The notes beneath the pieces were generated by a model, which did not search any database, was not told the DNA's origin, and saw only the letters and a list, made by a program, of their open reading frames with translations. A DNA stretch of 64,000 nucleotides, taken from assembly GCA_963922205.1 (NCBI GenBank), contig CAWUHX010000017.1, forward strand, positions 744,001 through 808,000, read 5' to 3'. How positions within the stretch are numbered: position 1 is the stretch's first letter; each line of letters begins with the position of its first letter. Made by a program: the position numbers and the translations under genes. The DNA is from Romanomermis culicivorax (lineage: Eukaryota > Nematoda > Enoplea > Mermithida > Mermithidae). Shown here piece after piece: positions 1 to 64,000 of this stretch.

Positions 1-74
1 CAAGCAGGTATTGCCCGAATCAGCAGAGTCGTAATATTCAAAATTGCATTGAGTACAGGCAACCCCAACCCCTC

Positions 75-3000
75 ATGGACATTGACGACCCCGCATTTTA
101 CTCAAAATTACCCGCCATAACTAACGGCCCCCAGACTACTTTAGGAACTATCATGCCCAACACCCACCGCCGCAGTGACGAATACGTCCTTGATCTGGAC
201 GTACCCGATTGGTGTGCCATGTCACCACCCCCCATGCCTGAAGCCGCAAAAATCGAAAAATCGCCGCCCACCATCCCCGTAGGCTACAAGATCCCCCGAA
301 AGCAAGACACTACGCCGCCCACCGCCACCGAAACCCCATCGAAAACAGGTCGCAACTTATTGTCCCTCTTACACGGCCTGACCCCTGAACCCTACCAATT
401 TCGCCCCCGCCAAACATTGCTACCGACCCCCGCAAGTAAGCAAGTCCAAACCCCATCCCATAACTCAAATTCCAAACTTTTACAGAACGTTCAGATTGCA
501 AACCGGCCACCCCCCCAGCTCAAAATCGCAAAACGACAACACCAAAAACCGCCACGCCAAATCGAGCAGAACGAAAATATACAGTACCCCGCCGCCTCCA
601 CTAAACCACTACATTGGCCATTGTATTGTATATTTTTATGTATAATAATCCCCACATCGTGTAGTGCCCAATTTCAGATGTGTGGAACTTCATTGAGCGG
701 TCACTCAGTCAGCATACCAAAACTTGTATCATGCATGCCCCCTTCCACAGTAGACAAACCCGTACAAACATTCGGAAAAATCTATATCCCCTCTACTAAG
801 CCCCACATTACAGACGCATACAAATGCAGTGTTCGCAAACGCAAAATTTGTACTAATACAGGATTTTTTGGATCAAAAGGTATTGTCTTCGACCAAACCG
901 AAATGCAAAATCTAACCCCATATGTTTGTAAGGCAATCGTTATAGACAAAGAACACAACGGTCAAAAATTATACGAAACCCAACCAGGATTTTGGTCAAC
1001 AAACAACTCCCTAAGCGTAGAATATACATGGTGTTGTACAGACCATTGTACCTCGGTCACTAACGTCATCATAGAAATAGGACAAATAGCATCTTGGAAT
1101 GGAAAATCTATGACAGGTACATTAGGCGACCTAGGGTCATGCAAACCGACATCAGGTCATTGTGTCACAGCCGACGGATCCATTATCTGGAACGAAACAG
1201 CATTTGAAAACTTATGCCCCTTCGAATACAAAAATACACATCCCATCAAACTCACGCAAACACACATGATAATAGAAGAGCTACAAGGTGCATTCTCGGT
1301 TAAAAATACAGTTTTTTCGAACCCCAATTGCCCAGAAATCCAAGACAGCATTCTAACCGAACAAGGCATTATCGTACAATTAGACAAAAGCACCCCACAT
1401 CGTAACGCATTTTTAACCCCAAAAACCAACGAAACTCATACTACACTATACGATTTTGACGATTTTGAACCCATTAATGCAAAACTAAACTATCTAGCAG
1501 ACAAAATACAGGAATTCGAAATTCAAAATTTCAAAAACGTATGGAATGAATTATGCAGACAGGCACAGCGTCACCTTGATCTCGTATGGCAAATTTTACG
1601 TCTTGATGCAACCCTTGGAGCACGTGCATTCCTACAGAGAACCGACATCATAGCAGAATTTACAGGAGAAGCCCTCACAGTCTGGCCCTGCAAGCAGGTA
1701 AACGCGTCCAAAGTCTTTTACAACCATAAAATCAACCAAACATGCTACAAACTTTTGCCCATTCTAGTAGGAACTGAACTCATGTTTTCAAATCCAGGAG
1801 GCAACGATTTGACCCCTTTCTCACAAACCGTTGACTGCCATCACATGCATGTAGCCCTTTACAAACAGAATAATACATGGGTAAGTGAAACAGGATTCCC
1901 GCATGTCACAAATTTACCTTTAGAAATCGTCTGGAACCAAAATTTCTCCCTTTTTCATTTTAATACACCCGCCATTTTTCATGATCAACTTGCAACTATT
2001 TCAACCAACTTACTCTTTTTGAAACAATACATTTACAAAACTCACACACTCGAAAACGTCGTCAAAAAACTCGTCAATTACACCGCCCAAATGTCTCTCA
2101 ATTCCGATACAGTTTACAACATGATCTCAGGCACTGGTCAAGCACTCGGAAATACCCTCTCTGGCGCCGGTCAAGGCATAGAACATGTAATAACCGGTAC
2201 CACCCAAAGTCTCACGGACGGATTAAGCAATTTACTCAAAGGACCCCTGCAAATCATTATCAATCTCGCCGTTATTACTGTAGTTATTGCAGGCGTCTTT
2301 TATTCGTTCCTCGTTCTTCGAAAATATTTCCCCTCTCCAAAGCATCATGCCACACACGAACATGCATACGAAATACCATCAAACAACAGACATTTACATG
2401 AGACCATTCCCCCATCATTCGGCCATGCTCTCTTAGAATTAGCTAATCGTCGTGGGGCACAAACGCAGCAGAAATACGTCCTTGTCGATATCGATACCCC
2501 CCGAACTCCTGCAATCGAACTCATTAATCAAATTCAGCAATCTGCATCAAATAAGCCACCCCAAAACGTACCTGAGAAACATACCCCTCATATTCCAATC
2601 ACACTTAACGGCAAATTAATGACAAAAGGCATGATTGACACTGGTGCAGTCTACTCCCTCATTGATTTCCGAGTCGCGCAACTTTTACAATTAGACATGA
2701 AACCCCCGCTAGTCCAAGCAAAAGCAGCAAATAATCTCCCGATTCACTTTGTAGGAACCACTTTTGTCACAGTGACAGCCCAAACAATCCAGGAAACAAT
2801 CATGGTCCATGTCCAAAAAGATTGCACAGCAGACATCCTTCTAGGCAAAAACTTTCTCAGTCGATTTTTGGAATACACTATCAACAATCAAAAATCACAG
2901 GTCAAATTTGGCAATGTTATACTACCTTGTGATGGCCTAGAATATAGCCCTCTCTCAACTCGTGGTGGAACTTATTTGGATGAAAAATTAGAATTACCAC

Positions 3001-6000
3001 CCCGTACAGTAACCGAATTTACTGTCCCCTTGCCCAAATCGTACTTACAGATCAAACAGCTTGAATTCACCCCGAAACCCAAACAGAATCCCAAAGTCCA
3101 TTTCGCAGCTTGTATATCTGAGAATCAAAACAGTCGCATACGCATATCGGTCCTAAACACACAAGAAACAGCCCAGATTCTTTATCCTGGAACATGCATT
3201 GGTACAGTCTCATGTTACATCCCAAAACAAAATACTCCTGCTAACCTAACCCCTTCCACACAAAACCAGCCCAACCGTTTTGATACATTCACATGGTTAA
3301 AAGAAAATGTTAATTTAACCTCTAGCGACCTCACAGAAGCAGAAAAAATGCAACTCCTACGCGCCCTATCGAAGTACCCTACATTATATGCTAAATCCAA
3401 AATGGATGTAGGTAGAACCACCCTCGTTTCACATACAATTGACACCAATGGCTCCCAACCCGTACGTAGACAACTTTATCGGACTTCCCCAAAAGAAAAG
3501 CAAATCATACAAGCAGAAGTTGAGCAACTCGCAGCAGCAGGTGTCATAAGCCAAAGCAACTCTCCATGGTGTACCAACACAGTTTTAGTTCCCAAAAAAG
3601 ATGGAGGCCATCGTTTATGCATTGATTTTAGAGGCCTCAACAAAGTCACAAAAAAAGATACCTACCCCTTACCCCGTATAGACGAAATTCTAGACACCCT
3701 CCGTGGCATGAAATATTTCACCTCCCTTGACCAATCCAATGCATATTATTCCATTCCCATAGCACAAGCAGACAGAGAAAAAACGGCCTTTAATTGCTCA
3801 GCTGGCCAGTATCAATTCAATTACCTCCCCTTTGGACTCACCAATGCCCCAGCCACATTCCAAAGGTTAATGGATGTTATTCTTTCGGGTCTGCAATGGA
3901 ACACATGCCTTGTGTATCTCGACGATGTTTTGGTATTCGCAGACTCCCATGCCCAAATGCTGGAACGTTTAGACACTATTCTTGCCCGGTTCTCACAAGC
4001 AGGCCTTAAGCTAAACATACAAAAATGCAAATTCTGCCAGCCCCAAGTCCAATACTTAGGCCACGTCATTTCCCAGCAAGGCATTTCACCAGATCCCCAT
4101 AAGGTACAGGCCATTTATGACATACCCACGCCCAAAAGCTCAAAAGAAGTTAAATCATTCCTTGGCCTACCCTCGTATTATCGCAGATTCATCCCAAATT
4201 GCTCTCAAGTTTCTAGCCCACTCACATCGCTACTCAAAAAGAATTCCGAATTTTCCTGGGGCCCTGAACAGCAAAATGCATTCACTAAGCTCAAAGAATT
4301 ACTCATCCATGCCCCAATACTGCAGCATCCCGATTTCACAAAACCGTTTATTCTGCAAACCGACGCCTCAAAACTCGGAATCGGCGCCATTCTCAGTCAG
4401 CTAGATAGTAAAGGTCAGGATCGCCCCATTGCTTTTGGGAGCCGCACATTGAAACCTGCAGAACGCAACTACCCAATCACTGAGTTGGAAACCCTTGCAG
4501 TAGTCGAATTTGTCAAGTATTTCCGCCCCTATCTTTTCCAGCAACATGTTATCGTACACACTGACCACACAGCAGTTCAGGCAGTCTTACAAAAGGAAAA
4601 CCCGTCCCCTCGCATTGCCCGTTGGGGATTAGCCCTCTCTGGTATTCAACTCGACATTCGACCTAAGAAAGGCACTGCTAACCGCAACGCAGATGCAGTT
4701 TCTCGATTCCCCTCGCAAACAGCAAAGCAATCCTTTGATATTGAGCAATTAGAAACCCGCCCCGAAATATCAACTATCAATTCAGTTTTGGAAGCTGAAG
4801 CAACTGAACAAGAAGAGCAACAGAAAAACTTTGCCGAACTCCAACGCACTGATCCAACTGTCAAAAGTATTTTAGCAAAAATCGCCCAAAAACACCCCCT
4901 TACCCTGATCAAATTCGCAGTGCATCAAAACATTCTCTTCCGTATAGTCGACAAACAGGCAAAACTATACATTCCCAAGTCCCAAGTCCAGCATCTCATC
5001 GCCTCGCATCATGACAGCAAATTCACAGGTCATTTTGCAGCCCGGAAAACTTTACACTTGCTCAGACAGAAATATTTTTGGCCCCAAATGAGCCGTGATA
5101 TCAAACGTTACTGCAAAACTTGCCACCCATGCCAGACACAGAAAGCTCTTAGACACAAAGTACATGCAAACTTGGTACCAATTCAGCCAACTGGCCCATT
5201 TGATCGAGTTGGTGTTGATTGCATGGGACCGTTACCCCTCACTGAAGACGGCAACCGGTTCATTGCCGTTTTCATCGATTATTTCACAAAGTATGTAGAG
5301 GCATTCCCGACCCCTGACATCACTGCAGCCACTATTGCCAACTTATTCGTAACCAAAATTGTTTGTCGTCATGGGTCCCCAAAAATCATCCATTGTGATC
5401 GTGGCACCGATTTTGTATCGGATCTCTTCTCACGGATCACCAGTTTATGCAATACTCAGAAAATTCACACTACCCCATATCATCCCATTGCCAATGGAGA
5501 AGTTGAGCGTTGCAACCAAACCCTAGCCACCCGTATCCGCATGTACATCAATTCAAATCACACTGATTGGGATACTTATCTCCCGTACGCCGTTTTTTCG
5601 ATCAACATTCATAAAAACGATAGCACTTCGTATCCCCCATTTGAATTACTTCACGGTAGGCAAGCTAATCTGCCGTCAGATGCAGCTTTAAATTTTTTCC
5701 CCACGTCCTACATGGTTGATTTAGACGATTACGCCCTTCGTGTAAAATCGCATTTTACAGAAGCACTCTCAACCGTGCAGAAAAGTTTGCAAAAAGCCCA
5801 AGCCCACTATACCCGTCAGTATAACAAACATGCTCAGAACATACATTACAAGGCAGGCGATCTTATTCTCTACAAAAATCATTCGTGTAAACAAGGGCTG
5901 ACTCCCAAATTCCTCCCTCGCCAAAACGGACCCTATACAGTTACGAATTTCATGTACCCCAACGTTACACTCAAACACCCCCATAAGAATATTACATTTA

Positions 6001-6089
6001 CGGTGCATGTAAACGAGACAACCCCTTTCTACCCTCGGAAAGCAACTATCGCACCTACCCCCACCCCTCCTCAACCTCGAAAGCCTTGA
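75..6089 (+). CDS. Ty3-like retroelement polyprotein with Env-like region before Pro-Pol
   Basis: One uninterrupted frame of 2004 codons. The frame is also open from base 3 to the first ATG at 75, so the true start (possibly a Gag part) may lie outside the window. Order by approximate residue: proline-rich, basic head (1-178); hydrophobic signal-like stretch (179-201); Cys-rich, N-glycosylation-site-rich ectodomain (about 202-720, with a WCC...C cluster and a C-P-F-E-Y stretch); transmembrane segment (about 723-752); short tail; aspartic protease with D-T-G-A (about 854); reverse transcriptase with YLDD (about 1281); RNase H with TDAS (about 1428) and HTDH; integrase with an H-H-C-C finger (about 1644) and D, D, E residues near 1713, 1773 and 1808. 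Known retroviruses and Ty3 elements place env after pol, so this order is odd. The coding strand is rich in A and C and poor in G. The pol assignment is certain. The Env assignment rests on topology only, and its viral family is not established. No frame breaks were seen. Confidence 0.9.
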   Translation: MDIDDPAFYSKLPAITNGPQTTLGTIMPNTHRRSDEYVLDLDVPDWCAMSPPPMPEAAKIEKSPPTIPVGYKIPRKQDTTPPTATETPSKTGRNLLSLLHGLTPEPYQFRPRQTLLPTPASKQVQTPSHNSNSKLLQNVQIANRPPPQLKIAKRQHQKPPRQIEQNENIQYPAASTKPLHWPLYCIFLCIIIPTSCSAQFQMCGTSLSGHSVSIPKLVSCMPPSTVDKPVQTFGKIYIPSTKPHITDAYKCSVRKRKICTNTGFFGSKGIVFDQTEMQNLTPYVCKAIVIDKEHNGQKLYETQPGFWSTNNSLSVEYTWCCTDHCTSVTNVIIEIGQIASWNGKSMTGTLGDLGSCKPTSGHCVTADGSIIWNETAFENLCPFEYKNTHPIKLTQTHMIIEELQGAFSVKNTVFSNPNCPEIQDSILTEQGIIVQLDKSTPHRNAFLTPKTNETHTTLYDFDDFEPINAKLNYLADKIQEFEIQNFKNVWNELCRQAQRHLDLVWQILRLDATLGARAFLQRTDIIAEFTGEALTVWPCKQVNASKVFYNHKINQTCYKLLPILVGTELMFSNPGGNDLTPFSQTVDCHHMHVALYKQNNTWVSETGFPHVTNLPLEIVWNQNFSLFHFNTPAIFHDQLATISTNLLFLKQYIYKTHTLENVVKKLVNYTAQMSLNSDTVYNMISGTGQALGNTLSGAGQGIEHVITGTTQSLTDGLSNLLKGPLQIIINLAVITVVIAGVFYSFLVLRKYFPSPKHHATHEHAYEIPSNNRHLHETIPPSFGHALLELANRRGAQTQQKYVLVDIDTPRTPAIELINQIQQSASNKPPQNVPEKHTPHIPITLNGKLMTKGMIDTGAVYSLIDFRVAQLLQLDMKPPLVQAKAANNLPIHFVGTTFVTVTAQTIQETIMVHVQKDCTADILLGKNFLSRFLEYTINNQKSQVKFGNVILPCDGLEYSPLSTRGGTYLDEKLELPPRTVTEFTVPLPKSYLQIKQLEFTPKPKQNPKVHFAACISENQNSRIRISVLNTQETAQILYPGTCIGTVSCYIPKQNTPANLTPSTQNQPNRFDTFTWLKENVNLTSSDLTEAEKMQLLRALSKYPTLYAKSKMDVGRTTLVSHTIDTNGSQPVRRQLYRTSPKEKQIIQAEVEQLAAAGVISQSNSPWCTNTVLVPKKDGGHRLCIDFRGLNKVTKKDTYPLPRIDEILDTLRGMKYFTSLDQSNAYYSIPIAQADREKTAFNCSAGQYQFNYLPFGLTNAPATFQRLMDVILSGLQWNTCLVYLDDVLVFADSHAQMLERLDTILARFSQAGLKLNIQKCKFCQPQVQYLGHVISQQGISPDPHKVQAIYDIPTPKSSKEVKSFLGLPSYYRRFIPNCSQVSSPLTSLLKKNSEFSWGPEQQNAFTKLKELLIHAPILQHPDFTKPFILQTDASKLGIGAILSQLDSKGQDRPIAFGSRTLKPAERNYPITELETLAVVEFVKYFRPYLFQQHVIVHTDHTAVQAVLQKENPSPRIARWGLALSGIQLDIRPKKGTANRNADAVSRFPSQTAKQSFDIEQLETRPEISTINSVLEAEATEQEEQQKNFAELQRTDPTVKSILAKIAQKHPLTLIKFAVHQNILFRIVDKQAKLYIPKSQVQHLIASHHDSKFTGHFAARKTLHLLRQKYFWPQMSRDIKRYCKTCHPCQTQKALRHKVHANLVPIQPTGPFDRVGVDCMGPLPLTEDGNRFIAVFIDYFTKYVEAFPTPDITAATIANLFVTKIVCRHGSPKIIHCDRGTDFVSDLFSRITSLCNTQKIHTTPYHPIANGEVERCNQTLATRIRMYINSNHTDWDTYLPYAVFSINIHKNDSTSYPPFELLHGRQANLPSDAALNFFPTSYMVDLDDYALRVKSHFTEALSTVQKSLQKAQAHYTRQYNKHAQNIHYKAGDLILYKNHSCKQGLTPKFLPRQNGPYTVTNFMYPNVTLKHPHKNITFTVHVNETTPFYPRKATIAPTPTPPQPRKP

Positions 6090-6107
6090 ACGAGGACGTT
6101 CAACTCC

Positions 6108-6120
6108 GGAAGGAGGGAAA
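6108..6120 (+). promoter_or_regulatory. Polypurine tract
   Basis: Thirteen purines lie directly before the LTR start TGTAACG and 18 bases after the polyprotein stop. This is the expected primer site for plus-strand DNA synthesis of the element. Confidence 0.85.
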
Positions 6121-7015
6121 TGTAACGTACCTGCTAAAGCAGTACTGTAAACATGTAGCATACTGTATGTAATAGACATTTATTAGATATTATTTTATTT
6201 TCACATTATCGTCTCAAGGATGTCTGGGATTCACACCCAAACATTCCTACAAAATTACGTGAAGTACTTTATTTTGATCCGTTCACACCCCGGTAGCCCA
6301 ATTAAGACGCCCTAATTAATTTGCACAAACGGCAGCTGTTCCTCTAGAACCCACACTAAACTACACATTCCACAGCTACCGTAATCCCCCGTAAAAATCG
6401 TAAACAACACCTGCACACAGTAAAATGCGTAGAAGCCCCGCCGTACAGTAGTCTCAAGTGTAACAGTAGCGGCGGCCCCACAAAACGTGTGTATACAGAG
6501 AAACCGATACAGGAAGCATACACAGAAGCACAGAGGTGTGGCCAAGCCCACCGTAGAAAGCAAGCGAAGCACAGAAAGCATACAGTACCAGAAAAGCATT
6601 AGAGAGGCGTAACTAAGAAAGCATAAAAAGCGTAGCCGGAAACGACGATTGGCGGAAGAAGATGGACAGAAGCTCGACCTCCCGCAGCGTCCAGGGAGTG
6701 GCCAGAATCGCCGTATAAAAGAAGAAGCAAAGCGTGATTTTCATTCCTTCGGATTCTGATTCTGATTCTTATTCTTGTGTTTTCCGCGCTCGCCCCGTCT
6801 TTATACATTTGCAAGCGGCCGACTATTCGAAAGCACTTAAACCGAGGCCCCCATTCGTATTTTAATTCGAAGCGCGTTTATCGTCGACGTTCAAGCGACC
6901 GTCGATCCCCGTTGTTTTATTGTAATCGTACGCCCGCGCCCCCATCCCGTTATTTACCCCGCCGTATCGACCGATTGGTCCAAGTAAAGTACCTCACAGA
7001 AATCTGGTCGTTACA
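6121..7015 (+). repeat. 3' LTR of the Env-Pol element
   Basis: This 895-bp segment begins TGTAACG and ends CGTTACA, a perfect 7-bp inverted repeat, and follows the polypurine tract directly. The partner 5' LTR lies before the window, so neither the target duplication nor the LTR age can be read. The end was chosen from the inverted repeat alone. Confidence 0.8.
6714..6720 (+). promoter_or_regulatory. TATA box within LTR
   Basis: TATAAAA sits in the second third of the LTR and is followed by a short purine stretch and repeated ATTCTG motifs. It is a plausible core promoter for the element. The transcription start was not identified. Confidence 0.5.
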
Positions 7016-7948
7016 ATACATATAGTTACGGTGTAATGTTCATTACCAGTCATTTAAAATATGAATAAAAACTTAAACTAAGAATTGAAAAATTTTCATC
7101 ATTTTATAAAAAAATTTTTCCGGGAAAAAATGTAACAACTTTTGGACACCTGCTTTCCTTGTTGTCTAAATAAGCGTAGAGGAAGTTTTAGAATGGCAGC
7201 GAAATTATTCAGACGGGCTATCACTCGGGTACCGGATAGCATTTCTCTGATTCTGCCTGGGTAATTCGGGTACCCAGTGTGAAGCTCCAAGAACCATTAC
7301 TCAATTAACATGTTTTGGTGCATCCCCAGTTAGGTATATTTCGTCTCTCTTTAATTATTAATCTTCAATAGTTGAGTAATTAGGACTTCGTTGTCAGCTC
7401 AATGATGGTTACTCTACCAGGTGAAACTAACCCTCAAAAATTCGCGTCCGAGACGCGTCCGGAATGCGTCTTTTTCAGCAGCACAAAGATAACTTTCATC
7501 TTTCTAAATAATTGACATTAATGCAATAACTGTCAATCATGGTTTTTTCATAATGTGTAGTGGATATGCACATTGTTTTGACCTAGAGTATGACACAACA
7601 GTTGACCTTTCGTTTATATCTGGTAAGTAATGTGTGCTTTCTATAGGAAGGTAAGAAGGAAGCATCAGCAAAATTCTTTGGCTTTGTGTGACACTAGCAC
7701 ATGACCTGTCAATTTTATTGTCGGTATAATGTGCTGATCACGTCTTGGGTGCATCCCCAATGTGTTCCGGAGGCATTCTGGATGCAAACAGCATAGACGG
7801 TTAGTTTTTCGCCTGGTAGTGTACAACATTACCATCAGCCGAGATCAAGTAAACGTTTTAAAAGTTTGCTTTTAATTATCATGATTTCCAGATAGTGAGA
7901 GCCATTTCATGCACATTGGTGGGGGCTTTAGTTTCACCCCTATTCAGT
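7016..7948. other. No gene seen; one GGGTACC-type repeat fragment inside
   Basis: AT-rich sequence after the LTR. Apart from the repeat fragment at 7223-7287 I see no supported coding, RNA or repeat feature. Confidence 0.5.
7223..7287 (+). repeat. GGGTACC dispersed repeat fragment
   Basis: This segment aligns with 49471-49534 from CTCGGGTAC through the shared ending CGGGTACCC-GTGTGAAGCTC. An inverted relative lies at 42421-42478. It looks like one end of a short dispersed element; full boundaries are unknown. Confidence 0.55.
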
Positions 7949-9649
7949 GAAACACACAACAGCGATTCTCAAAACGAAACTCAATACAGCGATTTTTGAA
8001 ACAGTGATGTCTCAAGACAATGATTCTCAATTCAGCGAAGTATCAATACAGCGATTTTCAAAACAGCGAATCTCAATTCAGTGAAGTCCCAATACAGTGT
8101 TGTGGAGTGATTCGGCATTTTTGTAAAGTTTGTGTCAATTTCGGAAAAAGATCGGCAAGTTTGATAGAGAGATTTTGTGCCGAGACATCAGAAGAGGCGT
8201 GGCTACACCATCAAAGAAAATTGTGAAAGAAAATTCATTGTTGGTTGTGTGTGCTTGGACGAGCGGTTGTGTAGTGATAGAGAGAGTTATTTTTGTTAGA
8301 TTCAAGCAGCATTTTAGTTTAGTAAATTGTAACTCGAGCATGTGATCTAGGTTATGTCAAACTATTTGAAAATAGTTTGAGTATTCGGGTTCAACTCCTA
8401 GAAGGGCAAGTTAGCACAGTCAGAGTTTCGGCATCCGAAAACCTTTGACACCCTGAGCAAAGTTCCTTGGATAAATTGACATAGCCCTGTCTAGGAGCTC
8501 ATCAATCTCCTGCATATAATTATCGTTGCATGAAATTCGTCAAACACTCTGGGTGTTCCATTTACAGCGTTCTGCACACTTTTCTACGTTCCATATGTCT
8601 ATTATTAAAACACCCGCCATAAATCGTCATTGGTCTAATTATTTTCTCCTATATGACAACAGCGATTCTCCAAACAGTGAAGTCTCAAAACAGTGATTCT
8701 CAATTCAGCCAAGTCTCAATACAGTGATTCTCAAAACAGTTATCTTCAGAATGGAAAAATTGAAATTGGGCAGGGTAGACGGTTTGGCACATGGCCCATT
8801 CGGTGCTCCTTTTTGATCTGGTTGATGTTGGTTGTCACTCATTTTGGCACCAATCCCCAGATTTCTGACATGGCTTTATAGCATGTGTTTTCAGGACATT
8901 ATAGCTTTTTGTTCGTTTATTGGTTTGTTTATTATTAACATATCCAAATGCATGTTTTTGGTTTATTTTTTCCTTTATGGATTTATGTCTTTGAATATTC
9001 TTATTTTGTGCTACTTTTTGTATAATTTTTTCAGGTCGTGTGCTTTTGTTCTATTTTTACCTTACTTTTTACTACATTATTTTACTTTTCATGTCTTAAC
9101 CATTCATTTTTTGTTCTGCCTTTATTGCTTAATTATTTTATTCATTTCATTCTATTTGTTGATTTTATTTTATTTATTTCATTAACTTAATTTTTTTGGA
9201 ATCCAGTCAAGCTGCATACAAAACAACTTTAATGGAGAATCCTTATGATAATTTTTTGCTTTTGTTTTTTCCAAAGTTTCAGAAAAATGTTTTTCTCACA
9301 GAATCTTTTTTGTGATTTTGGAATGGTCCGTTCGTGCATACCTACCGCGACTGCAGCACAAAAGTATGTGAAATTGAGATGGCCAAATGCAACTAAAAAT
9401 AGAATATCTCAACCATCAAAAACGATTTTAATTTACCAAATTTGCATATTGTGCATGTTTACTCTAACGCATAGAAATTTTTAGTATCCACCATATTGAG
9501 ATTCACTCTTTTGGGAATCAATGTATTGAGACTTCACTGTAAGGAGAATCGCTGTAATGAAAATTGCTGTAATGCGATTTGCTGCTTTGAGTCTCGCTAC
9601 TTTGAGTTTCACTGTTGTGGGTTTTGCTGTATTTGTTGTAGTGTGTTTC
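7949..9649. mobile_element. Foldback DNA element with repetitive inverted arms
   Basis: The left arm (7949-8097, continuing at 8663-8745 after an inserted LTR) is built of short units such as ACAGCGATTCTCAA. The right arm (about 9500-9649) is the inverse of this array. The outer ends match as GAAACACAC and GTGTGTTTC. The centre (about 8750-9480) is T-rich, and its hydrophobic ORFs look like composition artefacts. No transposase was seen, so the element is probably non-autonomous. Confidence 0.7.
8098..8658 (+). repeat. Solo LTR related to the LTRs of the 22819-34682 element
   Basis: It starts TGTTGTGGAG and ends ATGACA, and it is flanked on both sides by ACAG (8094-8097 and 8659-8662), a 4-bp target duplication. 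Its sequence is a diverged, oppositely oriented relative of the LTRs at 22819-23392 and 34109-34682, sharing for example the GGCATCCGAAAACCTTTGAC block and the paired CAAACTATTTGAAAATAGTTTG-type block. It interrupts the left arm of the foldback element. Confidence 0.85.
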
Positions 9650-9654
9650 TGCAG

Positions 9655-9774
9655 ATTTTAGGATTTTTATGATAGTTTGTCAATTTCCCGAAGACACGCA
9701 CAGGTACAAGTTTGATCAGGTGAAGCGGATCATCAAAGAGCGTCTCACTGTAGTCCGGATTCAGTATGCATGCG
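9655..9774 (+). CDS. Possible exon of an unrecognised gene
   Basis: A 120-bp open stretch lies between a good acceptor (TTTCTGCAG, ending 9654) and a good donor (GCG|GTGAGC). The 39 complete codons give a mixed peptide containing FPEDTHRYKFDQVKRIIK, unlike the low-complexity ORFs nearby. I do not recognise the family and found no flanking exons. The exon starts five bases after the right end of the foldback element, so the element may have landed beside the acceptor. It could be chance. Confidence 0.3.
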
Positions 9775-10148
9775 GTGAGCTCTTTTTCCTTATTATTCTC
9801 GTCAAGTGCATTCTCTATTAGTTGTGTCCCCGTGCATTTGCTGTGTTTACCAGCATGTGGGACTTTCCCTTATAACTCCGCCCATTTCTTTTAGTTTGTA
9901 GGGGTTACATAAGTTGTTTATTATGTAAAATAGGAGAAATCTCTCCTCTCTTGATTTAAGCACTTTGGGAATTCTGAAGGTTTTCTAATTTGGATTATTT
10001 TATTGTTGGGCTTAAGTACTTTAAGAGTTTGTTCTAGGGTAAGTGTGGGTGTTGGAAACATGTGCATTAAGGACAATCCTTGATTACCAACTGCCTGCCT
10101 CTTCATCCACGCCTTGACCTACAATCTTACAAATACAACATATTGGGG
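9775..10148. other. No feature seen
   Basis: Mixed sequence after the possible exon. I see no gene, RNA or repeat structure here. Confidence 0.4.
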
Positions 10149-10508
10149 ACACGCCAGGGGTTTGACCCTCAGCAGATTTGACTGCCCCAGCAATGATTTA
10201 GAAGATGATGAAGGAAAATGAGCAAGGGAGAAGAGAAAGTAGTCATCACAAAATGGAAATGATGCTCTAATTTAATAATTTTTTAAGCAGTGTACCATTG
10301 ATTCCAAAAAAGTAACATTAAAATATTAAAAAGTGCTGTCTAAGCAAATAATTTCACATATCTGACTAATATAGGTTGAAAAATATGTTGCTTAGATTTT
10401 AGACGGCTTTTCCAAGACCTTTTTTTGGTTACAAAGAACAAAAAAAATTTCATTTCAGCTCCTGTTCTGGCTGAGCTCCAGCAGAATTTCTTGGCTGCGC
10501 ATGTATAC
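10149..10508. mobile_element. MITE-like repeat, family X, copy 1
   Basis: This copy aligns along its length with 40075-40474 and 52793-53086. Shared blocks include GGGGTTTGACCC near the left end, CTGACTAATATAGGTTGAA in the middle, and GCATGTAT at the right end. The ends of the best copy are inverted (CATACATGCAC and GTGCATGTATG). No coding capacity. Confidence 0.65.
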
Positions 10509-10921
10509 TCATATCCTAGTTTGTAACTTCAACCCAAGCTTCAATTTTTTTCAATTCCCTTGCTCTTGAGAAATCTGTATGGTAAGTTTTATGTAGCAGA
10601 AGTAAATTAAAAAATTATGCAGCATTCTATTTAAAGATCCTATGAGGACCTCAAATGACCTTCCACTGTTTGTGGGCCTCTTTTTGGCAGCTTAAGGTTT
10701 CATCAAAGGTGTACATGCAATTAGAAATAGTATTTTTCACGCCAAATAATAGGGTGGCAGATAACACTCATACTAGGATATTTTTAATCTCATTGTATGT
10801 ACCAGAAAATGCTAAAAATTTTATAGCTTTAGTTACCGTAGCTAGGTGAATTTCAACTTTCATGCGAAATGAATACTGTCATAATACTTGGCGTACTTTC
10901 AGATATTAATTGACTAGTTTA
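10509..10921. other. No feature seen
   Basis: AT-rich sequence between two mobile elements. No gene or repeat could be supported. Confidence 0.4.
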
Positions 10922-11631
10922 TAAGAAAATGCCCGGATGGGGCAGAAAAAAGGAGAATATACTTGGTTGGATAGTTGCCAAGCTAGAAAAAGAAGGGGAT
11001 TAGATTTTTGAGAACATGGGTTAGAGTTGGAAAAAATTCACTTTTGTAATATTGAATTTTCATTAGGTAAAGCAGGGTAAAGCATACAAAAATGACATTA
11101 AAAAGCTCCTGGTTCAGCCATGCCTATATAAGGAATAGGCACCAAATCCATTTCCCATTTCTGCCCCACTCTACTCGCACTCCATCCTGCAGCAACATTT
11201 TGAAACCAGGACGAGAGCAATCGAAATGAGTGAAATTGCTTCCCGTCTGCAATCCCGCAAAAAGTGCTCTTTCTGCAAATTTCACTTCAAATCCAAAAAC
11301 TGTGAATGATGCTATTTTGTGGAATAGTTTCAATAAACACTTGTGATAGCTTGATTTCGAGTACCTGTAGACAATAAATTTGTTTATGGCTTATAATCAG
11401 TAAAACTTGCAGAGTGAATTATGTACAATATGTTATATAAAATGACTGAATTAAATATATCCTGCACTATCGCTTTAGTTCTAAGATGACTTTGTGCTGT
11501 AGCTTTTCTAAAAAACTGAGTGGGATTTTATGTGTCACTTTCCCACAGTTGATCTGTTTTATTGACACTAAATTTATTGAAAAAGTTCAATGCAGTTGGA
11601 AGCACACATGTGTCATGGGGTACAAACTACC

Positions 11632-12890
11632 CTAAAGGGTCAACTATACTTCACCATACAGCACCACATTGAGCTACTATACTTTGCTGCATGCGCCATG
11701 TGGTGCCACCCGAGTGGCTGCTATACTTCATGCTGCACAGCGCCATACAAATGGTAAATGACAATAAGTAAATGAAAATGATAGGTTTGTAGCCATATTG
11801 GCCAGTTTCAATTGCACTTTCCCATTTGGGCCCTAGCCAATTGCCCCGATTTTCAAGTGCACCATTTTTATATGTGCCCTATGCATTAGCGCCATGTGTA
11901 TAATGGGTCAACTGCAATTGCGCTTTTTGCAAATGCGCTGCTTTTGTGTTTTAATTCATCATAGAAGGGCAATGGATGCACCAGTATTAAAAAAAAGTGA
12001 CAAAGATGACTATTGTCTCCAGAAATTGTTTAGGAAGCATTTTTTTACAAAATTTTTCAGATCCAAAATATTTTGCTGTGTTTATTTTTCTCAGACTTAC
12101 GTAGTTAATCTATATCACAGTTAAGCTACTGCAAATGATTCTATGGTATGATTATGATTTCATGATCTGATCATGATTCTATGATCTGATCATGATTCTA
12201 TGATCAGATAATCCTGTACCCAGTACCTTCGTACTTCAAATTTCTTCAGAAGCAGCAAAACTAAACATTTACTCCAAATCTTACCACTTGAGTTCGAAAG
12301 TCAAAATAAGCAAGACGCAAATCCATAGAATTACAGTATTTAATATGCCAACAGATCAGCCAAATTATAAGCTATACTGGTCATAAAATCAATAGGATTA
12401 ATGTGGCTTTGATCATACTGTAGATTGAGTGTAAAAAGTTCTAGTGTTCCAAATGTGACATAATTGCACTTTGGTAATTTTCAACTCTGGCTATGTGACT
12501 ATCTGTGTGGTCCTGTATGACTGTATAATAATTTACAATGTTGTTTTTGCCTAGTTTGTGTGGTCTTCAAGAATAACTACATTTCTCATTTGATACTATA
12601 TTTTCAGTGTCCAATTAGAATTATGGCCGAAATGAACAATGCGCATTTGCAAATGGCGCATTTAACACATGGTGCATTTGCTAATAGCGCATATGACAAT
12701 TGCGCATATAACATGTGGCACATTTGGATCAGCGCAATTGGCAAAAGTGCACATGAAAAGGGCGCAATTGGCTACACCCCGCTATATTTATGTGCTGTAC
12801 GGTGCTGCGCGGCGCATGATAAGTAGCTGCTGTACATGCCGCATGGCACTATACGGAAGGGTACGGTGAAGTACAGTTGGCCCTTAACAG
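11632..12890. mobile_element. Inner foldback element with GCGCAATTG-type subrepeats
   Basis: Left end AAGGGTCAACTATACTTCACC (21 bases, first 20 matching best) is mirrored by the right end around 12866-12890. Further in, both arms carry many short units of the form GCGCATTTGC or GCGCAATTG (about 11800-11945 and 12625-12780) in inverted order. The core is non-coding. It lies inside the 10922-13233 element. Confidence 0.7.
12162..12209 (+). repeat. 19-bp tandem repeat
   Basis: Two exact 19-bp units (ATGATCTGATCATGATTCT) and a partial third stand in tandem, and each holds the palindrome TGATCA. A degenerate unit precedes them. Confidence 0.7.
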
Positions 12891-13233
12891 TTTTGAAACT
12901 GGAAAATTTTTTGTGAAAAAAAGACTTTAGCCAACTTTTTTTTGATATTTTCATCTCAGAAAACGCAAAAGAACTAGGGTCCACCCTCTGTACCTTCCAC
13001 AAAATTTCGCAGATGCACATGTTGTGCTGATGCACTCAGCTACAGAATATACTTTTCCACGGACTTAGAAAATTTTTAATGAGAAAGAATGAAAATCCAG
13101 TATTACAAAACTGAATTTTTTCTAACTTTAAGTCATGTTCTCAAAAATCTAGTCCACTTCCTTTTTCTAGCTTGGCAACTATCCAAGCGAGTATATTCTT
13201 CTTTTTTCTGCCCCATTGAGGCATTTTCTTTAG

Positions 13234-13622
13234 TCCACATCTTTTTAGTGAACCTCAACCATGCATGAAAACCCTCCTAGAAGTACATCGAAATTTTTAA
13301 TTTGGTCATCTTCAAATCAAATAAACAATAAAAAACTTTCTTATAGCTGCGCATTCTCACTTTTCTCACAAAAATCCCTCAAAAAATACCTTGGTAGTAT
13401 GCCCATTAAAATAAACATGGTCAATACCCGTTTTCCCAAAAATTTGCAAAAATCGTTGATTCTACCCAAAAATTACTTTTTTTTGTAAGAAATCTCCAAA
13501 AAAATTTTTGCACTGTGGAAGTGTGCCCATTAGATATGACATGGTCGAAAACCCCTTAATTCGAAAAATTTCAAAAATCGTTGATTTTACTCAAACATTA
13601 CTTTATTTGTGAAAAATCCCTC
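13234..13622. other. No feature seen; AT-rich
   Basis: A-rich sequence with two loosely similar blocks (about 13370-13460 and 13490-13590, each with TGCCCATTA and ATCGTTGATT). This suggests an old local duplication. No gene. Confidence 0.4.
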
Positions 13623-14131
13623 TGAAAAATAGGTTGATTTTGGTGGTGGGTGGAAATAATGTGTAGAAGGATGGAGGAAGGGATAAGGAAAGGAAAGGGA
13701 GGAATAGAGTTCCAGTTCTGGGTTTGGTGTAAATATTGATCAAAGGTAAGGGGTGAGGCAAAATATAGATGTAAAAAGAATGAAATAAATAAATAAATTG
13801 CAACAAACAAAAATGGTGGAATAAACAGGTGGTCGGCAAGGTGGCACAATTTCATACACAATCGTGGTCGGTGAGCTGGCACACTTTCAATATGTTATAT
13901 TTGTAGGCGAAAATATAACACATCAAAATATATTCCTATCCACTGCCAAAAACTGTCCTTTTTCCCAATGATAACAAAAACAGACATGATAGATTTATGC
14001 AAAAATATAATAAGGACAAAAACATAAAAATATGCGTATTTTATTTTATGAATGTGTGGCGTGTTAGGGGAAGTTATCACTGTAGAAAGAGGACTATAGT
14101 ATCAGTTTAGCTAAGTGTATGGTATATAACA
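13623..14131 (-). repeat. 3' LTR of the old Ty3 element
   Basis: 509 bp, read on the minus strand from TGTTATATACC to TTTTTCA. It aligns with 20384-20893 through long blocks such as the stretch around 13660-13730. On the minus strand GTTTCCCCCAGTGGAGGGG stands directly before it, a plausible polypurine tract. Confidence 0.8.
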
Positions 14132-16066
14132 CCCCTCCACTGGGGGAAACAAAATGTGACTAAGGCAGAAAGAAATTATAAGGAGGGAAGAGGAGAATAA
14201 AGAAGGTTTGGGTGGGGATCAGAAGTTTAATGTCTCAGTGATGGATAAAAAGTGGACTTTGGGGATCACCAGATGCCAAGTTCTTAGGCCATGGTGACCC
14301 CTGGGACTCATCACCACTATGTAGTGACATCGAAAGCCAGCTACCCTACAGGTCACTGGGAGTCCCTGAAGTTGGTCAGAAATAAGGGGGAAAGTTAAAC
14401 ATAATAGAAGGGGGCATTAGTCACATTTTGTTGTGAGAGAAAGGTGAAGAATTGAATAAATTGGAAAACCTTGGGAACCTAAGTTATTAGAGTCCTAAAC
14501 CAATACGTTTGGGTGGAAATTTACATAAAAAGAAACAATGTCTGCGGACAGCTGGGGATAATACCACAAAGATATTTACATCAAGACTACCACTTGAAAT
14601 TTTGAAAACAACAAAAATTACATAAACAACTTTAAATAAGCAAGATATATTTGTTTTTTAAAGCACATCAGAAATTTTCTGGATTGTCACAAAGATTATG
14701 AAGCAATTTGTAAAAATATTAGTTTTTCTTCAAGACGTGGACCAATGTATGCAAACAGGCAAAATTTCATTGACAAATATAAATAGACTGAATGGATTGG
14801 CTCTGATTTTCGCTGGGTCCCAAACATTATGGTGATAACAAAATGTTTGATGTACACAATCGTAAATTGAAATAAAAAACAGTATATATGACAGGCACCT
14901 CCAAGGCCAGCAGCCTGGAGATTTGATGATTTGATGCAAAATTGAAATCTGAAAAGCATAATTTACGGATTGGACACTAGATACAAATTGAATGACAAAA
15001 AAAACATCACAATGATGAGAAACACATTTTTTTCTAACGAATCACATCTTTAACATCATATTTCTATATATTTTTTGAGTGGTTTGTGGTTTCTTTTTCT
15101 TTGTCCAACGTTCCTGGTTGTAGCAATATTTTCAGGGTGTTTTTGTTGGATGGGATTAATTGTTCGGTTCATGGACAAAGTGCTGTGCAACATATGGCGC
15201 CATTTGGCCCCTGTCTCATGAACTATAGCCAGCTGCAAGAGTTTTGCACAAGGTCGTTTCTTGTAAATGCTGAATAATGATGGTGGGGGCAATCACTCAT
15301 GGAAGAAAGGTGGCTGTAGATGGTTGTTTTTGTAATGGGCTATCAAAATCTGATGCAATTCAAGATGCAACAATTGGGATAGCCTTCAATGATTAAGTTT
15401 TAAAAGACAATAAAATGAGTGAAGGAGGAGTGAGGAGTTGAGAGAAGAGGTTAAATGTGAGTAGGATATACATGAGGTATAAAACCTCTACAAACACCAC
15501 AAATGAGGTTACAACCTGTGCACTCGTTTAACTTGGCAAAAACATAGTTTTCACATTTGAAAACGTCTAACTCTTTGAAGAGTTCGAAAGTAATTTAAAG
15601 AAGAGGAATTTCCATCTCTGATCGAGCATGAGGGTAGTAGAAGGTTGAGAATGGAAATAGTGTTGATGAATGATGTGTTTCAAAATATACACAAAATGAA
15701 CACAATGGGTAAATGCAATAACAAACTGCATACAAAAATTGAAAATTTCAAGTCACAAATATGATTGGTTAACTCAATGAAAGTCAATAGTGAAAGAACT
15801 GGTTGCGCTGGACAAATATGAGAGAACAAACTCCCAAAAATGCAAAAACTATGGTGCATAAGACGAAAATCAAACATGAATTTATAAGTTGAGCCCCATG
15901 GGCATGCAAATTTCGAAAAGTGACAGTGGAATAACATAGACCAAACAACATGTAAAGATGTGCGACAAAGGAATGGATGTTTTGAAAAATCAATGAATGG
16001 GTTACTGTAATGCAGCGGCCCATTTGATGTATGGTTTGACCCTGCCAATTGCAATGAGGCTGGAAT
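14132..16066 (-). other. Internal region of old Ty3 element after integrase; nothing recognised
   Basis: About 1.9 kb lies between the integrase remnant and the 3' LTR, the place where an env or extra gene would be. Minus-strand fragments exist (for example 15680-16054) but show no family motif. It may be the decayed remnant of an extra gene or unrelated insertions. Confidence 0.35.
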
Positions 16067-16451
16067 TCAAAACTTTTTAACATCCACAATAATTATCACA
16101 TTTTTATCTCGTTTATCAACTAGTGTCACAATGAAAGATCTGCTCCAGTAAAAATGTGTTTTAATTTTCCTTATTCCACAACATAATGAGACGAAATCTC
16201 CTACAGTATAATCACAAGCAAGAGCCTTTCCATCGAATCCTTTTTTTGATGCAGCTTTGGATGCATGCAACTCTATAGTAGTGTTTGGTGACTGGTCGAG
16301 CATCACCAGTGTGGATGGTGTGCTGGACTAAATGTGTTATGGTAGGAGGATCACCGTCTAAGCTGAAGGCGGGATTGTTAGTAAGTAGGAATTGGTGCAA
16401 CTTACTTTTCTGAATTTCATCCAGGTTTGCTTTGGCAACCATTTTGTCCAC
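16067..16451 (-). pseudogene. pol remnant: RT start fused to integrase C-terminus by deletion
   Basis: The upstream frame (16451 to about 16275) shows the N-terminal RT approach with HTGDARPVTKHYYR, matching the same place in the younger element. Directly after it, in another frame, comes an integrase C-terminal domain (YTVGDFVSL...KIKTHFYWSRSFIV, ending at 16067). Several hundred residues of RT, RNase H and integrase core are therefore missing, with a junction near 16265-16275. The remnant cannot make an active enzyme. Confidence 0.75.
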
Positions 16452-16498
16452 ATATAGTCAAAAATTTCATAATTATCCAGTCGAATTGGTGCAGAAGC

Positions 16499-17289
16499 TT
16501 AAGGGGTCATGATCTCATGCACCAGCATTGCAATTTTCCCAATAACTTGTTTTTTGCTTACTTTTATTGGTTCATAGGAATCGTTGATAATGATAATAAG
16601 GAAATGATCTGATTGTGGGTCAATTATTGCAGATTGCATTGAGAGTAAGGTCAAATTTTCATCCATAGAAATCATGCACGGGGGGACTTGCTGAATTTTT
16701 CTCTGCCCCACACCTGTCCCAGTATTACTTGGTCTGTTCAAGGTTGTATCAGTACTGTTTTGGTGGCCACAACAGGCTCTGACATTGCTAATTCATTGAT
16801 ATAACTGGTAGATGGTGCTGGCAATACCTGTCTTGCTGGTTCGGCTGCATGCGGACACATAACTGCTCTGACAGGTGAATCGGATCTTTGAGCATTAAAA
16901 TTTACCTCAAAATTGGCGATATGTAAGGTTCCGGTGCGAAAGTTGAAAACAGCAGCAATGTCTTCATAGGCTAAAAAGTCAGTTCCAATGATGATAGTCG
17001 ATTTGGGGGATGCTAAGATGGTGTAATGTATACTATGTGTGCCTAAGTTCCCCAATTTTGTATAATAATTCACAGGTCCAAACATAGGAACCTGCTGTCC
17101 ATTTGCCACTGTGATGTGTCCCACTGTTGGAAGTGATGTGTGCTCCGCATGAGTAATGTATCTGTACACATCACACCCCATGATGGACGTTGTGGCACCA
17201 GTATCCAAAAGGGTGAAACCTTTCCAATTGTTTATAGTTGCCAGAATTTCAAAAGGCATAGTCCTATAGTACTTCTGAAAAAACATCAA
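16499..17289 (-). pseudogene. Aspartic protease region of old Ty3 element
   Basis: A 183-codon frame (17289-16738) contains the retropepsin site LLDTGATTSIMG and the later IIIGTDFL block. A second frame (16741-16499) continues the post-protease linker with one shift. The order and spacing match the gag-pro ORF of the younger element at 31051-34032. The frame change at 16738-16741 makes it a pseudogene. Confidence 0.75.
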
Positions 17290-20243
17290 TTTGATGGGTT
17301 GAGATAGCGAAAGTAACCCAAAGAGTTGTCTGTAGTGTTCACAAGTGAAATTGTATTTTCGGGATGCTCCATTTGAGGCTGAAAAATCGTTGAATGTTGT
17401 GGAATTTTACTTTTATGACCTCCCAATTGGGGAGTCAACAGTGTCACTTTTTCGCTACACAGAAAAGACATTGTCTCATTGCCTTTACTGTCAGTTGTGG
17501 AGGCTTCTTGACCAATTCCTTGCTGGGTGGAGAATCATGACTTGTCAGCGACATTATGTTGTATGGTAAGTGCAGCATCATTTTGTCTTGAATCATGAAT
17601 GAAAGGCGGTTATGGAGGGAATGGGGATACCATATACGTGGGATTATAGTACTGAGGAGAAAACTGATTTGGTTGACTTACGTTCTGACCCACATTTGGC
17701 ACATTTTGCCCATGCTGCTGGCTGCTGTAGTGCATCACTTGTTTCCATGCCGGTCGACCCCCACAGGGAGTAGTATAGCTACCATTACCTCCAGGAGTGG
17801 AATTCTGGGATACTACCAAAGGCTGATTTTGAGGGCGAGTTTGCTGCCGAGGTTGATATGAATTTTCTGGTGTATTATGATAATAGCCAGAAATGTCTAC
17901 TCCAGGATTTTGGGCAACATATTCTTGGAGTTTGACACATTTTCAGTGGAATGACCAAACAAACACAGTACAAACAACTTCTAGAAACACTAGGTGTTGG
18001 CACTGAATGATGTGCAGGGACTGGCTGCACTGTGGGTACCACATTGCGCTTCACACCTGGTACTCGGGTATTTCGGGTACCTGAGTATACCCAGGTAGAC
18101 CTGGGTACCCCAGTCAATTTTCTGAATGAAACCTGGGTGCTACCTGGGTAGACCCCGGTACCTGGGTCTCAACAAGATATTGTATAAATGGAATATTTAT
18201 ATACTATTACTTGTATTTATGTGCAGTTACACTGAATGAACGCATTTTGCTTTATTAATTCAATGCATTTACCTGCTCAACGTGTTAACAAGGCTGCTTA
18301 TGGCTCTCAAAAAGCCATTGTAGCATATTTTTTGCAACAAAAAATCTATGTGTTTTAACAATGAAGCACAAAACGGAAATATAAAAAAGTCTTCGAGAAA
18401 TTATGCCTGTTTGAAATATCCGTACTCAATACAGTATGAGAAAATAATAAAAGTTGGAGAGATGCATTATGTATAAGATAAAAATCGATGATGATGAGCC
18501 GTTAGAGACAGTTGGACCTGGACCTAGTGGGATATCTAGTTTGGAAATAAATTCATCAAATAGTTGTGATGCATGACCAGGTCACCACAATTTGCTTAAA
18601 AGTGTAAGAAATTTTGAAATATTTATTTTCTTCAAACGAAAAATTTTTTTTTGGAAAAAAAATTTGTTTGAAGAAAATATGTTATTGATTTTTCCTAACT
18701 TTTGTTTAGTAGCACTTTGCAAGGCTTATGCCTCAAAATTTATGAGTTTTCTGAAAATTTTCATGGAGTGTGTTCATTCACTGACTTTTTAAATACTTGC
18801 ATATAGAACCCGGGTACCCAAAAGACCTGGGTCACCCATGTACCCGGGTCCTAGAATTTTGAAAGTGTGAAGCACTAGCACCACAGCCCCTTTTTGCAAC
18901 AGATCGATAATTTGACCCAATAAATTATTCATCACCAATGCATCAGTACTTAAAGTAGATTGCAGGGGCGCAGGTTGAAGGGGTGATGGCCTGGGAGGAA
19001 GTGCTTGCTGACGCCACAAGGGTGTAGAATTACAGTTATTGTGGGGAGAGGAGTTGGTATGGCCACCCTGGACAATGCATTACCAAAAGAATTTTTATAA
19101 TTATTATCTTTATATTTTGAAGAGAGCTTGGCTTGGATTTGTGGCTGGTCGATTACATGACTGGATTCATCGACAGGCTTTGACTCCTTAATTGTCAAAC
19201 ATTGGTGCTTTTGTAGTCTTTTTTCAAAAAGATCGTCCTGGATTTGCAAATCTTGTTCGATTTTGTCACAGAGGGTGACCCGGTCTCGCAATAAAAGAAT
19301 CTGACCTTTCTGATCATTCATAAATGCTTGTATCACTGGTGACAATTTGCCGTAGAATTGACCAATAATCTTCTGATCCTGCTCACGTTCTGATTTTTCC
19401 TGAAAAGAACAGGTGTGTAAGAGTATAATCTGTTAACGAATTGCACACAACTTTCAGAGTCTCCTTGGGAAATATTTGTCTATTCCGGGTGCAAGTCGCC
19501 GAAGGCGTTGGGAGGAGTTAGAAAACTAAGCATTATCTGTTTAGTCTCTTCATAATCAGTGTTATCAACTATAAAATGATAGATGTCGGGATTTGTGGTA
19601 CGCCTGAGAATATCTAATTTGATGCTGTCGGGTAGATTTGGATTGTTTCGGAACTCCCTTTCTAAACTCATAAAATATTGCATTACCGATTTTGTCTTCA
19701 TGCCCATACACAAAGTAAAGCTGGCGAGATTTTGTCGAATTGGCTCGGTAATTTGAATAATTTCTTTTTGTGTAAGTCGTGACCCTTAATTGCTGACGTC
19801 AGTCTATGGCTGCAATGCGGTTAGCAAGTTTGATAGTGGAAAAGAACTTCCATACACCACTTGCTCAGATGAAGAAGGATCAATTTGTATAGGAGGCACA
19901 GAAAAAGATGTTGTAGGAGGAGGCTGACTTACTGAGAAATTACCTGACTCCAAGTTGTCCATTCCTTGCTTTTGGTTTGTATCTTGTCCATTTGGGAGGT
20001 GATGATTTCGAAATGGTTCACTTTGTCAATTGCAGGTGTGGCAATGGCCTGCATATCCAATATGGGCTGCGATGGAACTTTGCTAATTGTTGCTGACGTC
20101 GCGGGTAAGGTGGATCCATGGGGGTCATCGGCATTTGCATCAATGAAATTGTCATCAGTGGGTGATGAAGTAGCTTTGGCTAACTTTACATATCGGGTGG
20201 CTTTAGTCCAAGTAATTTTCAATAATAATTTCCTTCTTGGCAC
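17290..20243 (-). pseudogene. gag remnant, fragmented
   Basis: Short minus-strand frames keep Gag-like order: an N-terminal part (20243-19929), a capsid-like helix region (19713-19480, with IKLDILRRTTN close to the younger Gag's VKLHTLRRLTC), a Gln/Asn/Pro-rich part (19345-18950, 17819-17610), and a broken Cys-rich knuckle near 17940-17990. Stops and shifts are frequent, and a GGGTACC-rich insertion lies at about 18056-18860. Confidence 0.6.
18056..18860. mobile_element. Insertion with GGGTACC-rich inverted ends
   Basis: The left border (18056-18175) and right border (about 18800-18860) are dense in GGGTACC and CCCGGGTAC units and lie inside the old gag. The interior is AT-rich and non-coding. 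The edge motif, with GTGTGAAGC nearby, links it to the fragments at 7223, 42421 and 49471. Exact ends and duplication are unclear. Confidence 0.5.
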
Positions 20244-20367
20244 CCACGAGAAAATCTTCTCAAATCAATTTTTGTTAGTGAAAAGAAAAACAAAAATATG
20301 TGCAAATAAACAACAAAATAAAAAAATCGATACTTACCTACTCACTTTTTTCTCCAATCCCACAAAA

Positions 20368-20382
20368 CTGGTACGGTCACCA
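20368..20382 (-). promoter_or_regulatory. tRNA primer-binding site of old Ty3 element
   Basis: On the minus strand TGGTGACCGTACCAG follows the 5' LTR after one base. It begins with the TGG expected to pair with a tRNA CCA end and differs by one base from the site at 34089-34103 in the younger element. Confidence 0.7.
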
Positions 20383-20383
20383 G

Positions 20384-20893
20384 TGAAGAACAGGTTGATT
20401 TAGGCGATGGGTGGAAATAAAGTGAAGAAGGAAAAACTGAAAGGAGGAAGGGATAAGGAAAGGAAAGGGAGGAATAGAGTTCCAGTTCTGGGTTTGGTGT
20501 GAAGATTGATCAAAGGTAAGGGGTAAGGGCGAAATATAGATGCAAAAGAATGAAATAAATAAATAAATTGCAACAAACGAAAATGGTGGAATAAACAGGT
20601 GGTCCACAAGGTGGTACAATTTCATACACAGTCGTGGTCGGTGAGCTGGTACACTTTCGATAACGTTTTGTTTTTAGGCGAAAATATAACACATCAAAAT
20701 ATACATTCCAATCGAAAAAACACTGCCAGAAACTAGCCTTTCTCGCAAACAATAACAAAAACAGACATGATAGATTTATGCAAAAATACGATGGAGACGA
20801 AAACATTAAAATGTATGCATGTTTTACTCTGTAAATGTGTGACGTGTTAGGGGATGTGATTACTGTAGAAAAATGACCATGGTATCGGTTTCA
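20384..20893 (-). repeat. 5' LTR of the old Ty3 element (truncated)
   Basis: Direct repeat of 13623-14131 in the same orientation. Similarity stops near 20893, where the R repeat begins, so its outer end is missing or displaced. Confidence 0.75.
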
Positions 20894-21410
20894 AGCACTG
20901 TTTTTTTCCCCCAAATCGTGCTTTTTCGGGAAAAAAAATTCGGAAAAGGGAAAAAATTTTTGGGCTCTTTTCCCATTTGGGGAAGAAAATTTTGGGGATC
21001 GGATACAGAAAAGATGCATTTTGGTGCATTTCAGAAGGTCATAATCTCAAAATTTTCCGGCGCTTCGCGCCGATTATAACTTTAATAATCATTAGTATGC
21101 ATTACTAACCCCTGGCGCGGCTTTTAGCATGTCTACCTTCATTTATCATATAATCTATAATAGTTTTCATCATCTTGAACGTATTATCTCATGTTTTCAT
21201 TGGTAATCTTCAATATTTTATCATTATAATGAAGATTCGCATTTTTTCCTTTTGAGAAAGATCAATACGTCAAGTCTCTAAGCTTTTTGATGCAAGTATT
21301 TGTTTTCTAACGTAAAATCAACTCAAATGCATCATGGAAATATCTTTCGGAAATTTATACTCTGCTTACTCGTATTATTTTCGACCAAGTATGAGAGTTT
21401 ACAAATAAAT
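20894..21410 (+). repeat. Dispersed repeat R, left part (interrupted by pogo element)
   Basis: It shares with 43160-43660 the order: a G/A-rich opening with CTTTTT-GGAAAAAA, the block AAAGATGCATTTTGGTGCATTT, the GC hairpin CCGGCGCTTCGCGCCG (21057-21072), then GCGCGGCTTTTAGC-TGTCTACCTTCA. The copy at 43160 runs on into ACTGGTTTTAAAATTTTT, which here reappears only at 35399, after the inserted DNA transposon. Confidence 0.7.
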
Positions 21411-22134
21411 TAAGGTAAAGTGGGGTAACTTTGGTCAAAATCGAGTCAATTCGACTTCTCCAACATATAACTTAATATACATGGGGAATTCGTAAAAATG
21501 TTTCATGGAACTCATATGTCAAAAATGTCAGACAAATCGATTAAACACATCATTTCATAAGTAGCATGCAGATTTAACCTACCATTGATCGTTGAAAAGA
21601 GCTCACTTTTTGACCAATGTTACCCACCATGGTGGTCAACTTTGGTCGCCATTATAATTTCTGTTCAAGTTACTTTTTCGACAAGTAAAATCGTTATATC
21701 TAACCACAGATAGAACGTAACAAAACAAATTTTGGATATGAGGTAACATAGCTATCGACCTTTATTGTCACAAAATTTCAGCTGAAAATGATGAATATCA
21801 TCAACAGCAAAAAAGTTTTCGTAAATCTACATCCAGCTGTCCCTATGGTGGGTAACTTTGGTCAATTGACCTAAAAAAGTGCCTGACGTGAAAAATATTG
21901 TGTTATTCAGATACAGCAAGTTAAGAGGTACATGAAAATATCAATATGAATGAAAATAAAAATATCAATCGTTCAAAATTTATTAACGAAAAAAAATTAA
22001 CGTGTCGACCAATGTTACCCACCAATGTGTGGGTAACATTGGTTGACACACAAAAATATGAGGTACACTAAAACAATTATAAATGTGCATTTTCATGATC
22101 AAAATACATGATATTAACCAAATTTAAAGGAAGA

Positions 22135-22604
22135 TTAATTGTTATGAGTAACACAAACTTGACAAATAAAATTACCAGTGGGATCAAAATCATCAGCTAA
22201 ACAGTTACCACATATCCACCCATCACATCCATCACAGCACGCCCAGTCTTTTTTGTACTTTTTCTTGTAAATTGTCCATTGAATACGGCAAATGGGACAC
22301 ACATTAGTGTTTCTAGCTTTTATCAATTCTTTCAGTTGAGCGCTGACTTCTGGTTCCATCAAAGATTGGCTAAGCGCATGACAAAGACGTTTTCTGGACT
22401 TTTTTGACTCGTTTTTTCGCATGTACCATCTGATGATACTTGATGACACTTGCCGTCATACGTCTCCATGGTGTAACCTCGTTGATGGCTGATGCCGACG
22501 ATGTGGGCGTTTCTGGAAATTTTAGATATCATTCCTCTGTAAATTTCGTAACAAAAGTACATACTTTCAAACGTTGAAGTCGATGATGGAAAAGACAACG
22601 CCAA
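22135..22604 (-). pseudogene. Transposase C-terminal fragment with PHD-like zinc finger
   Basis: The frame 22449-22135 ends with a Cys-rich module: CPICRIQW..., then ACCDGCDGWICGNC and FICQVC, spaced as in PHD-type fingers found at the C-terminus of some pogo/Jerky-like transposases. The frame 22604-22359 just upstream overlaps it in another phase, so there is a shift or an intron between them. No DDE residues were identified. It cannot act alone. Confidence 0.6.
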
Positions 22605-22818
22605 TAAATTTTGTTGTACTACAATTGTTGTACTATTATCTGCAATAATTTAGTATTTAATCGCATAAAAATGTTCAAAAGTGTCTACAAGGTACCGTTT
22701 GATAGTGGACTGAATAACAAAAAAGCCGATGTATTTTTGGACAAGTTCAGTTTCTCTAAAAAGAAATTATCATTGAGTAATTTAGTGTGGTTTTAGAAAA
22801 TATACTTACTGTCAGATT

Positions 22819-23392
22819 TGTCGTGCGTGGGAAAATAAGATGAATAGATGACGACGCAAAGCTGTGTAGCTTGACGATTTTTCGCGCATTTTGAAGAGAT
22901 GTACGGAATGTAGAAGAGCGTGCGGAACGCTATAGACGAAACACTCGGAGTGTTTTACGGAATTAACGCAACGATAGTCGAACGCAGGAGATTGACGGGC
23001 TCGTAGAGAGCGGTGTGTCAATTATCCAGGGATCTTCGCTCAGGTCGTCAAAGGTTTTCGGATGCCGAGACTCTTGCCGTATTACCTTAACTGCTTAGGA
23101 GCTTCACTCGCTTACTCAAACTATTTTCCGAATAGTTTGACTCAACCTAGAACACACTTTTCACACGATTTTACTAATGTACAAGTAGCCGCCTTACACT
23201 TTCAGACAAAACACAAAACACAACCGTCTCTGCTACAGTACAACGGAATCTAATGAAAAACACTTTCATAATTTCTTCACGTTGTAGCCACGCCTCTTCG
23301 GTGGTCTCGTCACAATCTTTCTCATTCAAACTTGCCGATCTTTCTTCGCAAACGACACGAGCTTTACAAATACGCCAAATCGCTCCACAACA
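22819..23392 (-). repeat. 3' LTR of the 11.9-kb Ty3 element
   Basis: 574 bp, minus-strand start TGTTGTGGAG and end GCACGACA, flanked outside by GATT. Same length as its partner at 34109-34682. Confidence 0.95.
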
Positions 23393-23405
23393 CTCCTCCG
23401 CCTTT
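23393..23405 (-). promoter_or_regulatory. Polypurine tract
   Basis: On the minus strand AAAGGCGGAGGAG lies directly before the 3' LTR. It is the expected plus-strand primer of the element. Confidence 0.75.
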
Positions 23406-23739
23406 CGATGTAAAGCGCCTCAAGCGATTTCGACGTGTCGTGGTGAATTGACGTTTTGATCGAATGAGAGCGTTTAGCTCGTTTTTTAGACAAGTTTCTT
23501 TCGACGGTTTGTCTTTCTCGTTTCTCTACTCTGCGGCACATACTACACAAACAAAGAAAATTTAAACAATGTTATCACAAAAATGTTACGGCACATAGTG
23601 ATGAGCAAATGAAAACTAGTATTTCACACCGAGAAATTTAAAATTTTAGAGATTTGAAAGAAAAGATTCTAGTGGAAAAAGAATAAACTAATGAAAGGAA
23701 AAGAGATGCGTTAGCATCGTGATACTTACCCATTTCGAC

Positions 23740-26244
23740 TCATTTCGGCAGAAATCCGCGACCTTTAGGCAAAACTTTGATCGGGGTTTTGCTCGCTTTC
23801 AGAATACCCGGCGGGGGCATTTGTATCGGTTGGCTTGTAGTCGGCGCACATATGGCCAAAGCTCGTTGCGCGGCGCCCAATGATGTTCGAACTCCAACCG
23901 TCAATGGTTGAGTCGTCGCGGGCATTGTCATAGTGATGATCGGGGCCGGTGTCATTTGATACTTTTGCGGTACGACAGCTTTTGCCTTTATCATCGCGTC
24001 TTTCTTTTTCTTTTCCTCGGCTCGCTTGTCCATTTCGATTTGATACTCGCGATGAATGTCTCGGATGATGGCCTTTCTTTCTTCAGTCGCCGGATAATTC
24101 GGGGCTCGCGTATCGGTGAGGCATTGCAAAATGTAGCGTAGAGCCATCGAATACGAATTATCGGTCGTTTTGTAATCGTAGGCCTGTCTAGCATGGAAGA
24201 GAAACAGCGTGAGCTGTGTTATCATGATTGCGTTTTCGGCGCCGTAATACTTGTAGTAATCACACATCCAGCTTAGAAGAACTGCAGTGAGTTCTTCTGT
24301 GCAATGCGGATCTCGTCGCAAATATCGCGCTTGGAAATAGTCAGGAAAGTCCTGCGCTATTTGTTGTGAAGCCGCGGTGGCTTGACGTAAAATGATGGGA
24401 TCGAAATCCAAATGAGCACGATTGAAGTAATTAATGATAATTACTTCGTCGGTCGTTCTCGGTTGGATTTGGGCCGTAATAGGCGCTGTAGGTACGCTGG
24501 GGTACCATTCTTCAGGCGGTGTACGCTGTCTACCGTGTCGTCGATACGGAACTTTGTATTCTCGGACAGTTCGTTGCGATTTTTGTTGTTCGCTAGCCGT
24601 TTCCGCTTGCTGCGACGTTGTTGGTTCGTCGATCATCGGTTCGGAGCCAGCCGTCGGAGGCTGTTGGCCCTCTAAATGTTCTTTTCGCAATTGATCGCGC
24701 TTCAAGGCACTAGCCCATTCGATTCTCTTTTGTCGATCTTTTGATTCACTAGGATGTTCTCGTCCATAATCGCGATCTCAGTGAAATTTTCTAGGACGCT
24801 CGTTTGACGCGTATTCACCATGTTGATATTTTCGACTGTCATAATCGTCGCTTTCTTTTCAAGCAGTAGACCGCGAGGGTCGTTTTCGTGACCGTGATTC
24901 GGTTTCTTTTCGTTCCCTACTACGGGTATCTTCCCGTGATTCGCGTCGTTTTTTAGGTGGGGGCACGTAATTAGGATCTTCTGGGTGAGTGTCCAGATAA
25001 TCCTGTATTGTGCGCAACTGTTTATCGATAGCGTTTCCTCTGCGAAACAGTGAAAACTGATACGCTCTGATGTTACGAATGGGTACACCCTGTTCGTCGC
25101 AAAGCCGATCGTCTTTTACCTCCAAAACTGGAGTGGCGGTTTCGGTACTGATAAGAGTAGAGGTGTCTTCCTCGTTTTTCTTCGGTATTCGGTATCGGCA
25201 TCGCGTAGGTACTATTTTCGGAGGTACCATTTTCGTTTCATCTTCTTCTACGTCATCCATTCGCGAGATATCGTACATCAAGGTGGTTTTTACCAGCGCG
25301 GCTTTTTCTTGTATGTTTTGATTTTTTATCGCTTCCGATTCCAATTTGAATGTACTGTACAATAAGTTTTTGGATAACAGAGTTAACGAGGACCTAGTTT
25401 TAGTCGTCGTTATAGGAGCAGTAGTATCAGCTGTGGATACGTCTTCTTCTTCGCTTTCGAGTTGTATAACATCGGTTTCGGTCAGTAGTTCCGTTTTTAC
25501 CGTGAATGATTCTTCAGCGGTTTGTTTGAGCAAGGAATCGACGGCCATCGCCGTTTCCGTGTCAAATTCGGTATCGGCGGTGGATTGTGTAGGCGTTTCC
25601 GTCGGACTCAATCCCGTCAATATAGCGGTCGGTATGACGGGCAAATTCGAACTCATTGTTAAAATATGACTCGGCGGAAAACAAATGAGTTGCTCGCATT
25701 TTCTCGATGTCAAAATCAGTGAATTGTATGAAAAATAGTAGTAGGGATTTTCCCTGTACTTCTTTTTCGTTACGAGATCGGTTTCGTTGGAGACAGGGAA
25801 GCTGTCGTTTTTGAATACGATTTGGCGCATAAAATATCGATTCGCGTATATCGGTCGTTTATTGTCGCTGCGACTCTTTTCGTTATAGGGCAAACGACTA
25901 GCCCATTCCATTAGTTCGAATTCGAACCTTCCGTCTTGTTTCACCCAATTTTGTTCGCAGATGAGATCTATGTCGATACTGTCACTTTTCGATAACAGTT
26001 TCGAGATCTCATTTTTGATTATGGCTCGCAATTCGTCGTCGTACGGTTCAACGGCGTCGTCGTACGGTTCAATTTTCCCGTCGTCGGTCAAAGAACACGT
26101 GTTGTTTCTGCTACCCTTTATCGTCGGTAGTTTCATAGGGTGCATTTTCAAGCCGAGTGGTTTAGTGGAGTGCTCCACGTTTACGTGATTATACATGCAG
26201 AATCGAATATTCGGGACGTTGTAGTCGTAGTATATGATTCGATT
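23740..26244 (-). pseudogene. Extra ORF after pol: long charged, Arg/Ser-rich nuclear-type protein (broken)
   Basis: One reading frame runs from just after a TAA at 26245-26247 to a stop at 23740, interrupted by TGA at 24859-24861 and 24778-24780. It splits into an 819-codon span from the ATG at 26196. Parts: an unrecognised N-terminal domain; a Thr/Glu-rich acidic stretch; PPPKKRRESREDTRSRERK and further Arg/Ser repeats (about 24800-24990) resembling an RS domain with a nuclear signal; a helical part (about 24100-24450) with DYYKYYG and FHARQAYDY; and a basic Pro-rich tail. No signal peptide or membrane segment is visible, so it is not an envelope. It shares the frame with the last part of the exonuclease ORF, so both may be one product. 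Function unknown. Confidence 0.6.
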
Positions 26245-27161
26245 TTACGCTAAGATTTCGTCGCGCATGATCGCATGCAACATACTTTTCGAGAGCGTGG
26301 GATCTACGACGCCGAAAGCACCCTTTTCGTCGCCTTCGCGGTCGACGTTCGCATTGTCATACAGATTTTGCGTAGCAATGTGTATGTATTTGGGTGGCAA
26401 GAAATCGTGCGGGAAGATTTGTATATTATCGTAAACGCTGTCTACGAAGCCGTAGCGTCCGTACGCTAAAAACATCAGTATCGGATAGTACGCGTCTAGA
26501 ATCGAATACGTCAATACTTGTTCGCTTGCGGAAAATACTAAGTGTAGCATTCTACGTCTAGGGCGAACGCGTCGGCAACGATTCCTTTCAATTTTTCGTT
26601 CTCGGGGCACAAGCCGATCAGACGAGCTCTTTCCCACTTTTCAGGTGAGCGTTCGATATTTTCTAGTATTATCTGGACGTCAACCAGAATACTAGGCGCG
26701 AGCACGTTAGAGTGCGTTTTTCGAGCGTCAGATGAGTAATAGTCACGTCGGTGCATGTCTTTTAGACATTTCCAATCATCGGCTTGATCGAATCCGATTA
26801 CGATCGTTTTAGGGGCCGACACGAATTCGTAGAAGGCCGTCCAATCCTCGGGTGTTGCCGCTAAGGCGTCAAACATTATAGTGTATCCAGTGGGAAAACC
26901 CAGCTGGACGAACCGAGCAACGTGGGTCGCATTCTGGTTCACTATATTCATCTTTGATTTTTTGTGTATATATAGTTGATTAGTCGAGATTTTTTCGACG
27001 TCGAATCTGACTAGCACGTGGCCGCGGAAGTTTGGTTTTGCGTATGCCGATAGGGCGCCTTTCAATTCTCCGCTCTCAACGTATTGAGGATCGCGTAGGA
27101 CGTTGAGCGGTCTTGCATATACCGTCTCGAACCACCGTTCGAATTCCATGATCCGAATCAT
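26245..27161 (-). pseudogene. DEDDy 3'-5' exonuclease domain carried by the Ty3 element (frameshifted)
   Basis: The first frame (27161-26538) has the three parts expected of a DEDD exonuclease fold: VRFDVEK (D54-x-E56), the strand FVQLGFPTGYTIMFDALA, and GFDQADDWKCL with D129. The last motif, [12 protein letters not shown] (Y-x3-D), lies in the second frame (26637-26245). The two frames must therefore join by a shift near 26538-26552. The closest layout I know is the Mut-7/EXD-like group of RNA or DNA 3'-5' exonucleases. It lies downstream of pol, possibly on a spliced message. The shift and the TAA at 26245 make this copy a probable pseudogene. The domain call is good; specificity is unknown. 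Confidence 0.7.
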
Positions 27162-27391
27162 TCGTTTGATATTGTATTTTATAAAATATCATAAAATTTC
27201 GATTAATTTTTGTGAGATTTAGTTTCGCATGGAAACGTCACTCTTTCGAATCGGGGCGTGCAAATCTTCTAGCGAAGTTACCGCGACTCATATTTTTCAT
27301 CGACGGATCGATACTTTACTCTTCCCAGGGGAAGTGAAACCCGGAGTTTCTTTTTTAGAGGCTTTAGTCTATTTGGCAGTGCAGAACTTAC

Positions 27392-27554
27392 CATCCGCAA
27401 AGAAAAATCTGTCCTCTTGACGGTATTGCTTTTTCTGATACGCCACATATCGGTCTTGATCGTTAAAATATTTTTTAAATATGGGCGGCGGATTTATTAG
27501 CGACGTGGATATCGCCGATCCTTGCGACATTGTCCCCTCCGATTCGCTCGCCAT
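27392..27554 (-). CDS. Candidate first exon of the extra gene
   Basis: Starting at ATG 27554, 54 codons (MASESEGTMSQG...) run into a strong donor, GATG|GTAAGT, at 27391-27386 on the minus strand. The same frame then meets several stops before the exonuclease frame opens at about 27161, so an intron is likely. I could not fix its acceptor. A spliced message would resemble the way retroviruses express env. Confidence 0.4.
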
Positions 27555-28047
27555 CGGTTTTCTTTATCAACTTTGTATTTGAACAATTTCAAATTGACCC
27601 GACCGTTTTCTATCGTTTCAATTTTTCGAAATGAAAATATAAGCCAAGGTATCTTGCTAAAAGAGTGAGGTGTAAAGTGGAAAGTTGTTAAACCACGAAT
27701 TTAAATTTTCATGCACATGGCGAAAATGTAAAGTTCAGATTGGTTGGGACCAGAGGAAGATTTTCCTATGGCGCGCGCTTTCTACTCATTTTCTTTTCTG
27801 CGCCACTACTTATGGAAGGTCAATTTATTCGAAATGGACGTGAATAAATACAAAATCACACGATAATGTCACACTCATTCCTTTCACTCATTCCACATAG
27901 AATCTGTATGAGCGCGTTTAGCGCGTTTTGAATATCAGAAACTTTATACTCATCGCTTTGCTTACGATCATTAAATAGTTAGAATTTATTTAACAAAATT
28001 ATAAATTAATGTTAGTTGGAATATATCAAAATTAACAATTTTAAATT
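27555..28047 (-). other. Non-coding spacer between pol and extra genes
   Basis: About 490 bp with no long frame on the element's coding strand. It could hold an internal promoter or splice sites for the extra genes, but none is clear. Confidence 0.4.
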
Positions 28048-31047
28048 TTACGAAGTTTCGGAGGACCGTTGTCTTCCGTTTCTAACATTGCCGATGCTGT
28101 ACGAGGCATGTATGGCTTTACACCAGAAAGTGAGACTTTCTGAGATTGTCCGGGACAATCTAGACTTTGTTATGACGTTTTTCGAAATTTCGGAACTTCC
28201 GACCACTACGAAGGGTCCGATATAGTCTTTATCGATTTTAATCGCTTTTTTGTTGTTAATCAACAGTATGAGATTGTTTAGATCGTATTTCTGCTCTTTC
28301 GCTTTCTTATCGAAGTATCGTTTATGGGATTCGGACGTGTTTTTTAAGTTTTCGGAAACTTCGTTATATAGCGTTAGTTGCGCTTGCGTGAAGATGTACT
28401 GATACGCATCATAGTTTAGCAGTAACGTTAGACTTTTAGCGCAGTCCAAATCTATAGCAATTCTGGGTTCATACCCTCGCAAAAGTCGAAACGGAGAAAA
28501 GTGAGTAGCTGTGTGAGGAACAGCGTTATAGGCGAATGTCGCAAAAGGTAGATATCATTCCCAATTATCGGGGTCTTCAGTGGTGAATTTTTTGAGTTGC
28601 GAAATCAACGTTTGATTGAATCTTTCTACCATTCCATTACATTGCAGATGATACGCAGTGGTATTGATTTTCTGAACTTTTAGAAGTTTCGCGATGTCTT
28701 TCATCAAGTTTGAGGTGAATCCTGAACCCTGATCTGATAGTAGATGTTTCGGGCTGCCATGAACCAAAACTACATTATTTATGAAACTTTCGACTATAGT
28801 TGCTGCTTTTTGATCCGGAATCAAATGAGTGCTTACCCATTTCGTGAAGTAGTCTTGAAATACGATGACGTATGATCTTTTCTCACCCAGAGGGGATATG
28901 TTCACTATGTTGGTCGCGACAATTTCAAATGGATATTTTGGTTGAATCGGCATCAACGGAGGAGGTTTCGGCAACTGAGAAGTCATTTGTTGACAAGTTT
29001 TACACGTTTTGATCCACTTTATTATCGATTCTTCCATTTTCGGCCACCAGAAATGCTGACGAATCATCGCTGTAGTGCGTCTATGACCTTGATGACTCAA
29101 AATCTTTGCGCCGTGAAATTGATACAAAACACTTTCAATCAAAGTAGTCGGAACTACTATCCCGGAAACTGTATTAGCTTGTTTTGATGTTCGGTATACT
29201 ATTTCGTTTTCGGTATGAAAGGCAGATGAAATCGTGGAAATTTGCTTTTGTTCTAGGACTTTTATCAACTTCGCGATGTACGGATCTTTTCTTTGAGCTT
29301 CTATGATTTCTTCCGGCGATTCTATAGTTACTAGCCGTTTCTCAGGCTGTTGGAAATCTTCTTCGAACTTGGGCACTTTACTTTGAGACGAGAGTTTACT
29401 TCTTTCTTCTTTCTGAGTCATTGACCTTGTTATGGCCGCTGCGACAATCTTTTTTCCTTCGCGAAATGTCGGTCTGGATATTTCATTCGTTACTTCTTCG
29501 CTGGTCTTTGACTTTACTTTAGCGCGAGGCTCATTTCGTGATAGAAAATCAGCACAAGCATTTTCTTTGCCTTTCACATACTCAACGCGATAGTCATAAT
29601 CTTGAAGCTTTATTGCGAAGTTTTGAAGTCGCGAATTTTGATGTTTTTCTTCTTTGATCCACTGCAAAGGCTTATGATCAGTTCTGACCGTTACTTTTTG
29701 ACCATAGACATAGTGTCTATACCATCGGAAAGCTTCTACAATCGCTAGACATTCTCGCTCAGTCGTACTGTAGCGGGTTTCTACATCAGAAAGAACTCTA
29801 CTGTTGTACGCGATGACCCATTGATCATTTTCGTTTTCTTGATACAAAATCGCTCCGATAGCAGTTGTGCTAGCATCAGTTTGAATGATGAATTTCGATT
29901 TTTCGTCGTTATATACAGGATATCGCAGAAAAGGAGTTGAGGTTAGAGATGTTTTAATCTCGTTAAAAGCTATACGATGTTCTTCGCTTATTTCATATTT
30001 TGCGTTTTTTCGTAGAAGTTGATAGAGCGGTCGCGAAAGAGTGGCAAGATTTGGTATGAATCGTCTACACCATTGGACTAGGCCCAAAAAACTTTGAAGA
30101 TCTTTGACCATTTTTGGCATTTCATAGTTTACGATCGTGGAGACCTTTTCGGGATCAGGCGAGATTCCATTTTCACTTAGCAAGTGACCAAGAAACTTTA
30201 CTTGTTTCGGTACGAAATCGCATTTATCTGGTCTTAGCGTTAGATTCGCGTCACAGAGAGCATCAAAGATCAGTTGGATGTGTGCTAGATGATCGTTATA
30301 CGTTTGCGAAAAGACTATGATATCGTCGATATAGACCAAACAGATTTTCCAGATATATGGATGCAGGATCCGTTCCATTAGTCTTTGAATTTCAGCGGGA
30401 GCATTTTTCAAACCGAAAGGTAGAACTTTGAAACGAAACAAGCCTTCTTGACTGACGAAAGTAGTTTTATCGCGTGAAGCGATGTCTAAAGGAATTTGCC
30501 AATACCCTGCTTTCAAGTCTAGAGTTGAGAAAAATCATGCATTGCCCAAAGCATCTAGATAGTCATCCATTCTTGGAATCGGAAACTTATCACTAGGAGT
30601 AACTTCATTTATACCTCTATAGTCGACTACGGGTCGCCAACTTCCATCTTTTTTTGTTACCAGAAACATAGGTGCAGCCCACGGTGATCGCGAAGGTTCA
30701 ATGAGGCCTTTTTCTAGCATTTCTTGGATTTTCTGACGAACCATTGGTCTTTGTTCAATCGGCGCACGATAGTAGTGTTTCGCGACTGGTTTTGCATCAC
30801 CGGTGTCTATAGAGACTGTTAACTCGTGAGTGAGAGTAGGCTGATCTCCAGGGAGACTGAAAACATCACGATATTGCTTGAAGACTTCGATAGCGATTTT
30901 TCTATCTTCATCGTCGATATTCAACTTTTCGGTCATTTTTTCAAGAGCTAGTTGAAGTTTTTCTTCTTCCGACATAGTTGGCTGATCTTTAACCAACGTC
31001 GCTGGCTCATAGTCTTCTTCATGATCGCTTAGCGACGCGACAGTCAT
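28048..31047 (-). pseudogene. pol: reverse transcriptase, RNase H, integrase (two in-frame TGA stops)
   Basis: A single frame of 1000 codons with TGA at 30535-30537 and 28555-28557. Order: RT start with KHYYRAP and [11 protein letters not shown] core with [11 protein letters not shown]; RNase H with [10 protein letters not shown] and RTDHKPLQW; integrase finger H-H-C-C ([13 protein letters not shown]...CKTCQQM); catalytic D in [12 protein letters not shown] position less clear, second D in [10 protein letters not shown] in NGMVERFNQ; and a C-terminal domain with YIGPFVVV. Both stops fall inside conserved blocks, and each could arise by one C-to-T change in a CGA codon. The TAA at 31051, one codon before its ATG, keeps it in frame with gag-pro. 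The genes are recognisable but this copy should not make full Pol. Confidence 0.9.
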
Positions 31048-31050
31048 TTT

Positions 31051-34032
31051 TTATTCTTCGAGTCTGAATTTAACCTCAGCGATAAGCTGGTTAGGTTGCA
31101 GATGGATACCGTTCGCACTATTATTGACGAATAATAGTGGACATTTGCCTTCAGTTATGTTGATTATCGCTAGTTCGATCGGATATTCACAGTTTTCTTT
31201 TCCGAAGTTCACGGGCTGAACTATGACGCTTTTGAAGCTTTCGTTTGTGAAAGGAAAGATTTTTCCGTTAACCCACATTTGACAATTCGGTTCTACGTAG
31301 CATGACGAGATATTCAAAATCGGTAGCAATCTGTCGATTTTTACGATTTGCGTTTGACTTTGTCCCGTAGAAGTATTTGAAAATACTTCATCATAGAATG
31401 CTTTTTCGATCGGTTTCAAAACTAGGTTTAGTTCTTGCTGAACGTCTCCGATTCTGATAAAATTTTTGCGAAAGTTTATTACAGCTTGAACGCTCGGATG
31501 TACTAGGAAATCAGTTCCTAGGAGGCATTGCTCTCCTGTAGTAGGTAGTATCCAGCATCGTACTAGATGCGTTCCGAAAGATGAACTGATTTTGAAGAGT
31601 ATCGGACCTCTGGCATCGATGATAGCACCGTCGGCTACTTTTATCTGCGCGGATGTTTCCAAAGTATCATAGTCAATCCCCAAAGAGCGTTGAGCTAGAC
31701 ATGAGGAAATGACTGAACACTGAGCACCGGTATCGATTAACGCTTTCGTTCTGATTTTTCTGATTTCGGCATCGATATGAAAAGCACGAGTAGGAGCATA
31801 TAAGCTCAGAAGTTTGATATCTTTTTGCGAACATTCTTCGATTCGACACACGCTAGATCTCGCGATCCATGGTTCAGTAGGTTTTTTGATTGTGAAATCT
31901 GTGATTCCCGGAGCGACGAAGAAGTTTGTAGCTTTAGAAGCTTCTGTCGGTTCAAGCATATTAGCTGTACTAGTTGTCGGTTTCATCAGAACGAAAGGTT
32001 TAGGTGAGTTGGACACCATTTTGGTTTCTGATGGCAAAACTTGTTGCAAAGATTTCGGAAAAGTTAGCTGAGTCTGTATAGAGTGTGAGTTGTTCATTGG
32101 ATAGTAGTAGTGCTTCTCGATTATCTTTTCTTGTCGGGATTCGGAATCGCAGAGAGAAATGTTTGCAACATCTCTCTGATAGTTTCGATTATCGCGATTG
32201 AAAAATTGGTTGTTTCGGTCAAAATTTTGATTCTGATTGAGCGTGTAGTTACGCGTAGTTTGTTGAAAACGAGGACGCCAATTATGGTTATTTTGCCATT
32301 GATGATTCGGTTGCTGTTGCCGAGGCTGAGAAGCCTGTGGTTTCAATTGATAGCATTCGGAGCTGTCGTGTTTACACTGACCATGATAGGTACAATACTT
32401 TACCGGTCGTTCACGTGACTGATTTCGTTGGAAGTTTCGATTCTGAGAGAAATCCCGTATAGGAATGTTTTCTCTGTTCCAAAAGTTCGGACTCGTCCCG
32501 CGATCAAATCGCGATCTTCGATTTTCGAAATTATTAGCATTTTGCGTATTTTCTCGGATTCCGAACTTTTCTAGGACTCGTTTCACGCTTTCCTCGAACT
32601 CTTTAGTCTTCATTAGAGTCGAATTTTCTTGAAACCTCAAGCTATTTCGCTGTCTAGAGTCATCTCTATTTCGGGGTTGAGAGTTATCTCTGAAACGAGG
32701 TTTCGAATCATCTCTGAAACGCGACTGAGCTGGTTGCTCTTCTGACCAATTTTCGAGTGTATTAACCAGTATAGGTTGTTCTACTCTAACAGTTGACTGT
32801 TTATTTGCTCGCTGAATTTTCTGAACTTTCGCGACGGCTATAGCTAAATCAGTAATCGTTTCTAGAGTACTCGCGTCAATCGAGACTCTGTAAATTTCTG
32901 GCATTTTCCAGAGAAAAGTTGTGATAACTTTTCTATGGCGATACTGAGCGCTTCTGTCATAGTACAGTAGATGTACGTAGGTACTGATTCGATTTAAGAA
33001 AGCTGACGGATCTTCGGTTTCAAAAGGAGCGATAGACTGGAGCTCGCATTGGAGCGTATCTTGGTCGCAATTCGGTGCATTCATACACATCAAAATCTGT
33101 TTCGCTTCATCGTAGGATCGGACATCTCTGATGGTGTTCAGGGCACCATGGCAAGTCAAGCGACGCAACGTGTGAAGTTTTACATAATCAGACGCATCAA
33201 GGCCGAACTCGTTTTTTAGCGCAATGAAGAATTTCAAAACTTGTTGATTTCGGGTCGAATTATCTAGTTTTTGCGGCGCTATCTTTTTACAGATAGTCTT
33301 AATTCTCGTTTCATCATCGGCGAAAGATCTATGCACCTGAGAAGGTAGGATAGACGGAAAATTTATCTGAGAGTTCAGTGCGTTTAGCGTGTTAGAGCGG
33401 TCAAACGTTTGTGTCGGGATGATCAGATCATCATCATCGTCGATTATACTTCGAAAACTAAGTTGACTTTTTCGATCGCTAGTGACGTTTTTCAGTTTAT
33501 TCGATTTCTGAGATTGAGCGTGAGAGCTCGTAGGTCTCGGGATATTTTCGATTTCAGGAATGCTCGGTTTTGTTAGCTCTTCTTTCTGAGCTCTCATTGC
33601 TTCAATTTCAGTTTTTAACTCATCGAGAAGTTTTCGCTGTTGAGTCGCGATAGTTACGATTTCGCTTAACGCCTTAGTAGCGTCGCCACGAAAATTTATC
33701 ATTTCGGCATCACATTTTTGCATTACGTCGATATACGCGTCATTATCGAAGGTTTTTGGAGTTTCGGTCTCTTTCAGTTCGGGTTTTAGAAAGTTAAATT
33801 TTCGATTTTCGACGATTTTCGGAGATAGAGATCGTGAAGTTTTTCCCGTTTTTAACGGAGGGGTTGTTTCTGGTAGATCGAAATTAGGCTTATCTGCTTC
33901 GTAGAGAAGCAGTAGATTCGCGTTTTCGCAGTCCAAATTTTCGATTTCTAGATTATCGGGATTCGCTAGTTTCTTGTAGAAACCTTTTTCGTAACCGAGT
34001 GCTGTAGAGCGACACGTGCAGTTTTCTTCCAT
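31051..34032 (-). CDS. Gag-protease polyprotein of the 11.9-kb Ty3 element
   Basis: 993 codons from ATG 34032, the first ATG after the primer-binding site; the frame stays open upstream into the LTR. The N-terminus is charged and coiled-coil-like. A capsid-like helical region contains LRRLTCHGALNTIRDVRSYD. An Arg/Asn/Gln-rich stretch follows, then a zinc knuckle of unusual C-x2-H-x4-H-x4-C form (CTYHGQCKHDSSEC). The protease has IDTGAQCSVIS and CLLGTDFL. The ORF ends with TAA at 31051-31053, one codon before the in-frame ATG of pol, so Pol could be made by stop readthrough or reinitiation. No internal stop was seen. Confidence 0.9.
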   Translation of the reverse strand: MEENCTCRSTALGYEKGFYKKLANPDNLEIENLDCENANLLLLYEADKPNFDLPETTPPLKTGKTSRSLSPKIVENRKFNFLKPELKETETPKTFDNDAYIDVMQKCDAEMINFRGDATKALSEIVTIATQQRKLLDELKTEIEAMRAQKEELTKPSIPEIENIPRPTSSHAQSQKSNKLKNVTSDRKSQLSFRSIIDDDDDLIIPTQTFDRSNTLNALNSQINFPSILPSQVHRSFADDETRIKTICKKIAPQKLDNSTRNQQVLKFFIALKNEFGLDASDYVKLHTLRRLTCHGALNTIRDVRSYDEAKQILMCMNAPNCDQDTLQCELQSIAPFETEDPSAFLNRISTYVHLLYYDRSAQYRHRKVITTFLWKMPEIYRVSIDASTLETITDLAIAVAKVQKIQRANKQSTVRVEQPILVNTLENWSEEQPAQSRFRDDSKPRFRDNSQPRNRDDSRQRNSLRFQENSTLMKTKEFEESVKRVLEKFGIRENTQNANNFENRRSRFDRGTSPNFWNRENIPIRDFSQNRNFQRNQSRERPVKYCTYHGQCKHDSSECYQLKPQASQPRQQQPNHQWQNNHNWRPRFQQTTRNYTLNQNQNFDRNNQFFNRDNRNYQRDVANISLCDSESRQEKIIEKHYYYPMNNSHSIQTQLTFPKSLQQVLPSETKMVSNSPKPFVLMKPTTSTANMLEPTEASKATNFFVAPGITDFTIKKPTEPWIARSSVCRIEECSQKDIKLLSLYAPTRAFHIDAEIRKIRTKALIDTGAQCSVISSCLAQRSLGIDYDTLETSAQIKVADGAIIDARGPILFKISSSFGTHLVRCWILPTTGEQCLLGTDFLVHPSVQAVINFRKNFIRIGDVQQELNLVLKPIEKAFYDEVFSNTSTGQSQTQIVKIDRLLPILNISSCYVEPNCQMWVNGKIFPFTNESFKSVIVQPVNFGKENCEYPIELAIINITEGKCPLLFVNNSANGIHLQPNQLIAEVKFRLEE

Positions 34033-34088
34033 TTTTTCGGATTTTCGATTTTTCCCAAATTTCGGGGTTTCCTCAACCTTTAGACGAG

Positions 34089-34103
34089 CTGGTACAGTCA
34101 CCA
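34089..34103 (-). promoter_or_regulatory. tRNA primer-binding site
   Basis: On the minus strand TGGTGACTGTACCAG begins five bases after the 5' LTR. It starts with TGG and is almost the same as the site of the old element at 20368-20382. Confidence 0.7.
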
Positions 34104-34108
34104 AATTA

Positions 34109-34682
34109 TGTCGTGCATGGGAAAATAAGATGAATAGATGACGACGCAAAGCTGTGTAGCTTGACGATTTATCGCGCGTTTTGAAGAGACGTACGGAACG
34201 TAGAAGAGCATGCGGAACGCTATAGATGAAACACTCGGAGTGTTTTACAGAATTAACGCAACGATAGTCGAACGCAGGAGATTGACAGGCTCGTAGAGAG
34301 CGCTGTGTCAATTATCCAGGGATCTTCGCTCAGGTCGTCAAAGGTTTTCGGATGCCGAGACTCGCGCCGTATTACCTTAACCGCTTAGGAGTTTCACTCG
34401 CTTACTCAAACTATTTTCCGAATAGTTTGACTCAACCTAGAACACACTTTTCACACGATTTTACTAATGTACAAGTAGCCGCCTTACACTTTCAGACAAA
34501 ACACAAAACACAACCGTCTCTGCTACAGTACAACGGAATCTAATGAAAAACACTTTCATAATTTCTTCACGTTGTAGCCACGCCTCTTCGGTGGTCTCGT
34601 CACGATCTTTCTCATTCAAACTTGCCGATCTTTCTTTGCAAACGACACAAGCTTTACAAATACGCCAAATCGCTCCACAACA
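34109..34682 (-). repeat. 5' LTR of the 11.9-kb Ty3 element
   Basis: 574 bp, partner of 22819-23392, flanked outside by GATT at 34683-34686. Both copies contain a palindromic block around CAAACTATTTTCCGAATAGTTTG (perfect arms CAAACTATT and AATAGTTTG). Confidence 0.95.
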
Positions 34683-34686
34683 GATT

Positions 34687-34860
34687 ACTTTGTTTTGTAA
34701 TGTTCCATGTGGAATATTGTAATCACGAGCTGCTGTTCGAATTTTTGACCCATTTCCAACGGCCTCGATGGCCTTTTTCGAGATCTTCTGTTAAGTAATT
34801 AGTCAGGTATTTGCGCGCATCAGGCTTTCTTTTGTAATGCCTGACCGTATTGTGACGTAA
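34687..34860 (-). pseudogene. Transposase N-terminal helix-turn-helix fragment
   Basis: Minus-strand translation gives KAIEAVGNGSKIRTAARDY followed by NIPHGTLQNKV, the classic Psq/pogo helix-turn-helix DNA-binding motif. Upstream, KRKPDARKYLTNYL is typical of the start of these transposases. The frame is cut at GATT (34683-34686) by the LTR element and would continue at 22818. A GTAAGT just beyond the break (about 22804-22811, minus) may be a donor site. Confidence 0.7.
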
Positions 34861-35400
34861 TCCATGAAAATTATATATAGGATAAAATAATTCGTCTGAA
34901 AAAGAAGTAAGATCAAGTTATTATAAGTAGAAAAGTGTGTGGCACAAAAAATTTTAATTTGACCAAAGTAACCCGCCAAAATATAATGTGACCAATGTTA
35001 CCCGCCCTGACCAAAGTTTCCCGCCAACTGGCCAAAGTTTCCCGCTTTTGGACCGATTTTTCTGCTCCAAAATGGGTAGTTATTTTTTTATACAAAATAG
35101 AAAAGAGAAACTCTCTAAAGACACTTAATAGTCAGTGAAAGTTTTGAGTGCAGCGGATGAGTGAAACCCAAATTTTTTTCAATTTGAAAATTTTCATTTA
35201 AAAAAATGGCAACCTATTCGACCCACAAATTTCTCAATTTTATTTGGATTTCAATTTCCTTTCACAGTAACATGCACTGATCACTTAGACATTAGTGTGC
35301 CAAGTTGTATCTGCATATCTTACAGAGAAAAAATTCGGCGATGTTTCAAGCGAAATTGATCTAAGTTACCCCATGGCCAAAGTTACCCCACTTTACCTTA

Positions 35401-35780
35401 CTGGTTTTAAAATTTTTCCAGTAAAATTCTAGAAATTACGACTTTTAAACACAAAATTCAAATCTGATTCTTGAAATAAACGTTCGGAAAATTGATTTTC
35501 CAGCGTCGCAGAATATCAATACCCAAAAAATTTTTCCGACGCTTCGCGTCCCTTTTGCGTTCTCACTTGTCATTATAGAGGAGTTAACCATCGATTTCTC
35601 ATGTAATTCAAAGTCATTATGCTTTTGGATAGTTTGCTTGAAAGTTTGTTCCAATGCTTGTAGATTAAACTTTGAACTCGAAAATTTCAATTTTTTCCTC
35701 AATTTTGATGAATTCATGGTCTGAAAACACCAGAAGGCTTGAAAAAGCTCAAAAACACGTAAATAAAGCGTCTACTCTTC
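35401..35780 (+). repeat. Dispersed repeat R, right part
   Basis: It continues the repeat begun at 20894-21410. The block from CTGGTTTTAAAATTTTT through AAAACAC-TAAATAAAGCGTC aligns with 43680-43830. A hairpin GACGCTTCGCGTC lies at 35538-35550. Confidence 0.65.
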
Positions 35781-36229
35781 CACTCCGGCAAAATTCCAGT
35801 CTTCCGGGACGGCAGCTTGGGAAAAAGAAAAAAATGACGTCATTCGGTGCCAGAATGCCATATCAAAAATCTAAAAATAAAATGCCGGACGCCGGATGAA
35901 GTATGAATCCGCCTTTAGTCAGACTTTAAGGGACCAAGTATATCATAGGTCGATGCTACGGCGCCACCTATGATGTAATACGTAGTCGAATCCCTCAAAA
36001 TGCGTCGTAATACTCTCAACAAGAGTCGACAAAGCAATTCTCTGTTTGGCAAGCTCCATTATTATATAGGAGGATTTAACCGTTCATCAACTTTATTAGA
36101 TAGGGGCTGAATGACGGAAGAGTTCTTCTCTATTGATCGCATATTTCGAGAATCATGTTTGTCATTATGTCAAATTTATACAAAAAAAATCAAGCATACT
36201 GTAACTTCTTACTTGCACATCATTTTGTT
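35781..36229. other. No gene seen
   Basis: Unique-looking sequence between R fragments. It holds a small inverted pair TATCATAGG/CCTATGATG around 35941-35975. No coding evidence. Confidence 0.4.
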
Positions 36230-37290
36230 AATCCGAACGCAACGCACCGATTTTTTTCCTGAAGTATGGTCTTTTGAGGAAAAAGATTTCGAAGTGAGGA
36301 AAAAAATTTTGGGTATGGTTCTCATTGTGGAGAAAATTTTGGGGAACTCAAAACCGAAAAGACGCGTTTTGGTGAACTTAAAAAATCAAAATCTCAAAAT
36401 TTTGCGGCGCTTCGCGCCACTGTTTTTTTCCACGAACTCTTTTCCACAAATGTGGAAAGGGGTCAAATTTCTTTTCCACATGTGGAAAAAAATTTTTTTC
36501 GTCTTAAAATCCTCGTTTTTTTGCTTGAATGTTTTTGAGCTTTTTAAAGCATATTCTGATAGTCATTCTGATCATATATCTCAAAAATTATATTTAAATT
36601 TTGTGTTCATAAATCGTAATTTCAAGAAATTTATCATTCGAAAAATTTTAAAACCATTAATCTATTCGTAACCTTTCTTAAATTTGTCCGATAAGCTATA
36701 AGTCATAAGCGTAGAAAATTTCCAAAAATACTACTCCCATGAAGCTTTTAAATTGAATTTAGGTTAAGAAAAGAACAAACGCTTCAAAAAGTTGAGAAAG
36801 TTGACGTTTTGATCTTTCTCAAAAAATCTATGAAGGAAAAAATGCGGATCTTCATTAAATATAAAGATATAATATGCAAGGTTGCCAATTAAACATGAAA
36901 TAATACGTTTAAGATTAAACTATTAAAGATTAAATGGGAAGTGAAGGTTGACCCGCTAAAAGCCGCGCCTGAGCTTGGTAATAAATAATAATGGTTATTA
37001 AATTTATAACCGGCGCGAAGCACCGGAAAATTTTGAGATTTGGACCTCCTAAAATGCACCAAAATACATTTTTTCGATATGAAAACCCCAAATTTTTCTT
37101 CCACATTTGTGGAAAGACCTCTTTTCCGCATTCCAGATTTTTTTTCACATTATAGTGCAAACGTGGAAGAAAAAAAACCGTGCTTCGCGCCACCGTTTTT
37201 TTCCTCGAAGATTTTTTCCGCATGAGAACCGGACCCAAAATTTTTTTCCTCATTTTCCAAAAATTTTTCTGGTGCTCATGACTATACATG
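36230..37290. repeat. Two R-type repeat fragments in opposite orientation
   Basis: 36230-36440 reads forward (AAAAGACGCGTTTTGGTGAA, hairpin at 36406-36418). 36930-37260 reads backward (hairpin at 37010-37026, then ATGCACCAAAATACATTTTT). Both carry paired TTCCACA-TGTGGAA blocks. The ORFs across this stretch are low in complexity and judged not real. Confidence 0.55.
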
Positions 37291-37596
37291 TAACGGAGCC
37301 CCGAGATCTGGGGGGGATCGGGCCACTTTTTTGGGCCGGGGGTCGATAATTCCCAAAATTTTGGGGTGAGGGGTCTCTGAAAGAAAGGAAAATCAATTTT
37401 TTCACGAAAAAGTCCGAAAAACGGTTCAAAAAATAGTAATTTTTGTCTAAAAAATGATTAAAAATGTATTCATGGCGCGAAGCGCCGAGAAAATTGACGT
37501 TTTTGACCATTTTTCGTTCAAAAATTGACATTTTCCATCAAAAAATTGACATTTTCCAGTATTTTTCCGACCAAAAGTATGGGGGTCCCTAGGGCT

Positions 37597-37661
37597 ACCA
37601 TATGGCTAGCCATAGGATTGGAAAATCCTGGGGGCGGTCGCCCAATGGCTAGCCATATGGT
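37597..37661. repeat. Perfect inverted repeat with palindromic arms
   Basis: ACCATATGGCTAGCCAT at 37597-37613 is exactly inverted at 37645-37661, with a 31-base G-rich loop. Each arm holds the 12-bp palindrome ATGGCTAGCCAT. It may be a hairpin or the ends of a tiny element. Confidence 0.7.
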
Positions 37662-39386
37662 CGACGATTTCTGGGGGGTTCCCATAGCACTTCCCCCCCT
37701 GTATGCTCATGACCCGATAATCAAGTTTGTTTATAGTCGCTATTTTTTCGCCAAATTGGTGCTTTTGGTATACCTAGATTGGGAATACCTTCCCCCAAAT
37801 AGTTCAAACGTATGTGCAGTTGTCAACTGCGAAAAATATATATTTTCGCTTGAAAATTACTTTTTCGGAGTCAAAATCGGTCGAAAAGTGTCATTTTTCG
37901 GCTCTCCGCACCAAAATAAGCACCCTACATGATACTTTCTAAGTGAAAATCATTGATATTTTTTCCATTTCATTTTTCTGGCTAATATATATTTCAGAGC
38001 TTGCCGACCTCCAGAGTGCCCCACCGGGAGAAGTACGATGGAGGTATTACCCCCGTAGTTAAAAAATTCATCACTGGGTGCCAGATTTTTTTCCGTACTA
38101 TACAAACGTTTTTGGGCTGGTACGGAAAACTTCTAACTGAGTTTCCGTATGGTACCAATTTTTTGATACACAGTGTAACCTAAAGTCTGACGAACTTTTT
38201 GATTGGGTTATAGGATTTCGTGTTCAGAAATTCATTTTCATGCGTTTTAAATCGAAAAATCCTGAAAATCTTCCGGCGCTTTGCGTCGGACTTTATAAAT
38301 GATTTGTAATTTTGCATGTTATTTCTAGGTCATGGTTGAAAAATGTCGTTCTGTCTGCTGCTTACAGCTCTTAAATATTAACACATCATTGATGAATTTT
38401 TGATTTTGTGTTGTTTCTTGACATGACTGAAAAAATCAAGATTCTTCTCGATTATTTTCTGAGAATCCTTTTGCAGTGTTTGAATACTTTAGTCTTTTGT
38501 GAACATAAACTTCTCATTTGGAATATGATTTAAACATTATCAGCGCAGAAAAATGATAGATTTTTTTCTGCTTGAAAAATCCAAACTATAGGGTGCGTGC
38601 CTAATTTTTGTATCAATTAAATGTTGGAAAAAGATTCATTGTCCCACATTCTAGAATTTTGAAATTTAGAAAGTTTTCCGGTGCCACGCGCCGGTGTTAA
38701 TCATTTTCGACTAAAACACGGTATGTCTGCCGCTGAATTTTTTGCAACCTTCGTTCTCGTGGTTTTATTCATCTGAAAATAATCTTTTATGTATTACTAT
38801 GATTATCTATGCCAAAAAACAGTGATTACGATCGATAACCGAATGGTTGCAGAAGAATAAGCTGAAAATTTATTTTCCGACATTTTAGAAGCATTGAAAT
38901 GAAAATTTATCGGGGTCTTGCCAAACCTTCCATTATTTTCCTCCAAAACTCATGAAATCCAATTGCAAAAGTTTAGAACTGACGGGATTTAAATGAAGTT
39001 CAAGAAAATTAACGTTTAATCGTTTTTCACGTAAATTTACCAATTTTAGAGTGAGCAAGCATGTTCATAATTTTACTACATATACTTTGAACTAACGCTA
39101 TAAATATTACCTGCAATATATATGAAGCAAGTAGAAAATAATTGTACGGAAATAGATAGGGTTTATATGGTAATTTTTTCACTAGAATCCGCACGGTACG
39201 GATCTACCGGCATGGAAAAAAACCCAGCAAGGTGCCTCATTTTGGGGAAAATGGCGTGCTTCGTGGAAATTTAGCTAGACTACCCCCACAAAATTTTTAT
39301 ATTCACCCCTACCTGGAAATTGGACTTTGTGGAGCTATACTGGCCTCCAAATTTTTTACATAATCATTTTTCATTATTTCATAGAG
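37662..39386. other. Upstream region of mL44 gene; no other gene seen
   Basis: AT-rich sequence with two GC hairpins of the recurring type (38273-38289, 38678-38694). The promoter of the mL44 gene is presumably near 39200-39386, but no TATA box or other clear element was found. Confidence 0.4.
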
Positions 39387-42300
39387 ATGATCAAATCTTA
39401 TTCCAAATTTATATCTCGTCTAGCGCTCAAAAATCTTGGAAAAAATTCAGGTGAGTGAATCAACTGTGCTGTTTGAGTCTCACTCAATATTGATCTTTCC
39501 ATTTCAGTTCGATACAGTGTTCATTGCACGGAATGGAATAGGGAACGTTTAGAACAATTATGGATGAGGAGGCAAATCCTAGGCCCGGATCCACCCACGC
39601 CTCGAGCGCTAAAGCCGAATTGGTAAAAGCTTTGATTTGCTCATTTTTGCCGCAATAGTGTGTAGTACATTATTAAATTTCCATTGACTGGTTCTCCTGA
39701 TGTAAAAACTTATAGATCCGCATCCGCTTTAGAACTATTTATAACTCCATTATAACTGACTAGGGGACGTTTTCTATTGGAAACTCCAATATGAAACATT
39801 TTATAGTGCATTCGACAGCCCAAAGTAAGCTGAGTTGTGTTAAGTTGTTGCCTTATTTTCCAGTGGACATTATTTGCAATGAAATTTGTATAAAAGAAGA
39901 TAACTTCAACAAAGTACTCGTGTATACCTAATCTCAGGAATCTTGGATAGTACAAGGATGCGGGAAGATACGCTTTCTGGAACTCGCTAGGGCCTAGAAA
40001 TTGGTCTGTACGCTCTCAAACGAGTCTCACGTACACATCGGCGTGGATGTTTGATGGAAGAGATGTGACTTCACCATACATGCACGTGGGAGGGGTTTGA
40101 CCCCATCGGTTTTTAGTTGATCCCCAGCAGATTCCTGCTGAGTCCCAGCAGATTTTACCATCCCAGCTATGATTGAGAAGATGACGAAGGAAAGTGAGCA
40201 AAAGAGAAGAGAAAGTTGTCATAAAAGTGGGAATGATGGTGTAGTTTAACAATTTTTCTGAAAAAGCATATTTGATTCCAAAGAAGTAACATAAAAACTT
40301 CAAAAAGTGCTGTCTAAGCAAATAATTTCACATATCTGACTAATATAGGTTGAAGGATATGCTGCTTGGATGTTAGGTGACCTCTCTTTTCATTATTAAG
40401 AACGAAAAAAAATTTCTATCCCACCCCCTGTCCTCACTGACCCCCAGCGAAATTTATGTGCTGTGCATGTATGGACTTCACCCAGATAAGTGTTTGGCTG
40501 ACTCCATCCGTATAGTAACTTTTCAAGGCGAGCAGCAATTTCTCTCTTCGAAAAAACAGAAGATTGAATATCAATTGATAGATATTGCGAGATCTATTAA
40601 AAATATGTTACAAATCAATGTAAATCCCTTTTTGAAGGGCTTATGAGTTCTTGAAGTTTGATTAAAATTTGATTGATCTCCCCTAGGTATTCTACGATGA
40701 TGACGATGCATTGTCACACGTCGTTTCCAACGATGGATCTCCAAATCCTGCTGATGGTAAAAGGATACGGATAATTACTTGGTAGCAGTGTTTTTTGTAC
40801 TGTGCAAAACTTTTTCCGCTCGTGTAAAACTTTTTTTTCAGATTTTTCGCACCGTGAAAAAAATATTTATCAAGACCAATTTCATCTTATAGCATTTAAT
40901 TGTATTTATATTATATACTTATTTACAGTACAAAAAAAGTTTTTGGCGTGCAAAACTTTTTTGGTAATTTTTTTAACACTGTGCAAAATAGCTCGTGCAA
41001 AAAAAACACTGCTTGGTAGTACGAACAACATTACAGCCTTAAGAAATATTTTCCGATCGAATTAGTTTTTTCGATCTACTTTTTTTGTTTAATTGCATCA
41101 GGTATAGGTGAGGTGGGCATTTCTATTAATTTTACGCAATTTTTTGTGAAAATGATTTTCACTCAGTCGGCTGACATAACAGCTTGCTATGGGTTGTCAA
41201 GTATATACACTATAATACAGGGTAGCCCTAAAAATACTCCCGATTATTTTGATCCATACCTTTAAGCGCATGTTGATTCTTTCAAATTCACACTGTCCGA
41301 TCCACTGACTTTTTGTTACAATACTGAAAAGTATATCGTCTGGTATCCGATCTTCTATGTGCGGACGAATACTGTGGTGTTTTTTATTAACCATATTCCT
41401 TATTAGAATTTCCACCCATAAACGTTTCCCGTAAGATACTCGTAGTAGATCAGGTTTATGTGCTTGACCTTGCAATTCAGGAATTATGAAGCCGAGCTAT
41501 TCGCTTTCGGTTCTCGTTTGAAAGAACGTTTCAATATGGACACTTTGCGAAAAGCTTTCTTATTCAAGTCGCATTTAGAGCAAGATAGAGCCCAACGAGC
41601 TAACCTTTCGGAACATCAAGAATCAGATACTGTTATCGCTGAACATAATCAAGATTTTATTGATACAGGTACTGTTCCATTCTGTGTTCATCCAGCTTGT
41701 TTGAAACTGAACTTTTGGAGCTTTCTAGTGTCAACGATGAATATTCCTAGTACTGTGCCTATGCGCATTAATATGCTGAAATGACATACTTATGGTTTGT
41801 GATGGTCACGGGTGGAAGATTTGTATTATTCTTACGGGAATTCACTGAACTTAGAGATTATTTTTATGAAATGTAATCTTTTTCGACTTTCCAATGATCT
41901 TACCGCTTTCTTGAATCCTATATCAGTATGATACTAGCAGAGTTAAGGATTCTTCGTACCGTCGTCCAGGTTGCGTGTTCCGCATGAACGTGAAAATATT
42001 GTTATGGGCGTTGCACCCGTGTTTGTGAAATTTGTTTACAGAAAAACGTTGTTAATCAATTTTTCAGGTCGAAATATTGTTAAATCGTACACCAAAGCGT
42101 TTTTACGATTCTACTTTCCAAATTTTCTTGAAGAGGGCATAGAGTAAGAATTTACTTTTTCTGCCGCAGTCGGTCCTCGCATGTTTCAAAAATTAATTTC
42201 GGATATCGTTAAAGAATGAAAGTGTTGCCAAATTTGCGAAATTCGACAGGCACTTCGTATATTCCAAGTTACAATTTAGGATCAACTAAAACTAGTAGCA

Positions 42301-45300
42301 AAATGTATTTTTTTAATCTTGGGTATACAATTTCAATTTGGTGCACACAAAATCTTTTTACAATTCGAGACTTTTTTCAGTCATTCATTTGGTTTTGTTC
42401 GAAGAAATTCACAAAACCTAGAGCTTCACACGGCGAAAATTTCCTACCCGAGTACCCGTTTTTTCATTACCCGGGTATTTATTATAATAGTAAGATTTAA
42501 CTAAGTGTTCGATAGTAGTATAATGTATTTTTCTCATTCTACACCTTGTCTATCGAGTCAAGAGACGCTGGGTAATTTTTAATGCAGCTCGTTGGGGCCT
42601 GTTCCGTGGTATATGTTTGTACAGGGTGTCCATGGTTTTTCCAAAATGAAAATCCCTAACTTTTGCAGGTCTTCCAGGTCATTTTTCTAGAGTTTTCCGG
42701 ATTTTTTCGTTTCAAAGATCAGTAATTCCCACGTCATATATGAAGACTTGAGCAATGTGTTGATGTTTTCAGTCGGCTAGATAGTGGCGCTAACAAACTA
42801 GAAAACAAAAAATATTAGCTAGCTAGAAATCAACCGATCTTCATAATTGTTGTCAAAACAACAGAAATCATATCGATTTTCAATTGAAAAAGGCTAATAA
42901 CTAAAATTCGGAAATTCAACCAAAAGTTGAGATTCTTCGATAAGCGAGAACTTCTGTCGTTGCCTAGTCCCGACCAGAAGCCATATATAACACGTATAAT
43001 ATTATTAAGCTGACATGATAATACAAAATTCTATTATATTGATTCTAAAATATTTTCACAACTTTTCTTCGATCCTGTCATTTGTCTACTACATAATGTA
43101 CTCTAAAACCAGTGGCCAAATGCAGCAGAATTTCAACTTAATCTGTCATCAACTGCATTTCGGCCCCTGTTTTTTCCCACAAATCATACTTTTTATGCGG
43201 AAAAAATTTTTGAGGTCTTTCCACAAATGTGGCAAAAAATGTGGGGTTTTCATTCAGAAAAGATGCATTTTAGTGCATTTTAGAAGGTCATAATCTCAAA
43301 ATTTTACTTCAGTTAGCATTATTATTTATTACCAAGCTCAGGCGCGGCTTTTAGCGTGTCTACCTTCACTCACCACCATTTAATCTTTAATAGTTTTCAT
43401 CATCTTAAACATACTTTCTCATGTTTTAATTGGTAATCTTCAATATTTTATCCTGATATTTCATGAATATCTGCATTTTTCCTCGGCACAATTTTTGAGA
43501 AAGATCAACACGCCGACTTTTTAAACTTTTTGAAGCAATTGTTCCTTTCTCAACGTAAAATGAATTCAAAAGCTTCATGAAAGTAGTTTTCGAAACTTTC
43601 TATTCTTCTCACTCGCATCTTTGCCGCCAAAAAGTTCATACTTACTATTGGTATAAATTACTGGTTTTAAATAAATTATAATAAATTACTGGTTTTAAAA
43701 TTTTTAAGTGATAAAACTAGAACTTCTGATTTTTGAGCACAAAATTCAAATCTAATTTTCGAGGTATATGTTCGAAAAATTGATTATCAGAATGCTTTAA
43801 AAAGCTCGAAAACACTCAAATAAAGCGTCTTTAAGCGAAAAAACGGGTTGGGGAAAATTAAGAAAATTTTTTTTTTAATCTTAACAGATATTGAACAATT
43901 TTTCCTTTATGAGTATGACTATGATGGAGTAGTATCATTGCTAATCATATGCACAGTCCTGCATTTTCAGTGTCAAAAAACATTCTCTTTCATAAGTTTA
44001 GTCTCAAAAGGTCATCACCACATTTAACATTATCGTCTAAATTCGGTACATAGGTACCCAATCTAAACACGATAATGTTAAATGTCGCTACCGCTGCACA
44101 CATCAAGCATGTAATAGGGTCTTTCTACAAACGTGGAAAGATAGTCGGGGAAAAATAGTGATTTCGGCAGTAATTATCCGAAGTATGGATATGAACTTCT
44201 TCTCTGGATATGATGAACTTTTTTCAAAACAGAGAATTGAATGAACAATTTAAGTGTAATGCTTTCGGAAAATCAGAAATTTAATTAAATATCAGTACAA
44301 TAGACCTCATATTTTCAGAAGTTTTGTTAGTAACAATGTTTTCCTACATGCTAAACTGAAGTATATAAAGTTTATGTGAGACTTACTTGAATACGCTACG
44401 ACTGTATGATCATGCCACTCATTAAGCATACTGGGGCAAACCTCATTTTTTACGTAGCTAGACCAGGATATGCCTCAACTCTCTCTTAGTACAAAAATCT
44501 CAAAAAAAATTTGTACGGAGCCAAAACTGTTCATCCCATACAAAAAACACAATAACTGACACACAAAGACACATTTGAACCATAATTGGCACTGAGCGTC
44601 AGAAAATTTCGTAACAATGCGCTTCTGCAATTCTGAACCCTCGAAATTTTTTTTTGCCATCAGAAACACCGTTTTGACGAAAAATCATTATTCACAGATT
44701 GCTGATTCGGGTTCATTCTGCTTTCTTATTCTGATCGTATTCCACTTTTCCGCTTGGATACATTCTCACTGTGTTCTTTATACTTTAAAATTCTCGAGAA
44801 CAAGATCCCGCATTGATCATTGATTGATTGATGCTCATCTCACAATTGCTGGTTGAGTGATTTCCAGATTGGTTGGCGCCTAGATGGGATGTATGTATTT
44901 CTTAGGTTTCCAAGGTACATGTTTGGTTCGTGTGCTGCCACAGTTTAGGTAGTTGCTTAGTTGAATCCCGACTTTGTTGGTGTCAACAGATCAGCTGATT
45001 TTTCAGTTCACTGACTCCTAAATGAGTCGACAATTTCTTAAATTTGTTACTTAGCGGTTGCTGACTTCATGATTGGTTTGTTGATTGTTTCCCAAATCGG
45101 ATGGTTCTTCCGATATCGGTAATTCTTCCCAGATTGATTGGTTGGTTGATTGACTGACCGATTCTCTTTCCCAGTCTCTCGTTCACTCTTCCCTTTTTTC
45201 TTTCTTTCTGTCCTTTTCTATACCCTGTTTCCCTTTCCTTTCTCTTTCCCCTCCATGGAGTGTTGATTTTCTGGAGCCACCGGCAGCCACGAACGTGGCT

Positions 45301-48300
45301 ATCGGACCCGGAAACGTAGCTACCCGGTGGCTCGGGTGGCCCGACATTGCTCAGGTATGTCAATAGGTAAAATCAAAACTGTTGGAAAAAAATATTTCTC
45401 AAAGCGTTTTTGTGAATTTTTTCTGAAGATAAATTTTCTCCAGTATTCGGCAACTTAATTTCAGCTGTCACATTTTTTTGTTTCATTAGCTGTCTATTTT
45501 TCTTTGAATAATTCTGTTTCAACTGTTTGATGGCTTCTTTGTGCCAATAGTGGCAAAGCAGAGTGGAAAAACAGATGCTTTACACAATCGTGGAATTTGT
45601 ATGTTCGGATGTACATTCCACAACCGTGTAAACTGTAAAGCTCCCAATGTTGTTTCTCAAATAGGAAAGATTTTTCTCAAACACATTTTTGCACAAAAAA
45701 AACCTTGTTTGTAGTGTACTCATTATGTACACTTCAAGGGGGCTTTTCTAAAACATAGTGTTATTTGAATCTAGTGGCTAAATGGTTATCAGAATTTCAA
45801 CTAAATCTGTCATTACCTAATGGCTGACAAAGTAGAAAAGTATTTCTCAAAGCCAGTCATAAACTTACTGGATTATTGTTATCATGAGAGAAGACTATTT
45901 TGAAACTACATACCTTTGAAAAAAGGAGAGTCCTAAATCACATTGTCATCTTTAAAATATTTTTTAAACTGATTTGAAGTAGGAAGACTTCTACACCCTG
46001 ATGAAGTCGACCACCAGATCAGGAAACAACTTGAAACTAAGAGTGATACCGAACAATTCTCTTTTATAAGCAGAACAATCAACATTTAGAACAAAAATTA
46101 TCATAGTTTTCGTCCGTAATAATCGGATATTTAAAGCCTTAGCAAAAAATTGATTTCGGACAAATGTAAATCCACTATTTTTTGACCATGCACATCAAAA
46201 TATGAAATTCTGGGGCCGGTTCCTCGAAGCTCCCGAACTTAATTCGTCAGCAAAATTGGCAGAAATTTTTTTGGGTTTCCCGAAGAAAATTTCGTTGACG
46301 AGATTTCACTGACGAAATGTTCAGTTCGTTGACGAAATTTTCAATTTTGTTTCCGCGAAATGTGGCTTTGAGTTTCTCAAAGCTCCCTAAATATTTTCCT
46401 GCCAAAATTTATAGCTCGTTGACAGATAAGGTTCGAACCTCTCTAACTGTTCATAACAGCTGTTTTTTAATGTACAAAGAATAGGACAAAAATCAATAGT
46501 CCTCTTTAATTATTCAAATCTATTGATTGATCAATTTTGTAATTTTTTTGTGTTCGATGTTCCAATGTTTTGAAGCATTGTGTCGCAACTTGGCACCCGT
46601 CTCACTTTAGCCCCCATCTCACTTTGGCGCCGCCTTAATTCGACGCCTTTGTCTTACTTTGTCGCCCAAGCTGTGTCTTACTTTGGCGCAGTGTTTTTTT
46701 TTGCACTGTGCAAAACTTTTTCCGCTCGTGCAAAACTTTTTTTTCAGCTTTTTTGCACCGTGCAAAAAAAATATTTATCAAGTGTGGAAAAAAATAGGTG
46801 TTTTCATACAGAAAAGGAGCATTTTGGTGCATTTTAGTAGGTCCAAATGTCAAAATTTTCCGGCGCTCCGCGCCGGTTATAGCTTCAATAATCATTATTT
46901 ATTGTCAAGCTCGGGCGCAGCCTTTAGCATGTCTACCTCCACTTATCACCAATTTTTAATAGTTTTATAATTATAGTACAAAAAATATAGTACGAAAGAA
47001 TTTTTGGGTGTGCAAAACTTTTTTGGCGATTTTTTTGCACCGTGCAAAACAGCTCGTGCAAAAAAACACTGCTTTGGCGCCCGTCTCACTTTAGTGCCCG
47101 TCATGCAAATTTTAGGAGCAGTTTTAAATTTTACATTTTGCTTTACACTATAAAATATCTTTACTTTCCTGTACAAAAATTATGTACTTTGCTGGAATCT
47201 TTTAGTAAGCTGCTGTATCTCGTGTTAATTCTTTATATAGTAATTTAGATCATAAAATCAACAGTACGTGGTGTGACAACGTTATGAAAATCCTACATTA
47301 GAGAAATGACGTGGATATTAAAAATTATTCTGTTAATCCTTTTCCCTTATTTTTTCCTATTTTCTGTATGACATTTCTTTTGTTTCCCTCTAATTTTTCA
47401 TCTGTTTCAGTTTCTTCCTTTCTATTCTCATCATTTTGAATCACACAATTCTATGTCCCACTGATTTTCCATTTTATTTTCATATTGTGTTATTTCTGTT
47501 TGTTTCTCCACTTTTGTTTCCATACATTTTTCCCGTTTTCCTTATTATTTTATATTCGTTTGTGTTTTTCTTTTTTTGCATTTCAGCTTCTGTTTTGTAC
47601 TTTTTTCCTTCCCTTTTTGCCTTCCCTCCTCTTTTCCTTTTTTCAAAAACTATCACGTTTGGGGCCTGGTCGTTCACGTTACTGTAGTATTTCTCTTATA
47701 GTCTGATAATTTCTGAGCCATCTTTAATTTGTCACAAATCTTTGTTACATTACGATCTATAGAAGAGACACGTGATATTTCAGGGCCACTGCAAAGCGAC
47801 CTCTACGGACAGGCTGTTTTTGTTTTTTTTTGGTTTTTTCCTCGTTCCCAAATTTTTTTCTCAAAAGACCTCATTTGAGGAAAAAAGTGGCGAATAGACG
47901 AAGAAACGGAGAACAAAAAAATCCAAAATACAGTAATTATTTTGACTAAGCAGCAAAATCAAGAGCCCTTATGTTACTGCAAATCACAAATGTTAATTCG
48001 ACAACGAACCAAAATTCGTTGACGAAAGCTTGGACGAGAATTCGTCAACGAACTAGAAATGGTTCGGAAGCTTTGAGAAACCCAAAAATAGGGTTCCCGA
48101 CATTTCGTCAACGAATTGGAAAATTTCGCTGACGAAATTTTTGTCAGCTTCGAGAAATCGGCCCCTGATGTGAAATGGGCAGTATTTGTATGATTCATGT
48201 ACCGCCCACTATTAGCTTTTTTCGTTTATTTTTCTAATGTTCTTTGCTCCCTTTTAAAACGCAGCTATAATAATAATATTATTATTCTTATTTTTAAACA

Positions 48301-51300
48301 CACTTTTTCAGTGCACTGTAACTAAAATGGAAAATTTTTAAAAGCAGGGAAAGTTGAATTTTCTGAAATTCGTTTCAATTTCATCATGTACAAAGAAATC
48401 ATCATACAAAGCATCTCTCATAGAAGTACTGTGCTTTAGATGTTCTTCGATTAGAACAGTAAATCTCATTGCATTACTGGCTCTCAGTAACTGGACATTG
48501 CGACAGAAAGTAAGCTTCCAAAATGTTTCTTAATATTCATTAATGATAATGTTTCAACAATCATCAAGTTGGCAAGCATAATAATATCAACAGAAAAGTT
48601 GAAATCATAATTACTCTTCAAAAAATATCAAATATTAATTAGAGATGAAATAGAATTACAGCTGCTCTGAGAAGGTTCATCGAGTAATGATTCTAAACTT
48701 CCTATGTACACTCTAGCCAAAGTCAAATAAATAATGATGCTAATGCTTGAAACCAGTGCGAAGCGCAGGAAAAATTTTGAGGTTTTGGACTTAAAACAAC
48801 TACATCATAACAATCCAAATCAAAATTCCTTGGCTTTTCCAGGCTTTTCAGGCTGGTGAACACTCTGCTAAGGGCAAAAGAATTGAACTAACTGGCACCA
48901 AAATTATGTTTGTGAAAATTTTGTACTGTTTGCACACAAAAACCGACATTTTTTTAAGAGTCTTTAAGAAAAGACATTCTTCAAGAATACTCTAAAAGAT
49001 TTTTGGCGGCCCTGGGCGGCCGCCCAGTTCGTCTCCCACCCAAGAACGGCCCTGTCAATCAAATATTGGTTGAGTAATGGTACTAGACTTCATAAGAACC
49101 GCACTTTAGCCAAACATAAATAAATAATGATGTTAATGCCTAAAAACGGCGCGAAGCGCTTGAACGCTAATTCGGCTTATCATTCAATAATTGAGACTTG
49201 CAATAAAAACAAATACATCATAAAAATCCTAATCGAAATTCCCTGACTTTTCCAGGTTTTTCCAGGCATAAATTTTTCCTCTGACGTTTCCAAATCGCGG
49301 CGTAACTATTTATTAGCTGATGTGCATTGTTTTCTGCTTGTATACATGTAGTGTAAACGCCAAGACTATCAAGTTATTGTTCAATATGCACTCCGTACGT
49401 TTCTACACATACATCAACATCGTTCAACACCATCTACTTTTTTTGAATATATGCCATTACCCGAATTACCCTCGGGTACTGGGCAACGCTTGTCCGATTC
49501 TACGCGAATAATTCGGGTACCCGGTGTGAAGCTCTAATTAAACCACGTATGGTATAAATGTATAAAAATCACTTTCTAAGTACTTTCATCGCTAATCCCA
49601 TGAAATTTCTGTTACGTCAGTTTAGCGTAAAACGAACGCAGTTTGTATAACTCATTCACAATGCAAAAATGTTGTTTTTCTAACTATTCTGGGTTCTGCT
49701 CTAGTATCGTGTAATGAACATCATTTTTTAGGGCAGTATCCAACTACCTATGCTCAAACGAAAGCCTCGCCGACGTGGCCCGAAAAATTGGCGCCGCTGA
49801 TTTAATATTCTCTTTGGTATTTTGACTCAAAACTAAGGATTTCACTCATTTTTGGTTCGCTTTTCTGCTTTACGAGATTTCAGGCTTTTTTGTTCTGAAA
49901 ATCATGAGCCAAATGTCTTCTGGGTCGACATTTTTAGGAGCCAAGTTTAAATTCTGGGGGCCAAAGATATTTAATTGATGAATATCGAAAAATAGCCTTG
50001 TAACACTGTGGAATGTATATAATCAAATTATATGGATATCCAATCAGTTGATACGTGTTCAAAAAAGTTTGTGTTCAATTCAATTTCAATCAAAAATCGA
50101 TTTTATTTCCAACCAGCGTTTTTCGGGCTACAGTGGAAAATTTACAAAAATTGGCCAACAAATCTTTGTGCGAAGAAATTTTTTGTATGCAAAAAACAAG
50201 ATATTTCGTGTATTTTTGCACAAATCTTTAAAGATAGCACTTTATTTCATAACTTTCTGGTACAAAAGTATAGGGTATTGAAAATGCAGCTTCTGTTCTT
50301 ATTGTCAAGTTGTTTCTTATCTTTTCGGCGCTAGATGCCGAAATTTTTTTTAGATTCTGACATTCTAAAATTCCGGAAAATTAAATTAAGGATAACTTAT
50401 TCAATAAACATGAAGTTCGAAAACATATCTGTATCATTTTACAAATTAAAAAATATGTTCTTACTTTCGTGAGTTTGAAAAAATTCAAATTAAACTTGAA
50501 ATTTCAGGAAATCACCTCCATGGTGATTATGAATCCAAACTCGGCTCCATGTTTAAAATTATAGTTACGAAAAAATTCAAAAAATTGACATTCTGACCCC
50601 TGAAATCCACCAAAGTTCATCTTCTCCTTGCCGAACCTCCGCGTTTTTCCCCTTTTCGAAAATGGTTTTCCCCGAAAAGCTTGATTTTTTGCAAAATAGT
50701 GGATAGACTAATCCAAAGATTTTATAAAATGAACTCCGGCGCCAAGTGCCGAAAAGCGTTTGGTGTTTTATGATTTTAGAGCCCGTAAAACACTTACTTT
50801 ATATCTAAAATTGGATAAAAAATAACTAGAATTCACTAAAATATAAATCAAAATCTTAGGACCCAAAATGGCTCCTTGACCTAAAATTTTAAGAGTCATT
50901 TCCAAATTTTTAGGTGTCCAAGCCCCTAAAGTGACCAAAGAAAGCCTGCGAGATTTTCAATAATTAATTTTGATCAGTCTGCTGAGAAGAATTCTTTTCG
51001 ATTTTTTCTTATGCCGGTTACCTTTTAAATCTTTATGATACGCGCTCAAATTTTCAGAGCTGTAATAGAAATGCTCCGGATCAGACATTTGAAAAACTGA
51101 ACAATCTCTTTTTTTTATTCAATTATAACACGAAAATGTCTGTAGTATTTCGGACAGCTAAAAATTAGAACAGCGTTTTTACTTTCAAAGCATATCAATG
51201 ACTTTCTATTATGCTTACTTTCAGGACTTTCCGCCGAAAGATGAGACATTAACCGATTCATTTTTCGCCGTCGTTGGTGGTATAAACCATGATTCAGTAC

Positions 51301-52687
51301 CGTTTTCATTATTGTATTGCTTCTTCCGTGAATTCCCATTTCACGTACAGTTCTATCTTTTAACAGGGATGTCAAAAAGCCGAGCGATTCGTTCAAGATT
51401 TTCTCCTAACTAAATTGTACGGAAAAGATATTAACGAAATTTTCAACGTCAGGGAGCCCGAATTATTGTTGATGGCTGTTTTAAAAAGTCGTGGCGAATC
51501 AGCTCCGGAACCAAGGTGGTCATTGGCCGTTGAAATGTTCCTTAAAATACAAAATTGTTTTATTTCAACTGTGTCTTCTTATGAGTTGTCGTTGAGTACT
51601 CTCTGCGCCGTTCTAAGTCTCACTGAGGACAGACTGTCATTCTATTTTTATGTATAAATGCTGTAAAATCGAATTTTCACCTACTCGACAAAAATTCTAT
51701 AGGGCTTTCGGGTATTGTAGGACCAAGTCTAATATCGAATTTTTTACTTTCTAGGTTACATAAAACTCTTGTCCTCATGATTTGCCTTCTCACATGCTGA
51801 ATAGCTTTAGAATACTGTTGAAAGTTTTGACGCTTGTAAAAGTTGCTATTTCCGTTGACTGAAAGTTCTGTCCAATCGCTCAAAAATTCTCGAATAACTG
51901 ATTCATTTTTATCATTTTCCGTAGGTTATTGCGACAGTCTGGATCTTTTACCGTAACGCCTATCTATGTCGTTGGATTTTACGTCGAAAAACAGCTTTTG
52001 GGACAATGTGAGTGCTGTTAATTTGGCGTATATGCCTGTAATTAAATTCTGCGAAATTCATCCAGCAACATTTTTTCCGTCCAGAAAATGTCAATTCTGG
52101 AAAGTTCGATTAATTCGTAAGACTTTGTTCCAATAGACTGCAAGTTGTGAACATCCGTTTTATTTCAATTGTGGTTCCAATTTCAAGTTCGTTATTTGCA
52201 CGGAAGAATTAATTGCTTGAAATGCTCAAAATCAGCTTCGAATTCTGTCAAAAAAAGAACTTGTCTTTTCCAGCCCCATCATAAAATCCTCGATTTTGTA
52301 TTTCTAGCCGCCGGAGAATCCGTTTCAATAGCCAGAAAAATGGCCGCTCGCGAAAGTCTGAAAGTTTTGTTTGGCACGAACAATTTAGAAAGCCGATCGC
52401 CTTATGTTTTCGATCGCGATCATAATTTGGACGATTTGAAAAATCGAACGAATTACAGATTTTCGTCGGAAATTTCGGATAACGAAGCGTCTTTGTTATT
52501 AGATTTGGTAAATTCTGTAGAAAATGAACCGTTGACGCCCGATTTGTTGAATACGACGTTCAAAAATGTTATCGAGCCGACGTTCGGTGTCGTTTTGAGG
52601 CGGCGTTTGAAACATTATTTCTACAAAGGAACGCCTCATCGTAAAGTCAAACGAAATTTTATTCAACCTAAACCGGAAACCATTTAA
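39387..52687 (+). CDS. mrpl-44: Mitochondrial large ribosomal subunit protein mL44 (multi-exon)
   Basis: RNase III-like protein of the mitochondrial large subunit. Exons: 39387-39450, 39508-39622, 41481-41668, 42068-42143, 48440-48509 (tentative), 51225-51296, 51367-51515, 51925-52007, 52308-52687. Phases fit throughout and give 398 codons plus TAA. Exon 1 is a basic, Ser-rich leader that suits mitochondrial import. The RNase III-like part runs from NYEAELFAFGSRLKERF to the end of exon 7. Exons 8-9 carry the dsRNA-binding-like end (VTPIYVVGFYVEKQLLGQ, then AGESVSIARKMAARESL), followed by a C-terminal tail of about 90 residues. Exon junctions use AG/GT. Introns 3-5 hold several MITEs and R repeats, so the gene spans 13.3 kb. 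The family call is strong. Exon 5 is chosen by phase and splice sites, not by clear similarity. Confidence 0.88.
40075..40474. mobile_element. MITE-like repeat, family X, copy 2
   Basis: Best-preserved copy, with inverted ends CATACATGCAC and GTGCATGTATG. It aligns with 10149-10508 over most of its length. It lies in intron 2 of the mL44 gene. Confidence 0.7.
40785..41012. mobile_element. MITE, family M, copy 1
   Basis: A 228-bp element with inverted ends (GCAGTGTTTTTT and AAAAAACACTGC) and several GTGCAAAAC units in both arms. It is flanked by TTGGTA on both sides (40779-40784 and 41013-41018), a 6-bp target duplication. It lies in intron 2 of the mL44 gene. Confidence 0.85.
42421..42478 (-). 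repeat. GGGTACC dispersed repeat fragment, inverted
   Basis: It begins GAGCTTCACACGG and holds CCCGAGTACCCG, the inverse of the end shared by 7223-7287 and 49471-49534. It lies in intron 4 of the mL44 gene. Confidence 0.5.
43160..43830 (+). repeat. Dispersed repeat R, uninterrupted copy
   Basis: This copy joins the two halves seen at 20894-21410 and 35401-35780, which proves that the pogo element split an R copy. The GC hairpin is degraded here. No coding capacity. Confidence 0.7.
44020..44085. repeat. 17-bp perfect inverted repeat
   Basis: ACATTTAACATTATCGT (44020-44036) is exactly inverted at 44069-44085 with a 32-base loop. It may be a small terminal-repeat relic or a hairpin. It lies in intron 4 of the mL44 gene. 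Confidence 0.75.
45140..45255 (+). repeat. Pyrimidine-rich tract
   Basis: Long runs of CTTTC and TCCCTTT-type sequence on the plus strand, preceded by TTGATTG-type short repeats. Simple sequence without coding evidence. Confidence 0.5.
46688..47072. mobile_element. MITE, family M, copy 2, holding an R fragment
   Basis: Ends GCAGTGTTTTTTTTTGCAC and GCAAAAAAACACTGC, flanked by TTTGGC (46682-46687 and 47073-47078), a 6-bp duplication. About 46785-46965 inside matches repeat R, including the hairpin CCGGCGCTCCGCGCCGG at 46860-46876. M landed in a T-family repeat unit. Confidence 0.8.
46860..46876 (+). repeat. GC hairpin of the recurring CGGCGC type
   Basis: A 17-base perfect hairpin with 7-bp stem and TCC loop in AT-rich surroundings. 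About ten similar hairpins occur in the window; the finding lists their positions. Confidence 0.75.
48440..48509 (+). CDS. mrpl-44: Tentative exon 5 of the mL44 gene
   Basis: Seventy bases between GTGCTTTAG and AAA|GTAAGC, open in the frame required by exon 4 (phase 2 in) and exon 6 (phase 0 out). It adds 24 residues ending LSNWTLRQK before DFPP, the place where family members have about 25-30 residues. Similarity is weak; splice sites and phase are the main support. Confidence 0.45.
49471..49534 (+). repeat. GGGTACC dispersed repeat fragment
   Basis: Aligns with 7223-7287 over about 64 bases up to the shared GTGTGAAGCTC. It lies in the mL44 intron before exon 6. Confidence 0.55.
49535..51224. 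other. Intron sequence of mL44; hairpin repeats only
   Basis: AT-rich. It holds a hairpin of the recurring type at 50737-50751 and a decayed one near 50326-50340. The ORFs around 50032-50334 are low in complexity and lie in the intron. Confidence 0.4.
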
Positions 52688-52792
52688 TATAATTGCCATT
52701 GAGTTCATGTTTTTTTAGAAATAAAATCGAGGAAAATATACTTCTCAGAAGGACATTTTAAAATACATTTGAATAATGAAAGTGGACAATGA

Positions 52793-53086
52793 ACATATAT
52801 GCACGTGTGGGGGTATTGATCCACAGCAAATTTTGATTGAACCTCAGCAGATTCTTGCTGTCCTCCAGCATTGGTCGAGAAGATGTTTTTTTAAACGGAG
52901 CGTACTCGATTCCAAGGGAGTAAGATCAAAACTTTGCAAATGGGTGACCACGCAAATAGTTTTACGTACCTGACTAATAAAGAATATGTGGTGCTTGGAT
53001 GTTGGAGACCTTTTTCGTGAAGAAAAAGTTTTACCCCATCCCCCGTACAGGCTGACTTCTAGCGAAATTTCTATGCCGTGTATGTA
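52793..53086. mobile_element. MITE-like repeat, family X, copy 3
   Basis: Diverged, shortened relative of 10149-10508 and 40075-40474, sharing ATATGCACGTG at the left and CCGTGTATGT at the right. It lies between the mL44 and UBE2K genes. Confidence 0.6.
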
Positions 53087-53578
53087 AGAACAAGTACTAT
53101 TTATTTCTTTTGCGTGCTTTTACTAAACTGGAAATTTGTGACCATCCTTGCGAAAAATTTTATTGTAAAGGATTCGTTCAAACGATTTTGACTACATGAC
53201 TAATTTTAGCCATTTTTCAGTTTATAGAAGCATTTTGATAAAATGTAGAATATTCAGTGTGCTATGAAAGTTGCAATATTTCACTGTTCATCCTCTCAGC
53301 AATAAAGCGCAAAGGAGTATTTTAGCTTTTCCCATGGTAAGGGAAACCGCTGTGGCAATAAAGGTCGGCAATTTGCATTGAACATGTCTATCCAAAAAGC
53401 ATTGTGAAAAAATTCATGTTACAAAGAGAAGAAAGTTCTCTTACTTCACAATGATAGATTTTCGATTTACATGCTCTAGTTCTTTGTTGGTTCACTCAGA
53501 TTTATTTGCTTTTAAATTTCCTAAGTGTGATCTTAAACTTATGTAAAACTACTGCTTATACGGTCAAAACGAATAATA
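53087..53578. other. Upstream region of the UBE2K-like gene
   Basis: AT-rich intergenic sequence, probably containing the promoter. No core element was recognised. Confidence 0.4.
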
Positions 53579-55728
53579 ATGAGCAATTCTTCAAGTTTAA
53601 GAATATTAAAAGAATTGAAAGAATGGCAATTAGATGAACACGATGATACGGGTATCAGATTAGAATACGTCGGTGAATCTCTATCAGAATTTTGCGGTAA
53701 GTTCAGATTTCAAATTAGGCACAAATGGCGATCACTGCAGCCAGAAGGACTGTGAAATTTTTACCTAATTTTTACTACAATGAGCTTGTCCGGGTCGCAA
53801 CTCATACAGGTACTAGTGCGTCTGTGGCCACCCATTTTATAACGTGTGTAATGCAAAAGGTACCTACAGTCTGTTTTTTATAAAATGCTTCCAGATACAA
53901 AAGTGACACAAATCAGTACTGCCGTCGAAATCGTTTACATAAAGTTCTTTCTGTAAAATTTTTATAATAATAGGGTAAAATGTGTGAGGAGGCATAAACG
54001 GTATAACGTGGTGCCTGCTAAATGATAGCCTAAGCCTAAAGCCCAATTCAGAAGTGCAGTCGCCGACTGTCGCCAATTGTCGGTGACAAAAATCCTGGGA
54101 TTGCTTATGCCTAAAGGGTCATGTATACTTGATTTTTCGATAGAATCGAACGGATGACCAGCAGCTTGAAACGTTCAGCCTGAAAATCCACCGAACTGAA
54201 CAAATATTTCCCTTTCATTCGCTAACGTTTGTCGACTTCATTCTGTTACGTTCGGCCAAAAAAGGCAGGTATAAATGACCGTTGAGCCTAAGCCAAGCCT
54301 GAGCGAGGTTCGTACTGTTGCCTAAGGTTACGCGTCATAACCAGTTACTGTAGGTACTATTTCGGTTACACACGTTATAAGATGGGTGGCCACTAGGCGC
54401 ACTAATACCACTCATACATTCATGGTGATAACAGTGCGCCAGACAGTTTGGGCTTGATTTTTTTGGCCACCTTGCATCAGAGTTACCATTAATTTTTATT
54501 ATGTAAAATTTCAGCTATCATCAAAGGTCCATCCGATACACCCTATTGTAAAGGCAAATTTCAATTGAGCATCAAACTACCGCCTAACTACCCGTTCCAG
54601 CCGCCCAAAATCCATTTTTTGACTCGCATTTGGCATCCGAATATCAGTTCGGTCACCGGCGCCCTGTGTTTGGACATTTTGAACAAAAATCGTTGGTCGC
54701 CGGTCATGACCTTGAAAACCATGCTCTTGTCCGTCCAATCCTTATTGGCCGATCCGAAACCCAACGACCCTCAAGACGCTGTCGTCGCCGGTCAATACTT
54801 GCAAGGGTTCGACGAATTTAGGGAAACAGCTCGTTATTGGTCGCAATATTTTGCACAAGTAGCAATGACAAAATATTGAGACTAATCAGCAAGGAATCCT
54901 GTTGTTTTCCGAAAGTATTTTTGCTATAACTATGTACAGGTACAGTAAGTGCTAAGGCTTGTTTTGCTTAAAGGAGTAGTAGCCCCAACTCAGTAGTACG
55001 CATACAAAATGTCCAATTGCTGCGATGAGCGTTAGTACTGAATTGCACACGACCTGCTACTGAAAACGTTTTATGCAGTTGACGCACAATAAATCAGCCT
55101 ACTTTTGCATTAAATCATGCAAAAACAATTGGTTACCTGAGCTGAAAGCATGTCTTACCGTAAATTTAACGTTTTTTTATGTGCACAACAGGTATTATCG
55201 CTCCACATTAATCCGAAGCGGGATTGAAGAAAATACAATATTTGTGATAAAAACTACACACAAAGACTTGGTTGAAATCGGAATCGGTTCTATTCTCGGA
55301 ATTTTTCTCGTGTTCAAAGTCTACGTACAATTCGTGCTCGATTAGCGCCACTGTGCTTTTTTCGTGGTTTGACCTTCAGAAATTCATATTTTTTGCACTA
55401 GAATATGACAGCCAGCAACAAATCAAGATCTGATCTGAATGGGATCATTTTGAAACGATCATTCAGTATTCTGCTCACAATAATATTTCATGTCTGCATT
55501 AATTGTCACACTTGGATTTTTCAAGAAGAATTTGTTCCATTGAACATCTTGAAAACTTCATATAATTGCTCATTAATTTTGCAGGCACCAGGTAATAAAG
55601 TCGAAGACTATGAACGAAAAGTGACAACAGTATATCAGATGGGTTTTGGCAAAGACGATGCCCTTGTTGCATTGAGCCATTGCCATTGGAATGTCGATCA
55701 AGCGATTAACAAGCTTTGCAATGATTAA
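53579..55728 (+). CDS. Ubiquitin-conjugating enzyme E2, UBE2K (E2-25K) type with UBA domain
   Basis: E2 enzyme that takes ubiquitin from E1 and builds chains, acting in cytosol and nucleus. Exons 53579-53696, 54515-54858 and 55585-55728 join in phase (donors GCG|GTAAGT and CAA|GTAGCA; acceptors AATTTCAG and TTTTGCAG) into 201 residues, close to the usual length of about 200. The catalytic fold is complete: PPNYPFQPPKIHFLTRIWHP, the active-site Cys in TGALCLDIL, and DPQDAVVAGQY. The last exon is a UBA domain (VYQMGFGKDDALVALSHCHW). Intron 1 carries a 600-bp MITE. The start is the first ATG before the conserved helix LRILKELKEW. The best match by layout is UBE2K, ubc-20 in C. elegans. The second donor, GTAGCA, is weaker than the first. 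Confidence 0.93.
53806..54405. mobile_element. MITE in intron 1 of the UBE2K gene
   Basis: Ends of about 70 bp are inverted: TGGCCACCCATTTTATAACG at left and its near inverse around 54373-54395 at right, with CAGGTACTAGTGCG against its partner at the outer edge. The interior contains GCCTAA-type runs. No coding capacity. Confidence 0.7.
54027..54044 (+). repeat. GCCTAA-type telomere-like run
   Basis: AGCCTAAGCCTAAAGCCC is a degenerate run of the inverse of TTAGGC, with a second short run at 54286-54331. Both lie inside the intron MITE. Confidence 0.5.
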
Positions 55729-57200
55729 CAATCTTATAATTCATACTAACAGGATTGCATATCGACTGATCTTTATAAGGAGAAACCATATCTATAGTGT
55801 CTAAGCTGATTTTGAATTATAATTAATGAATTGATTGATTGATTAATTACGTAAGATTAATAAACCGAAATTGTCCTACAGTGTTTTACTGTATGATTGT
55901 TTTTCATTTTTCAATGATGAAATTGGAATTATCCATCAAGATATTTTGAAACTCCGTATAAAAGACCCAATATGTGTCCGTGGGAAGTCCAACTTCAGGT
56001 TTGACGAATCAAACATTGACCATGAAAACAAAATGTGTTAAGAGTTTCAGGCGTCGAACATTTTATTTTGTACCATATTCGTGTTTAAATAGGGTCCAAA
56101 CAAACGTCTGCGTCTCCCAAAAGAGTGTTTTTCCGATGAAACTTTCACAGAAATTACTTATATGGTTGACCCTTAGGGTAAGAAATAAAATTATGTTTGT
56201 GCAGGATGTAGGCTTACGTTAAAAATCTAACTTTTTGGTAATATTGAAAGAAACTTTCATCACTTGAAACTTGAGCGTAATAAGCTGTTCATTTTACAGC
56301 TATGCGTCATAAAAATTGAAGATAAGAATACTGCACCGTGTTTTTTCTAAGTCGAGTATGCTCAGAAGCCAACCTATTATTAGAAATTTGGATTTTCCGA
56401 CTACTGTAATCATGCAAAAACGATTTTTCGAGCGGAAGGAATATCAGCACTGTAATCAGCGCCTGCTACTGCGCATTCAGTCATGATTCATGTTTGACTT
56501 GTGAATATCGTCAGATCTGTCCGAAATCGTGATCAAAATTTTATATTCATACTTCAGCTGGTCACAATACAGAGAATAACGTTGGTACATTTTTACATTA
56601 TTCATTAAACTATGTCACTTGTAAAATTTCACGCCCTCAGCTGAAGCAACCATTGAGCTGTAGCAATTCTTGAATTTTTTTGCTCACATTATTCCATCAA
56701 GTAATCAACGATGTTGATGCAATCGAAAACGGAATAAAATTATAGTATCTCCTAGAAATGTTTTCAAATATTGAAACAGGAAAGCAAATATACAACTAGA
56801 AAAAATTCTACAATAACATCTTTTGAAAGAAGTTTTTGTCCCTTTTCAATTCACAGGCATTTTTGACGAGGCTCCGTTTTTATCGACATTTTTTAAAACG
56901 GTTTCCTCGAACTTTACTGACCTGGCTTGAATTGGTAAAAAGATTATGCATGGCTGACCACGAAAGTCAGCGGCTCCAAAACTTCTATCACTCTTATTCA
57001 CGAGTTTCGAGCATAGGAATTGACAGTGCAAAAATCTGCAAGCTCAAACTCTCTTCTTGAAATATTACGATTTCAAGCAGGTAATTTTCTCAGCAATTTA
57101 CAAAATATTTAAATTTGATGGCTACTGTAGACTCACGTGTAAGTTAATATTCAAGTCTAGCAATATTGTAGTATGCGAATTTTAATGCTTTGTTATGGCA
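55729..57200. other. Intergenic region between UBE2K and receptor genes
   Basis: No gene recognised. It holds the 3' ends of two convergent genes; an AATAAA at 55858-55863 is a possible polyadenylation signal for the UBE2K gene. Confidence 0.45.
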
Positions 57201-59752
57201 TCATAAATCGAATTTCGCATCCTTTTTCAAATGTTTCCACCGTAATTTATAAACATTTTTTGCTTCCTCGTGAAATTTCTGCGGCGAACCGCTAATAATA
57301 CTGTAATTTATGTCGCCGATGTCGGCCGCTGCTGCTGCTATTTTTTTCTTGAACGGCGAAGGTCGGTCGTATTCATTTTCGTCTTCGCCGTCGCCGCCAG
57401 TAAACGACGACGAAGAAATATCGACCGGTGATTTTTGTAACGGCCGAACGGTCAATAAACTGGGCCGCCGATATTTCGCAGTTGTCGCCGAAACGTCGCT
57501 GTCGCTGCACCGAGCGATGCCGACGAATCGTTCCCGAAATTTTCGGCTAAAAATACTGTACAAAAGAGGATTGGTTGCCGAACAAGTGTAAGCCAAACAA
57601 TTCAACAATAGTCGAGTGGTCAAACTGAATCGCGTGTCCGAATTGAATAGGATTTCCGATAAGAAAATGATCTGCAAGAAGTATAAGAAAGAAGTACAAG
57701 GTTATAATCTGTTTTTCCTGAATGGCTTCTAAATAACAACAGTGGGAAGCAAGTACTATTCCACGTTTTTACCATTTTCTGCTGAAATATATGTCACAAC
57801 AGACTGCAAATTTATGAGTTTACTCAACTAACCGTTAAAAATTTTTTGAGCAAAAGATTTTTGCAAAAGCATTGTATGAACGATTTTGACGATAGTACTG
57901 ATTTTTGTCACTCTTAAAGAACTATTTTTTTAAAAACAGACTATAGTTGACTTGTTACAGTGCAACGACTTAATTAATGGTTTTCATTAAATTTAAGCTA
58001 TCAAAAATACTGCACTACACAATTAATTTTACAGAGTGAACTTTGTGCCATACGTGCATGGGGAGGTCAGTTGATAAGATCAAACTCATAGAAGTAATAA
58101 ATTTCGTCTTGTAAACTGGTCTGCACAGAAAGTGAACCAATCAGTCATCTTTCGACTGCGTTTAGCTCTGCAGTCCATTTAATTTGAAACTAAGCGACAA
58201 ACAAAAAGTTACTTTCAATTTGACACACAATTTTTACTTAGTGAAAAACTTCATACTGTAGAAAAATGCTGCATTTTTCCATCGGCTCAAATTACGGTAA
58301 AAACATTATGCCTGCCCCCTTATGACTTGGATAAAACGGTGCCGATACTTTAGTGCTACTCGAGAAAATTTGCTGATTTAATAGGATATTGAAGGAAAGG
58401 CAGTTGTTCATGTTCATTACTGTAATAAGCTGGCTATTTCCCGTGTTGAACATGCTTTCAGGGAACTGCTGCATCTACCGCTTCAGAATAAACAGACTAA
58501 AGTTTAGGCCGTGTAGCTAACGTAATGCGTTCATATGGTATGGGCCTTGAAGTAGATGACCATTATCCTTAGTCTCGTCTACAGAACGCTATTCTACTCC
58601 GAGAAGGTTTATTGCTCAGAAAACCAAGGTGGGAATTTGATAATTTTTTGTTGTTAGCTTTTTATCACTTAATATTAAAAGATAAGAAAAATCGAAAGCA
58701 CTTTTGAGCCCTTAAACCTTAATACACATAACGATGCTATAAAGAACGAATTTTGCCAGGGAAAGAGTCGCTGGTTGTATAAAGTATAGGAGAAAGAAGT
58801 CTGCTAAAGGGCGGTAAAACAAGTTACACTTAAAAAAGATCGGAAATCATACAAAATAATATAAGAAGTTTCCTTAGGAAAAGGGGAACACCAGACATTG
58901 TGATTGCTTTAAAAAGGAAAATCCAGGAATGTTGTGCTGCACCGATCCTTTGTTCTCCCTGAAGCTCGGAGAAATAGTTCCGAATAATTATTTGAAGTGA
59001 TCTCAAATATGAATCGTAGCACAACCAAAAACGAAAATGTTATTTGAATCTGCATTTAGTGTATGCCCAACTAAAGTCGACCTACTTGTACGGGCGAATA
59101 GCCCAAGAAATAGACAAATCCGCAAGCGATTAACATTTTGATAACGTTTTGACGACTTTTCAACATTTCAGCGTAATTATGCAAATGACTTGTCGTCATT
59201 GATGTCCCGTCTTTTTCTCTCGGTGATCGATTTTTTTGCAAAACTTGATTTTGTTGTTTTTGGTTCAAAAGCTCCGCTTTAGGCAATAAGCTGCGATTTT
59301 TCTGTTTCTTTATCGGTTGGCAAATCGCTGATTCGATGCTGCCGTCGCGGCGACCGCTCAACCAAAAGTTCGTACCATTTTGAAAGGGTGATTTTCGTTT
59401 ATTTCGTAAAATGCAGGAAATTTTCGTATACAAGGAAACGATGATGATCAAAGGTATGAAATAGTAGATTAAACATTCGGCGCATTTGAAGAAAAGATCA
59501 AATTGTTCGGTCGACTGCCAAGAACAAACGCGCGTCGGCATCGGTTTACTGTAATTTCGATTTCTGGACGACAGCGTCTCATTATCGTAGCGGTTGCGAT
59601 CGATGGGTGAATTTTCAACCGATATATAGCTGAATATGAAATAAGGCGACGCTGATAACGAACCGACGATCCATAAGGTGGAAGTCCATAGGAAAAGTTT
59701 GCGACGAGTGCAAAAAACCCGCACTTTCATCGGCCAAGCAATGGCGAAATAT
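57201..59752 (-). CDS. Rhodopsin-family G protein-coupled receptor, 3' exons (partial)
   Basis: Two exons, 59752-59087 and 57671-57201, join in phase (acceptors CATTGCAG and CTTGCAG, donor CAA|GTAGGT). The first begins YFAIAWPMKVR, just after the expected DRY site at the end of TM3. It gives TM4 (LWIVGSLSASPYFIF), an extracellular loop with a Cys, TM5 (YYFIPLIIIVSLYTK), a long basic third loop, and most of TM6 (IKMLIACGFVYFLGYSPVQ). The second gives TM7 with NPLLY and an acidic, Ser-rich tail. TM6 has GYSP where CWxP is usual. Exons for the N-terminus and TM1-3 were not found; they should lie beyond 59757, possibly past the window. It looks like a peptide receptor, but the ligand class is unknown. 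The stop is TGA. Confidence 0.88.
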
Positions 59753-59756
59753 CTGC

Positions 59757-60715
59757 AATGAATAGTGGTTTACAGTATGAATGTATGCATATGTTTCGTG
59801 GGTCTTTTTAACACAAAATCTATCTCTCGGGTCAGGGTACCAGCAAAATTCGGAATTTTTTTCGAAATGAGCAAATTTTGAAATACTAATGGCAATCGAG
59901 CAGTGGCCTATGAGCCCGACAGCTCTCTACCCCCACAAGGCGCATGACTTTGTGAAAATTCTTTTGCTTCATGTGATAAGAGGTCTTTAAAGCTTGTATA
60001 AAATTTGTCCTGCCAACTGGCTATCAGTGGAAGCGTCTGTTATATCACTATAACTTAAAACAGTGAAAAATTGAAGCAGTTTATTTGGCTTGTTTTTAGA
60101 TTTTACTATTTGTCCCGTAGGTAGACTAACTTGTGAAAATTAGTTTTTTGTCCTTCAAGTTGCCATTTCATAATTTTCATTCAACAATTCAGCAATATTC
60201 ATCAACATTAGTACTGTCGTCAAAGTCAGTGAGACAACGTTTTCCTAAAATTGTTACTTTCGAATGAGCCTCTGAATGAAAAATAATTCGAAACGATAAC
60301 ACACTGCATCGTACGTCAAAATTCTTTTTCTCTGTACAGTAAAAGAAAAAAGAGTCCGCTCACGCAGGTTGTTTGTTTGTTTGAATTTCTTTCTGCGCTC
60401 ATGGGCTCCGAAAAAATAGACATAGCTGTGTATCCTTACAAGCTTCTGTCCTATGTGCATACGTGTACTGTAGTAAAGCTAGAAGTTAGACACCATTGGG
60501 AGTGGGTGGACATTATCTACTATACGACCACTGAAAATTATGCACGTAACAATAGTCTCGCATATATAGTAGGAACCCTCACCTCCATGTAGATGGCTTT
60601 ATAATAGGTTTCCAAGAACTCAATAAGTATAGTCCATAAGTTTTTGATCAATAAGAAAATGCTACAGATTGATATGAAAATTGGAAGCTTTCTAAGGTCT
60701 AATGAACTCAAAACT
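59757..60715. other. Probable intron of the receptor gene; nothing recognised
   Basis: AT-rich sequence upstream of the receptor exon. No TM1-3 exon could be supported. Confidence 0.4.
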
Positions 60716-61260
60716 GGCATAACTATAGAATCGGGGACCCGTACTTTCTACAGCAACGGTTAAGCATACAGGCGGTTAGTAAAAGGAGGCGTGGCTAAAA
60801 ATCGGTCAGTCTAGTTCTATTTTTAGCGTACTCTATTCTCACCTTGAACTTTCTAAAACACGATGACCTTTTTATTATGTCTCAGATTCGTACTCCAAAG
60901 AGTTGCGTTTAAAGTTGAACGATAAAGAGAAGGAGAAAAATGAAGAGAATAAAGCATAAAAGAAGGAAAAAGAAACCGAAAAAGTAAACATTTGATATAA
61001 AAGAAGGGAACATGAAGGGAAATTAATGAGAAAACGAAAGAGTATATAAATCACCGAAACAAACAAACAATAAAATAGCCAGTAAGGTCGTAGTTCATAA
61101 AACTTTAGCCAAAGTCGAACTTTTGATCCCCGAATTTCGCATCAACACGTTTGTTTTTCGTTTATTTGTTTCACTGAATTTTCATAAGACAAGTTTAAAG
61201 TAGGGCCGAACCGTTCCCTCAACATAAATTTTTCCAGATAACCTTCGATAAAACGGGCCC

Positions 61261-61400
61261 GTCCCAACACCGCCACCGTCCCAACACCGCCACCATCCCA
61301 ACTCCGCCACCGTCCCAACTCCGCCACTATCGTGTCCCAACACCGCCACCGTCCCAACTCTGCCACCGTCCCAACTCCGCCACTGTCCCAACTCCGCCAC
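61261..61400 (-). repeat. 17-bp minisatellite, left arm
   Basis: About eight units read on the minus strand as GTGGCGGAGTTGGGACG with small variants, one unit slightly longer. It is the inverted partner of 62355-62492, including the position of the longer unit. Confidence 0.85.
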
Positions 61401-61734
61401 TTTCTTGTCCTAACTTTCGCAATCTTTCAAAAAGTTTATTTTTTGTAACGCGTTAAACTTAACCCTTAATTGCATGCGGTCGCGACCCAGGTACAATTTT
61501 AGCTGCTGTTCAGTGAATTCTGAATATATTTACTCACAAGCAAGTGGCTAAATGCTATTGTGACCCGATAATTTGATAAAATACTTCACAGTCATATTTT
61601 TCACAGAAATATTTAGAAGTCCTCCATTTTTCTTATATTATTAAATATACGATATGATTCATCAAAATTCGTATCTCACCGTAATAGGGCTACCCTTTCA
61701 CTTGAACATCTTTGTTTAGCCTCTCGTGTTAGTT

Positions 61735-62061
61735 TTAAGCCCTCGATTGCACTTTTCGATTTCGGAACACAAACTGGCAAATGTCCAATAAAAGGATCCC
61801 ATATGAATCTTCCATTTCGAACAGTAGTTCTGCCGATCCAGCATTTCCATCTTCAGAGCAGAACATGCACACATAATAATGCGATGTCTCATTGTTTGAC
61901 AAACGTTTAGAACTTTTCTTCCGGAACAGAAAATACAAATCTGGATCATTACGCGCCGCAATTATCACTAAATTACTCTTTAATTCCTGATTCATATAAT
62001 TTTCAATAGGACCAAAGTCACCCATGATTTGATTACACAAATTCGAATCAATTGACAACAA
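61735..62061 (-). CDS. Small ORF in the foldback core, doubtful
   Basis: 108 codons with mixed composition (contains HYYVCMFCSEDGNAGSAELL). It is more protein-like than the surrounding ORFs, with a C-x2-C pair, but no family is recognised. It could be part of a transposase or a captured exon. Confidence 0.25.
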   Translation of the reverse strand: MLSIDSNLCNQIMGDFGPIENYMNQELKSNLVIIAARNDPDLYFLFRKKSSKRLSNNETSHYYVCMFCSEDGNAGSAELLFEMEDSYGILLLDICQFVFRNRKVQSRA

Positions 62062-62354
62062 GAAATGAAAACAGATCCGTATGTTTGTATTTTAATGTGC
62101 AAAGCACAGTTATTTTGGTAATATGCTAATGAAGTAAATTCCGGTCTCACGCTCGTTGTTCTATTTTTGGTTATTTCGGTAAAATCGTTTGTATAGTTAA
62201 GTACGACTATACAAACGAAGATTATATAGATATACCATGTATTTATTGCTTTAATGATAATATCAGTTTTTGCCATCCTATGAATTAGCAAGTAAAAAAA
62301 ACTTTGTTACAAAAAACAAACTTTTTGAAAGATTCTGAAAGTTAGAACAAGAAA

Positions 62355-62492
62355 GTGGCGGAGTTGGGACAGTGGCGGAGTCGGGACGGTGGCGGAGTTG
62401 GGACGGTGGCGGTGTTGGGACATGATAGTGGCGGAGTTGGGACGGTGGCGGAGATGGGACGGTGGCGGTGTTGGGACGGTGGCGGAGTTGGG
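62355..62492 (+). repeat. 17-bp minisatellite, right arm
   Basis: About eight tandem units GTGGCGGAGTTGGGACG with variants, the inverse of the left arm. Confidence 0.85.
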
Positions 62493-63234
62493 GCACGATC
62501 GATAAAACCATCTTTTGTTTCATTCATTCTTTTAAAATTAGCTTTGACACGTTTCCAATAATTTTCCACGTTATGCAGATGTTTTCCTTTTCATACTTTT
62601 TGTTTTTTGCTTTCCCACGCCATGACTAACCGTTTCCGTTTAGGCCTGCAAGAATTTCCTGCACGACTTCACAACTTTACTTGACAGAATTATCCTACTA
62701 AAGGCAGTATAGATCTGCATTTGAAAATTGAAAATTTGAAATTGTTTGTGAGAATCGAAATTAATAAAATTTCATAATTTTGTTGTAATTAAATTTCATA
62801 ATCAATAAAGAGCACCCAAAAAGCGCAAAAAGAGAACGCTAAAATAGAACCAGACTGGCCAATATTTAGCCACGCCCGCTTTACTATCTGCCTATATGCT
62901 TAACCGTTGCTGTAGAAAGTACGGGTCCCCGATTCTATAGTTATGCCCTTAAAACTTTACTGGGAGTGGAATCTTCTGGGGTCAGATAGAATTCTGCATG
63001 GAGTCAATAGATGGTTTGCCTGGCATCAGTACCTCGCAGAGCTCTCAGGAAATATATGCCTATATGACATATGGTTCTGCGGAGAATCGTAGAAAATACG
63101 AAATAATGATCTACTTGCTTTCCATTTTATTTCATTTTTCTATTTTTTCAATTATTGTTTACATATTTTGTTTGTTGTAATTCTACATTCTTGTTTTCAT
63201 GCTCACTTTCTCACTAGCTCATGTTTTTTTCACG

Positions 63235-63735
63235 TTGTGTCGCAATTTGGAGCCCGTCTCACTTGGGCGACCCTTTCACTTTGGCGCAAAAGTCTTAGTA
63301 TACAACATCTATGCAAATTTTACGAGCACTTTTACATTATCATAATAGCTATAAATAGCTCACTATAAATAGCCCTGAATAAAGCACAAGCATAAGTATA
63401 GGCATAAGCGTAAGCCTAAGATTAAGCCCAAGATTAAGCCTAAACCTAAGCCAACATTTTTCGTGCCAAATATGATTTTCGTCAACGTCGTGCTGGTCCA
63501 AAAAATGTGAAGAATTTCGCTGTTTTGTTTGAAATTGAGCCATACTTAAATATGTCAAGTAACTTACTAGAATACTTCAAAGAGTTGAATACAATTGATT
63601 ATGGAAATAAAATAATGTGGTAGTAATCGTCTCCATTTAAACAAATGATTAGAATGAGTGTTTAAGTAGCATAAGATGGGAAGCCAAAGCGAGATGTGGG
63701 CCAACGTGAGATGGGCGCCAAAGCGAGACTACACC
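63235..63735. mobile_element. T-family foldback-like repeat
   Basis: Left units (TTGTGTCGCAATTTGG, GCCCGTCTCACTTGGGCG) are inverted at the right (GAGATGGGCGCCAAAGCGAG). The same unit CTTTGGCGCCCGTCTCACTT recurs at 46580-46700 and 47071-47100. The interior holds a GCCTAA-type run. Non-coding. Confidence 0.6.
63381..63453 (+). repeat. Degenerate GCCTAA telomere-like repeat
   Basis: Around ten imperfect 6-base units such as AAGCCTAAGATTAAGCCC and AAGCCTAAACCTAAGCC. The nematode telomere unit is TTAGGC, the inverse of GCCTAA. It sits inside a T-family repeat. Confidence 0.55.
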
Positions 63736-64000
63736 TTTTTTCTATCGAAAACCATTTCTTCAAACATGACAAAAATTCCGCCTTTTTTACCACATAATTA
63801 AATTATGTGACCTGTTTGCCAAGCGCCATCTTTTGATGCTAGGATATGAGATAGATTTTCCGCTTGAATACAGATTCTGGTCAACCAAATTATGGAGATA
63901 CGATATTGTTCTTGGATGAAGTCTCATTGATGCCCAATTTTTTACGTTTAGAACAAAAACATCCCTTCTCACCTCAAAAAGTCGTATTTGTGCGGGGTCA

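What the first reader, a model, noticed from the sequence alone, without database searches (positions are those of the whole stretch)
23740..27554. A retrotransposon carrying a DEDDy 3'-5' exonuclease and a long RS-rich protein after pol
The 11.9-kb element has about 4.3 kb of extra coding sequence in the env position. A DxE motif, a later D and a YxxxD motif mark a Mut-7/EXD-like exonuclease. The rest is a charged protein with Lys/Arg signals and Arg/Ser repeats, with no membrane segment. Mut-7 acts in RNA silencing of transposons in C. elegans, so a mobile element carrying a related domain could counter silencing or process RNA. I know of no described Ty3 element with this gene set.
Basis: partly seen in the sequence, partly recalled or inferred. 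Interest (0 to 1): 0.9.

Follow-up and report, generated by a model that had tools for sequence, protein, structure and literature searches.

The report
Nematode retrotransposon carrying an exonuclease-like gene
A common virus-like jumping gene in a mosquito-parasitic roundworm carries, where a viral envelope gene would sit, a large gene whose protein resembles RNA-trimming enzymes and which evolution has been keeping intact.

Summary
Window 22819-34682 (minus strand) is an 11.9-kb Ty3-type LTR retrotransposon of Romanomermis culicivorax with a third gene (ORF3) after integrase. This copy is broken, the family is not: 150 of 150 scored genome rows (2890 candidates) match its exonuclease piece, about 30 in an open frame of about 1273 codons. 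ORF3 has a 54-codon exon 1, a short intron and exon 2. Its N-terminal domain keeps the DEDDy residues DxE, D, YxxxD (21 copies: 21, 18, 19, 21, 21). Homology to RNase D-type enzymes is weak but colinear; no Pfam threshold was reached and structure prediction failed. dN/dS is 0.08-0.25 in 20 of 20 comparisons, so the protein was useful to the element. A second element family has a related ORF3; 5 of its 20 fetched loci (four distinct) lack the intron exactly, as if copied from spliced RNA. New, as far as my searches show: a nematode case, a spliced ORF3 of about 1327 residues under purifying selection, retro-spliced copies. Mechanism is inferred: RNA handling, probably nuclear.

The parts
34109..34682 (-). 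5' LTR (TGTTGT...ACGACA)
   Evidence: blastn of the two LTRs, 562/581 identical; ends and flanks
22819..23392 (-). 3' LTR; AATC target-site duplication at 22815-22818 and 34683-34686 (read by eye)
31051..34311 (-). gag and aspartic protease reading frame (frame runs from inside the 5' LTR)
   Evidence: Pfam gag-asp_proteas E 1.2e-10
28048..31050 (-). pol: reverse transcriptase, RNase H, integrase; in-frame stops at 31051, 30535 and 28555 in this copy
   Evidence: Pfam RVT_1, RT_RNaseH, Integrase_H2C2, rve in 28555-30534; no Pfam match in 30535-31050; frames
27393..27554 (-). ORF3 exon 1 (54 codons), followed by GTAAGT donor
   Evidence: exon 1 in 20 of 20 and GTAAGT at or near its end in 19 of 20 fetched copies; exon1/exon2 junction in 9 of 66 R. 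culicivorax protein models
27179..27392 (-). ORF3 intron (203 nt in L022); acceptor not intact in this copy, YAG in 20 of 20 fetched copies
26362..27178 (-). DEDDy 3'-5' exonuclease-like domain; D 27002, E 26996, D 26777, Y about 26508, D about 26496; deletion with frameshift near 26523 in this copy
   Evidence: hhalign and HMM tests, residue tallies
24960..26361 (-). ORF3 middle part, no Pfam domain; in-frame stop at 26245 and an internal deletion in this copy
24640..24959 (-). ORF3 charged stretch with RS/SR dipeptides and KKRR; stops at 24859 and about 24778 in this copy
23740..24639 (-). ORF3 C-terminal part, no Pfam domain
23393..23406 (-). polypurine tract next to the 3' LTR

Best explanation
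ORF3 is a genuine third gene of a Ty3-type retrotransposon lineage. Its product of about 1327 residues (54 + 1273) carries an N-terminal DEDDy 3'-5' exonuclease-fold domain and a basic, partly RS-rich, membrane-free remainder. It is made from RNA from which a short intron has been removed. I infer that the protein works in the nucleus or nuage on the element's own RNA, trimming or protecting 3' ends and helping genomic RNA through export or packaging: a job like that of CERV, the spliced env-position protein of the nematode element Cer1, but with an exonuclease fold. Shown here: gene order, copy number, conserved residues, purifying selection, an intron and its exact absence in some copies of a related family. 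Inferred: fold (about 0.85), catalysis (about 0.65), RNA substrate and nuclear site (about 0.45).
For: Copies: 150 of 150 scored rows, 2890 candidates; integrase C-terminus upstream in 19 of 20 family-1 loci and 20 of 20 family-2 loci. Selection: dN/dS over exon 2 0.08-0.25 in 20 of 20 comparisons with L022, exonuclease part 0.04-0.22 in 16, synonymous sites saturated in 4; family-2 exonuclease domain 0.04-0.17. Catalytic residues: 21/21, 18/21, 19/21, 21/21, 21/21; family 2 D 19/20, E 19/20, D 19/20, Y 18/19, D 15/19. Homology: colinear 144-column alignment to RNase D/NrnC-type chains with the motifs in register; two-family profile reached by 2 of 1000 column shuffles, none with 100 or more columns; DEDDy HMM scores 27 of 27 rows, 7 of 9 tested rows beat all 300 shuffles. 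Two of 32 UniRef relatives are named 3'-5' exonuclease domain-containing. Splicing: exons joined at the predicted junction in L042-L046 (L045 and L046 identical); the nearest relative of each of the four distinct copies carries the intron. No membrane segment. CERV analogy: PMC10309623, abstract and passages.
Against: No trusted Pfam, NCBIfam or PDB hit for the ORF3 domain; hhalign probability 2-6% and P 0.007-0.028; of 10 UniRef models tested with the DEDDy HMM only 3 beat all 200 shuffles, 5 were reached by 1-23 and 2 did not score. AlphaFold models failed (mean pLDDT 37.6 and 49.0) and their PDB comparison listed no exonuclease in the rows shown. Among 28 UniRef gene models the DxE glutamate is kept in only 13 (7 K), a third-percentile position, though these models include decayed copies. 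Nothing shows localisation, RNA binding or enzyme activity.
Confidence: 0.5

Rival explanations
1. Counter-silencing: the exonuclease trims or destroys host small RNAs or their precursors, so the element escapes Dicer/RdRP-type silencing.
For: Clade I nematodes are proposed to silence transposons with Dicer/RdRP siRNAs and DNA methylation (worked out in Trichinella; methylation machinery and no PIWI reported for R. culicivorax; PMC4323106, passages). The gene is strongly selected and both families are abundant.
Against: No small-RNA or activity data. Mut-7-type 22G-RNA amplification is not reported in this host, so the C. elegans parallel is loose.
Confidence: 0.2
2. The domain is a non-catalytic RNA-binding or scaffold derivative, as EXD1 and Maelstrom are said to be (PMC5408684, passages), and the protein is structural.
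For: Weak similarity to active enzymes; CERV's G domain is an enzyme fold that lacks catalytic residues in a protein needed for RNA export (PMC10309623); DxE glutamate often lost in UniRef models.
Against: In 21 genome copies the carboxylates and the tyrosine are kept in 18-21, and mostly again in family 2 at 115/286 identity (last D is E in 4 of 19).
Confidence: 0.17
3. cDNA proofreading or 3'-end repair during reverse transcription, letting an unusually long element be copied.
For: DEDD exonucleases proofread in DNA polymerases (recalled) and nidoviruses (PMC7968707, search listing only); the element is 11.9 kb.
Confidence: 0.06
4. Env-like entry protein or a one-off host insertion.
For: Position after pol.
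Against: No hydrophobic segment of membrane length in the window pieces or in six relatives; 150 of 150 scored rows match and a second family has it.
Confidence: 0.03

Closest known systems
Bdelloid rotifer LTR retrotransposons Juno1/2 and Vesta2/5 with DEDDy ORF3 (Rodriguez, Kenefick and Arkhipova 2017, PMC5408684; abstract, passages and section 3.3 seen)
   Same: LTR element, RNase D-like DEDDy ORF in the env position, no membrane segment; ORF3s said there to be typically expressed from spliced messages.
   Different: Different phylum; Juno and Vesta carry a dUTPase between PR and RT, no Pfam dUTPase match here; there DEDD is changed to DEED and ORF3 evolution showed no significant departure from neutrality, here dN/dS is about 0.1; here ORF3 is about 1327 residues with an internal intron.
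Cer1 of C. elegans and its CERV protein (PMC10309623; abstract and passages seen)
   Same: Nematode Ty3/gypsy element with a large env-position protein made from spliced RNA that does not resemble an envelope; CERV is nuclear.
   Different: CERV has H, M and G-protein-like domains and shares peptides with GAG; the word exonuclease does not occur in that main text. No sequence comparison was made.
Cellular DEDDy 3'-5' exonucleases (RNase D, NrnC, Rrp6/EXOSC10, EXD2, Mut-7, WRN)
   Same: Order of ExoI DxE, ExoII D, ExoIII YxxxD and the stretches between them by profile alignment to RNase D/NrnC-type chains.
   Different: Insertions between ExoI and ExoIII; below family thresholds; followed by about 1000 residues of unknown type.

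Membership tests
Ty3/gypsy-type LTR retrotransposon | PR-RT-RNaseH-IN order between LTRs | tested here: met
   Pfam; LTRs
Ty3/gypsy-type LTR retrotransposon | placement with Ty3 elements in an RT tree | not tested
   no reference set was fetched
DEDDy 3'-5' exonuclease | ExoI DxE, ExoII D, ExoIII YxxxD in order | tested here: met
DEDDy 3'-5' exonuclease | significant profile match to the family | tested here: inconclusive
DEDDy 3'-5' exonuclease | RNase H-like fold | tested here: inconclusive
   models of mean pLDDT 37.6 and 49.0; searches
DEDDy 3'-5' exonuclease | metal-dependent 3'-5' exonuclease activity | not testable with these tools
   needs protein
Mut-7/EXD subfamily | closer to Mut-7 or EXD than to other DEDDy enzymes | tested here: inconclusive
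   family-1 profiles hit no PDB chain at all, although Mut-7, EXD1 and EXD2 chains are in that library; no tree made
Bdelloid Juno/Vesta DEDDy elements | dUTPase domain between PR and RT | tested here: not met
   no dUTPase in Pfam scans of the frames 31051-34311, 30535-31050 and 28555-30534 of this one broken copy
Bdelloid Juno/Vesta DEDDy elements | sequence relation of ORF3 | tested here: inconclusive
   59 of 59 profile hits are R. culicivorax; rotifer sequences were not fetched
Cer1-type element with CERV | env-position protein from spliced RNA, exons shared with gag | tested here: inconclusive
   intron inside ORF3 and its exact absence in some family-2 copies; exons shared with gag were not looked for
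Envelope-bearing errantivirus-like element | transmembrane or fusion segment in ORF3 | tested here: not met
   highest 19-residue hydropathy 1.47 in the window pieces and six relatives tested

The most novel reading that the evidence does not exclude
A Ty3-type element lineage has made a catalytic DEDDy exonuclease part of its life cycle, as a nuclear RNA-handling or counter-silencing enzyme, independently of the bdelloid rotifers, and has kept it under strong purifying selection across at least two element families; its RNA passes through an optionally spliced form that is itself reverse transcribed, so that intronless copies arise again and again.
Probability: 0.35. Interest if true: 0.85.

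Novelty: new variant of a known kind. Interest (0 to 1): 0.64.

Why it matters
Enzymatic third genes in LTR retrotransposons are described in bdelloid rotifers, where the authors could not tell whether they helped the element (PMC5408684, passages). Here 300 scored matches in two families of one nematode genome give a clear sign of usefulness (dN/dS about 0.1) and a natural record of splicing. It makes testable whether retrotransposons gain by owning an RNA exonuclease, in a host reported to lack piRNAs.

Tried and rejected
Pfam, NCBIfam and PDB sequence searches of family 1 gave no DEDDy hit; P0054 and L061 gave only unrelated PDB hits. Two structure predictions were too poor; in the rows shown, Foldseek (50 of 597) and VIA (50 of 115) listed NUDIX, COMMD, SMC, dsRBD and other folds and no exonuclease, which shows nothing either way.

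A second GTAAGT at 23729 with a possible small basic ORF4 behind it looked like a further intron; that donor is private to this copy (0 of 20 fetched loci have GTAAGT at that site), so I dropped it.

CpG decay as the reason for E-to-K changes in UniRef models: N/K at D/E codons 63 of 362 after C against 40 of 420 otherwise, but one site (E198, 21 of 24) makes most of the difference; not convincing.

Rfam found nothing in L022, L036, L038 at E up to 1.

Not done: RT tree, host DEDDy genes (PF01612 in the own genome did not complete), intron-loss scan of family 1 (not completed), LTR ages of other copies.

Selection of rows: I chose the 20 family-1 loci by eye from the 150 rows for open frame and spread of identity, so they are not a random sample; the comparisons share L022 and are not independent. 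The 20 family-2 loci are the top 20. In one search, 6 of 21 family-1 copies and 8 of 20 family-2 loci were left out (stop inside or too short). One search stopped with an error after 16 rows (L023-L038).
Full report
What the window holds. The finding lies in a 64-kb stretch (contig C17, 744001-808000) of a 359,112,060-base assembly in 595 contigs. Size and scaffold number equal those printed for Romanomermis culicivorax v2 (359.1 Mb, 595; PMC10879605, passages seen), and 32 of 32 first protein relatives are from that species, a mermithid nematode. The element runs on the minus strand from 34682 to 22819: LTRs of 574 bases, 562/581 aligned positions identical, AATC on both sides, a purine tract before the 3' LTR (read by eye). 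Pfam finds aspartic protease, reverse transcriptase, RNase H and integrase in the Ty3 order.

The third gene. Between integrase and the 3' LTR lies ORF3. In this copy it is broken by stops, a deletion with frameshift near 26523, a deletion in the middle part and an acceptor that is not intact. Other copies show its plan. Nine of 66 R. culicivorax protein models join the piece that ends at 27393 to the piece that begins at 27179, at their residues 46-57. In 20 copies fetched from the genome, exon 1 is found in 20, GTAAGT at or near its end in 19, a YAG acceptor before exon 2 in 20, the integrase C-terminus upstream in 19, and exon 2 is open for 1270-1333 codons in 11 (I chose these 20 from 150 rows partly for open frame). 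In the 150 scored rows I count, by eye, 27 with a 1273-codon frame and no stop inside the match and 3 more of 1270-1333; 2890 places were candidates, and the query was the exonuclease piece only. Three of 66 protein models fuse pol or gag-pol pieces to ORF3 (P0005, its pol part only 37% identical, P0020, P0025), which again places ORF3 behind pol in other copies.

Are the residues kept? In 21 copies, the window's included: ExoI D 21, E 18, ExoII D 19, ExoIII Y 21, D 21. Against this, in UniRef gene models, which include decayed copies, the glutamate is kept in 13 of 28 and is K in 7. In the second family, D 19/20, E 19/20, D 19/20, Y 18/19, D 15/19 with four E.

Selection. Codon comparisons of 20 natural copies, the window's included, with L022 give dN/dS 0.08-0.25 over exon 2 in 20 of 20; the exonuclease part 0.04-0.22 in 16 and saturated synonymous sites in 4; the middle part 0.10-0.35, the C-terminal part 0.07-0.22, the short charged stretch 0-0.45. 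Integrase C-terminus gives 0.05-0.29 in the 16 rows computed. So ORF3 is under about the same constraint as that part of pol. Bdelloid ORF3s showed no significant departure from neutrality (PMC5408684, passages seen).

A second family. P0054, 35% identical to P0002, leads to another set: 150 of 150 scored rows, 3274 candidates, frames up to 1746 codons. All 20 fetched loci have an integrase C-terminus match upstream. Its domain reads GFDTES in 11, ADDW in 10 and YAALDAYY in 8 of 12 rows searched, and one pair is 115/286 identical to family 1. dN/dS of the domain is 0.04-0.17 against three references.

Splicing seen in the genome. In 15 of 20 family-2 loci exon 1 and exon 2 are parted by an intron, 415-422 bases with GT...YAG ends in the four I measured; in some others the sites are decayed. 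In 5 of 20 (L042-L046; L045 and L046 are identical over 3651 bases, so four distinct) the two exons are joined at that junction to the base, with integrase still upstream. The four do not group together: the nearest relative of each carries the intron, and a tree places L042 with L057 (support 1.00) and L045 in another group. The simplest reading is that RNA spliced at this intron is now and then reverse transcribed; spread of one loss by recombination is not excluded. The query spans the junction, so intronless loci rank first and their share is overstated; rows matching from residue 1 number 5 of 150, one more from residue 4. Whether family 1 has such copies was asked and not answered.

An unexplained point. 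Between the older and younger family-1 lineages (13 copies compared), third codon positions of the ORF3 exons differ by 26-65%, while the intron between the exons differs by 7-12% and integrase third positions by 12-21%. CpG decay does not account for it: at non-CpG sites third positions differ by 38% (exon 1) and 30% (exon 2), the intron by 6-8%, integrase third positions by 10%. In family 2 the intron differs by 6-23%, nearer to third positions. So the family-1 intron looks specially constrained, or parts of the element have been exchanged.

How it may work. The protein has no membrane segment, a KKRR-containing charged stretch, and an exonuclease-like domain of a kind that in cells handles RNA 3' ends. 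The best worked analogue is CERV of Cer1: a nematode Ty3 element whose env-position protein comes from spliced RNA and is needed for nuclear export of genomic RNA (PMC10309623, abstract and passages seen). I take ORF3 to be an RNA-handling accessory protein of the same sort, with or without catalysis. Counter-silencing is the main rival: this host is reported to lack PIWI and 5'-triphosphate small RNAs and to have DNA methylation, and its clade is proposed to use Dicer/RdRP siRNAs (PMC4323106, passages; PMC8821070, passages), so the comparison with C. elegans Mut-7 is loose.

Known or new. LTR elements with DEDDy ORF3 were described in bdelloid rotifers in 2017 (PMC5408684; abstract, passages and section 3.3 seen). 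My searches of the open PubMed Central library listed no report of one in a nematode; I judged by titles and abstract openings, and most subscription papers are not in that library. I rate this a new variant of a known kind.

Noticed in passing
window 13673-20840, minus strand: Remnant of another LTR element: direct repeats 6770-6781 bases apart around frames that look protease- and RT-like to the eye (not scanned with Pfam); no ORF3 relative matches there.
   Followed up: partly
L022 1398-1600 against L036, L038, L040: The family-1 ORF3 intron is far more conserved between lineages than third codon positions of the exons on either side; much less so in family 2.
   Followed up: partly
window 22819-34682: CpG observed/expected is 1.56 in the element and 0.90 in the window outside 22001-36000, in a species reported to methylate DNA (PMC8821070).
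   Followed up: no
window 22135-22455, minus strand: 106-residue frame with a weak PHD/RING-like match (E 0.26-0.41) just outside the element.
   Followed up: no
L045 and L046 (contig C350): Two intronless family-2 copies identical over 3651 bases, 68 kb apart on one contig: a local duplication or an assembly artefact.
   Followed up: no
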